Shown: piece by piece, positions 1-64,000 of the stretch | Position numbering within the stretch: position 1 is the stretch's first letter | Layout: every line of letters starts with the position of its first letter | Notes under the pieces: generated by a model | The model's database searches: none | What the model saw: the letters and a program-made list of their open reading frames with translations, nothing else | Told to the model about the DNA's origin: nothing | Translations under genes and position numbers: made by a program | NCBI GenBank assembly: GCA_963971425.1 | Contig: OZ020521.1 | Span: 1,180,501 to 1,244,500, forward strand | Length of the DNA: 64,000 nucleotides | Direction of reading: 5' to 3' | Source: Bryoerythrophyllum caledonicum | Taxonomy: Eukaryota > Streptophyta > Bryopsida > Pottiales > Pottiaceae

Positions 1-839
1 CCACACATCATGTGCGTTAAAGTTAACAAGTAGTAGAAATGGATTATCCCATTGGATTAGCTCGTGATTTTTGATCAAGATGGCTAAATAAGCCTTTCCA
101 TGCGCTAATTCCTCAAATAGAAGCCACCTTGTGGCAACTACGGATTTTATGAAGTTCACTAAAAAAATAAATAGAAAGGAAGAAATAAAGAAAAGGTTGA
201 AAAACAAAAAAAACAATAGAAAGGGATTAGAATTAGAAGTGGTGGAGAAGAATTTACCTCCTACCGAATCGGGGACCGCCATTGGCGACGGTGAGGAAAT
301 CACGGAAAAATCTAGGAGAAGAAGAAGGAGGATGGTGAGGAGAAAAGAAAAAGAATGAGGCGTTAAAAGCCCTTAAAAAATAGTCAAAGGGGTCCAAAAA
401 GAAGTGGAAAAAAAAACCCTCACCAATCACTAAGTAAATTAGGAATTCCCCCAAGCAAGGGAAATTCAAGCTAGGTAGAGTTAGATTTTTTTGCATCCTT
501 GAATTTAGCTTAATAGCTCACTTATTGAAATCATGCACACACATGTGGCATGGAGTCAAAGTTTAGATTTTGATATTCCTTGGTTAGTGGGACACCCACT
601 TTTGTTATATGCAAGGGTGCCTAGTGATTTATTAGCTTTTTAGTTACTATTGTTTAGTGTGACCATTAATGTGCCCATCCAAAATTGGCGGCTGTGAACG
701 ACGAAAGGAACGACCTTGGGAACAAAGAAGGAAGCAAGGGCCTTGGGGTTACCCCCCTTGGAGGCGCTCATTCAAAGTGTGTGTGGTAGGAGCTAGGAAA
801 CCGAGAGAGGTCTGTGGAAGAGAGAGAGAGATAGGGTTC

Positions 840-1600
840 CAGATTTCCCCCTCCTGCTCGTGTGATTTCTCACTCCAGCTCGTGTAATCTTCTTCCTCCT
901 GCTCGTCGTGCTTGCTCACTCCAGCTCGTGCGATCTTCTTCCTCTTGTTCCTCGTGTGCTCTTGCTCGAGCTCGTGTGATCTGGTTCCTCTTGTTCATCG
1001 TGTGATCTTGCTCCAACTCGTGTGATCTAGTTCCTCCTGTTCGTCGTGTGATCTTGCTCCAGCTCGTGTGATCTTCTTCCTCTTGTTCGTCGTGCTTGCT
1101 CACTCCAGCTCGTGTGATCTTCTTCCTCTTGTTCGTCGTGTGATCTTGCTCCAGCTCGTGTGATCTTCTTCCTCTTGTTCGTCATGCTTGCTCACTCCAG
1201 CTCGTGTGATCTTCTTCCTCTTGTTCGTCGTGCTTGCTCACTCCAGCTCGTGTGATCTTCTTCCTCTTGTTCGTCGTGCTTGCTCACTCCAGCTCGTGTG
1301 ATCTTCTTCCTCCTACTCGTCGTGCTTGCTTACTCCAGCTCGTGTGATCTTCTTCCTCCTGTTCGTCGTGTGATCTTGCTCCAGCTCGTGTGATCTGGTT
1401 CCTCCTGTTCGTCGTGTGATCTTGCTCCAGCTCGTGTGATCTTCTTCCTCCTATTCGTCGTGTGATCTTGCTCCAGCTTGTGTGATCTGGTTCCTCCTGT
1501 TCGTCGTGTGATCTTGCTCCAGCTCGTGTGATCTGGTTCCTCCTGTTCGTCGTGTGATCTTGTTCAAGCTCGTGTGATCTTCTTCCTCCTGTGATCTAAC
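840..1600. repeat. 46-bp minisatellite, about 16 copies
   Basis: Successive copies of CCAGCTCGTGTGATCT recur exactly 46 bp apart (for example 1105, 1151, 1197). Two unit variants alternate irregularly: one with CTTGCTCACTCCAG, one with TGATCTTGCTCCAG. Forty-six is not a multiple of three, so the Glu/His/Arg-rich minus-strand frames across it are not credible genes. It forms the loop of the flanking inverted arms. Confidence 0.9.
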
Positions 1601-2479
1601 CTTATCTCGTTTACCAGTTCGGGGCCGGGGCTTCCGGCTCTCTCCCCACACAAATTCAGTCTCTCCCCTGTTCTTTCTCTTCCTACTCCTCGCACACTAA
1701 CCGAATGAGGCTTCTCCAGGGGGTAACCCCCAAACCTTTGCTCTCCTTGAGTTCCCAAAGAAGTTCCTTGCCGCCTTTGGCCTTCTTCCATAAATGGCTT
1801 CCTTCTTACAAAACCTACTAACCCTATGACTCCTAATTCCGTGCCACCCTTGCATTTAACAAGAGTGGGTGTCCCACTAACCAAGGAATATCTAAATCTA
1901 AACATTAACTCCATGCCACATGGGTGTGCATGATCTCAATAAGTGAGCTATTAGCTAATTTCCAAGGAGGCTAAATCTAATTTAATCTACCTAAATTGAA
2001 TCCCCTTTGCTTGGGGTAATTCCTAATTTTACTTAGCGAGTGATGAGGGGGTTGTCCAAGCCTTTTGGACCTTTCCCACTATTTTTTTAAGGGCTTTTAA
2101 GCCTCTTCTTTTCTTTTCTTCCCTTCACCATCATTTCTCTTCTTCTTCTTCCATTTTTTTGGTTTTGTGATTTCTTCATCGTGACCAATTGCAATCCACG
2201 ACTTGGTAGGAGGTAAATTCTTCTCCATCACTATTAATTTTAATTTTTTTCTATTGTTTTTTGTCTTTTTTGTCTTTTCTTCATTTTTTCCTTTCTATTT
2301 TTTTTTTTGGCTAACTACCTAAATTCCGCGATTGCCAATAAGTGGTTCCTAGTTAAGGAATTAGCGCATGGAAGGCTATTTAGCTATTTTGATCAAAAGA
2401 CCACGAGCTAACCAATGGGATAACCCATTTTCACCACTTATTAGCCTTAATGGACCCGATGTGAGGTCCATTCATCACC

Positions 2480-2501
2480 GTGAGCCGTTTTTGCGGCTCA
2501 C
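2480..2501. other. Terminal hairpin of the foldback element
   Basis: GTGAGCCG (2480-2487) and CGGCTCAC (2494-2501) form a perfect 8-bp stem with a TTTTTG loop. It sits at the right tip of the long inverted arm, immediately before the telomere-like tract. Helitrons carry a 3' hairpin, but the long terminal inverted arms argue against that class. Confidence 0.6.
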
Positions 2502-2503
2502 AA

Positions 2504-2593
2504 CAGGGTTTAGGGTTTAGGCTTAGGCTTAGGGTTAGCATTAGGGTTAGCATTAGGGTTAGGGTTAGGGTTAGGGTTAGAGTTCAGGGTTTA
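2504..2593. repeat. Interstitial telomere-like repeat
   Basis: About 90 bp of degenerate AGGGTTT and AGGGTT units, with variants GCTTAGG and AGCATT. Units of the plant TTTAGGG type and of the TTAGGG type are mixed. It abuts the element tip at 2502, so the element may have inserted into, or healed against, telomere-like DNA. Confidence 0.8.
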
Positions 2594-3891
2594 AGTTTAG
2601 TATTTTTTGTTGTATTCAATGTTTAAAAATTTTAATCCACAAGTAGAAAAGTATATACCTTGATTGTTTAATAACAATTAATCTTCTGGATTTTGATGTA
2701 TTTAGAAATTGTACTCAAATTAACAAGACTTCATTCATTTGTTAATTTTCAACTAACATCTTTCATTTGAAGGTTATTCCAAAGTTTGAAATTTATCATG
2801 TTCAAATACACCATAATACATGTAGAATACCGCGGCCGCCACTTTGGAAATTAAATTGTGAAAAGTAGGTTCATAAATCAAATGTGTAAAATTATATTTG
2901 CAAATGAAATGTGTAAAATTAAATTTGGAAATCAAATGTATAAATAAAATTTGCAATTTAAATTTACAATTCAAAAAAGTTCACGTAAAGAAAGTAATGA
3001 AAATTCATGTAAAGAAAGTAATGAAGACTCAAATCACACAAGATAGTAATGAAGAGTCAAATCAGGAAAAGAACTTCACGGCTTGTAGAGAAGTTCACTC
3101 GAGACAAATGATGGAAAAATCATCATTAGAAGTGCCAAATGGTAACTCAGCCGTCGTGGTCGACGGCTTGGTTCCATCATCATTACTTTTTCCATTACCT
3201 CCCTCCCGCCACCACCAACTCCAGCCCTTCCAGCTCTTCCAACTCCTCCCATTCTTGCTTTTTAAACGCTTCTTGTTTTCTTAGCTTCCCCGCCTTCGTC
3301 TCTCTCCTCCCGTGTTGTTTTTTCTTGCGATGTGTATGGACTGCAGTACGTTAGCGTGAGTTTGAGTGCGAGGTCAATTTGTGAGTAGATGCAGCAGGAG
3401 TGCGAGGTGTTAGTGTCGGTCGAAGGCAATTTCGTGAGCACGATCAAGAGCATCGTCGGAAGTTCTAGGAGGAGCACAAGCAGCGCCGGTGTTTGAAGGT
3501 TCTAAGGGAACCAGCAAGCGAACAAGCGAGCGAGCGAGTAATTTTTTCGAGCGAGCGATTGCAGCTAACGGGTGCGTCCAACGGATGCAATCCTAGTGCT
3601 AACCAACGGGTGCCTCGACGCGTTGATTCATACAGACGAAGGTAATTTCAGCGCTCATTCTTATTCCTCAATTTTTTCTTGCATGCTTGAAGGATTTTAG
3701 AACCAAAACAGCGTACTAAACCTAGGTTATCTCTCCAGTTCGTTTTTTTTTCACTTCCGAATAGAGTTCCTCAAATGAATATCAATCTGCTTATACTAGT
3801 TACGTATTAATCATGTAACTAATCAATAACGACTAATTCCAACATGTTTTCTTGTGATCTTCAGATTGCGCACTGTTGTGGACGCAGCACA
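2594..3891. other. Intergenic or 5' leader region upstream of gene A
   Basis: AT-rich to ~3060, with a diverged ~30-bp direct repeat (AATGTGTAAAATT words, 2846-2975) and a duplicated TTCATGTAAAGAAAGTAATG-like unit (2983-3030). From ~3100 it is pyrimidine-rich, with short (GCGA)n runs at 3520-3565. The small Ser/His-rich frames at 3139-3354 look compositional. The stretch before 3892 probably holds the promoter and leader of gene A, but I cannot point to a TATA box with confidence. Confidence 0.4.
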
Positions 3892-4144
3892 ATGTCCGAA
3901 ACCACCTCAGAAAATCCCGTCAAGTGAGATTCCATGCTCTGAATGATCTCTGTTGTGATACACACGAACCTACATCAATGAATATCATATGATATTCACT
4001 ACGTTTAGTTATATTATGCATTGCAATTCAAGGTGCAGTAGATAGAAAGTTCAATGTAACCCTCCTTATTGAGAGAAAGGTTTCCAAAGCACTTCCTTTA
4101 TCAGTGGATATAGCGATATCTCCTTGAGGTTTAGGGTTTTAGAT

Positions 4145-4784
4145 GATAGGAATATATTCCTATCCTACTCTGCGGTGGGCTTGGGTTGCTTGATAGTTTG
4201 TGGATCGGTAGATCTTCCCATCTCTCTTTGTGGGGTCATAGGGTTGGGATTAGTTCAGAGGGAGTTCGTAGATCGGAATATATTTCTATCCTACACTGCG
4301 GTGGGCTTGGGTTGCTTAAGAGTTTGTGGATCGGTAGATCTTCCCATCTATCCTTGTGGGGTCTTAGGATCGGTATTAGTTCAGAGGTTGTTTGTTGATC
4401 GGAATATATTCTTATCCCTCTCTGCTGTGGGCTTGGGTTGCTTAGGAGTTTGTGGATCGGTAGATCTTTCCATCTATCCTTGTGGGGTTATAGGATCGGT
4501 ATTAGTTCAAAGGCTGTTTGTTGATCGGAATATATTTCTATCCCACACTGCGGTGGGCATCTAATGCTTGAGAGTTTGTGGATCGGTAGATCTTCCCATC
4601 TCTCCATGTTGGGCCATGGGATCGGGATTAGTTCAGAGGGAGTTCGTAGATCGGATTATATTCCTATCCCACACTGCGGTGGGCTTGGGTTACTTGAGTG
4701 TTTGTGGATCGGTAGATCTTCCTATCCCTTCGCGTGGATACTTTGCGACGTTTGGTTTAGTTTTGATCGGTAGATCCCATCATC
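4145..4784. repeat. Palindrome array in intron 1 of gene A (126-bp period)
   Basis: Eleven copies of a 20-bp palindrome start at 4145, 4203, 4271, 4329, 4397, 4455, 4523, 4581, 4649, 4707 and 4765. Spacing alternates 58 and 68 bp (the last step is 58), giving a 126-bp tandem unit. Two types alternate: GATAGGAATATATTCCTATC, perfect at 4145-4164, and an AGATCT-centred form near GATCGGTAGATCTTCCCATC. The last copy is degenerate. The sequence between palindromes (GCGGTGGGCTTGGGTTGCTT, TTAGTTCAGAGG) is also repeated. Confidence 0.93.
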
Positions 4785-6235
4785 CCTATCCCATCATGCC
4801 GTTTGATCTGACCATTTTGTTTGTATGAGCAGTGCAAACTTGATTCCGTGGTTGGAGACGAACAAGGACTAGCGTTCTCACTACCTCCGTGATGCGGTGA
4901 ACTGTGGTGTCAAGGCCGTTGGCCGCACATTCAATGAACCTAAACCGAGCGCCTTGTTCATTGCAAGTAACGTCACCGAATGGGGTCTTGCTTGGATTCG
5001 GGATGACTTGAAGCGGACAATCCAAATTGCGCCAGTTATGTTTGTAGCCGATGTCGCCGAGGGACGTGAAGATACGATTGCACTCACGATTCAGAATGTG
5101 GAGGTGCTGGATGTGGTGGACGTGCCTGGAATTGAAGACACTATTCTTCTTGTTATTAAGGAGTTTGCAAGTGCGAAATGTTCGAGGATCTATGGCCTTT
5201 TTGTATCAACAAAGGATATGGTCCCCTGACTTAGTGCTCCGGTTAGAGATCACGGTTTTTCTATTGCTAGGACAGGACCTGACGTTGATCGAATTATTGA
5301 CAGTTGGGCGGAGCTGCGAGCTTGTCGTGATGCCGCCAATAGCAAGTTGGCCAAGCAGGATCCGCCTACACCTCCCAGAAAGAAGAAGAGGCCGTCACAG
5401 GCAATTGGGGAGACTTTAGAACTTGGGGACACGAAGAAATAGCAGAAGAAGTCAGATCCCAAAATTGAAGAATTCTCATTGGCTCAGGTTGTGATGTTAT
5501 CGAGCAGTTCTGTTTCAAAGTATTCGGCACAGGACCTACAGAAAGTGAGGGTGCTGTATGAGAAAGAATTCTTGAGTCTGCAAATATTTGGTATGCGCCC
5601 GGTAAAGAGACTCGACAATGCAAAGACTGACCTCGTCGTCGGAATTCAATGTCTGCATAGGGCCACACCCGGGGTGGTGGTGTATCAGAAGCTCGAGAAG
5701 AAACGTGTTTAAGATGGTTGACCACAAGCGGACAATGTCGTTTCAAGCTTCGCTTCAGCATCTGTACGTTATGCCGATTAAGAACAAGCCTGTTGCTGAC
5801 GACTTTGGTGTGGATCCCGTCGATAGTTTATTCGAGTATTTTGTGACAAAGCCGACAAGACGGGACATTACAGATGATACGCACTACATTATCATCGGTG
5901 GGCAGCACTGCGTCGCTGCGCATAAAGTCCTTAATGCCGAGAAGTCTCTTAGTGATGATGAACTAGCCGACGCACAAAGCTTCATAATTACCATCGTTTG
6001 GGCAAATCTAGCCAACTTTGGGAAGTTGTGCTATTACTCAAGAATCCTTAACCAAGATCTGACCGGAGTTAGGGCGGAGAGCAACTATCTTACTCAACTG
6101 AGACTTGCACGGGCCCAGGCGGGGTGTCCAAAGCTGTCTCCTAATGGTTTGGCACACTAAATTCAATGTAAGTCTGAAACCATTTGTTAAATTGCATTTT
6201 CTTGTCCGCATTGTTATGTTGTTTACCACGGAATT

Positions 6236-6496
6236 GATTGGAATATATTCCTATCCCAAGGGTCCTCTAATCACCGCAGTGGTCACAGAGATCGAAATAT
6301 CTTTCTATCCGCAGTGTCCTTTGACGTCTGTTATTATTGTTGGATGTTGTCGTTCTAAGGATTTTCCCATGCACTTTTTGACCCCGTTGCATTAGCGTAT
6401 GCTCTAACTTCTCTGCCTCTAGACTTCGCATCATTCATATAGATCGAAAGATCTTCCTATCCTCAACGTCTCACTCGATGGGAAGATCTTCCTATC
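6236..6496. repeat. Palindromes in intron 2 of gene A
   Basis: Four copies at 6236-6255 (GATTGGAATATATTCCTATC), 6290-6309, 6442-6461 (GATCGAAAGATCTTCCTATC) and 6477-6496 (GATGGGAAGATCTTCCTATC). Both the AATATATT-centred and the AGATCT-centred types are present. Spacing is irregular here, unlike intron 1, so these look like scattered sites rather than a tandem satellite. Confidence 0.88.
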
Positions 6497-8012
6497 ATAC
6501 CCTCGTGCTTTCTTCGATCCGAGTTTCTGATGATGTTCTTTGTGTCGATTTTTTTTGTGCAGGCTTGGCTAGATAAGGTTCTTGTTGTTTTCACGAAGAA
6601 TGACTTCACAAAAGATGATGCCACTAGTCAGCCAAAGCTGCCGCTTCTCTTCGTCGATGAGCGGGTTTATTAGACCTGGCTTAGCATCCAAGAGAACTGG
6701 ATTAGTGGATTACTACCTGACCCATACATGGTGCAATGCACTTTTCCAGGCAGTGCGGACGGCGACTCTACCAACGAGGCCGATGATGTGGATGCTATGG
6801 TGAAGAGGGAGAGGGTAAAGCAGAGGCGGTACCAAAGTAGGGCCTTGAGAAAGGCCGATCTTCAGCCGCTGTATGCCATGTGGGAGACCGATATTGACAG
6901 AGTTGCAAAGCTGGTCATGGAGAAGAAGTGCTCAATTAAGTCGACCAAGTCCACAAAGAAGGCTCATGTTCTTAAGGGACTTGAATACTGGTGCAGCATC
7001 AAGAAGAAGAGACTCATCAAAAATGAGTTTATGCACTACTTTAAGATGAAGCCACTGAAGTCAAAGACTCAGAAGGATGTGTCTTATACGGAGACGGAGT
7101 ACGGTGATGCGGTCAATGAATTCAAGGTTTCGGAGTTTGTCATTGAGTCTTAGTATTAGAGGTTGATGAAGGATAAGGGTGGCATTAAATTCTTTGCAAA
7201 GCGAGGGAATAACTTGGTGCCATCCTCCAAGCCAGAAGACTTTCCAGCCGTTCTGAAGTTGCTCTTCGATCAGCAGAGGCAAATTTCATCGCAGGAGCGT
7301 CTGCCGGAGCCGTCGACTACCGTTGAGTCGTTTTCCACCTTTTATAGGTGCAACACCATGGACAGGCTTACTGGGGATGTTGAGAAGTCTACCCGCTTGT
7401 CCACATTATTGGAGAAGGGATGGTTGGCAATGGATGAAAACGTGGTGTTTGTTTCCTGCTTCGTTGATCGAGATATTGGCTGTGAATCCGATTTCAACGG
7501 TATCTATAAGCGGGTCGTGAAAACTTTGCAGGCCATGGAGTACAAGGATGAGCATCAATTTTGGAGGGCTCGTAATCCTAGTGTGTTTATCACCGACCGG
7601 GATGGTATGGTGGAGGTTGCGAATGCTATTGCGGAGAAGGATTCGACGGTTCACCAGATCAAACCATGGAATTTTTCATCAACTTTATATATCACGGAGG
7701 GTACTGAGGGCTTCAAGAGACCTCCAACTCCTGAACTAACACTTCCTCTCTACTTCAATAGTGTCTATGGGAATGAATAGGGTTGCCAGCCTACGGCATC
7801 CTTTCGTCGATTCTTTGGGAACGACATGCCATTCAAGTCTGTAGTATCCGCATCGGATTTCAAGAATGCGACAATGCAGTGGAATCAGCTCAAGTGGGCG
7901 AATTTCAATATCGACGCAGTTGATGATATTATTGGGACACTTGCGGCGCCCAAAAATGTCATTGTGAACATCGGTGGAGGCCCTGCAATAACCTGGCTTG
8001 GTTTGATAAGTG

Positions 8013-8032
8013 GATAGGAATATATTTCGATC
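8013..8032. repeat. Palindrome in intron 3 of gene A
   Basis: GATAGGAATATATTTCGATC, a single near-perfect copy about 100 bp before the acceptor CAG at 8128. It belongs to the same family as the arrays at 4145 and 6236. Confidence 0.85.
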
Positions 8033-8739
8033 TCCCCGCGGTATGCTATGATGTGTCTGATTGTTGTTGTTGCATTGTGATTGTTGGCATTCCAAGTTTT
8101 CAATTGTGTCGCTTGATTTTGCTTGCAGACAAAGGGCGCGCAAGTCATCGAGGTCGTCTATTCGAAGGACAAACGTCTAGCTGCCATAAGGACGGCCACA
8201 GGTATCTGGGACTCTCAAAAAGTGGCTGCTGTAACAGTTCCTGAACAAGAGAAACAAACCAAGAAGAAGCAGCCCAGGATGAAGGAGCCCATGATGATAG
8301 AGCCCAGGGAAAGACAGCCTAGGAAGAAGGAGCGGGCCTCGAAGAGAGGGCACGATCGTAAGAATTTGGTCTCTGCCGACGAGCAAGAGGTGATTGTGTC
8401 GTCCAGGCAAACGCAGAGGGAGGAGGCAAATAAGGACGAGGAGGAAGAGCAGGAGAACGAGGACAAGGTGGAGGACGACAACGCGGAGAGGCGGAGGAAA
8501 CGACAGCAAGAGCCATCTGATGAAGAATTGAGCACGGAGGACGAGCGGGAGGACGAGCCGGAGGACGAGTCGGAGGACAAGGAGGAGGAGATCCAAGTTC
8601 GCCAGCCTCGAAGGAGCCGCTACTCCATCAGCATGACGAGTTTCTATTGTCTCAGGCTCCTGTAGGAGAAGGCTCCTCTCCGCACAGTTCTTAAGTATGA
8701 TGCAGCGGCTAATTCCAAACTCAATCACCAGAACAATTA

Positions 8740-9009
8740 ATCTACTGACGATTTATAACAAATTTTTAGATGCTCAGTAATCTAATAGGGAATTTTTTTG
8801 GTTTACTACTGTAATTTTTTTTGTTTTAGAAGTTCCTCGATTAGTCTTTGTGGATTGGATGATCCTTTATTCCTCAGTGAGTATTAGAGGATAGGAAGAT
8901 CTTTCGATCCACATTGGTCTTACGCTTTGCTCATTTTTAATACGAAAATTTGAGCACCCTAATTCTATCATATTCTAATTCTCTATCCTAAATCTATGCC
9001 GTCGGGGTT
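8740..9009. other. Gap between genes A and B with one palindrome
   Basis: AT-rich 270 bp carrying one palindrome, GATAGGAAGATCTTTCGATC (8890-8909). Everywhere else in this locus the palindrome sits in introns, so this gap could itself be an intron: a possible donor is GTAGGA at 8661 and a possible acceptor AG at 9017-9018. That would make A and B one gene. Confidence 0.5.
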
Positions 9010-9893
9010 ATGTGCAAAGGGGATCCCTCCATTGGGAATGCTCGACGGTGGCCTAATATCCAGGACGTGAGTGCTTGCATTGGTGAAGACGTGGTGGTAC
9101 GTCAAGCTGCTCATACCGAGGCGATGGATGGAGTGGCGTCGTTGTGCGACATCGAGCATGGAGATGTGAGTGGAATGATCGATGAAGGCATCGAGGACAA
9201 CTCTCTTGAGACCCTTGTTGAAAAGCTGCCACAGGACATCAAGGCAGTTGTTGCACCGTTGCCGAAATCGACTGTTTCGAAATATAAGAAGCCAGTATTT
9301 ATATATACGACGGAGTATACCCCGGGAAAATCTGGCTCTAGGACGAGAGTGACATGTCCGATTGTACATTTATCTCCACCGAAAGTTCCATCGGACGATG
9401 TTCAGCGTTCTATATCCGGCACGATGCCAATGGAGGTAGATGCATCATCTCAGCCTAGTTCCAACGCTGCACTGGGGACTATCTCGGATCGTGAGCAACA
9501 CTCGGCTGCAGATACACTTGCCAGACTTCTTGCTACTGATTGCTCCGCGTCTTCTCCAACTCCTCAAGCTCGGACTTCTTCCCGAGATGGCGTGGAGATT
9601 GCGGAAGAATTGTTGGCTGGGATATTCGATGAAGCTAGCGAATCTCTGCAGGCCTTCAGGCTTCAGTCCTCCTGCGAATGTGTTGAAGTCTGCGGTCAAT
9701 GATGTAGATTCAGACTCACTGAAGTTTAGCCAGGATTACAAGGTCGACTCGGAGTTGCTTCATGATGAAGCTGCTGTTGGGGAGAAGAATGCATGCTACG
9801 GTGCCCATTCTGGTGGTCGACCCTCTACTGAAGGTACATCTCTTGGAGGCCGCTCTACCTTCACTACTCTCCTCTTTTTGCAATGTATTGATA

Positions 9894-10073
9894 GATGGGA
9901 ATATCTTTTGATGTCATCGTCTTTTTGGTGCTCTATATATCTAGATAGGAAGATCTTTTGATGTCCTCGCCTCCTTCATTTGGTGCTTTATAGATCTTGA
10001 TAGGAAGATCTTTCGATGTCCTAACCTCCTCCTTTTGGTGCTCTATATTGCTAGATAGGAAGATCTTTTGATG
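9894..10073. repeat. Palindromes in the first intron of gene B
   Basis: Four copies at 9894-9913, 9944-9963, 9999-10018 and 10054-10073, spaced 50-55 bp. The typical form is GATAGGAAGATCTTTTGATG. They are separated by repeated TCCTTTTGGTGCTCTATAT words, so this is again a short tandem array. The two halves are more diverged than in intron 1 of gene A. Confidence 0.88.
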
Positions 10074-10918
10074 TCCTTCCCTTTCTACTAACGCTTGATT
10101 TTTGGTTCGTTGCAGCTGAAATACCTCCACCCGCTCTGACTGCCGTCCCTCGCTGTGCAAAGGTAACGGATCCGAGGTACACGGTCGTCCTGGACTTGAA
10201 TGGATTTCTGGTCCACAAAATTGATAGCTGTCGCAGTTGTATCCCTAGACCCGGCTGTGTTCCGTTTTTGAACTGGTTGTGGGATAAGGCTAATGTTGTG
10301 GTATGGAGTTGCGCCATTCCGAGAAACATTGAATTCATGTTAGACTGTATTTTGTTTGGTTCTTCTCTCAAACGAGAGCAACTGCCGGTTTTGTCACAGA
10401 ACGATGTGACGTTGTCTTCCTTTCCCAGAAGCAAGGGCAAGACAGACAAGAAGTACATGATGAAAGATCTTAGAAAACTTAGAGGTGTTCTTGAGCATGT
10501 GGACCTTGATCGGGCATTGCTTGTTGACGACAGCTCAGAGAAGAACCTCTTCAACGGGCAGTTCAACGTTGTTCATCCTTCGGAGTGGTCTGGTGAATCG
10601 CCGGACCGGTTCCTCATGAACACCATGCTTCTGTGGCTGCACATTATGATTGCCTCTAAGCTCCCTGTTGTTGATTTTGTTCGAGAGAATCCTCTTTCCG
10701 GATGTGGGGCTAGTACTGGATTTAGGAAGTCTACCATCGCACGTAATATCGTATTAGGGTGTTCTAAACTATGGGATTCCAAGAATGGAAAATTTCACTG
10801 ACTAAGCAGTGCTATCGGTGATTTGTTTATTTGTTAATATGGCTTCAATATATCCTTGTCAATGGTTTACAACTACCACATGTAACACGCTTCATGTCCT
10901 CTCTTTCTGTGATGCCTA

Positions 10919-10938
10919 GATAGGAATATTTTCCCATC
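10919..10938. repeat. Palindrome in the second intron of gene B
   Basis: GATAGGAATATTTTCCCATC, one copy about 35 bp before the acceptor at 10973. With it, every proposed intron of the locus carries at least one palindrome. Confidence 0.8.
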
Positions 10939-11695
10939 TAACTTCCGGCTCTTCTCTTTTGTTATGTTCGCAGCCACTCCGCGACGACTCAAAAAAAATC
11001 ATCGTGTTGTCTGTGAACGGATTGCTTTGATTTGAGCAATACTATAACTGCACCCCCCGATGCTTCGATCACAACAACATTATTGTTCGACCTGGTCTCA
11101 TAGAGTTCTTCCAAATCCTATTGAGGTCCTTCCATGTTGGTATATGGTCGTCCATGGTCCCCGGACGGCTGAAGAGGGTTCTTCAAGTGCTCCTCCCCAA
11201 TGACATAAGGTCGAAACTTCTCTTCGTTTATGGACAAAACAAGTGCTCAAGGCCACAATTTTATCCTTACTGTTACAAGGTTCTTTGAAGACTATCAATA
11301 GACCAAAAGACAAAGAAAACTTGCCTTCCTGACAAAGTGTTGATGGTTGATGATCAACCAATGCGGCATGTCTTTAACGGAGACATGGCTTGCTACTTTC
11401 CGAAGCCTTGGCGTGGTGAAATGGTCTTGCCCAATGCATCCAATGTCATACCAAATATTACTACAGCATTGATTCCGTTCATTCTTCCGCTGCGATCTTA
11501 TGCCTCGGTGAAAAACTATCTACGTCAACATCAGATGGATGGAAAGTACAAACAAAGACTGCTTGAATCATAGCACAGTGACCGAGTACTGCAAACTTTG
11601 TAGAACTAAACTGCATTACATGGTTGGTTTTATCATTTTTGTTTTGCCACAGCTTCTCATTCACTTTTGATTTATGAATAAAGTCTTCAATGAGT

Positions 11696-12060
11696 ATTAC
11701 TGTCTTTCTTCGATTGCCCTTAAACACCTATTAGTTTAATGCTTACTAGTTAATGTGTTTCAAGGATCGGCAGATCTATCAATGTATCTATAGGAAGATC
11801 CCTCTATGTAGCTATCATTTGATAAGTTTCTTATTGTGTATTGGTGATCCATGATAACAATTCAATGGCTATTACTGTCTATCTTTGCGCCCCACTTGAA
11901 CGCCTATTACTTTTATGCTTACTTGATAATGTGTTTCATGGATGGGCACATCTATCAATATATGTATCTATAGGGAGATCCCTCTATGTAACTGTCGTTT
12001 GATCAGTTTCTCATTCAGTTTTGACCCATGATAACAACTCAATGGCTATTACTGTCTTTC
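11696..12060. repeat. ~176-bp tandem duplication downstream of gene B
   Basis: The word ATTACTGTCTTTCTTCG recurs at 11696, 11871 and 12048, giving two units of 175-177 bp. Each unit contains a decayed palindrome relative (GATCGGCAGATCTATCAATG at 11765 and GATGGGCACATCTATCAATA at 11941) and a (A/G)GAAGATCCCTCTATG-like word. It looks like the worn edge of the palindrome-bearing locus. Confidence 0.75.
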
Positions 12061-12149
12061 TTCGTGCACATTTATTGTAATATTTTTCAATAATTTGCTA
12101 TAATGGTAACATTGACAGTGTTTTTGGGTCTAGCATCCTGTACATAATA

Positions 12150-12792
12150 TTGTGCTAGAGTTTAGATTTCATCCTAAAGTCTAGATTTAGTTAAATGTGG
12201 CATTAGTATGTAAAATCCGTCGATTAGGCTTGATTTGTTCTAGACGTAACCTCCTTGTCTAGAGTATTGTGTATTGTAGGGATATATGTAAAGTTTAAAT
12301 TATTGGTAAAATTGCGCTATTGGTAATCAATGGGTTGATGTGGGGTGATATAGTTTCCGTGTTGTCTCCCAATTAGTGTGACATGTCTATTAAAGTCACC
12401 ACATAGTAAATGTGTGCGATTTTGGTTACTATTAATTTGGGTGGTAAAATTTGGGAATGTGGATGCCTTGTGTATCATTGTGAGGAGACCACCTCTAGCC
12501 GGAGTGTATGGCAAGCGTTGTTGGATACATAGCGTAAGTGCATGAGTCTTATTGAAAATGAGATTGCAGTGAGGAAAAATTCTTTGGATGTATTTGGTGG
12601 ATTTTGTAGCAATGAGTTTGGATTCTTGGATGGTGATGATAGCTAGAGGTGTGTTTCAATGGGTGATTAGGTTTTGGAGGGAGAGGATGGTTGTTTTGAG
12701 GGATGAGGTGTTCCATGTAATAGTACATGTATTGTTATTGATGGTGTGAGGGATGTACGGGGGTAGTGAGGGCGGATATGTGTATTGTAATA
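12150..12792 (-). pseudogene. LINE-2 ORF2, endonuclease part
   Basis: Minus-strand translation gives ITWNTSSLKT, IIQE-type IQESKLIATKSTKYIQ, YTPARGGLLTMIHK, THLLCGDFNRHVTLIGRQ, YQ-RNFTNNLNFTYI and SLIDGFYI, each matching LINE-1 at 60.18-60.85 kb. These are APE-type endonuclease motifs (Asn, Glu, GDFN). Several in-frame stops are present. The LINE sequence ends shortly after the LIDGFY motif. The fragment resumes across Tc1-A at 14436. Confidence 0.88.
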
Positions 12793-12794
12793 TA

Positions 12795-14433
12795 CAGTGG
12801 CGACCATAGATAGTTGTTCAAGAGGAGCTTTTTTATAAAATCAGCTACCAAATCTTCATGAACTCTCATAAAATAGCAAGAACACAACCACAAGCTCATA
12901 TAGTTGCAACAAGCATAAAACACAACCACAGGCACATATAGTTGCAACAAGCATAAAACAAAAAGTTTCAATGAAAATATGAATTAGAAAAACACACAAT
13001 AATTCAAATGTGCAACAAGCATATACGATTCTTTATGATCAAACTGATTTTTTTTGCATATCAACTGTAGAAAACAAGACTAAAGATTACTAAACACCTT
13101 TACAACTCAATGATTCAACCCATAAGAACTCACAAACACTACCACCGCGTGTAGCCACCTTTGCTTGGTAGACATCAAGAGCTCTTTGAGGCATAGAGCG
13201 TATCAACTTCCTGACAACATCAGGCTCTACATTGTACCAAATTTATTGGATCTTCTACCACAAGTCACTTTTACTAGTGGGTTTCTTCTTAGACCTTCTC
13301 AGACGACGATCTACTTTATTCCAAAGATGTTCTATTGGATTGAGGTCGGGTGATTGTGGAGGATGCCCAATAAGCTGGCATTTTTGAGCATGCAACCAAT
13401 CTACAACATAATGTGCAGTATGCTATGGATCATTGTCATATTGGAAAATAACCTCACCTTCTTCTAAACCTTGCATCTCTATAGTGCCCATGAGTTCCAT
13501 CTCTAAAATATCGCAATATACATATTTATCCATCTTCTCTTCAACCAAATGAAGCTTGCCAACTCCTTCTCAACTCATACAACCCCAAACCATTAAGTTT
13601 CCTCCTCCTTGTTTGACTATAGATTGCACATGCTGATCTAAAAGACGTTCTCCACTCTTTCTCCAACAAAACTGACGTCCATCTGAGCCAAAAAGATTGA
13701 ATTTAGACTCATCGAAAAAAATGACATGAGCCCCAAACTCCCAATCTGCATGCTTGCACTTCTTTGCCCACTGCAAACGATGTGCTTGATATTTCTTTGT
13801 CAAAAGTGGCTTCTTGGTCTTCACACATGCTGTCAATCCTTGCCTCCAAAGACTCCTTTTAACCGTATTATCACTCAATCACAAGCCCTCAGATCGTAAC
13901 ACTCTTCCTATAGTTGCCGTTGTACTAGTATTTGGATCATTTAATCTCCTCACAATGTCACGGTCACCTCGTTCATCAAGAATTCTAGGTCTACTAGGTG
14001 AAGTTTTGTTTATTAGGCTCTCTCTCACGAAACATTCGCACTATGTCAAAAGAAGTGCTTCGAGGAATGCCCAAAACTACTGAAATCTCACCATATGAGT
14101 TGCCTCGCTCATACATCTCAAGAACTGCCCTACGTTGATTCTCAGACCTTCTACGAGCCATAGCAAATGACCTAAGGCCTCACAATTGCACTTGTTATAA
14201 AAAGATAGTGGTGTGTACAACTTGTGTGCATATTAAGTTGTACACACCCCTTCATGATTTTTGCATGTATAATATGTACAAGTGGCGAATTTTGAGGGAG
14301 ACAATGTTAAATAGTTGCCATGTGGTGTACTAATTAAAGTTGGCCCTAAAAATCTTACTAATCCACAATCTAAGCTAGAGTCAACACATGTTAGAAGGGT
14401 GGTTCACTGTCCGAAGACTTTTGGTCGCCACTG
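12795..14433 (-). mobile_element. Tc1-A: Tc1/mariner-type DNA transposon, 1639 bp
   Basis: Terminal inverted repeats CAGTGGCGACC (12795-12805) and GGTCGCCACTG (14423-14433) are flanked by TA dinucleotides (12793-12794 and 14434-14435), the standard Tc1/mariner target duplication. It interrupts LINE-2 ORF2 between codons matching LKCLDPIP and PPLPYIPP of LINE-1. It holds one decayed transposase gene on the minus strand. Confidence 0.93.
13090..14161 (-). pseudogene. Tc1-A transposase (DD34E type), decayed
   Basis: The start is ATG at 14161 (MARRRSENQRRAVLEMYERG), which opens an N-terminal helix-turn-helix region. The catalytic core follows: FFDESKFNLF (first Asp), FQYDNDP-HTA (second Asp) and PPQSPDLNPIEHLWNKVDRR (third acidic residue, DD34E spacing of Tc1). 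GGGNLMVWGCMS precedes the second motif. About 355 codons, the usual Tc1 length. The frame is continuous but has five in-frame stops: one TGA between the HTH and the core, a TGA after GCMS, a TAG after DNDP, a TAG and a TAA near the C-terminus. Not functional. The nearest relative here is Tc1-B, clearly a different family by its terminal repeats. Confidence 0.9.
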
Positions 14434-14435
14434 TA

Positions 14436-15180
14436 AGTTCAAAACATCTATGTGCTTCTCTAATAAGTTTGTGGAGAAGATTCAGAAAGGTTTGTTGGAT
14501 TAAATTTTGTGTTGAAGGTGGGTTTTGACTATAGATAAACTTTATAATTTATCATGTATTGAATCTTTGTGTAGAATAATTTCTTGGTTTTCTTAAAGAA
14601 ATTTCGTATACAAGTGTTTCTGTATTAATGTGTCTTTTGGATGGATTCTGTAGGGTGGCCAAATTAATGAGGAGGATGTTTGTCCAATGGGTTGAGTTGG
14701 AGTTATGTGGGGCTAGTATGTCGTTACATCCTTCAAAAGAGTGGTGGATAGTGATTATTATGGCATATAGGATATGTGGTGTTAGATGCATGTATTTTTG
14801 TTGGATGTACTGGGCAATGTATGGGATTGTAGTTGTTTGTGTATCATGTAGTACGTGTGTATTTTTTAATATGGGTGCAAATGTGTTATAGATATGTTGA
14901 TATTTTGGCTAGAGTTTAACGGTGTTTGGAATAAAATACATTTTTGCTTTTTTTATGTGTTCAAGGATGTGTTTCTAATATTTATGGCATTGGGCCAAAG
15001 TTAATTTCAATGTCTTCTTTCAGAAGTAGTAAAAGTGTGCAATGAATTTTTTTTGTTGGAGCTAATATGTTTGTTATTTTACTTTTGCATTGTTTATTAT
15101 TTATTTTTTGGATTTTAGTGTTTTGTTTTTTGTTTTAAAGAATTTGTATTTTATATCTTGGATTTGTTTAATCTTTGTGG
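14436..15180 (-). pseudogene. LINE-2 ORF2, N-terminal part with 2A-like motif
   Basis: Minus-strand frames match LINE-1 59.5-60.1 kb: HILYAIIITIHHSFEG corresponds to HILYALVVTTHPHLVE, THWTNILLINLATLQNPSKR to TWTNTLLQTLLNLQNPPERR, and YSQNPPSTQNLIQQTF to HSQDIPPSNDTIKLKF. At ~14991-15035 the translation reads LLLLLKEDIEINFGPMP, a decayed form of LLLLLGGDIETNPGPMP. Stops are scattered. The upstream limit near 15180 is set by loss of similarity to the Lys/Thr-rich stretch before the 2A. Confidence 0.85.
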
Positions 15181-15691
15181 GTCTATTCTGTGTTTTTGTA
15201 TTTATTTTCTTGTGTGTAGAGATTTTTGCATAAGTATTTGTGTTTGTAATTGTGTGTGAGTTTGTTTTTGTGATTGTTTATGTATTTGTGTGTGTATATG
15301 TGTTTGTATTGATGTATGTATGTAGAAATGTGTATATATTTGTATATACACATTTATGAAAGAATATGTGTATGAGTATCTGTATGTGTATGATTATGTG
15401 TATGTGTATGTATATGTGTACATTTATTCATATTCATATTTATATTTGTCTTCATCTATATTTTTGTGTTTGTATATGAATTTATATTTATATAAGGACT
15501 CAATCATGTATATGGTATATTATATTTGTATTGAATATAATGATATATACAATATTTGTATAACACACTAGTATACTTGTATAACACTATGTATTTATAA
15601 CTAATATCTTTTAGAAATACTACACCTTACAATATGATATACGTATAATATTCTATATCATAAGTATAATCTGCCGTGTAGTCTTTGGAGT
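15181..15691. other. LINE-2 ORF1-ORF2 spacer, TG/TA-rich
   Basis: Long runs of TGTGT and TATGTG words on the plus strand (15230-15470). The corresponding spacer of LINE-1 (57823-58641) is rich in the complementary ACA/ATA words. The Tyr-rich frame at 15356-15571 is this low-complexity DNA, not a gene. Confidence 0.7.
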
Positions 15692-15789
15692 TTATATGTT
15701 TGACGGTTTGTCTTCAAGTCTTGGTTTTATTCTCTCGTTAACAAATTTCATAGCTCCAATTGTGGCTTGCATGGACTCATGGAGTCTTA

Positions 15790-17502
15790 CAGTGACTCAC
15801 AAAAGTTATGGGCCACCCTCTATGAACGTGAAAATTAGAAAATATCTTCTAAACTAATGAGAATTAATAGGTAAGATTAGTCATCGAGACCACATTTGCT
15901 GTGAGGAACATGTGGTTACAATTTTATTAAAAAAAATTACATTGAAATGAGAAATTAAAAGAATTGTGCAACAACCATGGCCAAGAACATTTGTTGATTT
16001 GATATGAAATCATGAAAATACAAACTAAACTTGATCAAAGTGTATGCAATGAACTTGAAAGCTAGTAAGTAGCGGATGGTACATCATCTACAAGTCTACC
16101 AACGTGCGTATCCACCCTTAGCTGCAAGAAGATCAACCACCCTTGTTGGCATTGTGCAAATGAGCTTCTCTATATATTCCACTTCAATGTTCTGCCAAAC
16201 GACTTGGATCTTCTTCCACAAGTCATCTTTGCATGTTGGCAAAGTGCCAGACAACCTTAAGCGTCTATCTACTTCATTCCACAAGTGCTCGATGGGATTT
16301 AAATCAGGAGATTGCGGTGGCCACTCCAACACGGAAAAATCCTGCCTCCACAACCATCGTTGCACAAGACCAGATGTGTGCTTTGGGTCATTATGATGCT
16401 GGAAGATCACTTGTGCTTCATCAAGATCTTGTCTCCCAATGGTATCAACCAATTGCGAATCCAAAATGTCAAGATAAACTTGCGAATTCATGATGCCATC
16501 AATGCGGTAGAGATTTCCAACACCTGCCCAACTCATGCATCCCCATACCATAATGCTACCACCACCTTCTTTAACCGTAGGCTGCACATGACAATCACGA
16601 AGAGGCTCTATAGGATTTTTCCAACACCACTGACGGCCATCTCAACCAAAAACATTGAACTTTGATTCATTTGACCAAATGACATGGCTCCAATCTTCTA
16701 CTTCACATTCCTTTGAAGCCTTTGCTCATCGTAAACGCTTCTGTCTATGTTTTTTTTGTCAACAATGGTTTCTTCTTCTTCACTATAGATCCAAGCCCTT
16801 GCCGCTAGAAACATCGACGGACAGTCTCGTTACACAAACAAAGACCCTGAGCTCGCAACTTACGACCTACAACTATTGCATTTCCTGATTTTGGCTCATT
16901 CAACATCCTCACAACAAGTCTCTCATCACGTATGCTCAGAAGACGTGGTCTTCCTAATCGTGGACAATCGTGCACCCGTCCATCTTCTTTATATCGTGCT
17001 AGAATGCCCCCAACTGTGCTACGAGGAACGTGAAGATGACCTGCTATGAAAGTGATCTTCCAGCATGATAAATTTGGAGTGAGTTTCCAGCATGATAATG
17101 ACAAGTGATCTTCCAGCATGAGTTTCCTGGAATTTCACTCACTCAAAGCTATAATTTGTGAACGCTTATAAAAACTAGTTTTCGTCATCTTGACCACTCA
17201 AAGTTGTGAAGGCTTGCAACATATGACCTGTAAAAGCTCTCAAAGATCTCTATGCACATAGAAAACACAAGTGAAGCATGAAGCCACTGGAATCAACATA
17301 TGTAGTTGGCCACCTTCAAGATTCATTGAACCCCTCCTACAAAAATGCAGCACTTGTATCACCCATAGGAAGCCAGTTGCTACTGCAACACATGATGATG
17401 ATTCAGCATGCCAAATTTGGAGTGAAGATTCATCGTTTTGAATTTTTAGTTGCATGCCAAGTGGCTTCATGCTCACTGGCCAGGAACTTTTGTGAGTCAC
17501 TA
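15790..17502 (-). mobile_element. Tc1-B: Tc1/mariner-type DNA transposon, 1713 bp
   Basis: Left terminal repeat CAGTGACTCACAAAAGTT (15790-15807) pairs with AACTTTTGTGAGTCACTA (17485-17502), with one mismatch at the outermost base. TA flanks lie at 15788-15789 and 17503-17504. It sits in the 3' part of LINE-2 ORF1. The terminal repeats differ from Tc1-A, so it is a separate family. Confidence 0.92.
16096..17188 (-). pseudogene. Tc1-B transposase (DD34E type), decayed
   Basis: Start ATG 17188 (MTKTSFYKRSQIIALSE), stop at 16096-16098. Motifs in order: HTH with HVPRSTVGGILARYKEDGRV, the linker GRPRLLSIRDERLVVRML, HVIWSNESKFNVFG (the first catalytic Asp is Asn), GGGSIMVWGCMSWAGVGNLY, IFQHHNDPKHTSGLV and PPQSPDLNPIEHLWNEVDRR. 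The last 164 codons are uninterrupted (16096-16587). Upstream there are stops and at least one frameshift near 16750. Near the N-terminus, TCATGCTGGAAGATCACTT-like words occur three times (17040-17125), an internal short duplication that disrupts the HTH. Not functional. Confidence 0.9.
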
Positions 17503-19214
17503 TAAATGCTCTCAATTTGTGCCACCAATTCATCATGTAGTTTGTTGGTATATTCCCTTCTCTCTTTCCTCATCTTTTTGTTCTCTTCCAATGCATCCAC
17601 CAAGTCCTTCTTGGTGACAATGGCCGGGGCTTATTGTATCATGAATGTTGCAACGGTGTTTATTATAATAGTATTGGTGTCAATGAATCCAGAACCTTTA
17701 ACTTGATCTTGAGTAGGAAGTTTCACTTCTTCCAAGCTTCTCCCATGAGGGGCAAAATCCACATAATTGCCCCCAACGTTAATTGTCTTCCTAACAATTT
17801 GTCTGTAGACAATTGGGTTAGAACATTCAACAACTGCACTACATTGTGACTATCACCATTTTCTCTATGGAACCACACGGTCCTAGTGTTGTCAATATCT
17901 AAGACTTTGTGGATGGCATTAGTAGTATCAATCACACTCATGAAAATTGGCATCATATCTTGCCTTCACTTCGAGCGTTATGCATCCACTGGAGAAGGTC
18001 TTCTTCACTTGAAAGACTTTGTGGTGGATTGTAATGTGATGAACGTGAATCTTGGAAGCTTGTTGTGACGTTGTGTTAGAGATGAAGGCATGAGAGTCTC
18101 CCTCAACCATTTACACACTTGTTATCTTGAATTCTTGACCAAGTTCAAGCTTTTGCAAAGGACATCCATGAAGATTTCATAGGCTCAAACTCTTATCAAT
18201 GTGTTACTTCTTTCCACACAAAAAGATTAGTAGAATTTGCAATATAATGTTACATTTTATAGACTTTTCCAATAACATTTTGTTTGTCTAACATGAGTAT
18301 GAAAGGCCTAAGGCCCTTTAGCAACATGAGACCATTGGTCTCGAGGTCAAATAAATGCAATTTAAACATCCCGCCCATACTTCCTTTTGTCTCCCCCTCT
18401 TGATACTATGGAATTGAATGAAGATTGGATCAATGAGACCCACGCCTATTTCAATGTCCATTACCTCTAGTCTTTTGGCAATCATTTTGTAAACTTCATA
18501 GTGCAACAAAGAAGAGGTCGGAGGTTCAAAGAAAATTGCAATGTGAAAGTCTAAGGCCAAACCCGTGGCATTGTTGATCTTGATGTTGAATGGAATCTGC
18601 CTCATGTTGTAATGTTGCCCTTCTACTCCCCTTCTTGAGCATGGGTACAAAAGTTAGGGGATTTGTTGGAACTCTATCTTTGCTTCTCTTGCGTCTTTTA
18701 TATCTTTTGCCTTGAAGCCTCTGGTCATTATATCCTTGACTGTCTCATTGCTGAAAAGCTTCTCCAATCCTTCTTCGATCGCGAGGTTGTCCATAACTTC
18801 AAAACCTAACCTGGAAAACTTAAAACTTGTGTTTAGTGGGTCAAAGTTATGGGCTTACCTCCACCCTTCTTGGCATTTTTTCTCTTCTTACTATTGTCAA
18901 TCTTCTCTGCATTCTTCCTTGATCCTTTCTCCTTTGGAGTTATCACTTTGCTCACAACCACTTCATCAACATCCATTTCTTCTTCAAAAATAGTGCCTCT
19001 TCTATTGCTCTTCATGATCATTATATCTTTTTTTTAGTTCCAAGATGAATACAATGAGATGGTAAAGAAAAATAAGAGGGGAAGAAATATATTTGCCGGG
19101 AGGGATATGCGGGGTGATGACAAACAAGGACAACCAGTTCTTTTGTGTGATCGACATATTGAAAAGTAGAAAAAAGGGGGAGCCTACTTACCTAGAGATT
19201 GCAGTCGATAAGGC

Positions 19215-19435
19215 ATTTTTTATTTTTTATTTTTTATTTTTTTTTGACACACACAAGTCGCAATATTGGCAACTTGCGGCAAGGGTTTTTCCGTCAAGTA
19301 GAGAGAAGATTTTACAGGGAATTGAACCCGCAACCACTCCATTCGGTTTGGGTATCTTTCCACCATCACCCGGTAGTTTAGGGTCATCTCGGACCATAGT
19401 TTAGGGTCATCTCGGACCATGTCGATTAGGCGTTT
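19215..19435 (-). mobile_element. tRNA-related SINE (probable)
   Basis: On the minus strand a perfect RNA polymerase III B-box-like GGTTCAATTCC (~19320) follows an A-box-like GGGTGATGGTGG. The unit ends in a long A/T tail (AAAAATAAAAAATAAAAAAT words, 19214-19247). A 23-bp word containing ATGGTCCGAGATGACC is duplicated at the head (~19380-19425). Head promoter boxes plus A-rich tail fit a tRNA-derived SINE. I could not identify the parent tRNA or a clear target duplication. Confidence 0.5.
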
Positions 19436-19439
19436 TGAG

Positions 19440-22400
19440 ACGTTTGTGGGTAGCTAGTGTTGGTTAGGGTAGAGCTCTAGCAAACTGAAGAACGGCACGG
19501 ATAGGTCAAGACGGGATATTGGGCGCCGCAGATTGGGTCTAGGCGGCAGTTTGGGCAATGCAGGCTAGGAGGGGGTAGATAAGGACAGGTGGGGCACTGC
19601 GGGATATGGTCGACCATTGGAAGGAGATTATAACATTCTAGAGTGGGGTGATTGAAGGTAAGAAGAGGAGCAGTCAGATTGTTGGTTGCGGCGCAATGGC
19701 CACTTTTGGTCGGGCTTCTTTGTTATGTTGTCGTAGTCTAGCAGTTCGTAATCTCAGAGCTAACCAAAATTAACCTTAAGCAAGCCCACCTAACCAGATC
19801 GTTTCTAGGGATTATTATCGTGTGTCAAACTTTCTAAATCTAAGGACAATTCATACTTAATACCTCAGAACATCCCGGACGATGGCTTCCGCAGTACCTC
19901 ATTGATCGGTAACAAGAAACCACAATTATTTAGTTTAAATCCTATTGAGCGTGAGAGTAGTTTTTTGGTAAGTTTTTACAGTGCCCAAAAAGTCACTGCC
20001 CTCCGTTCTTGCAGTCCAAAGGCCAGAATATCCACAACCTAACTCTATACCATAAAAGAGTTAAAAGGTTGTAGCTAGTTCACCGGCTTTCACAATCTAC
20101 CGGAAAATAGTCCCGGTAAACCGATCACACAAAGCCGAGTTCCAACTGCAACCACACTCAATGAATCAAACAAGGAAAATACAAGAATCACAACAGTCTA
20201 GTGCTAAGTAACTCACATAAGCAAGACAACTTTCCATGGGTATCAAGGGATCTCATCCACTATAAGGGTAGAATACCGGGAATACTCTAGACTCAGGCTT
20301 GGCCAAGATCTCACTCAGTGTACCAAGATTAGGGATGTCACCCCTCCTCCCCACCAATCCAAACACTTCCCACTTAAGGGATGCTATTATAAATAGCAGT
20401 GGGCTTCCCGGATCCCATCCGATAAGCAACTCTACCCGGTCCAACCGGTCTAGGGTTTGGAGTAGAACCCCGGATCTTATTTCCCCATCAAGCTTGGATA
20501 TTCTACTCCCTCCGGAAGCCTTAGCTCACATTCACCACATAATATTCAACAAGCCACAACCTTGTACATCCTAGCAAAGACCCACTAGGAGGTGTTAAGT
20601 AGTTATTTTACCCAAGTTGTAAATTAGTACAATAGGGTTAAGTACGTTCATTGGGGAGGTAGAGATATAGGTATTGAATAAAGATGTTACTATTGGAATT
20701 TGAACTCAATTTGGAGATGTAGCAAGGTGCAACATTACTATCACAAGTTTAATCCTCATATCATAAATCATATTTTCATCAATTCTCAAACCTAGTTATA
20801 ATGATCTCAGTCGTACTTCTTTGTCATGCATTTAATTCCTGGTCCTTTCTTGAGTCACGAGATATTCTTCCAATTGGTATTTTCCTGCAGTGTCCATACT
20901 ATGTGGCTTGTTCAGCACACCATGCCAATGGTAATCACTCTCATGCTTTGCTCACCAATTGTTATCTTCCTCAACAATGCTACTGCAGTTGGTGATACTT
21001 GATTGGTCTTTAAACTTATTGATTCACCGGTTTCTCTCAAACAGCATGGTCATCCATTTTATAATCCCAACAGATCTCGCAATATTTCCAATAATTCCAA
21101 GTCAATTAATTTCTTTTCAGGCATCAACACCTATTGGCAATTTCTTACATAATATATCCATGCACAGTTTTCAACTAACTACAATGACACTCCTGATTTG
21201 AATCCCCAATGGGTTGGTTTCACAGTCACTGTTTTTCCAATCCACAGTAACTCCAATTGTTTCTTCTTCCAATAATGGTTGTCTTCCATTTGGTTACACC
21301 ATCACGATGATGACATACATGACATGTCCAACTTGGTTTCAATCACAAAGTCGTAGGATTCCTCCAACTTTCTATTTTCTCCACTTCAATTAACTCCAAT
21401 CAGACCAACTCCCAATGGAGATTAGTTCACTTTCCAATTAGCCACATAACTAACTGGCTAACATACAACAATTGGCATGCATCACATCAATTTACCAATT
21501 GATATTAATTTACTCAAAACACACACAACTCTGTTCACAGTCTCCAAGTCCAACTAATCACTTACACTGTCAACACAAGTTCCAATGAGCCAAAAAGTTA
21601 TACAATCAACACATACAATTGCTCAAACTTCACAGCTTCCAAAATATACTTATTTTATTAATTATAGGTTTTTTTCCAATTCGTAATCACAAGTTTCAAC
21701 AAGTTTTCCAACCAGCGGTACAACATCAAACTAATCTCCACAGCACCAACTCAACAAAACTTCCTATCACCAGGAAGGAGCTCCAGCACTCTAGGCATGG
21801 AAAAACTAAATTCCAATCGGTACTTTCTCCAACCTTGTACTTCCTCACATGCACCCCACAGGTTCAAAGCTGACTTTTCATCTATCAATCGGGTCTAAGT
21901 CCTTAACTATGAGTCTGATTGGCTCCCAACTAACAACCGCTAGCTAGTTATCTTAGAAAGAGCCATCCTATTGGTAAATTGATACATTTAACTCAAAATT
22001 TCTACCAATTGGAAAAAAACTAACTATCTTACCACAGGGGGACTGTAAACCATAAAGTCTACACTTGCAAAACACCTAAGACTCACACAAGTCTCCATAT
22101 GATTCTAAATTCTTCCCGGGACGGTCTAACGACTAGTGCGTAGGTAGTTTAATCTAATTATCGCTTGAAATATATCTTTTATAACAAAACTTAAAGCTAT
22201 AATGCATTCATTTAAAGGTTTTTGGGTGAAACAATCTATATCTTTAAAGAATTGGGAATTTCAATGTTGACCCAAGATGAAAAGTGATTGCGACAAAGAG
22301 CCTTGCTCTTTGTCTTTCTTGTGTGTGTGCCCAATCTTTAACTAAGTCTTGCTAGGCTAATGGAACTTGTCCATTGTTATAGCTCATTCGTTCCTTCATT

Positions 22401-23440
22401 ATTTAGTTGATTATTAATTCATTAATTACCTCAAGCAATTAATGCTCCTTTCTTCAGTCACGTACGTCCAAGGCTAAACTTTTAAGCTCCAAGTGGCTCA
22501 TCAATCACACACATTAACTTAAACAATTCCATTTGTTAGAAATAAATTCAAAATAATTCTCTTTGAGTTCTATATTCTAACACATTCATTTTCAATCAAA
22601 TTTAATTCCTTCAATTAAATTTACCATTTAATACTCTTAAGCTTAAAGTAATTGCATTCTTCTAAAATAACTTTATTTTCTTGAATGCAATTAATTCCTT
22701 AAGATTAATCAATTCACTTCCACTAAAATAATTCTTATCTTATAATTTGATTATTGTTACAAGAATTCTTACTCACAAGTATATTTAATTTTTAAATAAG
22801 TTTTTTTTGAATGTCACTTACTCAATAAGTGCAATATTAAATCTTCTTAAATTGCTTAACAATTTAAGGTATTATAATCAATTAAATTTTCACTTTCTTA
22901 ATTATTAAGAATCACTTACACAAGTCACATGTGCAAAGTTTACTTAATCCATTAGAATCAATACAATTTACACAACACAATATATATTCACATAAATATT
23001 CTTACAACCATTGCAAGAATTACTAGCTCCAAGCTAGGACTCACAATTGCTTCATCAATGTGGTGAATTCAAAAATTAATTCCTACTCCACTTAAGCTAA
23101 AACTATGAAGAACCGTAGCTTTTAATTTAAAGGTTTTTCCCTTTCCTTCCACCCTTTCAAGTTTCGCTTAAACCCTTTCAACTAATAAAAATGTGTGACT
23201 ATTCTTTAAGTCCTTTTCCTTATTCCTTTCACACTAACTACTATTCATTTTGAGATATTTTAATATTTTTATTTATTTTTAAACTTGTACCTTAACTTTT
23301 ACTATCACTACTACTTTTAAAGTTATTTTGGCTTCTTTAAGCTATAATTTTGGGGAAAAATCTAATTTTGACATTTTGGCTCTACAGGGACTCAACTCCC
23401 TCCCTCTCTACTCACACAAGCTCAACAATGACTCTAGACA
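19440..23440. other. Unclassified repeat block; no credible gene
   Basis: 19440-20600 is rich in CCGGT words (ACCGGT, CCCGG), a signature also seen at 23660-25560, so both probably belong to one element. Between them, 20600-23400 is very AT-rich. Within 20780-22040 the words CCAAT, ATTGG and CAATTGG are strikingly frequent. No ORF above 100 codons has recognisable similarity. I see no retrotransposon polymerase motifs here. Confidence 0.4.
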
Positions 23441-23529
23441 CAAGCAATGAAAGCACGGCACAAGCAATGAAAGCATGATACAAGCAATGAAAGCACGACA
23501 CAAGCAATGAAAGCATGACACAAGCAAAG
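23441..23529. repeat. 20-bp minisatellite, 4.5 copies
   Basis: Units begin exactly at 23441, 23461, 23481, 23501 and (partial) 23521, with consensus CAAGCAATGAAAGCAYGRYA. The last position set alternates CACGGCA/CATGATA/CACGACA/CATGACA, a dimer-like pattern. Confidence 0.95.
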
Positions 23530-24186
23530 CAACAAAGAGAAGAGTACCTAAACCAAGAGCCCAAGGCTCCTTAAATACACAAAGGTCACTAGCTACCCTC
23601 CAAAATTAGATCCCCAAAAGGTGGGGAACGGCATCGAAATCCTAGAATTGAGGGTTGCCTAGTCATTGGCGGATTACCGGTTAGACCGGTAAACTGGAAG
23701 ACTCCCGGTCCGAGATCGATAAAACATTCTCTAACAAAAGTAGGTAGCCGGTGAAATCACTCACGTGGTAGTGATCGGGTGCACAATGGGGCCCCATCGA
23801 CATCACTACTCTCACCCTAGCGTTAATCTACCGCACCTAGCAACATCCTATCAACGGATAGGATAAATCCACAATTAACATATAACATAGGCTCGTCTAG
23901 AAACATCATCTGCAGGAGTGGGTTTATCTTCCGATAAATCCATGGAAAGATTCACTGGAAGATTAGGAGTATCCACGGATACATAGTCAAGAGAATCCAT
24001 GAGAAGGTTGGAAGTCTCAACCAGGAGGTCTATCGGTAGATTGGAAGTATCCACCGATAGATGAGAAGTCTCCACCGGATCAACAAGCATAGCTACCGGA
24101 GCCTCAATCAAAGAATCTATTTGTGAGAAAGAAAGATCAATCGGTACCATCCGGGGAGGTTTGACCAAGAAACCTCGTTACCTCTT

Positions 24187-25415
24187 TTAAACTTTCACAC
24201 CCCACTCCTTGGAAGATGAAGAATCCACTAGACTCATTGGAAACTCAGTGGGTGGATTATCATCTTCTGAAGAAAGGGAATTGGTATAGACAAACCTTTT
24301 CTTCTTCCGGATTGGACTCCGGTCTTGCATTGGTATGGTAGCACTTGTCTGTCTAGCAAGTAGCTTGGTTAGTGCCACCATAGTCTCTAGTGCCTTGACC
24401 TTTGTGTCAAGGTGCTCCTTCTGTGATGTCCAGAGATCTTTCTTCACCTTGGTCAACTGTTCCCAGTCTTTCCGAGCTGCAGCTAAAATGTCTTCGATGT
24501 TTTCTACTCTAAACACCTTCCGGAGAGCCCTCTGAAGACTCCTAGCCTCCAGAAGCTCCATCTCCATGTGTTGGATATCCCAAGTCACATCCTAGGAGAA
24601 CTTCGCTATGTTCTCTACCAATGTGAGATTCTTGGATGGCCGGGGTGGTGGTGGTGGTTTTTTCCGATGAGACCACGATGACCTACCCTCGTACGGGAGT
24701 GCTTGAGATGATGAGGCCTCCCGTGGGATTGCCGCTAACGCCAACCGTAGCTCAATGTGTTGGAGAAAGGCCCAGAGAGCATGGTCCTAGGGAGCCATCT
24801 CTTGTCTCCAAACTCTCTTATCTTTCGGTTCTAGACAGTTATAATAGTCATGCAAGTGCATGAGGTATGAAGTCAAGAAGGTCTTGGGACATCTACCTTG
24901 TCTAATTGCCCGGGGTTGTGGCGAAATTGCTTCTTCCAACAAAAACCCCTAATCCAAGAATGATTCCTCGAAGAATGCTTATATGTAGGTGGTGGCCAGC
25001 CGCACTCTAATTCTTTCACGTCGGTTGGGGTGGAAGATTGGAACCACCTCCTCAACCGATTGTTTGTGAATTGATCACTCCGATAGCCCTCTGATACATC
25101 GTAGGAGCTTGATAGGTGTTTATCCAACAACTCCCGGTTGACCCCGAGTGTCCATCCCTCCTCTTGATGAAAGGAATACACCTCACGCCATACTTTCGTG
25201 GTCCATGTCCGGGGATTAGCCCGATAGACTCCCCAGGGTGTCCCGAGAGGTAGCAATTCTGCAGCCGCATATCCATTCTAGAAGACCCACGGTTTCTTGT
25301 ATAATCTCATGCAACCCATCCGGGTGAGGTCTTCCTCGAATTCTCCTCCTTGCTCCGTCCCCTCCCACTTGTTAGGATCAATCTTGGAAAGCGTCAATGT
25401 CCCCAGCGGAGTCAT
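24187..25415 (-). pseudogene. Transposon-associated protein, paralogue of 41310-42395
   Basis: The likely start is the ATG at 25415 (MTPLGTLTLSKIDP). FEEDLTRMGCMRLYKKPWVF aligns with LKEDLLRMGCLSLLDFCWSF of the 41.3 kb protein, and TTKVWREVYSFHQEEGWTLG aligns with TTGRWQEVYDFPRQGAGFTS. The 3' part (24187-24588) encodes a heptad-rich coiled coil (VENIEDILAAARKDWEQLTK) and ends in an acidic Ser-rich tail. The copy is broken. Both copies lie in repeat blocks and have a purine-rich minisatellite upstream, so this is probably a mobile-element protein of unknown class. If it is an LTR-kin element, only its non-pol part is visible. Confidence 0.55.
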
Positions 25416-26189
25416 ATTGTCTGGAATAGACTAACTCCGGGGTGTGCTTGTACTTCCACCAATCATCCTACCAACTTATCACAATTTCCGGTCCGGCCCG
25501 GAAAACACAATTATACCGGGCAACCGGTGTACTTTCTCCGGAACACTTTTCTAGATTAATGTGGATGTAGGCATCTCACGTATCGAGAACCACAACTAAC
25601 AAAACAACATGACAATTAACCACTTCAAGCAAAAGAAATGACTTAGGAAAATAAGAATTTATAAAAGGGGTTTCCCAGGTGACCGGAGAGATCGGAAAAA
25701 AGATAGAAAATTTAGGCAAGATCTAGAAAAAAGGGAAGAATAGAAAAAACATAAAAGAAGACCCGCCACAAGGCAAGGATAATGGAAAACAAATGATGGG
25801 AAAAACGTAGACGCACATGTAAGAAGAATTCAAGATCTAGGACATATGGGGTCTAAGTAGAGTTTACCGGGAGACTTTTCCCTAGATCAGAAAGAAGGCA
25901 ACCAGAATTCACTCCAGGTGAAGGAAAATGAGAAGAGATCTAACAAACGAGGAAGTTGTACAAACAAGAAAAACTCATCAATTGGCAAGAATCACCATGT
26001 TCACGACTCTTGCCACCTCCTTGTTGCACCCGCAACCTCCTTGAAATCATGGTTTAGTCTCTGAATCTTCTAGCCGCGGTTGTGAATCTGCTTGCACCGC
26101 CTCCACGCCTAGTAATCTCCACCTTGTTATGTCTAAAACCTCCTTCACCACAATCTCCCACCAACCCTAGTATTCAACTTCCAAACCCT

Positions 26190-26575
26190 AGGTGGTTGCA
26201 ACTTTCCTTCCACTTTTTTCCACAAACCTTCCTCTTCTTCTTTCTTCTTCTTTGTGTTCTGCTCCTCGCCCTCGTGTCTTCATGGTCTTCGTCCTCTCGC
26301 CTATTGTTCCTCGCCCTCGGGTCTTTGTGATCTTCCTCCTCTTGCATGTGTTCCTCGCCCTCGTGTCTTCGTGGTCTTCGTGGTCTTTGTGGTCTTCCTC
26401 CTCTCGCCTATGTTCTTGGCCCTCCTGTCTTCGTAGTCTTCCTCCTCTCGCCTGTTGTTCCTCGCCCTCGTGTCTTCGTGATCTTCCTCCTCTTGCATGT
26501 GTTCCTCGCCCTCGTGTCTTCGTGGTCTTCGTGGTCTTCCTCCTCTCGCCTTTGTTCCTCGCCCTCGTGTGCCGA
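26190..26575. repeat. Minisatellite with GTCTTCGTGGTCTTC/CTCGCC words
   Basis: Irregular units combine TCCTCGCCCTCGTGTCTTCG, TGGTCTTCG and TCCTCCTCTCGCCT, in blocks of ~50-75 bp. The minus strand reads as Glu/Asp/His/Arg-rich in one frame and Arg/Gly-rich in another, as expected for a minisatellite. It lies upstream of the 25415 start, and a similar purine-rich array (40540-41260) lies upstream of the paralogue at 41310. Confidence 0.85.
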
Positions 26576-26639
26576 TACTCAGGCAAGCCTATACCCAAGC
26601 AGGCATATACCTGGGTGATACACGTACCCGGCTAATATC

Positions 26640-27964
26640 CAGATTCTACTTGGGTACTAGGGGACGTATAATTAATTTTTAATTTTTAAAATTTCTATTT
26701 TTAATATATATGTATATATATAATATTAAATTCTTATCTTTCCAAATAAGAATTTAAGTTTCCAACAATACCTAATCAAAAAAAGGGACCTAAACAATTA
26801 GAAAGAAAAACTACAATTAATCTATCCATCTAAGGAAAGCTTTGACTAGTTAATTTAGCCCAAGTGGTGATTGAGATCCTTTTTCCCGGAGATCCTTCCC
26901 GGGCATTCTTTTTAGGTTTTACTGGGCATAAACTTGGTGGTTTTAAGGCCACGTTTTATCACCACTATAACACTAATCAACTAGTTAAGCATTCACCTAC
27001 TTTCACTAATTATTATACAATCTACTTCTACGTAATACTAACTACTTTGCCGGTTATCTAAACTAAAAATCACAATTTTAGCTAACTTTTTTGGTAGGGG
27101 CAACTAAATGGGAGTCTCAGACTTCCACATATGTGTGCGTCCCCTTGTTTGTATGTGGCTGCTCTTGTGTGCTGCCCAACTCCTCGCTATGTTGTCGTTC
27201 CTTGTTGTACTGGCGTGTTGTTCTTTTCTTGATGCTACTCTTCACTTATGGCGTGATTGTTCTTTGTTTTGTTTTGCCTTGTGTTTATCTTCTTATATTG
27301 TTTTTTTCTTGTTGTTTACCCTTGTTATTGCCCCATCATGCTCGTCTTTTGTTGTTCTTCTCTTTCTGATGCCTTGGCTTGCGTCTTCTTTTTTAGTAGA
27401 GTACGCCTTTCACGCCCTTGGTCTGCAATGTGGTCTTCTTACATGCAGCGGTTGATCTTCTTAGGATATGCCTATTACGGAGGCAAGGTCGGGGTCAAGG
27501 TCCTTACCGGCTGTGTTGCTCGCTTTGCTGTGTGATATGGCATTGTAGGTTAGAGCTTTCGGCCCGTCCTTGTGCACCATAAGGTTGATGGTTTTGATGT
27601 ATCATGCAAAGATTATGTGCTCAAGCTTCAACAATAGATATATATCCTTATGTATTCTTCTTCGAGCTTCGTGTCCACCTTTGCTCCGAGGTTACGGGAC
27701 GGGGGTTGTCGGGTACTGATTGTTGTGAACTTCGGTTCCAAGCATCATAACATGTACAAGTTTCAACATCTGGTGTGCTCTTCACACCTTCTTAGTACTC
27801 ACATGTTGCTCTAGGTTGGTATTTTCTTTTGTTTCACAAGTGTATGTAGAGTTGAGGCATATACATGCAAGTACAGAATTAGAGTAGAAGCTTGGATGCA
27901 GACACTTACAATTGTTCTTGGTTTTGTGTAGTTCCTTAGGTTGGTCATTTTCATCCAAGTATTG
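26640..27964. other. Non-coding stretch
   Basis: AT-rich to ~27090. Then 27090-27540 is pyrimidine-rich, with overlapping Leu/Cys/Phe-rich frames in all three phases. That is a composition effect rather than a gene. I see nothing else recognisable up to the tandem repeats at 27965. Confidence 0.4.
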
Positions 27965-28500
27965 TCCAGTAGTGTTGGTGTGGCAAGTACGTTGATGACG
28001 TGGATAGGGCCTTAGTAATTCTGTAGTAATACATTCAAGAATAACTAATCAATAATTGTACAATAAGTTACTCATGTAGTAATATAATTTATGACTAAAA
28101 ATGAACTCATGGATATTTTTACATAAGTGTTGACATGGATCAATGCCTATTTACGTCCAGTAGCGTTGATGTATCAAGTATGTGGATGACGTAGATTGTG
28201 CCTTAGTAAGTCTCTAGTGATACATTTGAGAATAACTAATCAATAACTATAAAATAACTCGTTTAGTAATATAATTTACGACTAAAAAATAACTTGTAGA
28301 TATTTTTACATAATTAATGACGTGGATGGCTGCCTATTTAGGTCCGGTGGTACTGATGTGGCGAGTATGTTGGTGACATGGATTATGCCTTAGTAATTTT
28401 GTAGTAATACATTCAAGAATAACTACTGTATAATTGTAAAATAAATCAAGCAGTAATTTAATTTATGACTAAAAAATAACTCATGGATTTTGCCTTAGTA
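27965..28500. repeat. ~190-bp tandem repeat, about 2.8 copies
   Basis: Copies start at 27965, 28156 and 28343 with TCCAGTAG(T/C)GTTG-like words. Each contains GACGTGGAT, GCCTTAGTAA, AATACATTCAAGAATAACTA and GTAATATAATTTATGACTAAAAA in the same order. It forms the left part of a 2.1-kb segment rich in the heptamer AATAACT. Confidence 0.85.
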
Positions 28501-30149
28501 ATTTATTTGTACTTAATTGGGTGGTGGAGAGTGGATGAAATTGGAGTTGTGGATGAAAACTAAGTTAGGGTTATGGCGGCTAAGGTTTGGAGGGGATGAG
28601 GGCAAACGCCCTCATTCTCTCACTCTCTCTTGTTGTGGGGTGTGTGTGTAGTAGAAAGAGAGCTAGAAGGTGGAAGTGTAGAGTTGTTAGAGTGGCTAAA
28701 CCGGTTGTTAGGGTTAGGAGAGTGCACACCAAGTACTTTGTGAAGGTTTTGTGAAGTATTGACACTCTTTTAAAATCGTAATGTGTGTTTGGAGGCAAGG
28801 CGGAGCGTATGGACATGAGATCTTGTTCTTAGAGAGTGGTTTTGTCTAGGAGACCTTCCGAGTTGAGTAGATCGGGCCTCATTTCAATAGGTCCAATCTA
28901 GATCTAGTCAATCTACCCGCCTCTGATCCATTTTTGAGCATTTTTGAGGCCCCCATTTTTTGAAAAGAAGATCACAAGGAACAACTCGAATCTTGGTCCA
29001 GTGAGCGCCACTTCCATAAAATTCTATAAATTATATCAATTGCCATTTTGTAGTTGTTTTTGAGTAAGTATATGGATATTGTGTAGTGATTATTTTGTCA
29101 TTTCAAAGGAATACACTTGTGCTTTGTTCAGTCATTTTGTAGTTATATCATAGACATTCTGTAGTTGTTTTGAGTAAGTATATAGTAATTTTTAGTAATG
29201 CAACTGAATGGATTGTTTAATTACAATTGTGTTTGGTGACGTGGCAGTATCATGTGGGAGATTTAGTGATATTTTAGAATATCCAACTGCTGAAGCTCAG
29301 CCATGACTGAGGGTTGGTTTTTGATTAGGCATGTATTTTTGGCATTGGTAGGGATTTTGGTACAATGTTCTAGCTCGGAATTTGGAGCATTTTGTTGAAT
29401 AAGACAATATATCACTATTTATTTAGTAACTATCGTACTTGTAAACTAATCACTATGCATGTATGGGTTTTGGGGATCATATTGTGTATATAATCCCTAT
29501 ATATAGATATTTAATAAATAACAAATTCACTTCAGAATAACTCCTTAATCAATATAAAATCACTAGAAGGTTACTATGTAATTACTAGATAATTATTCTA
29601 GAATCACTTATTTGGTTATTAATAACTAGGTCTTAATAACTCAACAATAACGACAAAAATAGGTTATAAATGGCTATGGTAACATTGCAAAATAACTACG
29701 AAATAACTATATAGTGTGCTTATAGATTTCATCCAATCAAACGTCTCCAAGTAATAGCAAGTGGATCCTAGAAGAAGTGACACGTAAGCTGTCATATATG
29801 ATTACACATTATCAAGGGAAACATGCCATCATCCACGTCAACTGCCACCTAAAATTCCACTTCATCGTAAAATCCATGTTAATATCCACCTCAAATTGCA
29901 CGTAACACTCAAATTGACGTCATCAGCCTCCTCATCATTCCCCCATGATGACATTCCATGTTGGTAGATGGATGGGAAATCCAGGTGGCAAAAAAGAATA
30001 ACTTCAGAAATCAATAACTGACAACAATAACTAAACTCGTTTAATAAATTTCTTTAGTTATTCTTTAGTTTTTCCTCTTTCTTTAGTTACTGATTGCCCA
30101 TATATAATTGGACAAAGATTCAAACCTCTAATTATTTATCCTTAGATTT
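28501..30149. other. AATAACT-rich segment, no gene
   Basis: AATAACT occurs repeatedly at 29530-29710 and 29995-30045, as it does in the tandem repeats at 28040-28480. A reverse-complement form (AGTTATT) follows at ~30055. Clustered short words at both ends of a segment are typical of subterminal transposase-binding sites. I found no terminal repeats or transposase. Confidence 0.45.
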
Positions 30150-33100
30150 CTAGTAGTGGCAGGGGGAGCTCTCAACAAGGCCAACCACTTTTTATTGCCC
30201 CTAATCCTTAATTCTGAGACTAAATCCCTCCTCCCCTCACCAAAAATTTGTGAGCTGACTCAGACATGTTCAAGACCTCCCTTCCCAAAAAAAATAAAAA
30301 TACAATTACAAATATCAATGTCTGTATGGAGTAGTACTCAGGGCCAGTTTACACTAAGGTGAAGAAGTGCACCGGTTGGTCAAGAAGGCATGCCCAAAAC
30401 TTGGTTATTTGAGGCAAGGGAGTTCTCAGGAGGCCATGTTTCTTGTACGAGGCTTTGAGCTCGCCCAAGAAACTTGACCTCCGGAGAACCTCCCCTCCAA
30501 AAAGTGTCGCCACATTGGCAGCCAATGGCCATGTCATTTTTTCATCCATGCACAAAGTTCTCCACGGGAGGACTCTTGGCCGTAGTGTAAACCCCCATCG
30601 GAGAAGAGCATTACTTTTGGCCAAGGTCGCTCGGCCTTAAAGGGTTAACCCCTAAAGATCCATTTAACCGCGGGGGACATTTTTCATTATGGGCAGGTTC
30701 CTAAAATTTGAAAATGAATCCCCTTTTTTTTAATTGTTATACTAGATTGTCCTTGATAAGATCTTTGTGGAGGGTGTTTTAATTATTTTGGAATTCATGG
30801 TTTGAAAGTTAGTACCACTTAAAGTTAGAAATGGGGACTTTGGGCAGCTCCAAATTTTTGCTAGATGTTTCTATTGAAATTGAGATTTTTCTTACTTGTA
30901 GAGAATATTACCTTCTTTGAAGATGTCAGAAAAAATTCTTGTCTTTAGTATCAAAAACATTTTAACTCAAGTCAAACAATTTTACACATTTCATACAATC
31001 AGGGAGAAAAACTTCATATTTTCTACATAAAACCTAGAGATCTTCATGTTTTTCACTTTTTTTATTATTTCAACAACAATATGTGGTGGAAAGCTACTTA
31101 TTGACCGTTTGGATTATCATTTCAAAAACATATTGAGTTCACAAGAGAATAATATGTGAATTGGCCATTTTTGAACCTCTACTCCTTGCACACTTGTTTT
31201 GAATGTGCTACACCCCTTCTCTACCTCTGGAAATTGGTGTATAGGGAACTAACATCATGTTCAACACAATGGTAAAAGATTTAGAGCTTGTATAGTGCAA
31301 AAATTTGATACCAAATGAAGTCAAAGTCTGCTAATTCACTCAAGATAGGAAACAAAATGAACCATTTTTAGACTTCAACCACTATTATCTTTCAATCCGT
31401 GACGTCAAAGTTTTTGAAAGCTTGTGTGTATGTTACTTAAAAGGTCGTTATTGAGATCCTACGATCAAAACTATAAATATAAGGTTTTCTTTCCTTCCTC
31501 ACTCATTGCACCCTAGAATCAACAATTATGAAGTGTTTTTGGTGTGAAATTGTCATGGTCCTTTGGGGGTTAACCCCTAAAGTCGAAAGCCCTCAAAACT
31601 GCCAAAAACCCTCAAAACTGGCCTCTTTCAATGCAAGGTGAAGATTTTTAACTTTTGACAAATTTTCGAGTATGTAACCGTAAGATCTAGTACCAAACTT
31701 GTACATGTACATGCATACCGAATCTTAGATTCAAATTCTTCTCCATTTGGGAGATCATAATGTTCAAAGTTGAAAAAAAAGATTTTTTCCTTGCTGTAGA
31801 ATGGAAAACTAATGTTTTGGGGGCCAAAAAAACCAATTTTGAAAGGAAATTTGACATGAGGCTCTTCAAATTCTTGTTCCTATGTGAGTAAGGAATATGT
31901 CCATATATTTTTTACCCTCATAGGACCTATAAAACCTAAAGAAATGCTTCATTTTTCACATGGAGGTATGCTGAAATACAAATACAAATGCCCATTTTCA
32001 ACAATTAAAAAGGCATGTAAAAAATTATCCGATTGAAAATCCAAACGGTGAGATCATGCTTTACTACCTCTTTTACATGTACGAAAAACAAAATTCGAAA
32101 AAAAATAAAATCTCAATTTTTGGTGAATTTTTGAAGTTACTGCGATCTAATTGATTTTGGGCAGATTTTGAGAATAATTGAGCATATACCGCAGTTCTGG
32201 GCAGATTTCAGCATGCCCTAACAGTGTTTTCAAACTTTGACCGTGAATATCTCCTAAAGTATGAGGAATTTTGAAGCATGAATGGTGTCATTTTAAAGGT
32301 CTGGGAAAACTCTACAATCTGCAGCGGTAATAACTTCATACGATCTAAATTTAGTAACTGAGAGCCTGACCAGAGTCAGATCGACCACATTCTGGTCGAT
32401 TTCGACTTTAGGGGTTAAGAATGCATACATCAATTTTCCTCCACACAAGCGTCGACAGTATTTGCATGTCACAAGAGCTCATTGTGTGCCGTAAGTCATA
32501 AGGACCACATAAGGACCATATGAAGAGGATGAGTCGGCTTGAGAAAGGCATGGGGAAGTACCCTCACCGCTCTTTGTTACATTTAGACCACTAATGAATT
32601 TTATTGGTGCAGGAAAAGGGTTCTTTCTGTAGACCCTCTCTGGGTCTTCTCTTTCCTCTTCTGGAAGGAGTTTCAGGAAAGCTTCGTGGGCCGCATCTCA
32701 AGATCAGGCCATGCAAGAAAAGGCCAATCGCAGAGAGCGATAGACCAATCACACCCAGTTCCATTCATGGATTCCTGCAAAGCCATGTGCACGTTGGAAT
32801 CCCGCGACCATGAGGGGCACACTACTCTGTCCTCTTCCGTTAGGCTGACCACGAATGCTGGGCTTTCTGCCACATTTGGCTGGCCCATATTCCCACACCA
32901 TCACTAGCAGGGTAGGACCTTCATCTGCTGCAGGTGCTTGGTAGGTAGGAACCCAGGAGTCCGACACGGATTTCTTTCATCATGGTACCGCATGGCACAA
33001 CAAGGGGGTGCAGCCAAAACCTGGCCCCTATTTTTATGTTGGAGGTGGGGCCTATTTAGACCAAGGTGGGGCCTTCAACGGTAATTTGGGATCATAGGCC

Positions 33101-33829
33101 GAAATTTGGCCAAAACAATTTCCAAAAAAAGCTTCTAAACCCCAAATTTTTTAAAAACCAAAGAAGAGAGGCCTACCTTGGCCCACCCTCCATGGCAATA
33201 GTCACCGTGAAATAACAAGGTCCGTCCAACACCTCATCGCACTTCCAAATCTTCTAAAAGTTCATTGACTTGGGCCCTACCCAATGCAAGGTAAAGCTTC
33301 CATTGTACCCTAAGTTCTCAAAGAGTTGACCAATAATTCCCCACACCTCTCACAACCTAAGTCACCATCTCCATGTGGTTTAAGTTACAAACATATGACC
33401 ATAAAGTAGGGGGTGACATGCAGGGTGACCCCCTTTCACTTTCAAGAACACTCTAATGTTTCACCAAAACTACTCTAAATCTACCTTTAATCCTTAAAAT
33501 GACAATTCGTACATGCAAGGTATATTTTGACTTTGGACAAGTTTTCTAATTTTTTTTTTGAAGATTAATAAATTTAAAAATAGACATAAAAGTTATCTTT
33601 ATGGATATTTGTAGACTTATAGAAGAAAAGTTATGGTGTTTCAAACATCAAAAGTTGGATTGTGGGTAGTTGGTAGGATACTGTAGAGCTCGATAGTACA
33701 ATTTTTTGAAGCGAAGTTGTAGTGAAGGAAACTTTTGACATCTCGCAGTTGTATACATAGCAATTATATTTATATTTTTTTATATTTCATATACTTTTAA
33801 ACGTGTGTATTTTCCTACTATAAGCCAAA
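30150..33829. other. Intergenic repeats; foldback-family copy at 30890-31600
   Basis: 30890-31600 matches 44940-45600 in the same orientation (shared words GGATTATCAT, TTGGTGTA, TTTCAATCCGTG, GAGATCCTACG, GAAGTGTTTTTGGTGTGAAA). The palindromic word GGGGTTAACCCC occurs at ~31566, and a close form GGGTTAACCCC at ~30642. 32600-32970 is a short GC-rich patch with overlapping frames on both strands and no identifiable product. Confidence 0.5.
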
Positions 33830-36190
33830 TTTTAGTGAAAGGGCGCACTTGAAGGATTCCTTCAAAGGGCACATGCAATTCAAAGGGTACATCCAAAAGA
33901 CAAAGTTATCCCTTCAAAATTTTGTATATATATACTTGATACTTGATATATATACTTGGTACACGTAGAATTCAAAAGACAAAGTTATCCCTCCACAGGG
34001 TTTTGAATTTCAAATGAGGAGAGCGGGCATGTTGGGCAATTCCAAAAACAATTAGTCTTAACTAAGATCCTTTGGTCAAAATTGGAAATATATTTTTTTA
34101 TTTCCTTATTAGTCATTGCAGAAGATTCAACAATTTTGAAGTGTTTTTTTTGTGAAATTATCACGGTTCCTTAGGAGTTAAATAAATCCATCAAAATTTC
34201 AGTTGATTTCAGCATATATAATAGAGTTTTCCTAAAAGTGCTTTCCAAAGAAGAAGAAAAGAGACGAACAGGGTAAAATATTTTTATGCACAAAAATAGA
34301 TTGTAAGAAATTTCATACCCCCTTTTTCTTCATCAATGAAATGCAAGAGTAGTAACGGCAATCAATGTTCTTGGGCCCTACTCAATGCAAGCGAAAGCCC
34401 CTCCATAGTACCCCAAATTCCCAAAAAGTTGACTGGTGGTTTATCTAAACATAACATAGCTACAATTTATCATGAATGGATGAAAAGAGATGTTCCATAA
34501 TCTCAATATATATAATAGAAGATTGTTTGATTGGTGAAGACAAAACCTAGGTGATACCTAGAAGATACCCCTAGTTGGAAATACCGGTCGTTGGATTATA
34601 CATGGGCCAAAGAGCGGCCCGAGACCCTACTGCGACTCCATGTTCCACCATGTCATTGAGTCTCTCAACAATTTTGATTCTTGGGAATTTGAGGGAAGTG
34701 GGGGCTTGGAGGACATGAGGGAAGTGGAGACTTTGAGGACTTGAGGGAAGTGGAGACTTGGAGGACTTGAGGGTAGTGAGGACTTGAGGAGAGTGGGTAC
34801 TTGAGGGACTTTAGATAAATGGAGACTTGGGAGACTTGAGGGAAGTAGAGATTTGGCGGACTTGAGGGAAGTGAGATCTTGAGGGGCTTGAGGGTAGTGG
34901 GGACTTAGGGGACTTGAGGGAAGGGGAGACTGCCATTGCCTTGTCGCCATTGGAATAAATCTGTCGTTGGATTACACATGGGCCATAGAGCTGCGCAAGT
35001 CGTTGGGCGGTCACATCATTGAGATTGCTAGCACTTTTGATATCGGAAGTGGACTAAACTTGTATCAATATATTAAATTATATGAACGTTTGTAGTATTT
35101 GCAGAATGTATTTTCAAAATCTATATTTTAGAGGTTGAACAACGACCTAATCGCAATTGCACACCATTTGCGTTGTTTTCGTAAAGTACATTTAACAATC
35201 AAAGGATCTATTTTACATTCAACTATTTGAACAATCATTTCATCTCATCAAATTGGACGCTAGACGATATAGTTTTATCAATTGTAAAGAATTTTGTGCC
35301 ATAACATCTGTGAGGATGTATACCATACTTATTTTTTGACAAAATGAGAGGATCGTTGTTATTGGTTGATGTCAAAGAATGATAATGGTGTAATTGCATT
35401 ATCATTTGTTCTTTTGTATTCATCTTCTCTTCAAGGGTTTTATTTGCAAATAATTTTATAATGATTATATTGGATATAAATAAACTCAGTTGTGGAAGTC
35501 ATTCATATTTTTATAAATACTATTAAATTTGTTGGATATATCGGTGACGTTGGCAAGACAAAGAGTTGGAGTTGAACTAGGATTCGTGCCGCTTTATGAC
35601 CCATTGTATAATCCAAGAATGAGTGTATACATAGGCCAAGTCCCTACTTCCATCAAGTCCTCCAAATCCTCCAAGTCCCCACTTCCTCAAGTCTTCCAAA
35701 TACCCCAAATCTTTATTTGCCTCGTTTGCTAAGTCCCCACTAGCCTCAAATCCCCCAGTCTCCACTTCCATGAAGTCCCTTAAGTTCCATGGTCCCACAT
35801 TCCTCCAAGTCCCCACGTCCCTCAAGTCTTCCATGTCACTCCAAAACATATAAATACATGGATCCATTGGATATCAAGATTTTAAGGGGTGCTTGGGTGC
35901 CCTACTAAATCCCATTTTGTACACTTTCATATCCTTTCATGAGCCAAACAACCTTAAGGCATGTCCTACATTCGATGCCAAATGGTGCACTATGAGAATC
36001 ACCTAGGTTTTGGCTTTAATACACGTTGGTGAAGCCAAAAAATAATTTCTTATCGACTTTTAGAACCTAGGTGATATCCTTTGGAACAAAATCTTTTGGA
36101 GCAATCACTTTATCTTTTGGATGTGCCCTTTGAATTGATTGTGCGCTTTGGAGGAATCCCTTTTTATGACATGCCTCATGGTAGATTCAT
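33830..36190. repeat. Foldback structure with minisatellite arms
   Basis: 33836-33990 matches the reverse complement of ~36060-36190 (AAGGATTCC, CAAAGGGCACAT, CATCCAAAAGACAAAGT). CCTAGGTGATACC at ~34545 pairs with GGTATCACCTAGG-like sequence at ~36045. Arrays of CTTGAGGGAAGTGGAGACTT (34680-34930) pair with arrays of opposite sense (35640-35840). The intervening loop (35050-35520) is AT-rich. Non-coding mobile element, class unknown. Confidence 0.65.
34680..34930. repeat. GA-rich minisatellite (ACTTGAGGGAAGTGG)
   Basis: About ten variants of a 25-33 bp unit built from ACTTGAGGGAAGTGGAGA and GACTTGGAGG. Minus-strand Ser/Pro/Lys-rich frames arise from it. It is part of the left arm of the foldback at 33830-36190. 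Confidence 0.85.
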
Positions 36191-36289
36191 TCATAAAAGA
36201 TTATAAAAGTGTGCAAAAGTGAATGTAAGTAGGGCATTGAAGCACCCGTTTAAACTTGATACCCAATGAATCCATGTTTTGGAATGTGT

Positions 36290-36490
36290 TAGAGTGACAT
36301 GGAGAACTTGAGGAAAGTGGCGACATGGAAGACTTAAGGGAAGAGAAAAAGTGGGGACTTGAGAGAAATGGAGACTTTTGGGATTTGAGGGTAGTAAGAA
36401 CATGAGGAACTTGAGGGTAGTAGGGACTTGAGGAACTAGAGGAACTTAAAGAGAGTGGGGATTTTGAGGACCCGAGAGTAGTGAGAACAA
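36290..36490. repeat. GA-rich minisatellite, second array
   Basis: The same family of units as 34680-34930 (AACTTGAGGAAAGTGGCGAC, GGACTTGAGG), in the same orientation. It is followed at 36510-36560 by words shared with 35020-35050 (CACTTTTGATAT-GGAAG), so this is a second partial copy of the foldback family. Confidence 0.75.
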
Positions 36491-36560
36491 AGCGGCGCGA
36501 GTTCATGTCCCGCCATATCATTGGACTTCCAACACTTTTGATATTGGAAGAGACTACACT

Positions 36561-37371
36561 TGCTCGTTTATTTATAGAGACAAATATATCAACTTTTTAT
36601 ACTTTATACATATGTAGTCCACCTCCAATATTGGAAGTGCTATGAAATCCAATGACGTGGGGAGACATGAAGCCGTGGATATCACATATTCAAGTATCTC
36701 TAATTCAAGTATCATCCTATGACATGTCCGCATATCACCCAAGATTTGGCTTCAGCATGTTTATAGTGATATTTTGTTATATATAGATATTAGTACAAAT
36801 ATTATTAGTATATGTATATGTAACTGAATACATTGTAGAATCTAAAGCTATGCATTTCAATCAATCAAATTATATATACTCTATTTAGATATGAGTTTTT
36901 AATAAATTTTATATACTATAATGACATATAATTATTAACTGATTTCATCATAATTTTTTCAAAAATTTCAAAAGACACTATAAAATGTAAAAACTAAGTA
37001 AATGTAAATTTCTATAGTTCATAATAATGATTTTTATGATTAAAGTATTAAACTAAAATAAGATTCATATAAACTCTAAGTTTTTGATAATTCTTATCAA
37101 TTACTAGTGAACATAGAAGGAGAAAAAAAACACCAGGCTCCCAAGGAAAGCCAGCATGAATGAAGTGTCTATTCATCCTACTACCAAAACCATGCCCATT
37201 GGACATAGGATTAGTAGTATAGGACTACTTCCCCCTCTCAAGGATAGACACTATTAAATAAAAATTCCAATGCGAGCCATAGTGAGGAGTTAATATGTTT
37301 GGATTTTGACGGGGGTCTGGGAGAGGTTGATTGTTTTCCAATCTTCTTTTGTGGAAGAGGATGTCCATGGC
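36561..37371. other. AT-rich intergenic stretch
   Basis: 36600-36780 repeats foldback-family words in the opposite sense (CCAATATTGGAAGTGCTA). The rest is AT-rich with no ORF of note. The 3' flank of LINE-3 should lie near 37100-37370, but I could not place its tail. Confidence 0.35.
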
Positions 37372-40137
37372 TTATTTTATGGAGTTGTGTTGATGTTGTG
37401 AAAGCATTTTTTTATTGGATTGGTTGGAAATTTGAAGGTTTTTTTTATGGCGTGCATGGAAGAGGATATAGGTAGTGGCACGGGCTCCAGCAGTTATGAC
37501 TATAATTGGACCTACTTTCCATCTTAATTCTCTTATTTTGTCATATAGTGGTTGATATTTTTTGGTTTTTCGTCTAATTGTGTCCGTTGAAAAACGGTCA
37601 TTAGAATATGTGAATTCAATGAATTGTATAGTGATGTCTGGATTGTGGGCTTCTGGTGGAGGGTGTTCATAGAAGATGCAACGGACACATAGAAGGTCAC
37701 GTTTGAATCTGGCATTACAGTGGCATTGTTGTGTATTGGAAGTGCATGGTAGAAGCCACGATGGGACTGTGTTTTCGGTTGGGTTCTTTTGGAAGATTCC
37801 CGCATTCATATATGTCAAGCATCTGGTTGAATTTTGTGTTAGTAGTAGTTTTCTTATTTTTCATATTGCCGCGTTGTGTCTTTTGACAATTAGGGCATGG
37901 ATATTGGATTGTTTGCATTTGAGGAATACATGTACCCATGTATCCGACTCTGTGGAGTTGCAAATGGGGCATGTGATGGAGGAAAATTTTATGGCTCCAA
38001 AAAATAGGCTTTTTAAAAAGATTTCCCATGTATTGGCATGTTCAAAATTTTATTAGGCATGTTTTTTGTGCGTCAGTGATAATGGGGTTTTTCCAAAATT
38101 TGTTTGATAAAACATTGTCAATGTCTTTGTTTCCTATCCATTTGTCTATGTTTGGAAAATTGCGGGCACTTTTTGTTAGATTATTGAATAGTTCGTGTTT
38201 TTGGAGGTATTTGGAGAGGAATCGTATGGGGCCTTTGTCTGGTGTGGCTCCCATGGAGGGCCATGTGTCTCTTGGTAGTAGTATGGTGTGGTGTGTGCAA
38301 GTTCGTATGCATGTTTGGTTGTTTCATCATCTTTGTCTCTTCCTAGTTTGGCGAGTTTGATTGCTTCTTCATTGCCTTTTATGTTAACATGGGCCCGTAT
38401 TTTGTAGAGGTGAGTGGTTTGTGTATGGGATTGGAGCAGTTGGACCATGAAGGTGAGGATTGTTTGGTCAGGGTGGTTGTTATGTGCCGGGGGTGTTGTA
38501 TTTCTCTATTTAATTGATATAGGACGTTTGCACAATCTGTAAAAATGTGTGTTGGTTCATTTGGGTATTTTGTGTTTAGTATTTGTAGTGTTTCATGGAT
38601 TGCCATTAGTTTGGCTCTGAGGATGTTTTGTAGTCCAGGCAATTTTTTCGACATCTCAATTTTTTTGGGTTTGTTGTATATTCCATATCCTGTTTTTTTG
38701 CGTCGCTAGGTGTCAGCTATTTGTTCTGGTTCTTTAAAGGATCCATAGCAATGCTCTTGGGTGACTTTGGATGGTAGATTTGTGTTGTAGTTTGGGAGTG
38801 GTGGTATAGGGTCTGTAGTTGTAAGTTTTAGAGGTGGATATTGTAGTTTTGACCATTGTTTTCTTTGATTTACTGGAATGTTTCTTGGGGTTGGTGCTGC
38901 TATGGTTGAGTAGACTGGTTGGATACTAAGATTTTTGAATATAGCTTGGATTAGTTCTAGTTGATTTTGTTTGCCAATGTTGATGTCATAGTGGTGGATG
39001 CATAATATTTGGATTGTGAATTTTTCTATGCGGGGTTTGTTTAATTCTATTGGGATGGTGGGCTTGCTGTACTTTATTGTGTCATTTGAAAACATATATG
39101 TTATGTGTGTGTCAGCAAATGGACATGTGTGAGGGTTTGGGTTGTGATACCAATCTTGGTCTACAAGAGTTATATATGTAATGCCTAAGGGGCTTTGTTG
39201 TGCAACTAGTCTCGCCCAATGTATGGCTTGTTGGGTTTCTTCTTTGTTACGTGAATGGACTTATTCAATTCCTTACCACTTAAATTCAAATGCTTTACCA
39301 AGTGACCCAAAGATTTTGTCTCTTGTAAATGGGGAGTAGTATTTGGTGATTTTGTAGAGCATGTGACCGGTGACGAGAAGTAGGATTGTTTGATGTCATA
39401 TGTTGTGGTGAACTTATCTAGAAGTTTTGTTGGTATCATGTAGTGTGACCTTTTGAGTGGGTCGATTTTAGGTATTATGTATTTACATCTTTGGTATAAC
39501 CAAACAATCTCTATTTCAAATGTTTGTGTTACACGTTCAAGGTTTTTGAGATGATGTAATTCATTTTGATATTGTGTCCATAGCCATTCTAGTCTTTTAA
39601 TGGAAATAGTTATTAGGTGTTTACCATTATTTTCGTAGATGTATGCATTATTTTGATGAATTTGAATGATATGCTTATATATGTTGATGTCGTTGTGTGG
39701 GTTGCATTCATTTATGGAGATGCTTGTTTGTGGTATGATTGTAGGGAGGACTTATGGTTATGGTGTCTCTATCTTAGAGTTGGGGGTGTTGTAATGTGGC
39801 AGTGTTTTGGTAGAATTTGTGTGTTCGTTTGCGGTAGTATTGTTTGAGACATGCTATATGTTGTGAAGAGATTGTGGAGTCGTGCCATGGAAATATATCT
39901 ATTTGTGTTCGCCATCCGCTATATGTAACGTTTTTGATGTTCCAATGACAGAAGAAAGTTGTGACTTTTCTGGTGACATTGTTGGTGTGAATGTGTTGTC
40001 TATGTTTGTGGTGTAGTATTCTTTGTATGGGATATGTTGTGGGATTTTACAAGATGTTTAGTTGGGCAAGGCGTGGGTCTAGGGGGTGGATAGGAGGGTT
40101 GATTATATTGGAGGTGATACTGTTATCTGTGCAGGTA
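37372..40137 (-). pseudogene. LINE-3 ORF2 C-terminal region (RNase H, zinc finger, distal domain)
   Basis: Order on the minus strand: a basic linker (LEWLWTQYQNELHHLKNLER, ~39520-39600), then an RNase H-like domain (38379-38760) with GYGIYN, ILRAKLMAIHETLQIL and HIFTDCANVLYQL. Next is a C-x2-C-x8-9-H-x4-C finger (CPICNSTESDTWVHVFLKC, ~37900-37980). The last is a distal domain ending in LRWKVGPIIVITAGARATTY (~37470-37530). RNase H and a C-terminal finger are known in several LINE clades and in plant L1-like elements. The catalytic DGS appears as YGSF and the RNase H Glu as Lys. The copy is broken by stops and shifts between the pieces. It shows what LINE-1 should carry beyond the window. Confidence 0.8.
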
Positions 40138-40539
40138 TAGTGTCGTACCCCAAATTTAATTTTTTTTTGTAATTAGTTACTTAGGAAGTGTATCACCGTA
40201 CCACCTTATTAAGTTTAGAGGAAAGTAGACACTTAGTAATGGCTCTTAGGGAGAATTAGGATAGGAAAGGAATAGGACCCTAGGGAGGTGCTAAAAGGGA
40301 TAAGTGGTGGTTTAACACCGGATCCTAACACCCTTGTCAAACGGGTGGATCGAGAGCTCGGAGGGGCCTTACCCAAGGAAGCTCCACCGGCACCGACAAG
40401 GAAGGTCCACCGGCTCCGACAAGGAAGCTACGTCTAAAAAGCTCCGAGCCAAGCATAAAACCCGAACCTCGAGTAGGTCCGAGTATCCAAGCACTAAGTC
40501 CGAGCATTCGAGCTGGAGGTCCGAGGGCAAGGCACAAGG

Positions 40540-41260
40540 CAAGGATCACGGTGACCAGCAGCAAGGCACAAGGCCAGGATCAAGGTGACCAGCAGCAAGG
40601 CACAAGGCGAGGAGTACTAAGACGAGCACCACGGTGACGAGTAGTAAGAGCAAGACGAGGATCACCAAGACGAGCATCACGGTGACCAGCAAGAGGAGAG
40701 GACCATTCAGCCAACACAAGAAGAGGCGAGGTAGGTCCGAGCTCACTCGTGCGAGGTAGGTCTGAGCTTACTTGTGCGAGGGAGGTCCGAGCTCACTTGT
40801 GCGAGGTAGGTCCGAGCTCACTGAAGGCCCGAGAGCAAGGACAAGACGAGCATCACGGTGACCAACAGCAAGGCACAAGGCGAGGATCACGGTGACCAGC
40901 AACAAGGCACAAGGCGAGGAGCACCAAGACGAGCATCACGGTGACCAGCAGCAAGACCAAGGCGAGGATCACCAAGACGAGCCCCACGGTGACCAGCAGC
41001 AAGGACAAGACGAGGAGCACCAAGACGAGCATCACGGTGACCAGCAGGAGGAGAGGACCATCCAGCCAACACAAGAAGAGGCGAGGTAGGTCCGAGCTTA
41101 CTTGTGCGAGGTAGGTCTGAGCTCACTTATGCGAGGTAGGTCCGAGCTCACTTGTGCGAGGTAGGTCCAAGCTCACTTATGCGAGGTAGGTCCGAGCTCA
41201 CTGAAGGCCGAGGGCAAGGACAAGACGAGCACCACGGTGACCAGGAGCAGGAAGAGACGA
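40540..41260. repeat. Minisatellite (GAGGATCACCAAGACGAGCATCACGG type) and CCGAGCTCACT repeats
   Basis: Units of GACGAGCATCACGGTGACCA and GCAAGGCACAAGGCGAGGA alternate at 40540-40690 and 40830-41070. A second unit, GCGAGGTAGGTCCGAGCTCA, runs 40730-40830 and 41080-41205. The two blocks appear as a duplicated composite (A-B-A-B). One frame reads as an uninterrupted Asp/Glu/His/Gln-rich tract over 40892-41089. Confidence 0.9.
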
Positions 41261-41309
41261 GGACAAGGGCAGGAAGCTCCCGGTGAGGTAAGCAAGAGCC
41301 ATAACCACC

Positions 41310-42395
41310 ATGACCTCCACAACGAAGGATGTCTCCCCCACCATCCCGAGGGATCCACTTGAACTCACCGAATTGAAGGAAGACCTTCTTCGGATGGGTT
41401 GTCTCTCACTCCTCGACTTCTGCTGGAGTTTTTGTGTGGACTCTACGGTACAGGAGCTACGACAAGACCCGCTACCCGAGCTAGAGGGGAGTAGCATCCG
41501 AGCTTGCCCGGATCGTTGGACCACGGGAAGATGGCAGGAGGTGTACGATTTCCCGCGACAGGGGGCGGGTTTCACGAGTTTGAAGAAGGAGGAATACGCG
41601 AAGGGACTCTTTGGTACCAAGGATGCCAAGAATGGCTATGCATTGCAAGATTGCCAAGATCCTCGAGCAAAGAGGGTGTTCGCGTTCCTCGTACCCATCT
41701 TTCACCCGGAGAAGCCCACCCGAGTCACGATCACTATGGCTAACACCTTGTATGGTGCTTATTTGGGAGAGCAAATGGTGAATTGGGCTCTTATCATGAA
41801 GGAGGTAGTGATAAGGTTGACGAAGAGCGTCAATAGCACAAGACGCTCTCCCATTTGCCCTTACCTCATCCACCTCTATCACCACTTCAAGGAGACCATC
41901 CCGGAGGAGGCCATGGCGTACGGCACGCAACTGATGATGAAGAAGTTCGAGGGGACGGAGTCGGAGTCCGAACCCGGATCAGAAGGAGGGAGTAGCTCAT
42001 CGCAGTCAGAGGGAGAAGCACCCCCACCTCCCAAGCGCCAACGACCAAGCCATGGAGGAGCACTTTCCACCCGAACTCGAGTTGCTGCCCGGGCAGCCGC
42101 TACGGGATTGGCTCAACTCGGAGGGAAGTCTTACCGTGCCTCCGAGTTGGTAGAGGCTCTTCGAGTGTATGTGGATGATGTGGACAAGACCTTGGGTCAA
42201 TTGGGTAGCCAGCTCGGCAATACCTCTTACCAAGGATTGGTCGCGGCGGCCAAGGAGAAGCTGAGGGGAGTTGGTGACCTCCGCCTTATGGAACAGAAGG
42301 TGAACCGACTCACTTTAGAGGTGACCAAGATGAAGAGCCGGGCGTTGGAGGCAGATAGGAGTTGCAAGGAGGCTCTCCTCCAAGCCAATGCCTTT
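41310..42395 (+). CDS. Transposon-associated coiled-coil protein of unknown class
   Basis: One open frame from ATG 41310. The last ~20 residues before its TGA at 42455 (FEYFLVYFLQDFVIKLSILI) come from adjoining antisense LINE DNA, so the element's own part ends near 42395. Residues ~20-35 read ELKEDLLRMGCLSLLDF. Residues ~70-80 read TTGRWQEVYDF. A Ser/Glu/Pro-rich basic linker with KRQRP, possibly nuclear, spans ~215-250. A coiled coil spans ~300-360 (LRLMEQKVNRLTLEVTKMKS). The paralogue at 24187-25415 shares the two N-terminal blocks. No enzymatic motif is seen. It may be a structural protein of a non-autonomous element. The frame is well kept, but the element looks incomplete. Confidence 0.5.
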
Positions 42396-42665
42396 GAATA
42401 TTTTTTGGTTTATTTTCTTCAAGATTTTGTCATAAAGTTGTCTATTCTTATATGACTTTTATGATGCAGTCTCTATTGTATTTTGTGGTAAAGTTTTCTA
42501 CTTCTTTGTTGGCATGCTTTGCAATTGAGGCTATTTGAGTTATCCAAGGTTCTATACACATGTCTTGGGTTGGAGGTTGAGGTATTTTTATTTGCCTGTG
42601 GGATTGTATGGCGTTAAGGACAGGGTCTGGTCTCCTACTAGGGTTATATATGATTGTGCAGATTA

Positions 42666-44939
42666 TTTTTCACTAAACAGACATCTTAAGTGTATTTGAT
42701 ATGTGTTTTGTAAAAACGTGCTTTTAGTGGCTTTAGATGTGCGGAACAACTAAACATACAAAAAGAATATAATGAATCTAAAATTTAAGACGAAAAGTGA
42801 CATCTTATCTTTATTAATAGATTTTTATTGAAATTTCACATTACATTAAATTAAAATGATTGACACATTAATTTATTGATTTATGATTGTTGAGAGAATT
42901 GGGAATTAAATACGATAATGCAAGAGAATTAGTGTGGTGTTAAGATATTCATGATCACAATCAATCATTTGTTATACACTTTGATCCCTAACAATCTATG
43001 ACTTTTCTTCAGTCAAAACACTTTGAAATATCTCATTGTATTGCAAAGAGTGTAAAAGATATTTTTAATAAAAACTTCCCTCTTGAAACATAAAATCTTA
43101 ATCTTCACTACTAAAAAGGCATGCTCATAAATTTTCATAGACTTTGACCACATGGGATTAAAGATCATAGCGCTTAAAGTTACAGGGACATTTCCTCTTC
43201 TCTTTTAATTAGAAGATTGGAAAGCTTTGATTTCACCATGTGTTGAAATCAAAGCACTAAATGATGTTTGAAACTTGCTAGACTACATTTTGATTTTCAA
43301 TAGATATATGTTTGTGAAAATTGAAAATATTAATGTTATAAATTATACTTTATGCTTTTTGTTAAAGCAAATAAAATCAAATGAGAAAAAAATCAAGATC
43401 TTTAAATTTTTATGAAGAAACGAAATGTTATTTGAGTGCCTTGCCCAAAAAAGTGAGAAAACTTTGGTTACTCTTGAAATATTATTACTTACTTGTATTG
43501 ATAATCTCATGTTTAACAAACTTAAAGGTTTGTAGCAAAAATATTGGAGCTTCCAGCTTGCCGGACTTTGATATAAATCACTTTAAGTGGGATAAAAAAT
43601 TTCTATGAGGCCAATGAGAGTATAAATTACATTTTGTGTAGCTCTTATCTTTCGGCATATTTGTACAAAATTTCAAAAATTTGAATTGTAAAGTGGGAAT
43701 CATGGAAACATGCCCAAGATTTCCAATAACCCACCTTGGAACTTTGGGTCCTTTGGGTTAATTAGTCTAGATCAAAACCCTACAATTCAAAAGCCATTTC
43801 TTTTCTTTTAGGGTCTTAATACTATTTTGTTAGACACTTTTAAAAGATTGTTGGTGAAAGATAGTGAAAGAGCTATAAAAAAATTTAAGGTTTTATTTCA
43901 AGCTTCAAGTAGAATAGGCTTGTAATCAATGGATGGACACAATCATAGACAAATGCAATTTCTTCATATTATAGACTTGAGGACAACTACACAAATTTAA
44001 AGGTGATGAATTTTAAGGTGAAAGATATGCCTACAAAAGTTTCAAAAACGAAGGAATAGATTATCCTAATAAAAATCAAAAGGTCATAGTTTAATTTGAA
44101 AATATTGACCTTGTATATTTAAACTATAATACATAGAATGGTTTGAATTGGTTAATTCCTTAATCTATTATTGTTAATGAACTTAAATATAAATTGCAAT
44201 TGATCAATTTTTAGAATTGTGATTGTATAGATTGATGTAATATAATATTATTATGTAGATATCATGAGATTCATGATATCATTAGAATTGTTGTTAATGC
44301 GACATTATTCTAACAACAATTTTTATGAAAATTATGAGCTAAAAATTTATGTTACTAGGATTTTTAACGTAAATTTCTGAAGATATACATAAGGATCAAG
44401 GGTTTTTATTACAAGATTTAATTCCTAAAGAACCTTTTGCCCATGGGAAACATTTTAACATGTCTTAGGTTCCTATGACGTCAATTTTGATTGTGAGTTT
44501 CTAATTTGTATTTTAATAAAGATGTGGCATGGTACTAATTTTATGAAGATATTGATATTTTCACATCAATCCCTTAGAAAACAAAATATCTCTGAAAACA
44601 TCACATTTGAATGTGCCATTTTAAAAAACATGATGTAAATATATTAGCCTTGTTGATGTTACCGACCCAAGGGTGCTGTAGATAGTCGTAATGTAAATAG
44701 TGCTAAAAACTCCTTCTTTGGTCACCGTTGTGAACAATGATTGACTTTTTAACCTCTAAATTTCCAAGAGTCCCATCTGGAAAATTTTGAAGGTTTGGGC
44801 AGGCTTCAATGGTGTCAATCTATAACATTTGTCTTTGAAATTTTTGTTGGAGATAGACATTACTCAAAGCTTTTGGTGCATGCAATTATTTCCTAAATCC
44901 AATATTAAATTAAAAAAACTTATGCCATCTTAAAGAAAA
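42666..44939. other. AT-rich intergenic stretch
   Basis: No gene or clear repeat. The 75-codon frame at 43381-43608 is AT-rich and isolated. Nothing else supported. Confidence 0.4.
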
Positions 44940-47640
44940 ACGTTCCAACAACGGACATGTCGGGAAACTCCAAAAACCTTTGCTAGGACACTCTATCAAA
45001 TGTGAGATTTTCAATACTAGCAAGCGGTATTATTTCCTTTCATACTGTCAAAAAAAAATTGTCTTTAGTGAAGGGTAACATATTAATCTAAGTCAATCAT
45101 TTTCACACATTGTCACACATTGTCGGGAAAGTTACCAAAAAAGGTTCTTCTTTTCCAAATAAAACTTCATAGTTTATTACATTTCATTTTTTCCACAATA
45201 ATATGTGGTGTAAGCATTCTTATTGACCATTTGGATTATCATCCTAAAACATATTAAGTTCACAAAAAAATAAAAATGTGACTTGGCAATTTTTGAAGCC
45301 CCACTCCTTTCACAATTGTTTGAATATGCTACACCCAGTTGCTACCTTTAAAAATTGGTGTACAAGGAAACAATATCATGATTGACATGATGATATGAAA
45401 TTTAGACCTTGTGTGATCCAAAAAACTTACGCCAAGTGACGTCAGAGTCTGCTTATCCACCAAACGCAGTGAACCCATTTTTTGTACTTCAATCACTATA
45501 ATTTTTCAATCCGTGCGGAGAAAGTCAATGAAATTTTGCAAATGTGTTGCTACTTGATTCCGAAATTATTTACACAATTTCACACCAAAAACACTTTAAA
45601 ACTACTCGGTTTAGTGCAATGAGTAAGGAATTAAAAAAGAATTTTAGTTTTAGCTGTAGGATCTCAATTAAGACTTGTTAAGTAACATACTCACAAAATT
45701 TCAAAAATTGTGACCGCACGGATTGAAAGATTATAGTGTTTGAAATGGAGAAAATAGTTGATTTTCTATTGTGCGTTTAGTGGATCAAGAGACTTTCACT
45801 CCACTTGGTGTCCAATTTTTGTAGTACACAAGGTCTAAATTCATTACCATCATGTTAAGCATGATATAAGTTCCTTGTACACCAATTTTAAGAGGTAAAG
45901 AAAGGGTGTAGCATAATATTCAAAAAAATTATGCAAGGAGTGCAAGTTCAAAAATTGTCAATTCACATCCTATTTTTTTGTGAACTTAATATGTTTTAGA
46001 ATGAGAATCCGAATGCGTAAAAAGAAGGTTTAAACCACATAATGCCGTGGGAAAAATAAAAAGTAAAAAACATGAAGATTCCTAAGTTTCATGTGTAAGG
46101 GAAGAAGATTTTTAGGTACCTTGCTTGACGATGTAAGACAATGTGTGAAAATGTTTGACTGGGATTAATATGCTATTTTTCACTAAAGACAAAAGATGTT
46201 TTTTAAAAATATGAAAGGAAATAATATTACTCACTAGCACTGAGAATTTATATTCAATAAAGTGTCATAGAAAAAGTTTTTAGAGTTGCCCAACATGCCC
46301 TCTCTCCTCATTTGAACTTCAAAACCTTAACTTTTTCATTAAACGTGGGATTTAAGAAAAAATTGGCCTCACACAAAGCTTTTAGTAATGTCCATATACA
46401 GTAAAACTTTCCAAAAGAATGTTATAAATTGACCTGGTAGGAACTTGCCCAAACCTTCAAGAGTCCCCTAAGGAGATCTCTTGGTAATTTAGGAGTTAAC
46501 ATGTCATGATTGAGATCCTACGGTCAAAATTGGAAATAGTTTTTTTTGCTTCTTTTTCCTACTCATTGCACTAGAAGCAACCATTTTGAAGTGTTTTTGG
46601 TGTGAAAATGCCTTGGGAGTTTAAGGGTCAAGTTGACATTATAATCAAATGTGAAAACATCAATCGGCACATTGGGGAGGTGGTTGTGAGTTCAAGTCTG
46701 CACGCCAACGTGGTGCCTACCTCCATAGTCCACCCATACAACGATGTCTTATGACCCCCCACCATAGTTCGGTGGACTACGGTGGTAGGCACCACATCGG
46801 CATGCGGACTTGAACTCACAATCACCTCACTCGTGTGCCAATTGATTTTTTCACATTTGATTCTAATGCCAACTTGACCCCTAAACTTCCAAGGCATTCT
46901 CACACCAAAAGCACTTCAAAACGGTTGCTTCTAGATCAATGAGTAGGGAAAAAAACAAAAACAAAAATTTCCAATTTTGACTATAGGATCTCAATCAAAA
47001 CCTATTCAGTAATAACAGACTTGCAAAATTTCATTGACTTTCTCCGCACGGATTGAAAAATTATAGTGATTGAAGTACAAAAAATGGGTTCCCTGCATTT
47101 GGTGGATAAGCAGACTCCGACGTCACTTGGCGTCAGTTTTTTGAATCACACAAGGTCTAAATTTCATATCATCATGTCAATCATGATATTGTTTCCTTGT
47201 ACACCAATTTTAAAGGTAGCAAATGGGTGTAGCATATTCAAAACAATTGTGAAAGGAGTAGAGGTTTGTAACGCCCGATCGGGTTCATCTCCCATTCATT
47301 CCGGCGTACCTCACAGCGCGGAATGTGTGCGAGAACGGGGCGTAATGAAATCTCACGACTTTTTGCTCGGGCAAGTTCAAAGAAAAATCGCGCTGCCCCG
47401 ATCAGGCGTTACGCCGGGTGAGGCCCTCCAGCTAGGGCCTCACCCTATACAAAAATTGCCAAGTCACATTTTTATTTTTTTGTGAACTTAATATGTTTTA
47501 GGATGATAATCCAAATGGTCAATAAGAAGGCTTACACCACATATTATTGTGGAAAAAATGAAATGTAACAAACTATGAAGATGTCTAAGTTTTATGTGGA
47601 AAAGAAGAACCTTTTTGGTTCCTTATGGGGAATGACATGT
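44940..47640. repeat. Compound foldback with at least four inverted copies
   Basis: Copies: forward 44940-45600; reverse 45605-46460; forward ~46490-46745; reverse ~46746-47640. The central junction near 46745 is a nearly perfect inverted repeat of ~200 bp per arm (for example GTGAGTTCAAGTCTGC near 46690 against GCGGACTTGAACTCAC near 46805). The same family occurs singly at 30890-31600 and in part at 34020-34180. No protein is encoded. The arms would form a very long hairpin RNA if transcribed. Confidence 0.8.
47267..47449. mobile_element. 183-bp Helentron-like insertion without target duplication
   Basis: GC-rich segment inside a foldback arm. It begins TGTAACGCCCGATCGGG (47267) and has an inverted partner CCCCGATCAGGCGTTAC ending at 47412. 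A perfect 11-bp-stem hairpin follows at 47417-47444 (GGTGAGGCCCT, loop CCAGCT, AGGGCCTCACC), and the segment ends CTATA at 47449. Comparison with the uninterrupted arms (near 45285 and 45940) shows the empty site joining GGTT to CAAAAATTG with no duplicated target. Asymmetric inverted repeats plus a 3' hairpin and no duplication match non-autonomous Helentron/Helitron2 elements. The ends are uncertain by one or two bases. Confidence 0.55.
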
Positions 47641-48400
47641 CGGTTGTCTCTAAGGCACTAAGTGTAGGGAAGCACTTAGTGTAGGAAGTGTTTACCCTTG
47701 AAAAGAGGAAGTAGTTCTACTGTACTAACCTATGTCCGGTGGCCATTGGCTTAGTGAAGAGAATGAACAAACACTACATTCACACCGGCCCCCATTGAAG
47801 ACCGGAGTTCTTCTTCTTTTGCGAAAACATCGTTTATGATATTTTTCATATATTATGTTACATTTTTACAAACACTATGCTAAGAAAGTTATGCCATATG
47901 CGCGCAATTGTTGGAGTGTGGGAGCTCTAATTTTATTGCTAAAATCTTCTATTAATCCCTGAAGTCTCAAAATCCCAAGGCGAATTTTTGTAAATATTGG
48001 GCAAGTCTCTACAATTTTGATTTGTACAATCAATTCTAAAGAAAATTTAAGAGATATACAATAAAGAAAGAGTTTGATAGAAATATGATATTCTTCATTA
48101 CCCTAGCTATAAGACCAAAGATATGCCATCTGAAGTGATTTTGTTGAAGCTATGCAAATCTAAACTTCTATCACAACCTTTGTTACATGCGGCTTTCTTT
48201 TCACAAGCACATAACATGGTTGTCTTGGATTGTATAAAAAGAAAAAAAACAACAATTGTAAGTTCGCCGACATGAGTCATGACATTAAAAGTGATATATG
48301 AGAGAAACGAGGCACTTGGATGCAATCTTTTTGGTAGGAAAGAAACATAGTTCAAGGGATGATGATGGAATGTGCCGGAGGTGGCCTTGAACAATGATAG
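47641..48400. other. Intergenic stretch
   Basis: Contains a short duplicated word, GCACTTAGTGTAGG/GCACTAAGTGTAGGG (47660-47690). Otherwise AT-rich with no supported feature. Confidence 0.35.
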
Positions 48401-50400
48401 TGTCCGATCGGCTCAGTGGGTGGATGTTGTATGATATCTCACGGTCACTTAAATTCCAACTTAGTGTCGAGGTACACGTGTAAAAAGGGAAAGATGAAAA
48501 AAGCGGAAAACGTGTGAAAAGGACAATGGGAAAAGGGAAAAGGGGAAGAAGGAAAAGCAAAGGAAGTGGGGGAAAGGAAGTCCACCTTCCAAAAGTGGTG
48601 TCGGGAAAATCTGCAGCTGGTTTGGGGAAGATCTGCGGATTCGAGATGCCCGGGTCCCCAGACGGAAATGCACCAAATGCACTGAGTTGTCCCACGGGAA
48701 TACAATGATGCCCTTCCGGAGCTGGGTGGGTCACAGGACACACCCACCACCGACCTGCCTCTGCCTCTCGGTCTCTCCTCGCCACGCCCCCTGCTTCACC
48801 TACCAAATCCACCACCTTCACCCGCAGGTTTGTATTCCAGGCCGACGACGACGACCGTGTTTCCGAAGCGTGCTGTGCACAGAACCTGCCCCCCTTCATT
48901 TCTTTCGGTGGGGCCCCCTGTGCAAACTCAACCCCCCCCATTGCTGGTTCCACTTCACTGCGGGTTTCCACAGTGATTTCCACAGTGATTTCAATTTCGT
49001 CCAATTTTTCCTTCTTGCAAGCCTCCAGATCCCCATAAATGGTAAAATATGAGCCCGTGGGCCCCTCGCCACGAAGGCTAGGACCCGCCCTCCGAAAAAT
49101 GCCCATTGCACCAAACTATGGACCCCGGCGATGGGCAGTACCTACCACCACGACCGTCCTCTCTTGTTCCGCCCGCCTCACTTCACTACAAATGCTCGCC
49201 TCTCGCTCCGCTCCCTCATGGCTCCCCCCTCTCTCTCCCCTTCCTCTCCGCACAGCCTCCCCACCCTTGCCCCGTCGTTCCCGCATGTCTCACGCCTTGC
49301 GTTGCTTGCATGTGGTCACTCGCACGCTGCTCGCACTGTGAGGCCCGCCAATTGACAGCGGCCGATTCATTCCCTGCCCAATCGCAGGGTGATTCGTGTG
49401 GCTCACCGATCCTCTCATTCTACTGCTGCATGTACTCTGTGTTGTTAGCTGCTGTTTTGGTTCGCCGAGATCTCTGCTCTACATTGTGGTACTGCTCCTA
49501 CTGTGAGGTAGACGTTTCCATCTTCCGGTTGTTTACATTTTCTTCCTCTAGTCTATGATGCAGATTCTTCATCTGTTTTTTTCACGCTTCTATCATCAAC
49601 AGACGAAGGTCTGCATCATAGTCAAGGGGGGGAAAGTCATTGGGAGGGAGACGACGTTGTCCCCCGTAGCGAGCGATTGAAGAGGCTGGGGTTGCTGGTC
49701 GAAAGGTGTGCTAGCTGTTTGGGTCATGACTGGTATTACTGACATGACTACGGCTCGCAGATGCTTAGGATTGAGCTTGCATCGACTGATTTTGATACCG
49801 GGATCTTTTGTCTTCAGAGCACCAATCATATGTTGTCACTACGCTTTATGCACATTGTCTCCATTGGATGCAGGTGAAGGTCGGTTGTTTTCTTGCCTGT
49901 GAGGATTGAATCGACAGGAAGTTCACAACCGCCCTGACTAATAATCTTTTACCGTTTCAGAGATCGTGGAAATATGGTTTCAATAATAATATAAGGCAGC
50001 CGGTTTGTCCAGTAAATTTTTCCTGTTGTAAAGTGGGTAGTGCAAAACGGGAAGGAACCGAGTCTTCAACCCGAGTCGTAGAAAAGATGTCCATCAGAAG
50101 AGTCTCTCAAGATAATTCTCGTAGATGTGGCTCAGTGTATGGTATTCACTTTAGCTTTGCCACACCGTAAACGCTTCTTACAAAACGACTACCGTAGTGC
50201 TCCTGGTTTTCTAATTAATGCGCTGCCCAGATTTCAGTCTTGGTGCATTTACTCTGCATCCTTTGTGCCAGGCGGGCTTTTTACTCGTACTGAGCAACCT
50301 GCTGACCTGAGTTCAGAACTTACAAGTTTTTTTAGGTATTCATGAAACATCTTCTATATCGCTTGTCCTATAAATCATACTGAGCAGGCTAATCATAACT
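48400..50400. other. GC-rich island, possible gene 5' region
   Basis: Clearly richer in GC and CpG than the surroundings, especially 48600-49450. It holds a 273-codon minus-strand frame (48285-49106) and overlapping plus-strand frames (49039-49341 and 49106-49558). The 49039 frame contains MLASRSAPSWLPPLSPLPLR, which looks like an organelle-targeting peptide by composition only. None has a recognisable domain. Overlap of long frames on both strands is expected in GC-rich DNA. It may be the promoter and first exon of a host gene whose downstream exons I cannot trace. Confidence 0.3.
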
Positions 50401-50747
50401 CAGGGCTCGCAATTAACATACTCATGAATCATACACTGTATTCGTTGTCCTGAAGGCTGAAAATAGAATGAGCAGAACGTAAAAGATATTGCTCTACCAA
50501 GTTCAGGAAACGGGGGCAACCTCATTCGGAATGATTGAAACCATGATGTTGGTTCAACTTAGCTGATAGAAGCTTAATAGGTGATAAGGACAATGACCAT
50601 CTTTTCACCAATCAACTTTTAGTATCATGTCGTACAGTTTTAGTTGAAAGGTTGATCAAGCTACAAGAGTGTTGACATACAGTTATTGTGAATGAATTAT
50701 TACCTACTATCACATTTTCTATCTTGTTGGATGTGAGAACTTGCATC

Positions 50748-51125
50748 ACTGTATCTCTGAACATGTTTATCAATATCAATATTGATTCATTGTATAACTT
50801 GGATCAATAGTTTTCATGTTTTGAAATCAGTCATTTATTCAATGAGAAATCAATGCTCATAATAACGTTGCTATATTATAAAGTTTTATAAAAGTATAGA
50901 AATGATGTCAATGAATTAATGAATATTTTGTATTCTTTTCAACTATTGTGAAAGTGTCAAATTCATGAGACTAGTTCATTATATAAAGTTAGATATTGTA
51001 AGATTTATAGGTATGCAATATTATTTATAAGCATTGATTTCTCATTGAATAAACTATTGGTTTTAAAGCATGAAAAATATTGATCCAAGTTGCACAATGA
51101 AGCAATACTGATATTGATAACCATG
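50748..51125. repeat. Short foldback, ~120-bp arms
   Basis: 50748-50873 and 51005-51125 are inverted copies. Shared words include AACTTGGATCAATA, TTCATTCA and TTTATTCAATGAGAAATCAA. The spacer is ~130 bp of AT-rich DNA. It looks like a MITE or a palindromic duplication. The target duplication is not evident. Confidence 0.75.
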
Positions 51126-53649
51126 TTCACGTATACAACGAATTGGAAAGCCTGAGTTGAGTAGCACATGGATGTCGTAGGATGGACATCGTAGTGATCC
51201 AAATCATTCATGTGGTTCAAAACCTTGGGCTTGAGTAGAGGTTGTACAAGTTGGCAACGACGTCAATGCAATGGAGCTCACGAAGGATCAATTTGTATAG
51301 GTTTGTCGATATGGAGCATGTGTATTTCAACCTTGACGACTACTCTGCGGTTAGCAATGCGACATACGGAGTTGAAGCAGGTTTGAAGTTTTGGTCGAGT
51401 TTTTAGCATCACATGAAATAGTCTATTTTGAACCCTGATCTGCATGTTCATTCATCTTTAGTTTTACAGAATTGACTGCAATGCGGCTGACCTGGAGTAG
51501 AAGAGGAACCTCAGTACCATGTAAAATATGTTAGATCACCTTGTAATTTAGCTAGGCAGCCGGGCAACAGGGGTGGTAAGTTGCCAAGACTCGATTGATG
51601 AACGCTACGTGCTGGACCAGTAGCTGCCAGTTGCCAAACATAAGATTCGAAGAAGGTGTGTGCTTGCAATTGCTTGCAACTTGAACTGATCTGTAACTTG
51701 CTGTGGCGGCAACCAAGTTGCTGCAAGTTGTCGATGGTTGCCTCATCTCTGTGTCATACTTGCAAGTGTTGGTGCCCAACCTCCCAATGTCGATTACTGT
51801 AGCTTTATCATGCAAGAAATTTTATTTGAAGTCTATGGGATTTTACTACATTCGTCACCACTAGAATGAGAACTTACTCGAATTTGTAAATCCAGGTGAT
51901 ATTTACTTCTTTGTAAACACAGAATGGTACCATCTCTCATCAACAAAGATGTTTTAAATTTTTTAATAAAAAATTCGTTGAAAAACATCTACACGAAGTA
52001 TGGAGTGACCCTTGAAAGTTAACATCCAAGTGATTTGGCAATTTTAGAATGCCTCGTAGACAAATTAAAATTGCTCCATCAAGAATGCCTTTTGCAATCT
52101 TTCAGTACAGTACTTCTTCTAGTCACTTTTTATGCTGCATGCAGTTAAAATCAAACAAACATATAATTATAACCTCAGTTACTATGATCTAGTTATAATT
52201 GAAACTTATTTGATTGATTGTTTATTTAAGGAGATTATTCTGAGCCATGGTTGTGCGTAGTATTTACGTTCATTTGTCTGATGCATATTTCATGGAAGTT
52301 TGTACTAGTTCGGAAACCAAAGACAATATTTGCAGATTTTGCCCTTTCATCCAAGGTAAAGTTATATTCGAAACTGAAGATAATCTATTTAAATATATGA
52401 TTTTAGATTTTATTCACATTGATAAATTGTACATTTGGTTTTTTAAAACTAAAGAAATAGAAGAAAGGGAAAGGTATGTGCATATGGTTGTGCTTCATGC
52501 TATGAAGTTTGTGGTGCTTAGAAAAAGGTCAAACAAGAAGATATAAAATAAAACAATGAGATTAGAATGATATAGTATTGGAGAATAGAATTAGCCAATT
52601 GTATTGTAGGGAAGGGAACAAATCCATGGTATGTCGAAATAGACAAACAACATAAGGCACTTGGTGATACAATGCATTTCTTATCCGAGAGAAGGATCTA
52701 AAATGTTTGAGGTTTACTATGGTCAATGTGCACAAAAATACAAACTAATAAGTTGTTACCTCAACAGTCAAGACTAAATTACATCACTCTTTGTTGATTT
52801 AAGTTCAATGAATGATTCAACCAAAACCATAGGAATCCTTCAAAACATTGAGTAACCCTTAAATGTCACAAGGTGCCACTGGTGGCCACAATATTCTACA
52901 CATGGTATAGTGTCGTATTTGAACATGATAAGATTTAGATATTGAAATGATCTCCAAATGAAAGATGTTAGTTGAAGAACCTTTAAACAAGAGGTGTAAG
53001 TCTTATTAAACTTCATTATATTTATTATATTCTATAGAGTAATATACGCACCTATATATACGGTTCCCAATTGACATTTAAGGGTTAAACCACATTCCGG
53101 CTATATCAACAAGTAACAAATCCCATATTGAAACCAAGAGGAAAATTTTGAATGTATTTAAGGGCACAAAGCTTCTAATTCTTCTAATTCTACACACTTA
53201 TTTAAACATACAAAGAAATTGTAGAATATTAGAAATCTTGTACTTTAGAAATGCATTTTAAAAACTATGAAAGTGATTGTTTCCATCAATTCCTAAATCT
53301 CTACATATTCCTTATTCATTATAGCATGGAAGAACAACATAGACTATGACAACTCCTATTTCGAAGGTAGAAAGGACAATCTTGACATTCCTAAAATTGC
53401 AAACCTTCTAAACAATCAATTACTAAAACTAATTTTAACATGAGTTTAGAGGACACCAAGCTCTTTTAAACTTTATAAAGATTTTGGTTGAGACAACACC
53501 AAGCCCTACTATTGATCTACTAGCGAGTTAGAGCAAGAAAAGAGTATGACTATAACATAAATAGGGATTATCTAGTTTTGAATGATAGATGAACCAATTA
53601 AATTTATAAAACACTAGTTTAAGTGTTGAAGGTAGGATGAAGCTCACCC
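51126..53649. other. Intergenic stretch
   Basis: 51540-51780 is dense in GTTGC and GCAAC words (AAGTTGCC, CAGTTGCC, GCAACTTG) that could pair with each other. The rest is AT-rich. A 99-codon frame (52247-52546) shows no domain and is not supported as a gene. Confidence 0.4.
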
Positions 53650-54234
53650 GACAATGGAAAGCCAAGTGTGGTTCTAGTTTTAGAACTCTAAATTAATGTT
53701 AAGCGGAGAATCGAGATGGAGACCTAGAGGAGCTCCGTTTTTTCTGGTGAGGGTTACTCTGGGAGTTAGTCGCAGATCGCGAGTAGAGGGCAACAAGAGG
53801 TGTTGGGCTTGTTGATGATCCCCCCTTTCTCTCCAGATCTGGTAGTGTATGAGCTTGGGGAGGGGCGTGTAAGTGTTGGGAATGGGATTATGCTAGACAA
53901 GATCTACTTGTGTTAAACTTTCTGGAAATGAAGCAAAACTTTGTTGCAAGTCATCTGTAAGAGCTGGAACTTAAAGTGTTGGGTGATTAGGTCTGATTTC
54001 ACTCCAGATCGTAAGAGCATATAGTAGATCTGCTAGATTAGATGAAGACACGCACATAGCTCACACATAGACTCCCAAGGCAGCCCAGATCCAAAAAACG
54101 TCAACACAACAAAGCTGGAGCGCGAAGATCAACACAAGCTGTCACCAAAGTCTACACTGCCCCCCCTTGAGCTACGCAATTTCCTCAACCCTCTCTCTTA
54201 CTTTTGCACAGTATTTTTTCTTTCACTTGTTGTT

Positions 54235-55494
54235 TTGGTTCATTGTCTCACTAGGCCGTCCACAATACACACACAATCTCACTTAGATCACACAACTAGA
54301 TCAGAAGCACTAAAGTCTCACAAACCCCCTAGCCCTAATAGCACACAAAATAATCAATACCACCAACAAATAAAATCCAAAAACACGTTAGAAAAACAAC
54401 ACAAACAATATCACACTCCTAGGCACTATCTTAATAAACCCAGATCCATAAAAATCACGCGGAAGCGCTGTCAAAAATTACATAAGCATTACCACAACAC
54501 ACAACAGCATAGTATTCATCACGATCTCTATCCCTACATAGTATATAACAGTTGCATGTTAGTAGCAGCAAGAACACAGACAAACAGGGAGCAACCACAG
54601 GTACACAAGCGAAGACAGAACGCAGAAAGTAAACAAGGCACAGGTGAAGAACCGAGTCCACAAAACAACGAACACTGCTTCAACCCCCGAGCCCAAGTCA
54701 ACCAGACACAACATAACAAGTGGTGCATCACCAACCACAACATCAGGAGCATCGCTGGGAGAACAGTCAAAGACGACACCATCAGGAGTAACATCGAGAG
54801 AACACTCGAAGATGACTCCAGCTTACCCACAGTCATCACACAAGAAACACCAAACAATGTAGACAAGGTACGCACTTACAACACCAGTATAAACTCATTT
54901 CGATACTATCCTTGTCGCCTTATATGGTACATACAGTGTCTATATAACGTAAACCGGAAATATAATTACGAATTAACGCAAGAAACCATAAAACAACACA
55001 AGAAAAGTAAACGCACACAAGCTAACGTTACTAATAGTCAACTTCTTTCAAGAACTAGAATTGCATGTGCCCTGCGGAAATGTTGTCCATCCCACCACAT
55101 ATCTGAAGAAACTGCCATGAAGTCCACATCCAGACTACCACCCTGCAGATCAACACAACCGCGACATCAGCATGCAGCGTCCACATTTCACAGATACTAC
55201 CGACCTACAGCAACGTACTCACCTATGACTATCATAAGGTACGACACAAGACCTCTTCTCCATGCAGATCGGATCGAAGAGGGCCAACATCAAAATACAG
55301 CTCTCTCCAACACCACAACACCAACAACGCGCACATCAACAACAGGAGCAGCCCTGCCACACAACAGATTAAGCATCAGCAGAAGGAGAAGGCCTAGCGA
55401 CACAACAAGAAAGAACGATACCAGGACAGAAGAACTCAAACGACACAAGTCGACTGCAACACTAAAACCCTGCGGCACCAAGGGCAAGACATGA
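54235..55494 (+). CDS. LINE-1 leader frame of 419 codons, function uncertain
   Basis: Open from ATG 54235 to TGA 55492. The sequence is poor in T and G, which makes stop codons rare, so chance openness is a real possibility. Composition is Thr/Gln/His/Arg-rich. One segment (~residues 165-225) reads TNHNIRSIAG, then PTVITQETPNN and FRYYPC, reminiscent of the start of an APE-type endonuclease (N-x-RS, then QET). The expected later motifs (GDFN, SDH) do not follow. It could be a relic of another LINE in the leader, a real upstream ORF, or chance. Confidence 0.3.
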   Translation: MVHCLTRPSTIHTQSHLDHTTRSEALKSHKPPSPNSTQNNQYHQQIKSKNTLEKQHKQYHTPRHYLNKPRSIKITRKRCQKLHKHYHNTQQHSIHHDLYPYIVYNSCMLVAARTQTNREQPQVHKRRQNAESKQGTGEEPSPQNNEHCFNPRAQVNQTQHNKWCITNHNIRSIAGRTVKDDTIRSNIERTLEDDSSLPTVITQETPNNVDKVRTYNTSINSFRYYPCRLIWYIQCLYNVNRKYNYELTQETIKQHKKSKRTQANVTNSQLLSRTRIACALRKCCPSHHISEETAMKSTSRLPPCRSTQPRHQHAASTFHRYYRPTATYSPMTIIRYDTRPLLHADRIEEGQHQNTALSNTTTPTTRTSTTGAALPHNRLSISRRRRPSDTTRKNDTRTEELKRHKSTATLKPCGTKGKT

Positions 55495-55589
55495 GCACTA
55501 CAGCAACTAGCACAAGTTCGAATCTGTACAAGTAAGACAAGCAAGAAAAAGGAGTACCAGCCGCAAGACAGAGAGAGAACAGGAGAGTT

Positions 55590-56080
55590 GCGAGCAGGTG
55601 CAGAATACTACGAGCAGGAGATAAATATTGCGAGCTCAAGCAACTCAACATCCCGGAGTCAAGAGAGGAGCAGACTGGCACTGCAAAGACGAGAGCGAAG
55701 CAGCCAGACGCTGAGGAGACGGCAAGGACATCAAACGCGAGGGAGAAGAGAGACTGAAGAGCCCGAGAGCCCCCAGCGACATTAAAAGCGAAGGAGAGCA
55801 GAGACTGAAGAGCCCGAGAGCCCCTAGCGACCTAAACCATTCCCCCAGCGACCCACAGAACCTCGCCATCGACCTAAGAAGGCCCTCCAGCAACCCTCAA
55901 CATCCACCCAACGACCCACCAATACCCCCCAGCGACCTATCACACTCCCACAAAGACCCCAGGAACTACCCCAACGACCTCCAAAGCCTCCTCAGCGACC
56001 TTCTACCCCTGCCTCACTACCAGCCAACCCCAACCATCGACCTTGCAAGCCCCAGCAACCCTCCAGCGACCCACCCAAGG
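55590..56080. repeat. LINE-1 leader monomers (CCCAGCGACC and a 51-bp duplication)
   Basis: A unit GAGCAGAGACTGAAGAGCCC occurs at ~55790, with a close partner ~51 bp upstream. It is followed by about a dozen CCAGCGACC(C/T) words 20-45 bp apart up to 56075. GC-rich repeats directly before ORF1 resemble the promoter monomers of some L1 families. A regulatory role is inference. Confidence 0.65.
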
Positions 56081-56196
56081 TAAGTTACTACATTTTTTCT
56101 TTGACTAATTGGTGTACAGCGGTAGTAGCAGTGGATTGGGGTGGGACAGATATCGATACAAGAAGCGCGAAGAAAGCCCTCAGCTACACAGACCAC

Positions 56197-57822
56197 ATGG
56201 AGATTGAGTCCCCAAGCGAAAGCCTCAAGAGGCTTCAAGGAAAACAAGTGGAGAAACAAAGACACGAAGTAGCATCCGCCAACAAAAAGCACAAGCCCGT
56301 TCGTGAAGAAAATAAAGGTAATGAAGGTATGACTCTCATCACCACCCCTGACATCAGTTGCTTCAAGTTCTGGCTAGGTTTCCAGGTAATGGAAGACCTA
56401 GCAGTGGAGGAGGGATTAGACATGCTCCTCAACGAGGAAACAATTGAGGACATGGTGACAAGAGGCCTTAAAAAAAACGAAGCCCGTGAAGTCAAACGAG
56501 CAAGAATAGCCTTCCCACGGATCCCACAAATCCACTACCCACAATCGCGAGGAGCAGGCGGTCGGGGAGGACAACACTACAATATTACACAAGTGCCCAT
56601 CAACATCCCTATAGATGAAGGTACGGGTTTGGCTTTAGACTTTCAAGTAGCCATACATTTTGAACCTCCTACTAATCCCATTTTGCATGATGAAGTCAAA
56701 GAGATGGTTACCAAACGTCTCAACGACATGGATATCCCCCTCGGTAGGAAGCTCATCGAACCAATCTCTATTCATTGCTTAAGTATTAAACATGGAGGTG
56801 GAAAAAAGGGTGTATGGTCTGGACTTATCAAATTGCACCTTGCTAACCCTGAAATTGATGGCCTACTCCTCCTCAAAGGGATTAGACCCTTCATTCTCAA
56901 AATTGATGAGGACAACGTGGTGGGAAAGGTATGTAAAACTTACCATAGCATTGCACACCACTCTAGTCTCTCAGTTAAAATTCAAAGCCCCTCTTTGCAT
57001 AACATTGATGCTAACCACCTCTTCAAAGAGGTTCTTCAATCTAGCTTCAAACGTGGGCATGACTTTGAAGTGACTAACGTGCAGAAGGCAAAAGGGGACG
57101 GATTTGCCTTCATTATGACCACCACTCCGCAACAAGCCAAGAAAATCCAAGAGCTACAAGTAACCGCACGCCAAGAAATCATGCAAACAAAGAAGCCTCT
57201 TGGGAGAAACCACATCACCAAGGAAATCAAAGCTAAGAAAGACGCCCTCACCCTTACACTCTCTCATCTCCCTATACTTATGAATATTATTGATACCACT
57301 AATGATATTCATAAAATTATGGGAGACTCTAATGTTTGCTCTATTTGGTTTCACAAGGACAATGGAGTTTGCCACAACGGAAGTGCAAATGTGGTGTGTG
57401 CTAATCCAATTGTGTATAGAGCATTTGCGGGGAAAACCATTCCCATAGGTGGCCACTTCGTGGAGTTTGTTCCTCATAGGAGGAGCATTGATGGAATCGA
57501 ACCCCCCACACAAGCTCAACTCATAGAGTTTGGCTTTGAAGATGTCAACAAAGCCATCATCAACACGGTGGAGACCTTCAAACTCCACACCCCATCCCAA
57601 GCTATCACCAAGAAGGACCTAGTGGAGGCGTTCGAAGCAAACAACAAAATCTTGAGGCAAGAAGTCAAAGAACAAGCGAATGCAAAAGCCAAAGAACTCC
57701 AAGAAATCAAAGACCATATGTTGAAGATTCAAGAGTGTGTAGGTACCACCTTTGCAATGTTGCAAAACATCACGGGGTCCAAACCTCCCACCTCGATTGA
57801 AGAAGACTCGTCAAAAATGTGA
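56197..57822 (+). CDS. LINE-1 ORF1 protein (541 aa)
   Basis: ATG 56197 (MEIESPSESLKRLQGKQ) is chosen because the upstream part of the frame has no ATG and because the LINE-2 copy starts at the matching place. Stop TGA 57820-57822. There is a basic N-terminus, then a conserved central region (QVMEDLAVEEGLDMLLNEET, GGQHYNITQVPINIPIDEGT, LALDFQVAIHFEPPT). At ~residue 300, KAKGDGFAFIMTTTP resembles RNP-1 of an RRM, a domain known in type II LINE ORF1 proteins; this is a weak match. The C-terminal third has a coiled coil (ILRQEVKEQANAKAKELQEI), which suggests self-association. The expected role is binding LINE RNA in the ribonucleoprotein. The frame is intact. LINE-2 carries a decayed copy at 15692-19021. 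Confidence 0.82.
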   Translation: MEIESPSESLKRLQGKQVEKQRHEVASANKKHKPVREENKGNEGMTLITTPDISCFKFWLGFQVMEDLAVEEGLDMLLNEETIEDMVTRGLKKNEAREVKRARIAFPRIPQIHYPQSRGAGGRGGQHYNITQVPINIPIDEGTGLALDFQVAIHFEPPTNPILHDEVKEMVTKRLNDMDIPLGRKLIEPISIHCLSIKHGGGKKGVWSGLIKLHLANPEIDGLLLLKGIRPFILKIDEDNVVGKVCKTYHSIAHHSSLSVKIQSPSLHNIDANHLFKEVLQSSFKRGHDFEVTNVQKAKGDGFAFIMTTTPQQAKKIQELQVTARQEIMQTKKPLGRNHITKEIKAKKDALTLTLSHLPILMNIIDTTNDIHKIMGDSNVCSIWFHKDNGVCHNGSANVVCANPIVYRAFAGKTIPIGGHFVEFVPHRRSIDGIEPPTQAQLIEFGFEDVNKAIINTVETFKLHTPSQAITKKDLVEAFEANNKILRQEVKEQANAKAKELQEIKDHMLKIQECVGTTFAMLQNITGSKPPTSIEEDSSKM

Positions 57823-58641
57823 AGGACAACAACCTCAAGACCATAGGTTCAATACCCCACCCGCATGGTATAAAATACGACCACAATAGAATACACATAG
57901 CCACTACATATATATATTACAAAATTATACCAATACTAGCCACCATATACGCATACTATACAATACTACTAGTCTACCAAAAAATACTACTAGTATCTTA
58001 TAGTATCTATACAGTATTACCCACCGTATACATAGTGCTATACAAAATAGAATACATGGTAGAATACATGAGAACACTCAAAACATACGGTATATAATAT
58101 ATATACGATATACCTATACCGTATCAAAACAAAAAATAAAAATACATACTATACCAAAAACTGTGTATACATTACATATACGTATACAAATATATATATA
58201 TATATACTGTATGGAATAAAAATACTGAACTACGTACAAATACCGATATAGGTATAAACACCAATACAAATACAAAAATACATACTACCACAAACATTAA
58301 AACAAACATTTGTAAAAAATCCAACATATACACTAACACTACAAACAAACTCTACACCCCCTCAAAAACCAACATAAACCCATACATAACTACTATTAAA
58401 CTTAATAATCACATACACCCATGGCCAAATACAAACACAGAAAAAGACAAACAAATACACACACACCTTCACACCATCAATAAAACAAAAGCACCCACTC
58501 AAATAAACACATGGACATATTAAAAATTAATGATGAATACAATTACACCCACTCTAAAAATACATAACAAAAAGTTCATTAGCCAATTACAAAACACAAA
58601 CACCCACCTACCCCCAAACCAAAAAGACCACAATAACATAA
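57823..58641. other. LINE-1 ORF1-ORF2 spacer
   Basis: AT-rich, dominated by ATACTA/TATACA words (57890-58230) and then by ACA-rich sequence, with stops in all forward frames. An in-frame TAA at 58639-58641 marks the upstream limit of the ORF2 open frame. Confidence 0.75.
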
Positions 58642-61600
58642 AAGCCTTCAAAAAATACATACAAAACAAAAACTTTAAAATACAAAGCTAAACTTACATA
58701 CCACAAACCCCCACTACTACTAGGAAGAGACATAGAAACCAACCCGGGACTCATACCTAATACACTAAAAAAACACCCCACCCCACATATAACAAATCCT
58801 AAAGAATACATCATGCATAATAACATAAAATTGAAACCGAAACACAGACACACTGCGCAACCCTTCATACCTCCCTTAAAAAACAAACATACACTGCAAC
58901 ACAAACATAATACTACACACCCAAACATTCCCCAATACATACAACAAAAAAATAAGCACCTTCCAACCCACGTTCCACACGTAATTATAGTCACTATTTA
59001 TCCGCACATAAGTAAATATAACCATCTACCAAACCTAAAAAACTCATACACAAATATAGGGGCCAATACACTTCTACAAATCCTATTAAACTTTAAAAAC
59101 CCACCGGAACAACGCACTCACACCCTACATCCTTATATAAAGTTCCATGTAGATATACTATCAAAGAAACACAAAACAAAAAATCAAAATCACATGCAAA
59201 AACAAAACAAAATACCCAACTTTTGCAAACTACTAATATTAACTGGAGGGGACATGGAAACCAACACAAAGCAACTAGAAACTATAAATGGAAAAACCAC
59301 AAGAAATACAACAAAAGAAAAAACAATAAAAGAAAAAACAATAAAAGAAAAAACAATAACATTACCAAACAAAAACCTCCTCTCACCACAGACTAAGCAC
59401 AACTACTATAAAACAAAAAAACCTCTTCACAGAGCTACACAAAAAATTAAAACAAAAACTCTAAAACTAAGCACCAAATCAGAACACATAAAACTCCTAC
59501 TCCTTTTAGGTGGAGACATTGAGACTAATCCAGGCCCAATGCCTAATATACTAAAAAGACACCCCTCAACACATAAGAAAAATGCCAAAATATACTTCAT
59601 ACCTAATACCATAAAACTGCAACCAGAATATGAACACATTGCAAAATCTTTCGTACATTTCCTAAAAAGCACACACACATCTCACCACACACACAACACT
59701 ACACATCCAAACATTGCCCAATACGTACAACAAAAAAATACACATCCACCATCACACATTCTATACGCACTAGTGGTCACTACCCACCCACACTTAGTTG
59801 AATGCAACCACCTCCTAAATCCACAAAATTTGAACGCAGGCACATGGACCAATACACTTCTACAAACTTTACTAAACTTACAAAACCCACCAGAACGACG
59901 CATTTACACGCCACACCCTTATACTGAATTCCTGGTAAACAATCAAAATATTATAAACCATGAAAACTCAATTCATAAAAGACTATACGACTTCATACAT
60001 AGCCAAGACATACCACCCTCAAATGATACAATAAAACTAAAATTCCCTTACCTCCCTAACAACCTCATAAATGAATCATTAAAATGTCTAGACCCTATAC
60101 CAGAATACACTCACCCACCCCCACCTCTTCCCTACATCCCTCCTCAAAATCAAAACATTAGAACAAACCAAGAAAATACACACATAATCACATGGAATGC
60201 CTCCTCACTGAACACTGCCCTTCCTAGCTTACAAACTTTAGTCACAAACACGGACACACCACCGGCCCTCATAGTTATACAAGAAACAAAACTAACCGCC
60301 ACAAAATCTACAAAATATTTACAAAATATATTTCAAAATTATAAACTCATCTTTAACAATACACACTCACTTACAAGATGCATGCAACAACGGAGACCAT
60401 ACACACCAGGCCGCGGTGGCCTCCTTACATTAATACACAAAAAATATACATTCCGAGGCAACATTAACAAAATCTCTACCCCAATGCACATATCACCATA
60501 CATACAAATAATTAAAATCACTAATCACCCACTACAACCATGGTTAATCTTTCACCTGTATATGCCATCCCATCCCGAAGATACTAGATTTATCTTAGAT
60601 ATACAAAATAATATTACATCCCAAATTAATAATAATCCCAATCATACATACCTTTTATGTGGAGACTTCAACAAAGACATAGCGCTAATTGGCCGCCAAA
60701 ATGGAAACCGTCATACTCCCCCTCAAAACATTGATTACCAATGGCGCCGCTTCACAGAAAACTTAAACTTCACTTACATCAATACTGATACACAATTCTC
60801 TAGACAAGGTGGCTATAATTATAGTGATTGGAGTCTAATTGATGGATTCTATATAAATACAAACAACAATACACAATACACCTCCACAACAAACAAAGAC
60901 ATTATTCTCAACTCGGACCACTCACCCGTACAATTACACATCCCAAATAACATACTAATTAGTAGAAATCCTATAACCCTAAACAAAGACACTATACGCT
61001 TACTCAACCCCATCCCAAAAGCCAACATAGAAAAATTCAACACAAAATTCTTCGAAGAAAACTCCGTACAAATAGACTCCCTCACAAATACTCTTAAAAA
61101 TAATAGTCAATTAACACAAACACAATGGCAAGAAGCATGCCACACCCTAGACAAACTCATCAATAAAATCTCTAATACACTAGAACAAACCTACAGAGCA
61201 CATCCAATACCTCAAATGACAAATAGAACTTCTCAACAAGGCGGGTACCTACCCCGCAAACTCTCTAAAACTTGGAAACAACACTTAACCACATATCATA
61301 CCATACGCAAAACTATTAGAATTGTAAAAAACAACCCTCAATGGCGTAACCACCCCATACACAATGAACTACTAAATATACAACACATCCCAATTCCCAC
61401 CCCGCCGCCTCCGGACCTTCCCCTCGATACATGGATAAAAGACATCGCGCTAATTGCAAAAAATGCCAACATACAAGCCCGGAAAGTAATCACAAAATTC
61501 AACAAAGAAAACGTTAAAAAAGCCATCTCAAAATATAGACAACTATATGAAATCAGCCCAAAAAAAATTAACAAAAAAGTCTTTAAAAACCTTGAATCCC

Positions 61601-64000
61601 CACCACTGGACTATATCAAAGACCAATATAATAATATCTTAACTAGCCCCGAAGACATTGCAAATGAAATATTTAACCAACAATCAAAAACCAACAGACC
61701 AACAGTACCAACATGCAATTACCAGCCTCAACATACATTAGAATGTACATGTGCACTACGCCAATACCCATGGCATGACCTAGACGGTTATATCCTTGAC
61801 AAACGGGGCGAACCAGAAATTTCACTTCATAAATACCTCAACAGAGCCACATACGACACATGCCTTCAAAATCTAGGTAATAATAAAGCCCCAAGCCCAG
61901 ACCGCATACCAAACTCAATACTCAAAAACATGCCCCCAAGATTTCATACACTACTATTCTTATTCTTCTCCCACTGCTACAAACAAAAACAAAAACCAAA
62001 CTCATGGAAATTGAGTACAATAATTTTACTATACAAAAAAGGCGACCCGTCTATGCTACCCAACCATAGGCCAATTGCACTAGCTAACACAATATATAAA
62101 CTCTTTACCAGTACACTCACCTTCATACTATCCTCATACGGCGAAAAATTCAAAATCCTACATGATAGCCAAGAAGGATTTAGAGCAGAGAGAAGTACCG
62201 CCCGACAAATACAAACCATAATAGCCGCATTAGAGGACGCAAAAGTTACTAACCAAGATATATACATACTATACGTGGACTTCAAAAATGCCTTTGGCTC
62301 AATTGACCATGCCCGACTTCTAACAACAATGACGGACCTTGGCTACCCAAAAGAGGCAACTACACTTGTTGGAAACATCTATTCTCAATCATCTACTTGC
62401 TACACCGGGGAACACTTTGGAAAATCAAATCCTATACCCATCCAAAGAGGAACTATACAAGGGGACACCCTCAGCCCATATCTATTCATTATATTTCTGG
62501 AACCACTACTTAGATGGCTAGAAAGAGGCAATAACGGATATACTTTCGGCACATCACAAGTCACAATAAACTCCGCCGCATACGCGGATGACCTAGCCAC
62601 CATAACTAACAAAATCAAATCAATCCAAATACAACTCAATAAAATTGATAGGTATTGTAAATGGGCTAGCATGGATGTGGGAGTCCCAAAATGTGCCGCT
62701 ACTGGATGCCCAAACAAATCTAAATTAAACCCTACCACTTTTAAAGCCCTAATGCAAACCTCTAACATCAACTACCGTAACCAACCAATCCCTATACTAC
62801 ACCAAAACGAACCATACATATACCTAGGTACAAATCTTGTTCCCTCACTTAAATGAAAAATCCAAATTCACACCACAACCACAAAGCTCATCAAACTATG
62901 CAAAGAATTAACATGTCCGGCCACCAATAAACAAAAAATAAAAATGGTTGATACCGTACTACGCCCAGGTGTGACATACAGCTTTTATGGTGTACCGTAC
63001 TCTATGCCAGCCATCAAAAAACTTGATAAAAAAATAATCGCCATACAAAAAACCATATGTGGATTACCAAAATGCATGTCAAACGCAATAACACAACTCC
63101 CTCATAATCTATTTGGACTTGAAGCTTTCTCCCTCAAAAACGCATATCTCCGATGTATAGGTGAACAACTACAAAATGCCTTAAACGATAAAGGTAGACT
63201 TGGAAGAATCTATAATGGATTAACTCATTACATCCTTGCCCAATACGGTAGCGCCGAAAACATACCCAGAATCAAAAAAAGTGATTGCATGAGATCACCA
63301 ATAACACGTACATTCTTCTTATTAAAACATGTAGCCAAAGTCCACCTTAAAAGCACACTCCCAAAATTCCTCATTAACCCTACAACACTTGAAATACTAT
63401 GGCGTCAAGAAACACTAAACCACAACACACTCAATGCCCAACTCTCCCAAAAGCTTCTACAAAAACTCCTCTCAAAAAATATTTTTGAACTAACCCAAAT
63501 TACATTACCTAACGGCACACACATCATGAACTATGAAGACTTCAAAACCTACCACTTCACCCCAACCAAACTATTAGAAAGTGCCCTAAATGTTGCTAAA
63601 CAACTATTTTGCCACCCAACATGCCCCACCACATGCCATACTTCTTGTAACATACACCCATACTCGCATACACTTAAAGACTCATTCATTACCCTCAACA
63701 ATAACATCATCCCAAGAAATATTATCACAACAATCAATCCCCCTAACCCCCCACATACATACCATCCCCGCCCCCCAACATACATCCCCAAAAACCCTAC
63801 CACATATCCCATTAATAACATCATAAGCTATAAACATATCCAACACATAGACACAAATAACATACAAAATACATACACAAAATATCTATGCCAATGGCAA
63901 TACAATGCTAACACATACAATAAATGGCTCCACCAAAGAGACTTATTCCCAAGACACGACACCAATACCTCCACACATAACACAGAAAAATTAAAACAAT
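58642..64000 (+). CDS. LINE-1 ORF2: 2A-containing endonuclease/reverse transcriptase, runs off the window
   Basis: The frame is open from 58642. The first ATG is 58813, just after a decayed 2A. Residues below count from that ATG. A 2A motif LLLLLGGDIETNPGP ends at residue 242. The APE-type endonuclease follows with TWNASSL (~460), IQETK (~491), GDFNKD (617), LIDGFY (~676) and SDHSP (701). The RT has YKKGDPSMLPNHRPIALANT (~1073), VDFKNAFGSIDH (~1155), QGDTLSPYL and AYADDL (~1257). TGA 62854-62856 interrupts the frame where related copies would suggest Trp (KW-I), then the frame stays open to 64000, including a CX3CX3CX3C cluster (~63612). The RNase H part lies beyond the window. One stop in >1780 codons suggests a recent copy. 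The clade is not assigned; RNase H in LINE-3 suggests an RNase H-bearing LINE. Confidence 0.9.
58723..58752 (+). other. 2A-like motif, copy 1 (final Pro lost)
   Basis: The in-frame translation is GRDIETNPGL, preceded by PPLLL. It matches the D-x-E-x-N-P-G-P consensus except that the last Pro is Leu (one base change). The last Pro is the residue at which skipping occurs, so this copy should be inactive. It lies upstream of the first ATG of ORF2. Confidence 0.85.
59230..59271 (+). other. 2A-like motif, copy 2 (relic)
   Basis: Translation reads KLLILTGGDMETNTKQ: the hydrophobic lead and GGDxET are kept, but NPGP is replaced by NTKQ. A short Lys/Thr repeat (TIKEK three times, 59320-59358) follows. 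It marks a broken junction between duplicated modules. Confidence 0.75.
59494..59538 (+). other. 2A-like ribosome-skipping motif, copy 3 (intact consensus)
   Basis: LLLLLGGDIETNPGP, with the final Pro codon at 59536-59538, followed directly by MPNIL. All conserved residues of class 1 2A peptides (D-x-E-x-N-P-G-P) are present after a Leu run. In known 2As the ribosome releases the upstream peptide at Gly and resumes at Pro. Here that would separate the first ~241 residues from the endonuclease/RT protein. Confidence 0.93.

What the first reader, a model, noticed from the sequence alone, without database searches (positions are those of the whole stretch)
4145..10938. A 20-bp palindrome marks every non-coding interval of one gene locus and was not seen in its exons
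Twenty-two clear copies of GATAGGAATATATTCCTATC or its AGATCT-centred sister lie in three introns of gene A, the A-B gap and both introns of gene B, with none seen in the exons or elsewhere in the window. Both centre types keep the same outer half-sites (GAT-GG / CC-ATC), which points to selection or copying of a two-fold symmetric protein-binding site. I know of no described intronic element of this form. A mobile or amplifying motif tolerated only in non-coding DNA is an alternative.
Basis: partly seen in the sequence, partly recalled or inferred. Interest (0 to 1): 0.85.

Follow-up and report, generated by a model that had tools for sequence, protein, structure and literature searches.

The report
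Self-marking palindromes in a plant transposon
A large mobile DNA element in a plant genome carries a 20-letter mirror-symmetric tag in its non-coding gaps and introns but not in its protein-coding parts, and related elements carry differently spelled versions of the tag, which suggests that each element family makes a protein that recognises its own DNA, perhaps to escape being silenced by the host.

Summary
In detail: 21 sites (≤3 mismatches) in 4145-10938, none elsewhere in the window, 0.6 expected. The "gene locus" is the right half of a dispersed transposon: homology between copies stops at 12203-12216 in 22 of 24 loci, and that end read inward (ATGCCACATTTAA) also marks left ends, with two pairs 17.7 kb apart. 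In 16 copies the palindrome occurs 256 times in 41 kb of element non-coding DNA, 0 times in 85 kb of exon, 0 times in 14 kb of flank.

Two sister subfamilies carry other 20-bp palindromes in matching intervals: GATNGTAGGATCCTACNATC and GATCGAAGGATCCNTCGATC. Four of seven non-coding intervals no longer align. The frame GAT-N-G…C-N-ATC is kept while inner bases differ.

Best reading: binding sites of a dimeric, element-encoded protein that co-diverges with its target, working like VANC anti-silencing of VANDAL elements (PMC5735166). It is not shown to be a VANDAL. Binder, transposase and any effect on methylation are not shown.

The parts
2505..12203 (+). Right half of a transposon copy (family F1). 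Right end at 12203. The left boundary in the window is not the element's end: a telomere-like tract (2505-2605) follows a different repeat at 1-2466.
12185..12203 (-). Right terminal repeat ATGCCACATTTAACTAAAT (read inward); its first 13 bases also form left ends elsewhere
   Evidence: 40 of 40 scored relatives of 12080-12203 reach the last base
3892..8665 (+). Gene A (decayed copy): exons about 3892-3923, 4833-6163, 6563-8008, 8130-8665; no family match; about 50-52% (exon 3) and 44-45% (exon 2) aa identity to F2
   Evidence: exon borders inferred from frames and splice-like signals
4145..4726 (.). Array of 126-bp units in gene A intron 1, each with an ATAT-centred and a GATC-centred palindrome 58 bp apart (10 sites; 7-12 in six other copies)
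6236..6496 (.). Four palindromes in gene A intron 2 (6236, 6290, 6442, 6477)
8013..8032 (.). Palindrome in gene A intron 3, just inside the donor side; a F2 palindrome lies at the matching place
8890..8909 (.). Palindrome in the gene A - gene B gap
8996..10801 (+). Gene B: exon 8996-9833 (fast-evolving) and exon 10117-10801 with a NIF (PF03031) domain, DLDxT changed to DLNGF; the frame ends with a stop at the matching place in F1, F2 and F3
9894..10073 (.). Four palindromes in a 50/55-bp tandem array in gene B intron 1
10919..10938 (.). Palindrome in the interval between the first and second NIF reading frames
10974..11573 (+). Second, more degenerate NIF-like reading frame (VLSVNG in place of DLDxT); the most conserved exon between subfamilies (82% DNA identity F1-F2, 78% F1-F3)
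11686..12064 (.). 176-bp tandem repeat with decayed palindromes (e.g. 11765-11784) in the right terminal region; the F2 counterpart has sites too

Best explanation
The palindrome is a family-specific recognition site that a large transposon with inverted terminal repeats (17.7 kb between paired ends of two sister copies) carries in its introns, gene gaps and terminal non-coding parts. A two-fold symmetric (homodimeric) protein encoded by the element itself binds it. Site and protein diverge together, so each subfamily marks only its own copies. By analogy with VANC proteins, binding most likely counteracts host silencing (DNA methylation) over the element and so permits expression of its genes. 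Shown: the multicopy element, its ends, confinement to non-coding DNA, array gain and loss, and subfamily-specific palindromes at homologous places in intervals of which most no longer align. Inferred: protein binding, dimer symmetry, element-encoded partner. Conjectural: the anti-silencing outcome.
For: Sites only in element non-coding DNA: 256 in 41,118 bases (20 of them in 1,761 bases between labelled segments), 0 in 85,245 exon bases, 0 in 14,087 flank bases, 16 copies. Sister subfamily F2: 12 of the 15 palindromic 20-mers found are one other motif, all in introns, gap or terminal part. F3: a third motif, 4 sites, all in what I draw as introns or the last interval. Exons A2, A3, B2 and B3 align F1-F2 at 59-82% while Ai2, Ai3, the A-B gap and Bi1 give no alignment, yet each F1 interval and its F2 counterpart hold their own palindrome. 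Position 6 of the half-site is G or A (F1), T (F2), mostly A (F3); C occurs once genome-wide against 304, 177 and 148 for the G, T and A patterns (the C and A patterns are looser than the G and T ones). Array size varies between copies: 7, 8, 10 or 12 sites before exon 2. A F2 site lies about 700-730 bp inside the terminal repeat at 12 places. Proteins are under purifying selection between subfamilies: dN/dS about 0.19-0.21 in A2, A3 and the second NIF frame (dS of A2 and A3 near saturation). VANC21 shows the same layout with experimental proof (PMC5735166, passages).
Against: No DNA-binding domain was recognised in gene A or B, and single-sequence folds were too poor to use. The left half, which may encode the binder or the transposase, could not be read. 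No methylation, expression or binding data. VANC motifs are short and arrayed in one orientation, and the word palindrome does not occur in that paper's held text. F2 rests on one joined copy and F3 on one fragment for layout, although motif counts are genome-wide. The position-6 counts come from sites picked with the subfamily pattern, so they lean towards it; the 12 unbiased F2 palindromes agree. F3 also has three palindromic 20-mers that are not the motif, two of them in exons (2203 and 2874 of the reverse complement of L048). Not every terminal repeat shows the same layout: listed F2 sites lie 89 or 195 bp inside four others. Only 23 of 50 listed F2 sites were within 15 kb of the NIF or gene A hits I had typed in.
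Confidence: 0.5

Rival explanations
1. The sites are transposase or accessory-protein docking sites needed for excision (like TnpA sites of CACTA/Spm elements), spread along the element to assemble a large synaptic complex or to repress transcription; anti-silencing is not involved.
For: Sites also occur near the ends: about 700-730 bp inside 12 terminal repeats and 89-195 bp inside four others, and in the right terminal repeat region. A palindrome suits a dimer.
Against: In the window the sites are spread over introns and gaps through 7.6 kb and are densest in internal introns, unlike the subterminal confinement recalled for TnpA sites. The terminal repeat starts ATGCCAC, not CACTA.
Confidence: 0.2
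2. The sites are bound by a host factor (transcription factor, insulator or splicing-linked protein) that the element exploits.
For: They lie in introns and in promoter-proximal intron 1, as enhancer sites do.
Against: Subfamilies in the same genome use different inner bases at homologous places, which a shared host factor would not drive; 48 of 50 listed F1 sites lie within 25 kb of listed element hits.
Confidence: 0.12
3. The palindromes act in RNA or as DNA structure: intron hairpins guiding splicing or cruciforms.
For: Many sites are in introns and would be transcribed.
Against: Sites also lie in the A-B gap, the right terminal region and within 1 kb of terminal repeats. No Rfam match in the window. 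Both centre types are self-complementary through the middle, leaving no loop, as protein-bound dyads do.
Confidence: 0.06
4. A passive micro-satellite or mini-transposon amplifies in DNA that tolerates it.
For: Some sites sit in tandem arrays that expand and contract.
Against: Single sites keep their places in the copies (Ai3 1, gap 1-2, last interval 1 in 16 of 16 copies); subfamilies carry re-spelled palindromes at the same places; none in 14 kb of flanking DNA.
Confidence: 0.04

Closest known systems
VANDAL21 / VANC21 (and VANDAL6 / VANC6) anti-silencing system of Arabidopsis
   Same: Short family-specific motif mainly in introns, intergenic and terminal non-coding parts of a transposon; arrays that expand and contract; related families use different motifs (PMC5735166, passages read).
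   Different: VANC motifs are 8-9 bp and lie in one orientation; here 20-bp palindromes. No DUF1985 or DUF287 match in genes A and B. Of 7 listed MULE matches in the stretch of contig 1 where terminal repeats were listed, 1 lies inside an element span. Here a 13-bp inverted terminal repeat is found. Anti-silencing is not tested.
CACTA/Spm elements with TnpA subterminal sites (recalled)
   Same: Short inverted terminal repeats of about 13 bp, arrayed protein-binding sites, an element protein that both binds and regulates.
   Different: Terminal sequence is ATGCCAC, not CACTA; sites run through introns and gaps, not only subterminal regions.
NIF/FCP-type phosphatases (PF03031)
   Same: Gene B and the following frame match PF03031 (2.6e-12 in the window, 1.8e-16 in F2) and the F2 protein matches CTDNEP1 (2.2e-4).
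   Different: Catalytic DLDET reads DLNGF in the first and LSVNG or LSLNG in the second in F1, F2 and F3: probably non-catalytic.

Membership tests
VANDAL (MULE) with VANC | Family-specific motif arrays in non-coding parts of the element, not exons | tested here: met
VANDAL (MULE) with VANC | Related families carry different motifs | tested here: met
VANDAL (MULE) with VANC | Mutator-like transposase (PF10551) in the element | tested here: inconclusive
   None in genes A or B. One search listed 138 matches (150 of 384 candidates scored), 22 on contig 1; of 7 in the span with listed terminal repeats, 1 (C1:13722508) lies within 18 kb inward of one, 4.0% expected at random. The left half was not read.
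VANDAL (MULE) with VANC | VANC protein with DUF1985/DUF287 | tested here: inconclusive
   no match in the gene A or B pieces scanned; left half not read
VANDAL (MULE) with VANC | Loss of DNA methylation on binding | not testable with these tools
   needs transgenics and methylome
CACTA/Spm | Terminal repeats beginning CACTA or CACTG (recalled) | tested here: not met
   ends read ATGCCACATTTAA
KDZ elements | KDZ transposase (PF18758) | tested here: inconclusive
   no match in this genome, but nothing rang in any control genome either
NIF-type HAD phosphatase (gene B) | PF03031 domain over cut-off | tested here: met
   first NIF frame; second frame: 20.3 bits in the window piece (below 21.8), 23.7 bits in F2 (above)
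NIF-type HAD phosphatase (gene B) | Catalytic DxDxT/V motif | tested here: not met
   DLNGF against DLDET in the alignment; LSVNG/LSLNG in the second frame

The most novel reading that the evidence does not exclude
A second, independent lineage of plant transposon has evolved a VANC-like self-recognition code: a palindromic site with a fixed outer frame and subfamily-specific inner letters, read by a co-diverging element protein (gene A, gene B or an unread left-half gene), with catalytically dead CTD-phosphatase-like domains as possible effectors against host silencing.
Probability: 0.35. Interest if true: 0.82.

Novelty: new variant of a known kind. Interest (0 to 1): 0.63.

Why it matters
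VANC is a worked-out case of sequence-specific anti-silencing by a transposon. A second one outside the Arabidopsis VANDAL elements, with three or more natural protein-site pairs in one genome, would show that self-marking of non-coding DNA is a recurrent strategy. It would also give a natural experiment on how a protein and its DNA target change together. The palindromes predict the binder's symmetry, and the inner positions (6 and 8) that differ between subfamilies give mutants to test.

Tried and rejected
Element with its left end at the telomere-like tract (2505-2605): first believed, dropped when palindrome arrays and matching terminal repeats were found kilobases further left.

ParB-like plus DNA-methyltransferase reading of gene A (from the look of IGGQHCVAAHKVL and IVNIGGGP; recalled patterns): no support from Pfam, PHROGs, NCBIfam or PDB profiles, so not claimed. 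Gene A exon 3 relatives in viral contigs and genome contigs: none confirmed by tblastn. AlphaFold2 on single sequences: mean pLDDT 32 and 44, not used for fold search. Species name: not established; 58 light-harvesting matches place it in the green lineage; one paper search did not identify it. Rfam: nothing in the window at gathering scores. Transposase: MULE search not concentrated at the elements, KDZ uninformative. CACTA, hAT, Harbinger and others not searched genome-wide.

Literature: 'moss + transposable element + NLI interacting factor' 0 papers; 'NLI interacting factor + transposon' 8 papers, listing only, none by title on a transposon-encoded NIF protein; 'anti-silencing + transposable element + bryophyte' 4 papers, listing only; 'transposon, subterminal, palindromic, intron, transposase binding, plant' 3 papers, listing only, on animal transposons by title.
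Full report
What is there. The window lies at C9:1180501-1244500 of a 437-Mb genome in 894 contigs. The genome has 58 matches to the chlorophyll a/b-binding family, so it is of the green lineage; I did not identify the species. The motif of the finding, GATNGGAANATNTTCCNATC, occurs 21 times (up to 3 mismatches) between 4145 and 10938 and nowhere else in the 64 kb; shuffled sequence gives 0.6.

It belongs to a transposon. The stretch 4850-11600 recurs, mostly at 88-95% identity, in about two dozen places (50 matching pieces; 24 of 488 candidates scored). In 24 loci that hold the right part, homology to the window stops at 12203-12216 in 22 and earlier in 2 (L014 at 12169, L018 at 11709); the 22 listed junctions share the ending GTGGCAT and then differ. 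All 40 scored relatives of 12080-12203 reach its last base, which shows that the end is shared but, since the query stops there, not that it is sharp. Read inward the end is ATGCCACATTTAA. This 13-mer has 132 forward and 126 reverse places (reversed control 6 and 5). Among the 100 places listed, all on contig 1, 8 form inward-facing neighbour pairs within 45 kb; two are 17,718 and 17,719 bp long and each holds a NIF match near one end. So this is a DNA element with short inverted terminal repeats, and the window holds only the right half of one copy. An A-type palindrome array lies about 5.1-5.4 kb inside four terminal repeats; one such array was read upstream of the L006 copy. The full length of F1 was not determined. 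In the window the left half is missing; a foldback repeat (1-2466) stands there instead.

Genes. Gene A (exons about 3892-3923, 4833-6163, 6563-8008, 8130-8665) has no credible match in Pfam, PHROGs, NCBIfam or PDB profiles in the pieces tried. Gene B (8996-9833, 10117-10801) has a NIF domain (PF03031, 2.6e-12), and a second NIF-like frame follows (10974-11573). The catalytic motif is changed in both, in all three subfamilies. Between subfamilies dN/dS is about 0.19-0.21 for A2, A3 and the second NIF frame and about 0.45-0.53 for the first NIF (from the values; dS of A2 and A3 is 2.3-2.5, near saturation): the proteins are kept by selection.

Confinement to non-coding DNA. In 16 F1 copies (11 of them, L010-L020, do not reach intron 1), the palindrome occurs 256 times in 41,118 non-coding element bases (20 of these in 1,761 bases between labelled segments), 0 times in 85,245 exon bases and 0 times in 14,087 bases outside. 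Per copy: intron A2 4-5 (plus up to 2 in the unlabelled bases), A3 1, A-B gap 1-2, first B intron 3-4, last interval 1. The intron-1 array has 10 sites in the window and 7, 8, 8, 10, 12 and 12 in six other loci; for two further loci (L032, L033) the anchor was not found and they were dropped.

Sister subfamilies re-spell the palindrome. F2 (C15:9730400-9738500, L049+L047; amino-acid identity to F1 0.45 in A2, 0.50 in A3, 0.53 in the first NIF) has, in an unbiased scan, 15 palindromic 20-mers: 12 are of the form GATNGTA[AG]GATC[CT]TACNATC with small departures, 1 overlaps one of these, 1 is unrelated (in the A-B interval), and 1 is at the terminus. None is in the 5,357 bases that I draw as exon. 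The exact F2 motif has 177 genome places against 0 for the control. At 12 terminal repeats a F2 site lies about 700-730 bp inside (696-725 by end-to-end count; 703-732 by start); in 6 of these a NIF match lies 14.6-17.7 kb away in the orientation that makes the repeat the left end. At four other repeats the listed F2 site lies 89 or 195 bp inside. Of the 50 listed F2 sites, only 23 were within 15 kb of the NIF or gene A hits that I had typed in; the sites near terminal repeats explain part of the remainder. F3 (C12:3756000-3759500; identity 0.47 in the first NIF and 0.73 in the second) has four sites of a third form, GATCGAAGGATCCNTCGATC and relatives, in what I draw as introns or the last interval; three other palindromic 20-mers there are not the motif and two of them lie in exons. 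The half-site is GAT-N-G-x-A-y-z-A. Position 6 is G 30/A 12 in F1 of the window, A 7/G 3 in the F1 left array, T 32 of 32 in F2, A 7/G 1 in F3; position 8 is A 41/T 1 in F1, G 22/A 10 in F2, G 7/A 1 in F3. These sites were picked with the subfamily patterns, which favours those letters; the 12 unbiased F2 palindromes all have T at position 6. A pattern with C at position 6 has one place in the genome; one with A has 148 (control 2), which includes both F1 left arrays and F3-like forms.

Why this points to a co-evolving binding protein. F1 and F2 exons A2, A3, B2 and B3 align over most of their length (59-82% DNA), A4 not at all and B1 only in part, while introns A2 and A3, the A-B gap and the first B intron give no alignment; small alignments remain in the last interval (94 bases) and at the terminus (76 bases), and one 40-bp match in intron 1 includes a palindrome. 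A site that persists and changes in step at homologous places while its surroundings turn over, and that keeps dyad symmetry, is best read as the target of a dimeric protein. That related elements in one nucleus differ argues for element-encoded partners. The described parallel is VANC: VANC21 localises to introns, intergenic and terminal non-coding regions of VANDAL21, its motif YAGTATTAY is mainly in non-coding regions and arrayed, VANC6 targets have another motif, and the arrays expand and contract (PMC5735166, passages read); host silencing by RdDM targets the same regions (PMC10398659, passages read). I therefore favour anti-silencing (0.5), with transposition-complex docking as main rival (0.2).

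Against. No binder identified, no binding or methylation data, left half unread, F2 and F3 layouts from single copies. VANDAL membership is not claimed: of 7 listed MULE matches in the part of contig 1 with listed terminal repeats, 1 lies inward of one within 18 kb, and DUF1985/DUF287 are not found in what I could read. That VANDALs belong to the Mutator superfamily and what TnpA does are recalled.

Side evidence of methylation. In the first 20 of 99 rows the stops inside gene A exon 3 copies are 32 TAG, 4 TGA and 4 TAA; CAG to TAG is the change expected from methylated CHG sites in plants. This fits elements that are targets of silencing, but other causes are not excluded.

Noticed in passing
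G000 contig C1 (65.2 Mb): 23 of 40 scored right ends lie on C1, which is 14.9% of the genome (binomial P about 6e-10), and the first 100 listed terminal repeats, all on C1, lie beyond 12.4 Mb, while light-harvesting genes lie at 8.7 and 10.4 Mb. C1 looks like a gene-rich arm joined to a transposon-rich remainder, possibly a sex chromosome (guess).
   Followed up: partly
gene A exon 3 copies: Stop codons in decayed copies are mostly TAG (32 TAG, 4 TGA, 4 TAA in the first 20 of 99 rows), as CHG-methylation-linked decay would give.
   Followed up: partly
window 4145-4726: In the 126-bp array the two palindrome types alternate at 58 and 68 bp; 126 bp is 12.0 helical turns at 10.5 bp, so each type would lie on one face and the other type on the opposite face. 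It may be chance; the 55-, 174- and 28-bp spacings are not integral.
   Followed up: partly
gene A versus gene B, F1-F2: Synonymous divergence differs between genes of the same elements: dS about 2.3-2.5 (near saturation) in gene A and 0.73 in the first NIF exon, suggesting recombination or gene conversion between subfamilies.
   Followed up: no
window 2505-2605 and upstream of other copies: A telomere-like (TTAGGG/TTTAGGG) tract of varying length precedes gene A in the window, L045 and L046; an AT-rich minisatellite lies further left in L046 and in L050.
   Followed up: partly
window 1-2466: A large foldback repeat (inverted arms spread over 1-619 and 1845-2466) encloses a 46-bp tandem array (873-1592).
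   Followed up: no
window 13570-13878 and 16096-16641, minus strand: Tc1-like transposase pieces (PF01498, PF13358) in a green-lineage genome.
   Followed up: no
window 58642-62856, plus strand: 1,404-aa open frame with reverse transcriptase (PF00078) and a below-cut-off endonuclease match (PF03372): a LINE-type element.
   Followed up: no
window 54046-55494 and 55828-57822, plus strand: Long open frames (482 and 664 aa) upstream of the LINE frame with no Pfam match at 0.001.
   Followed up: no
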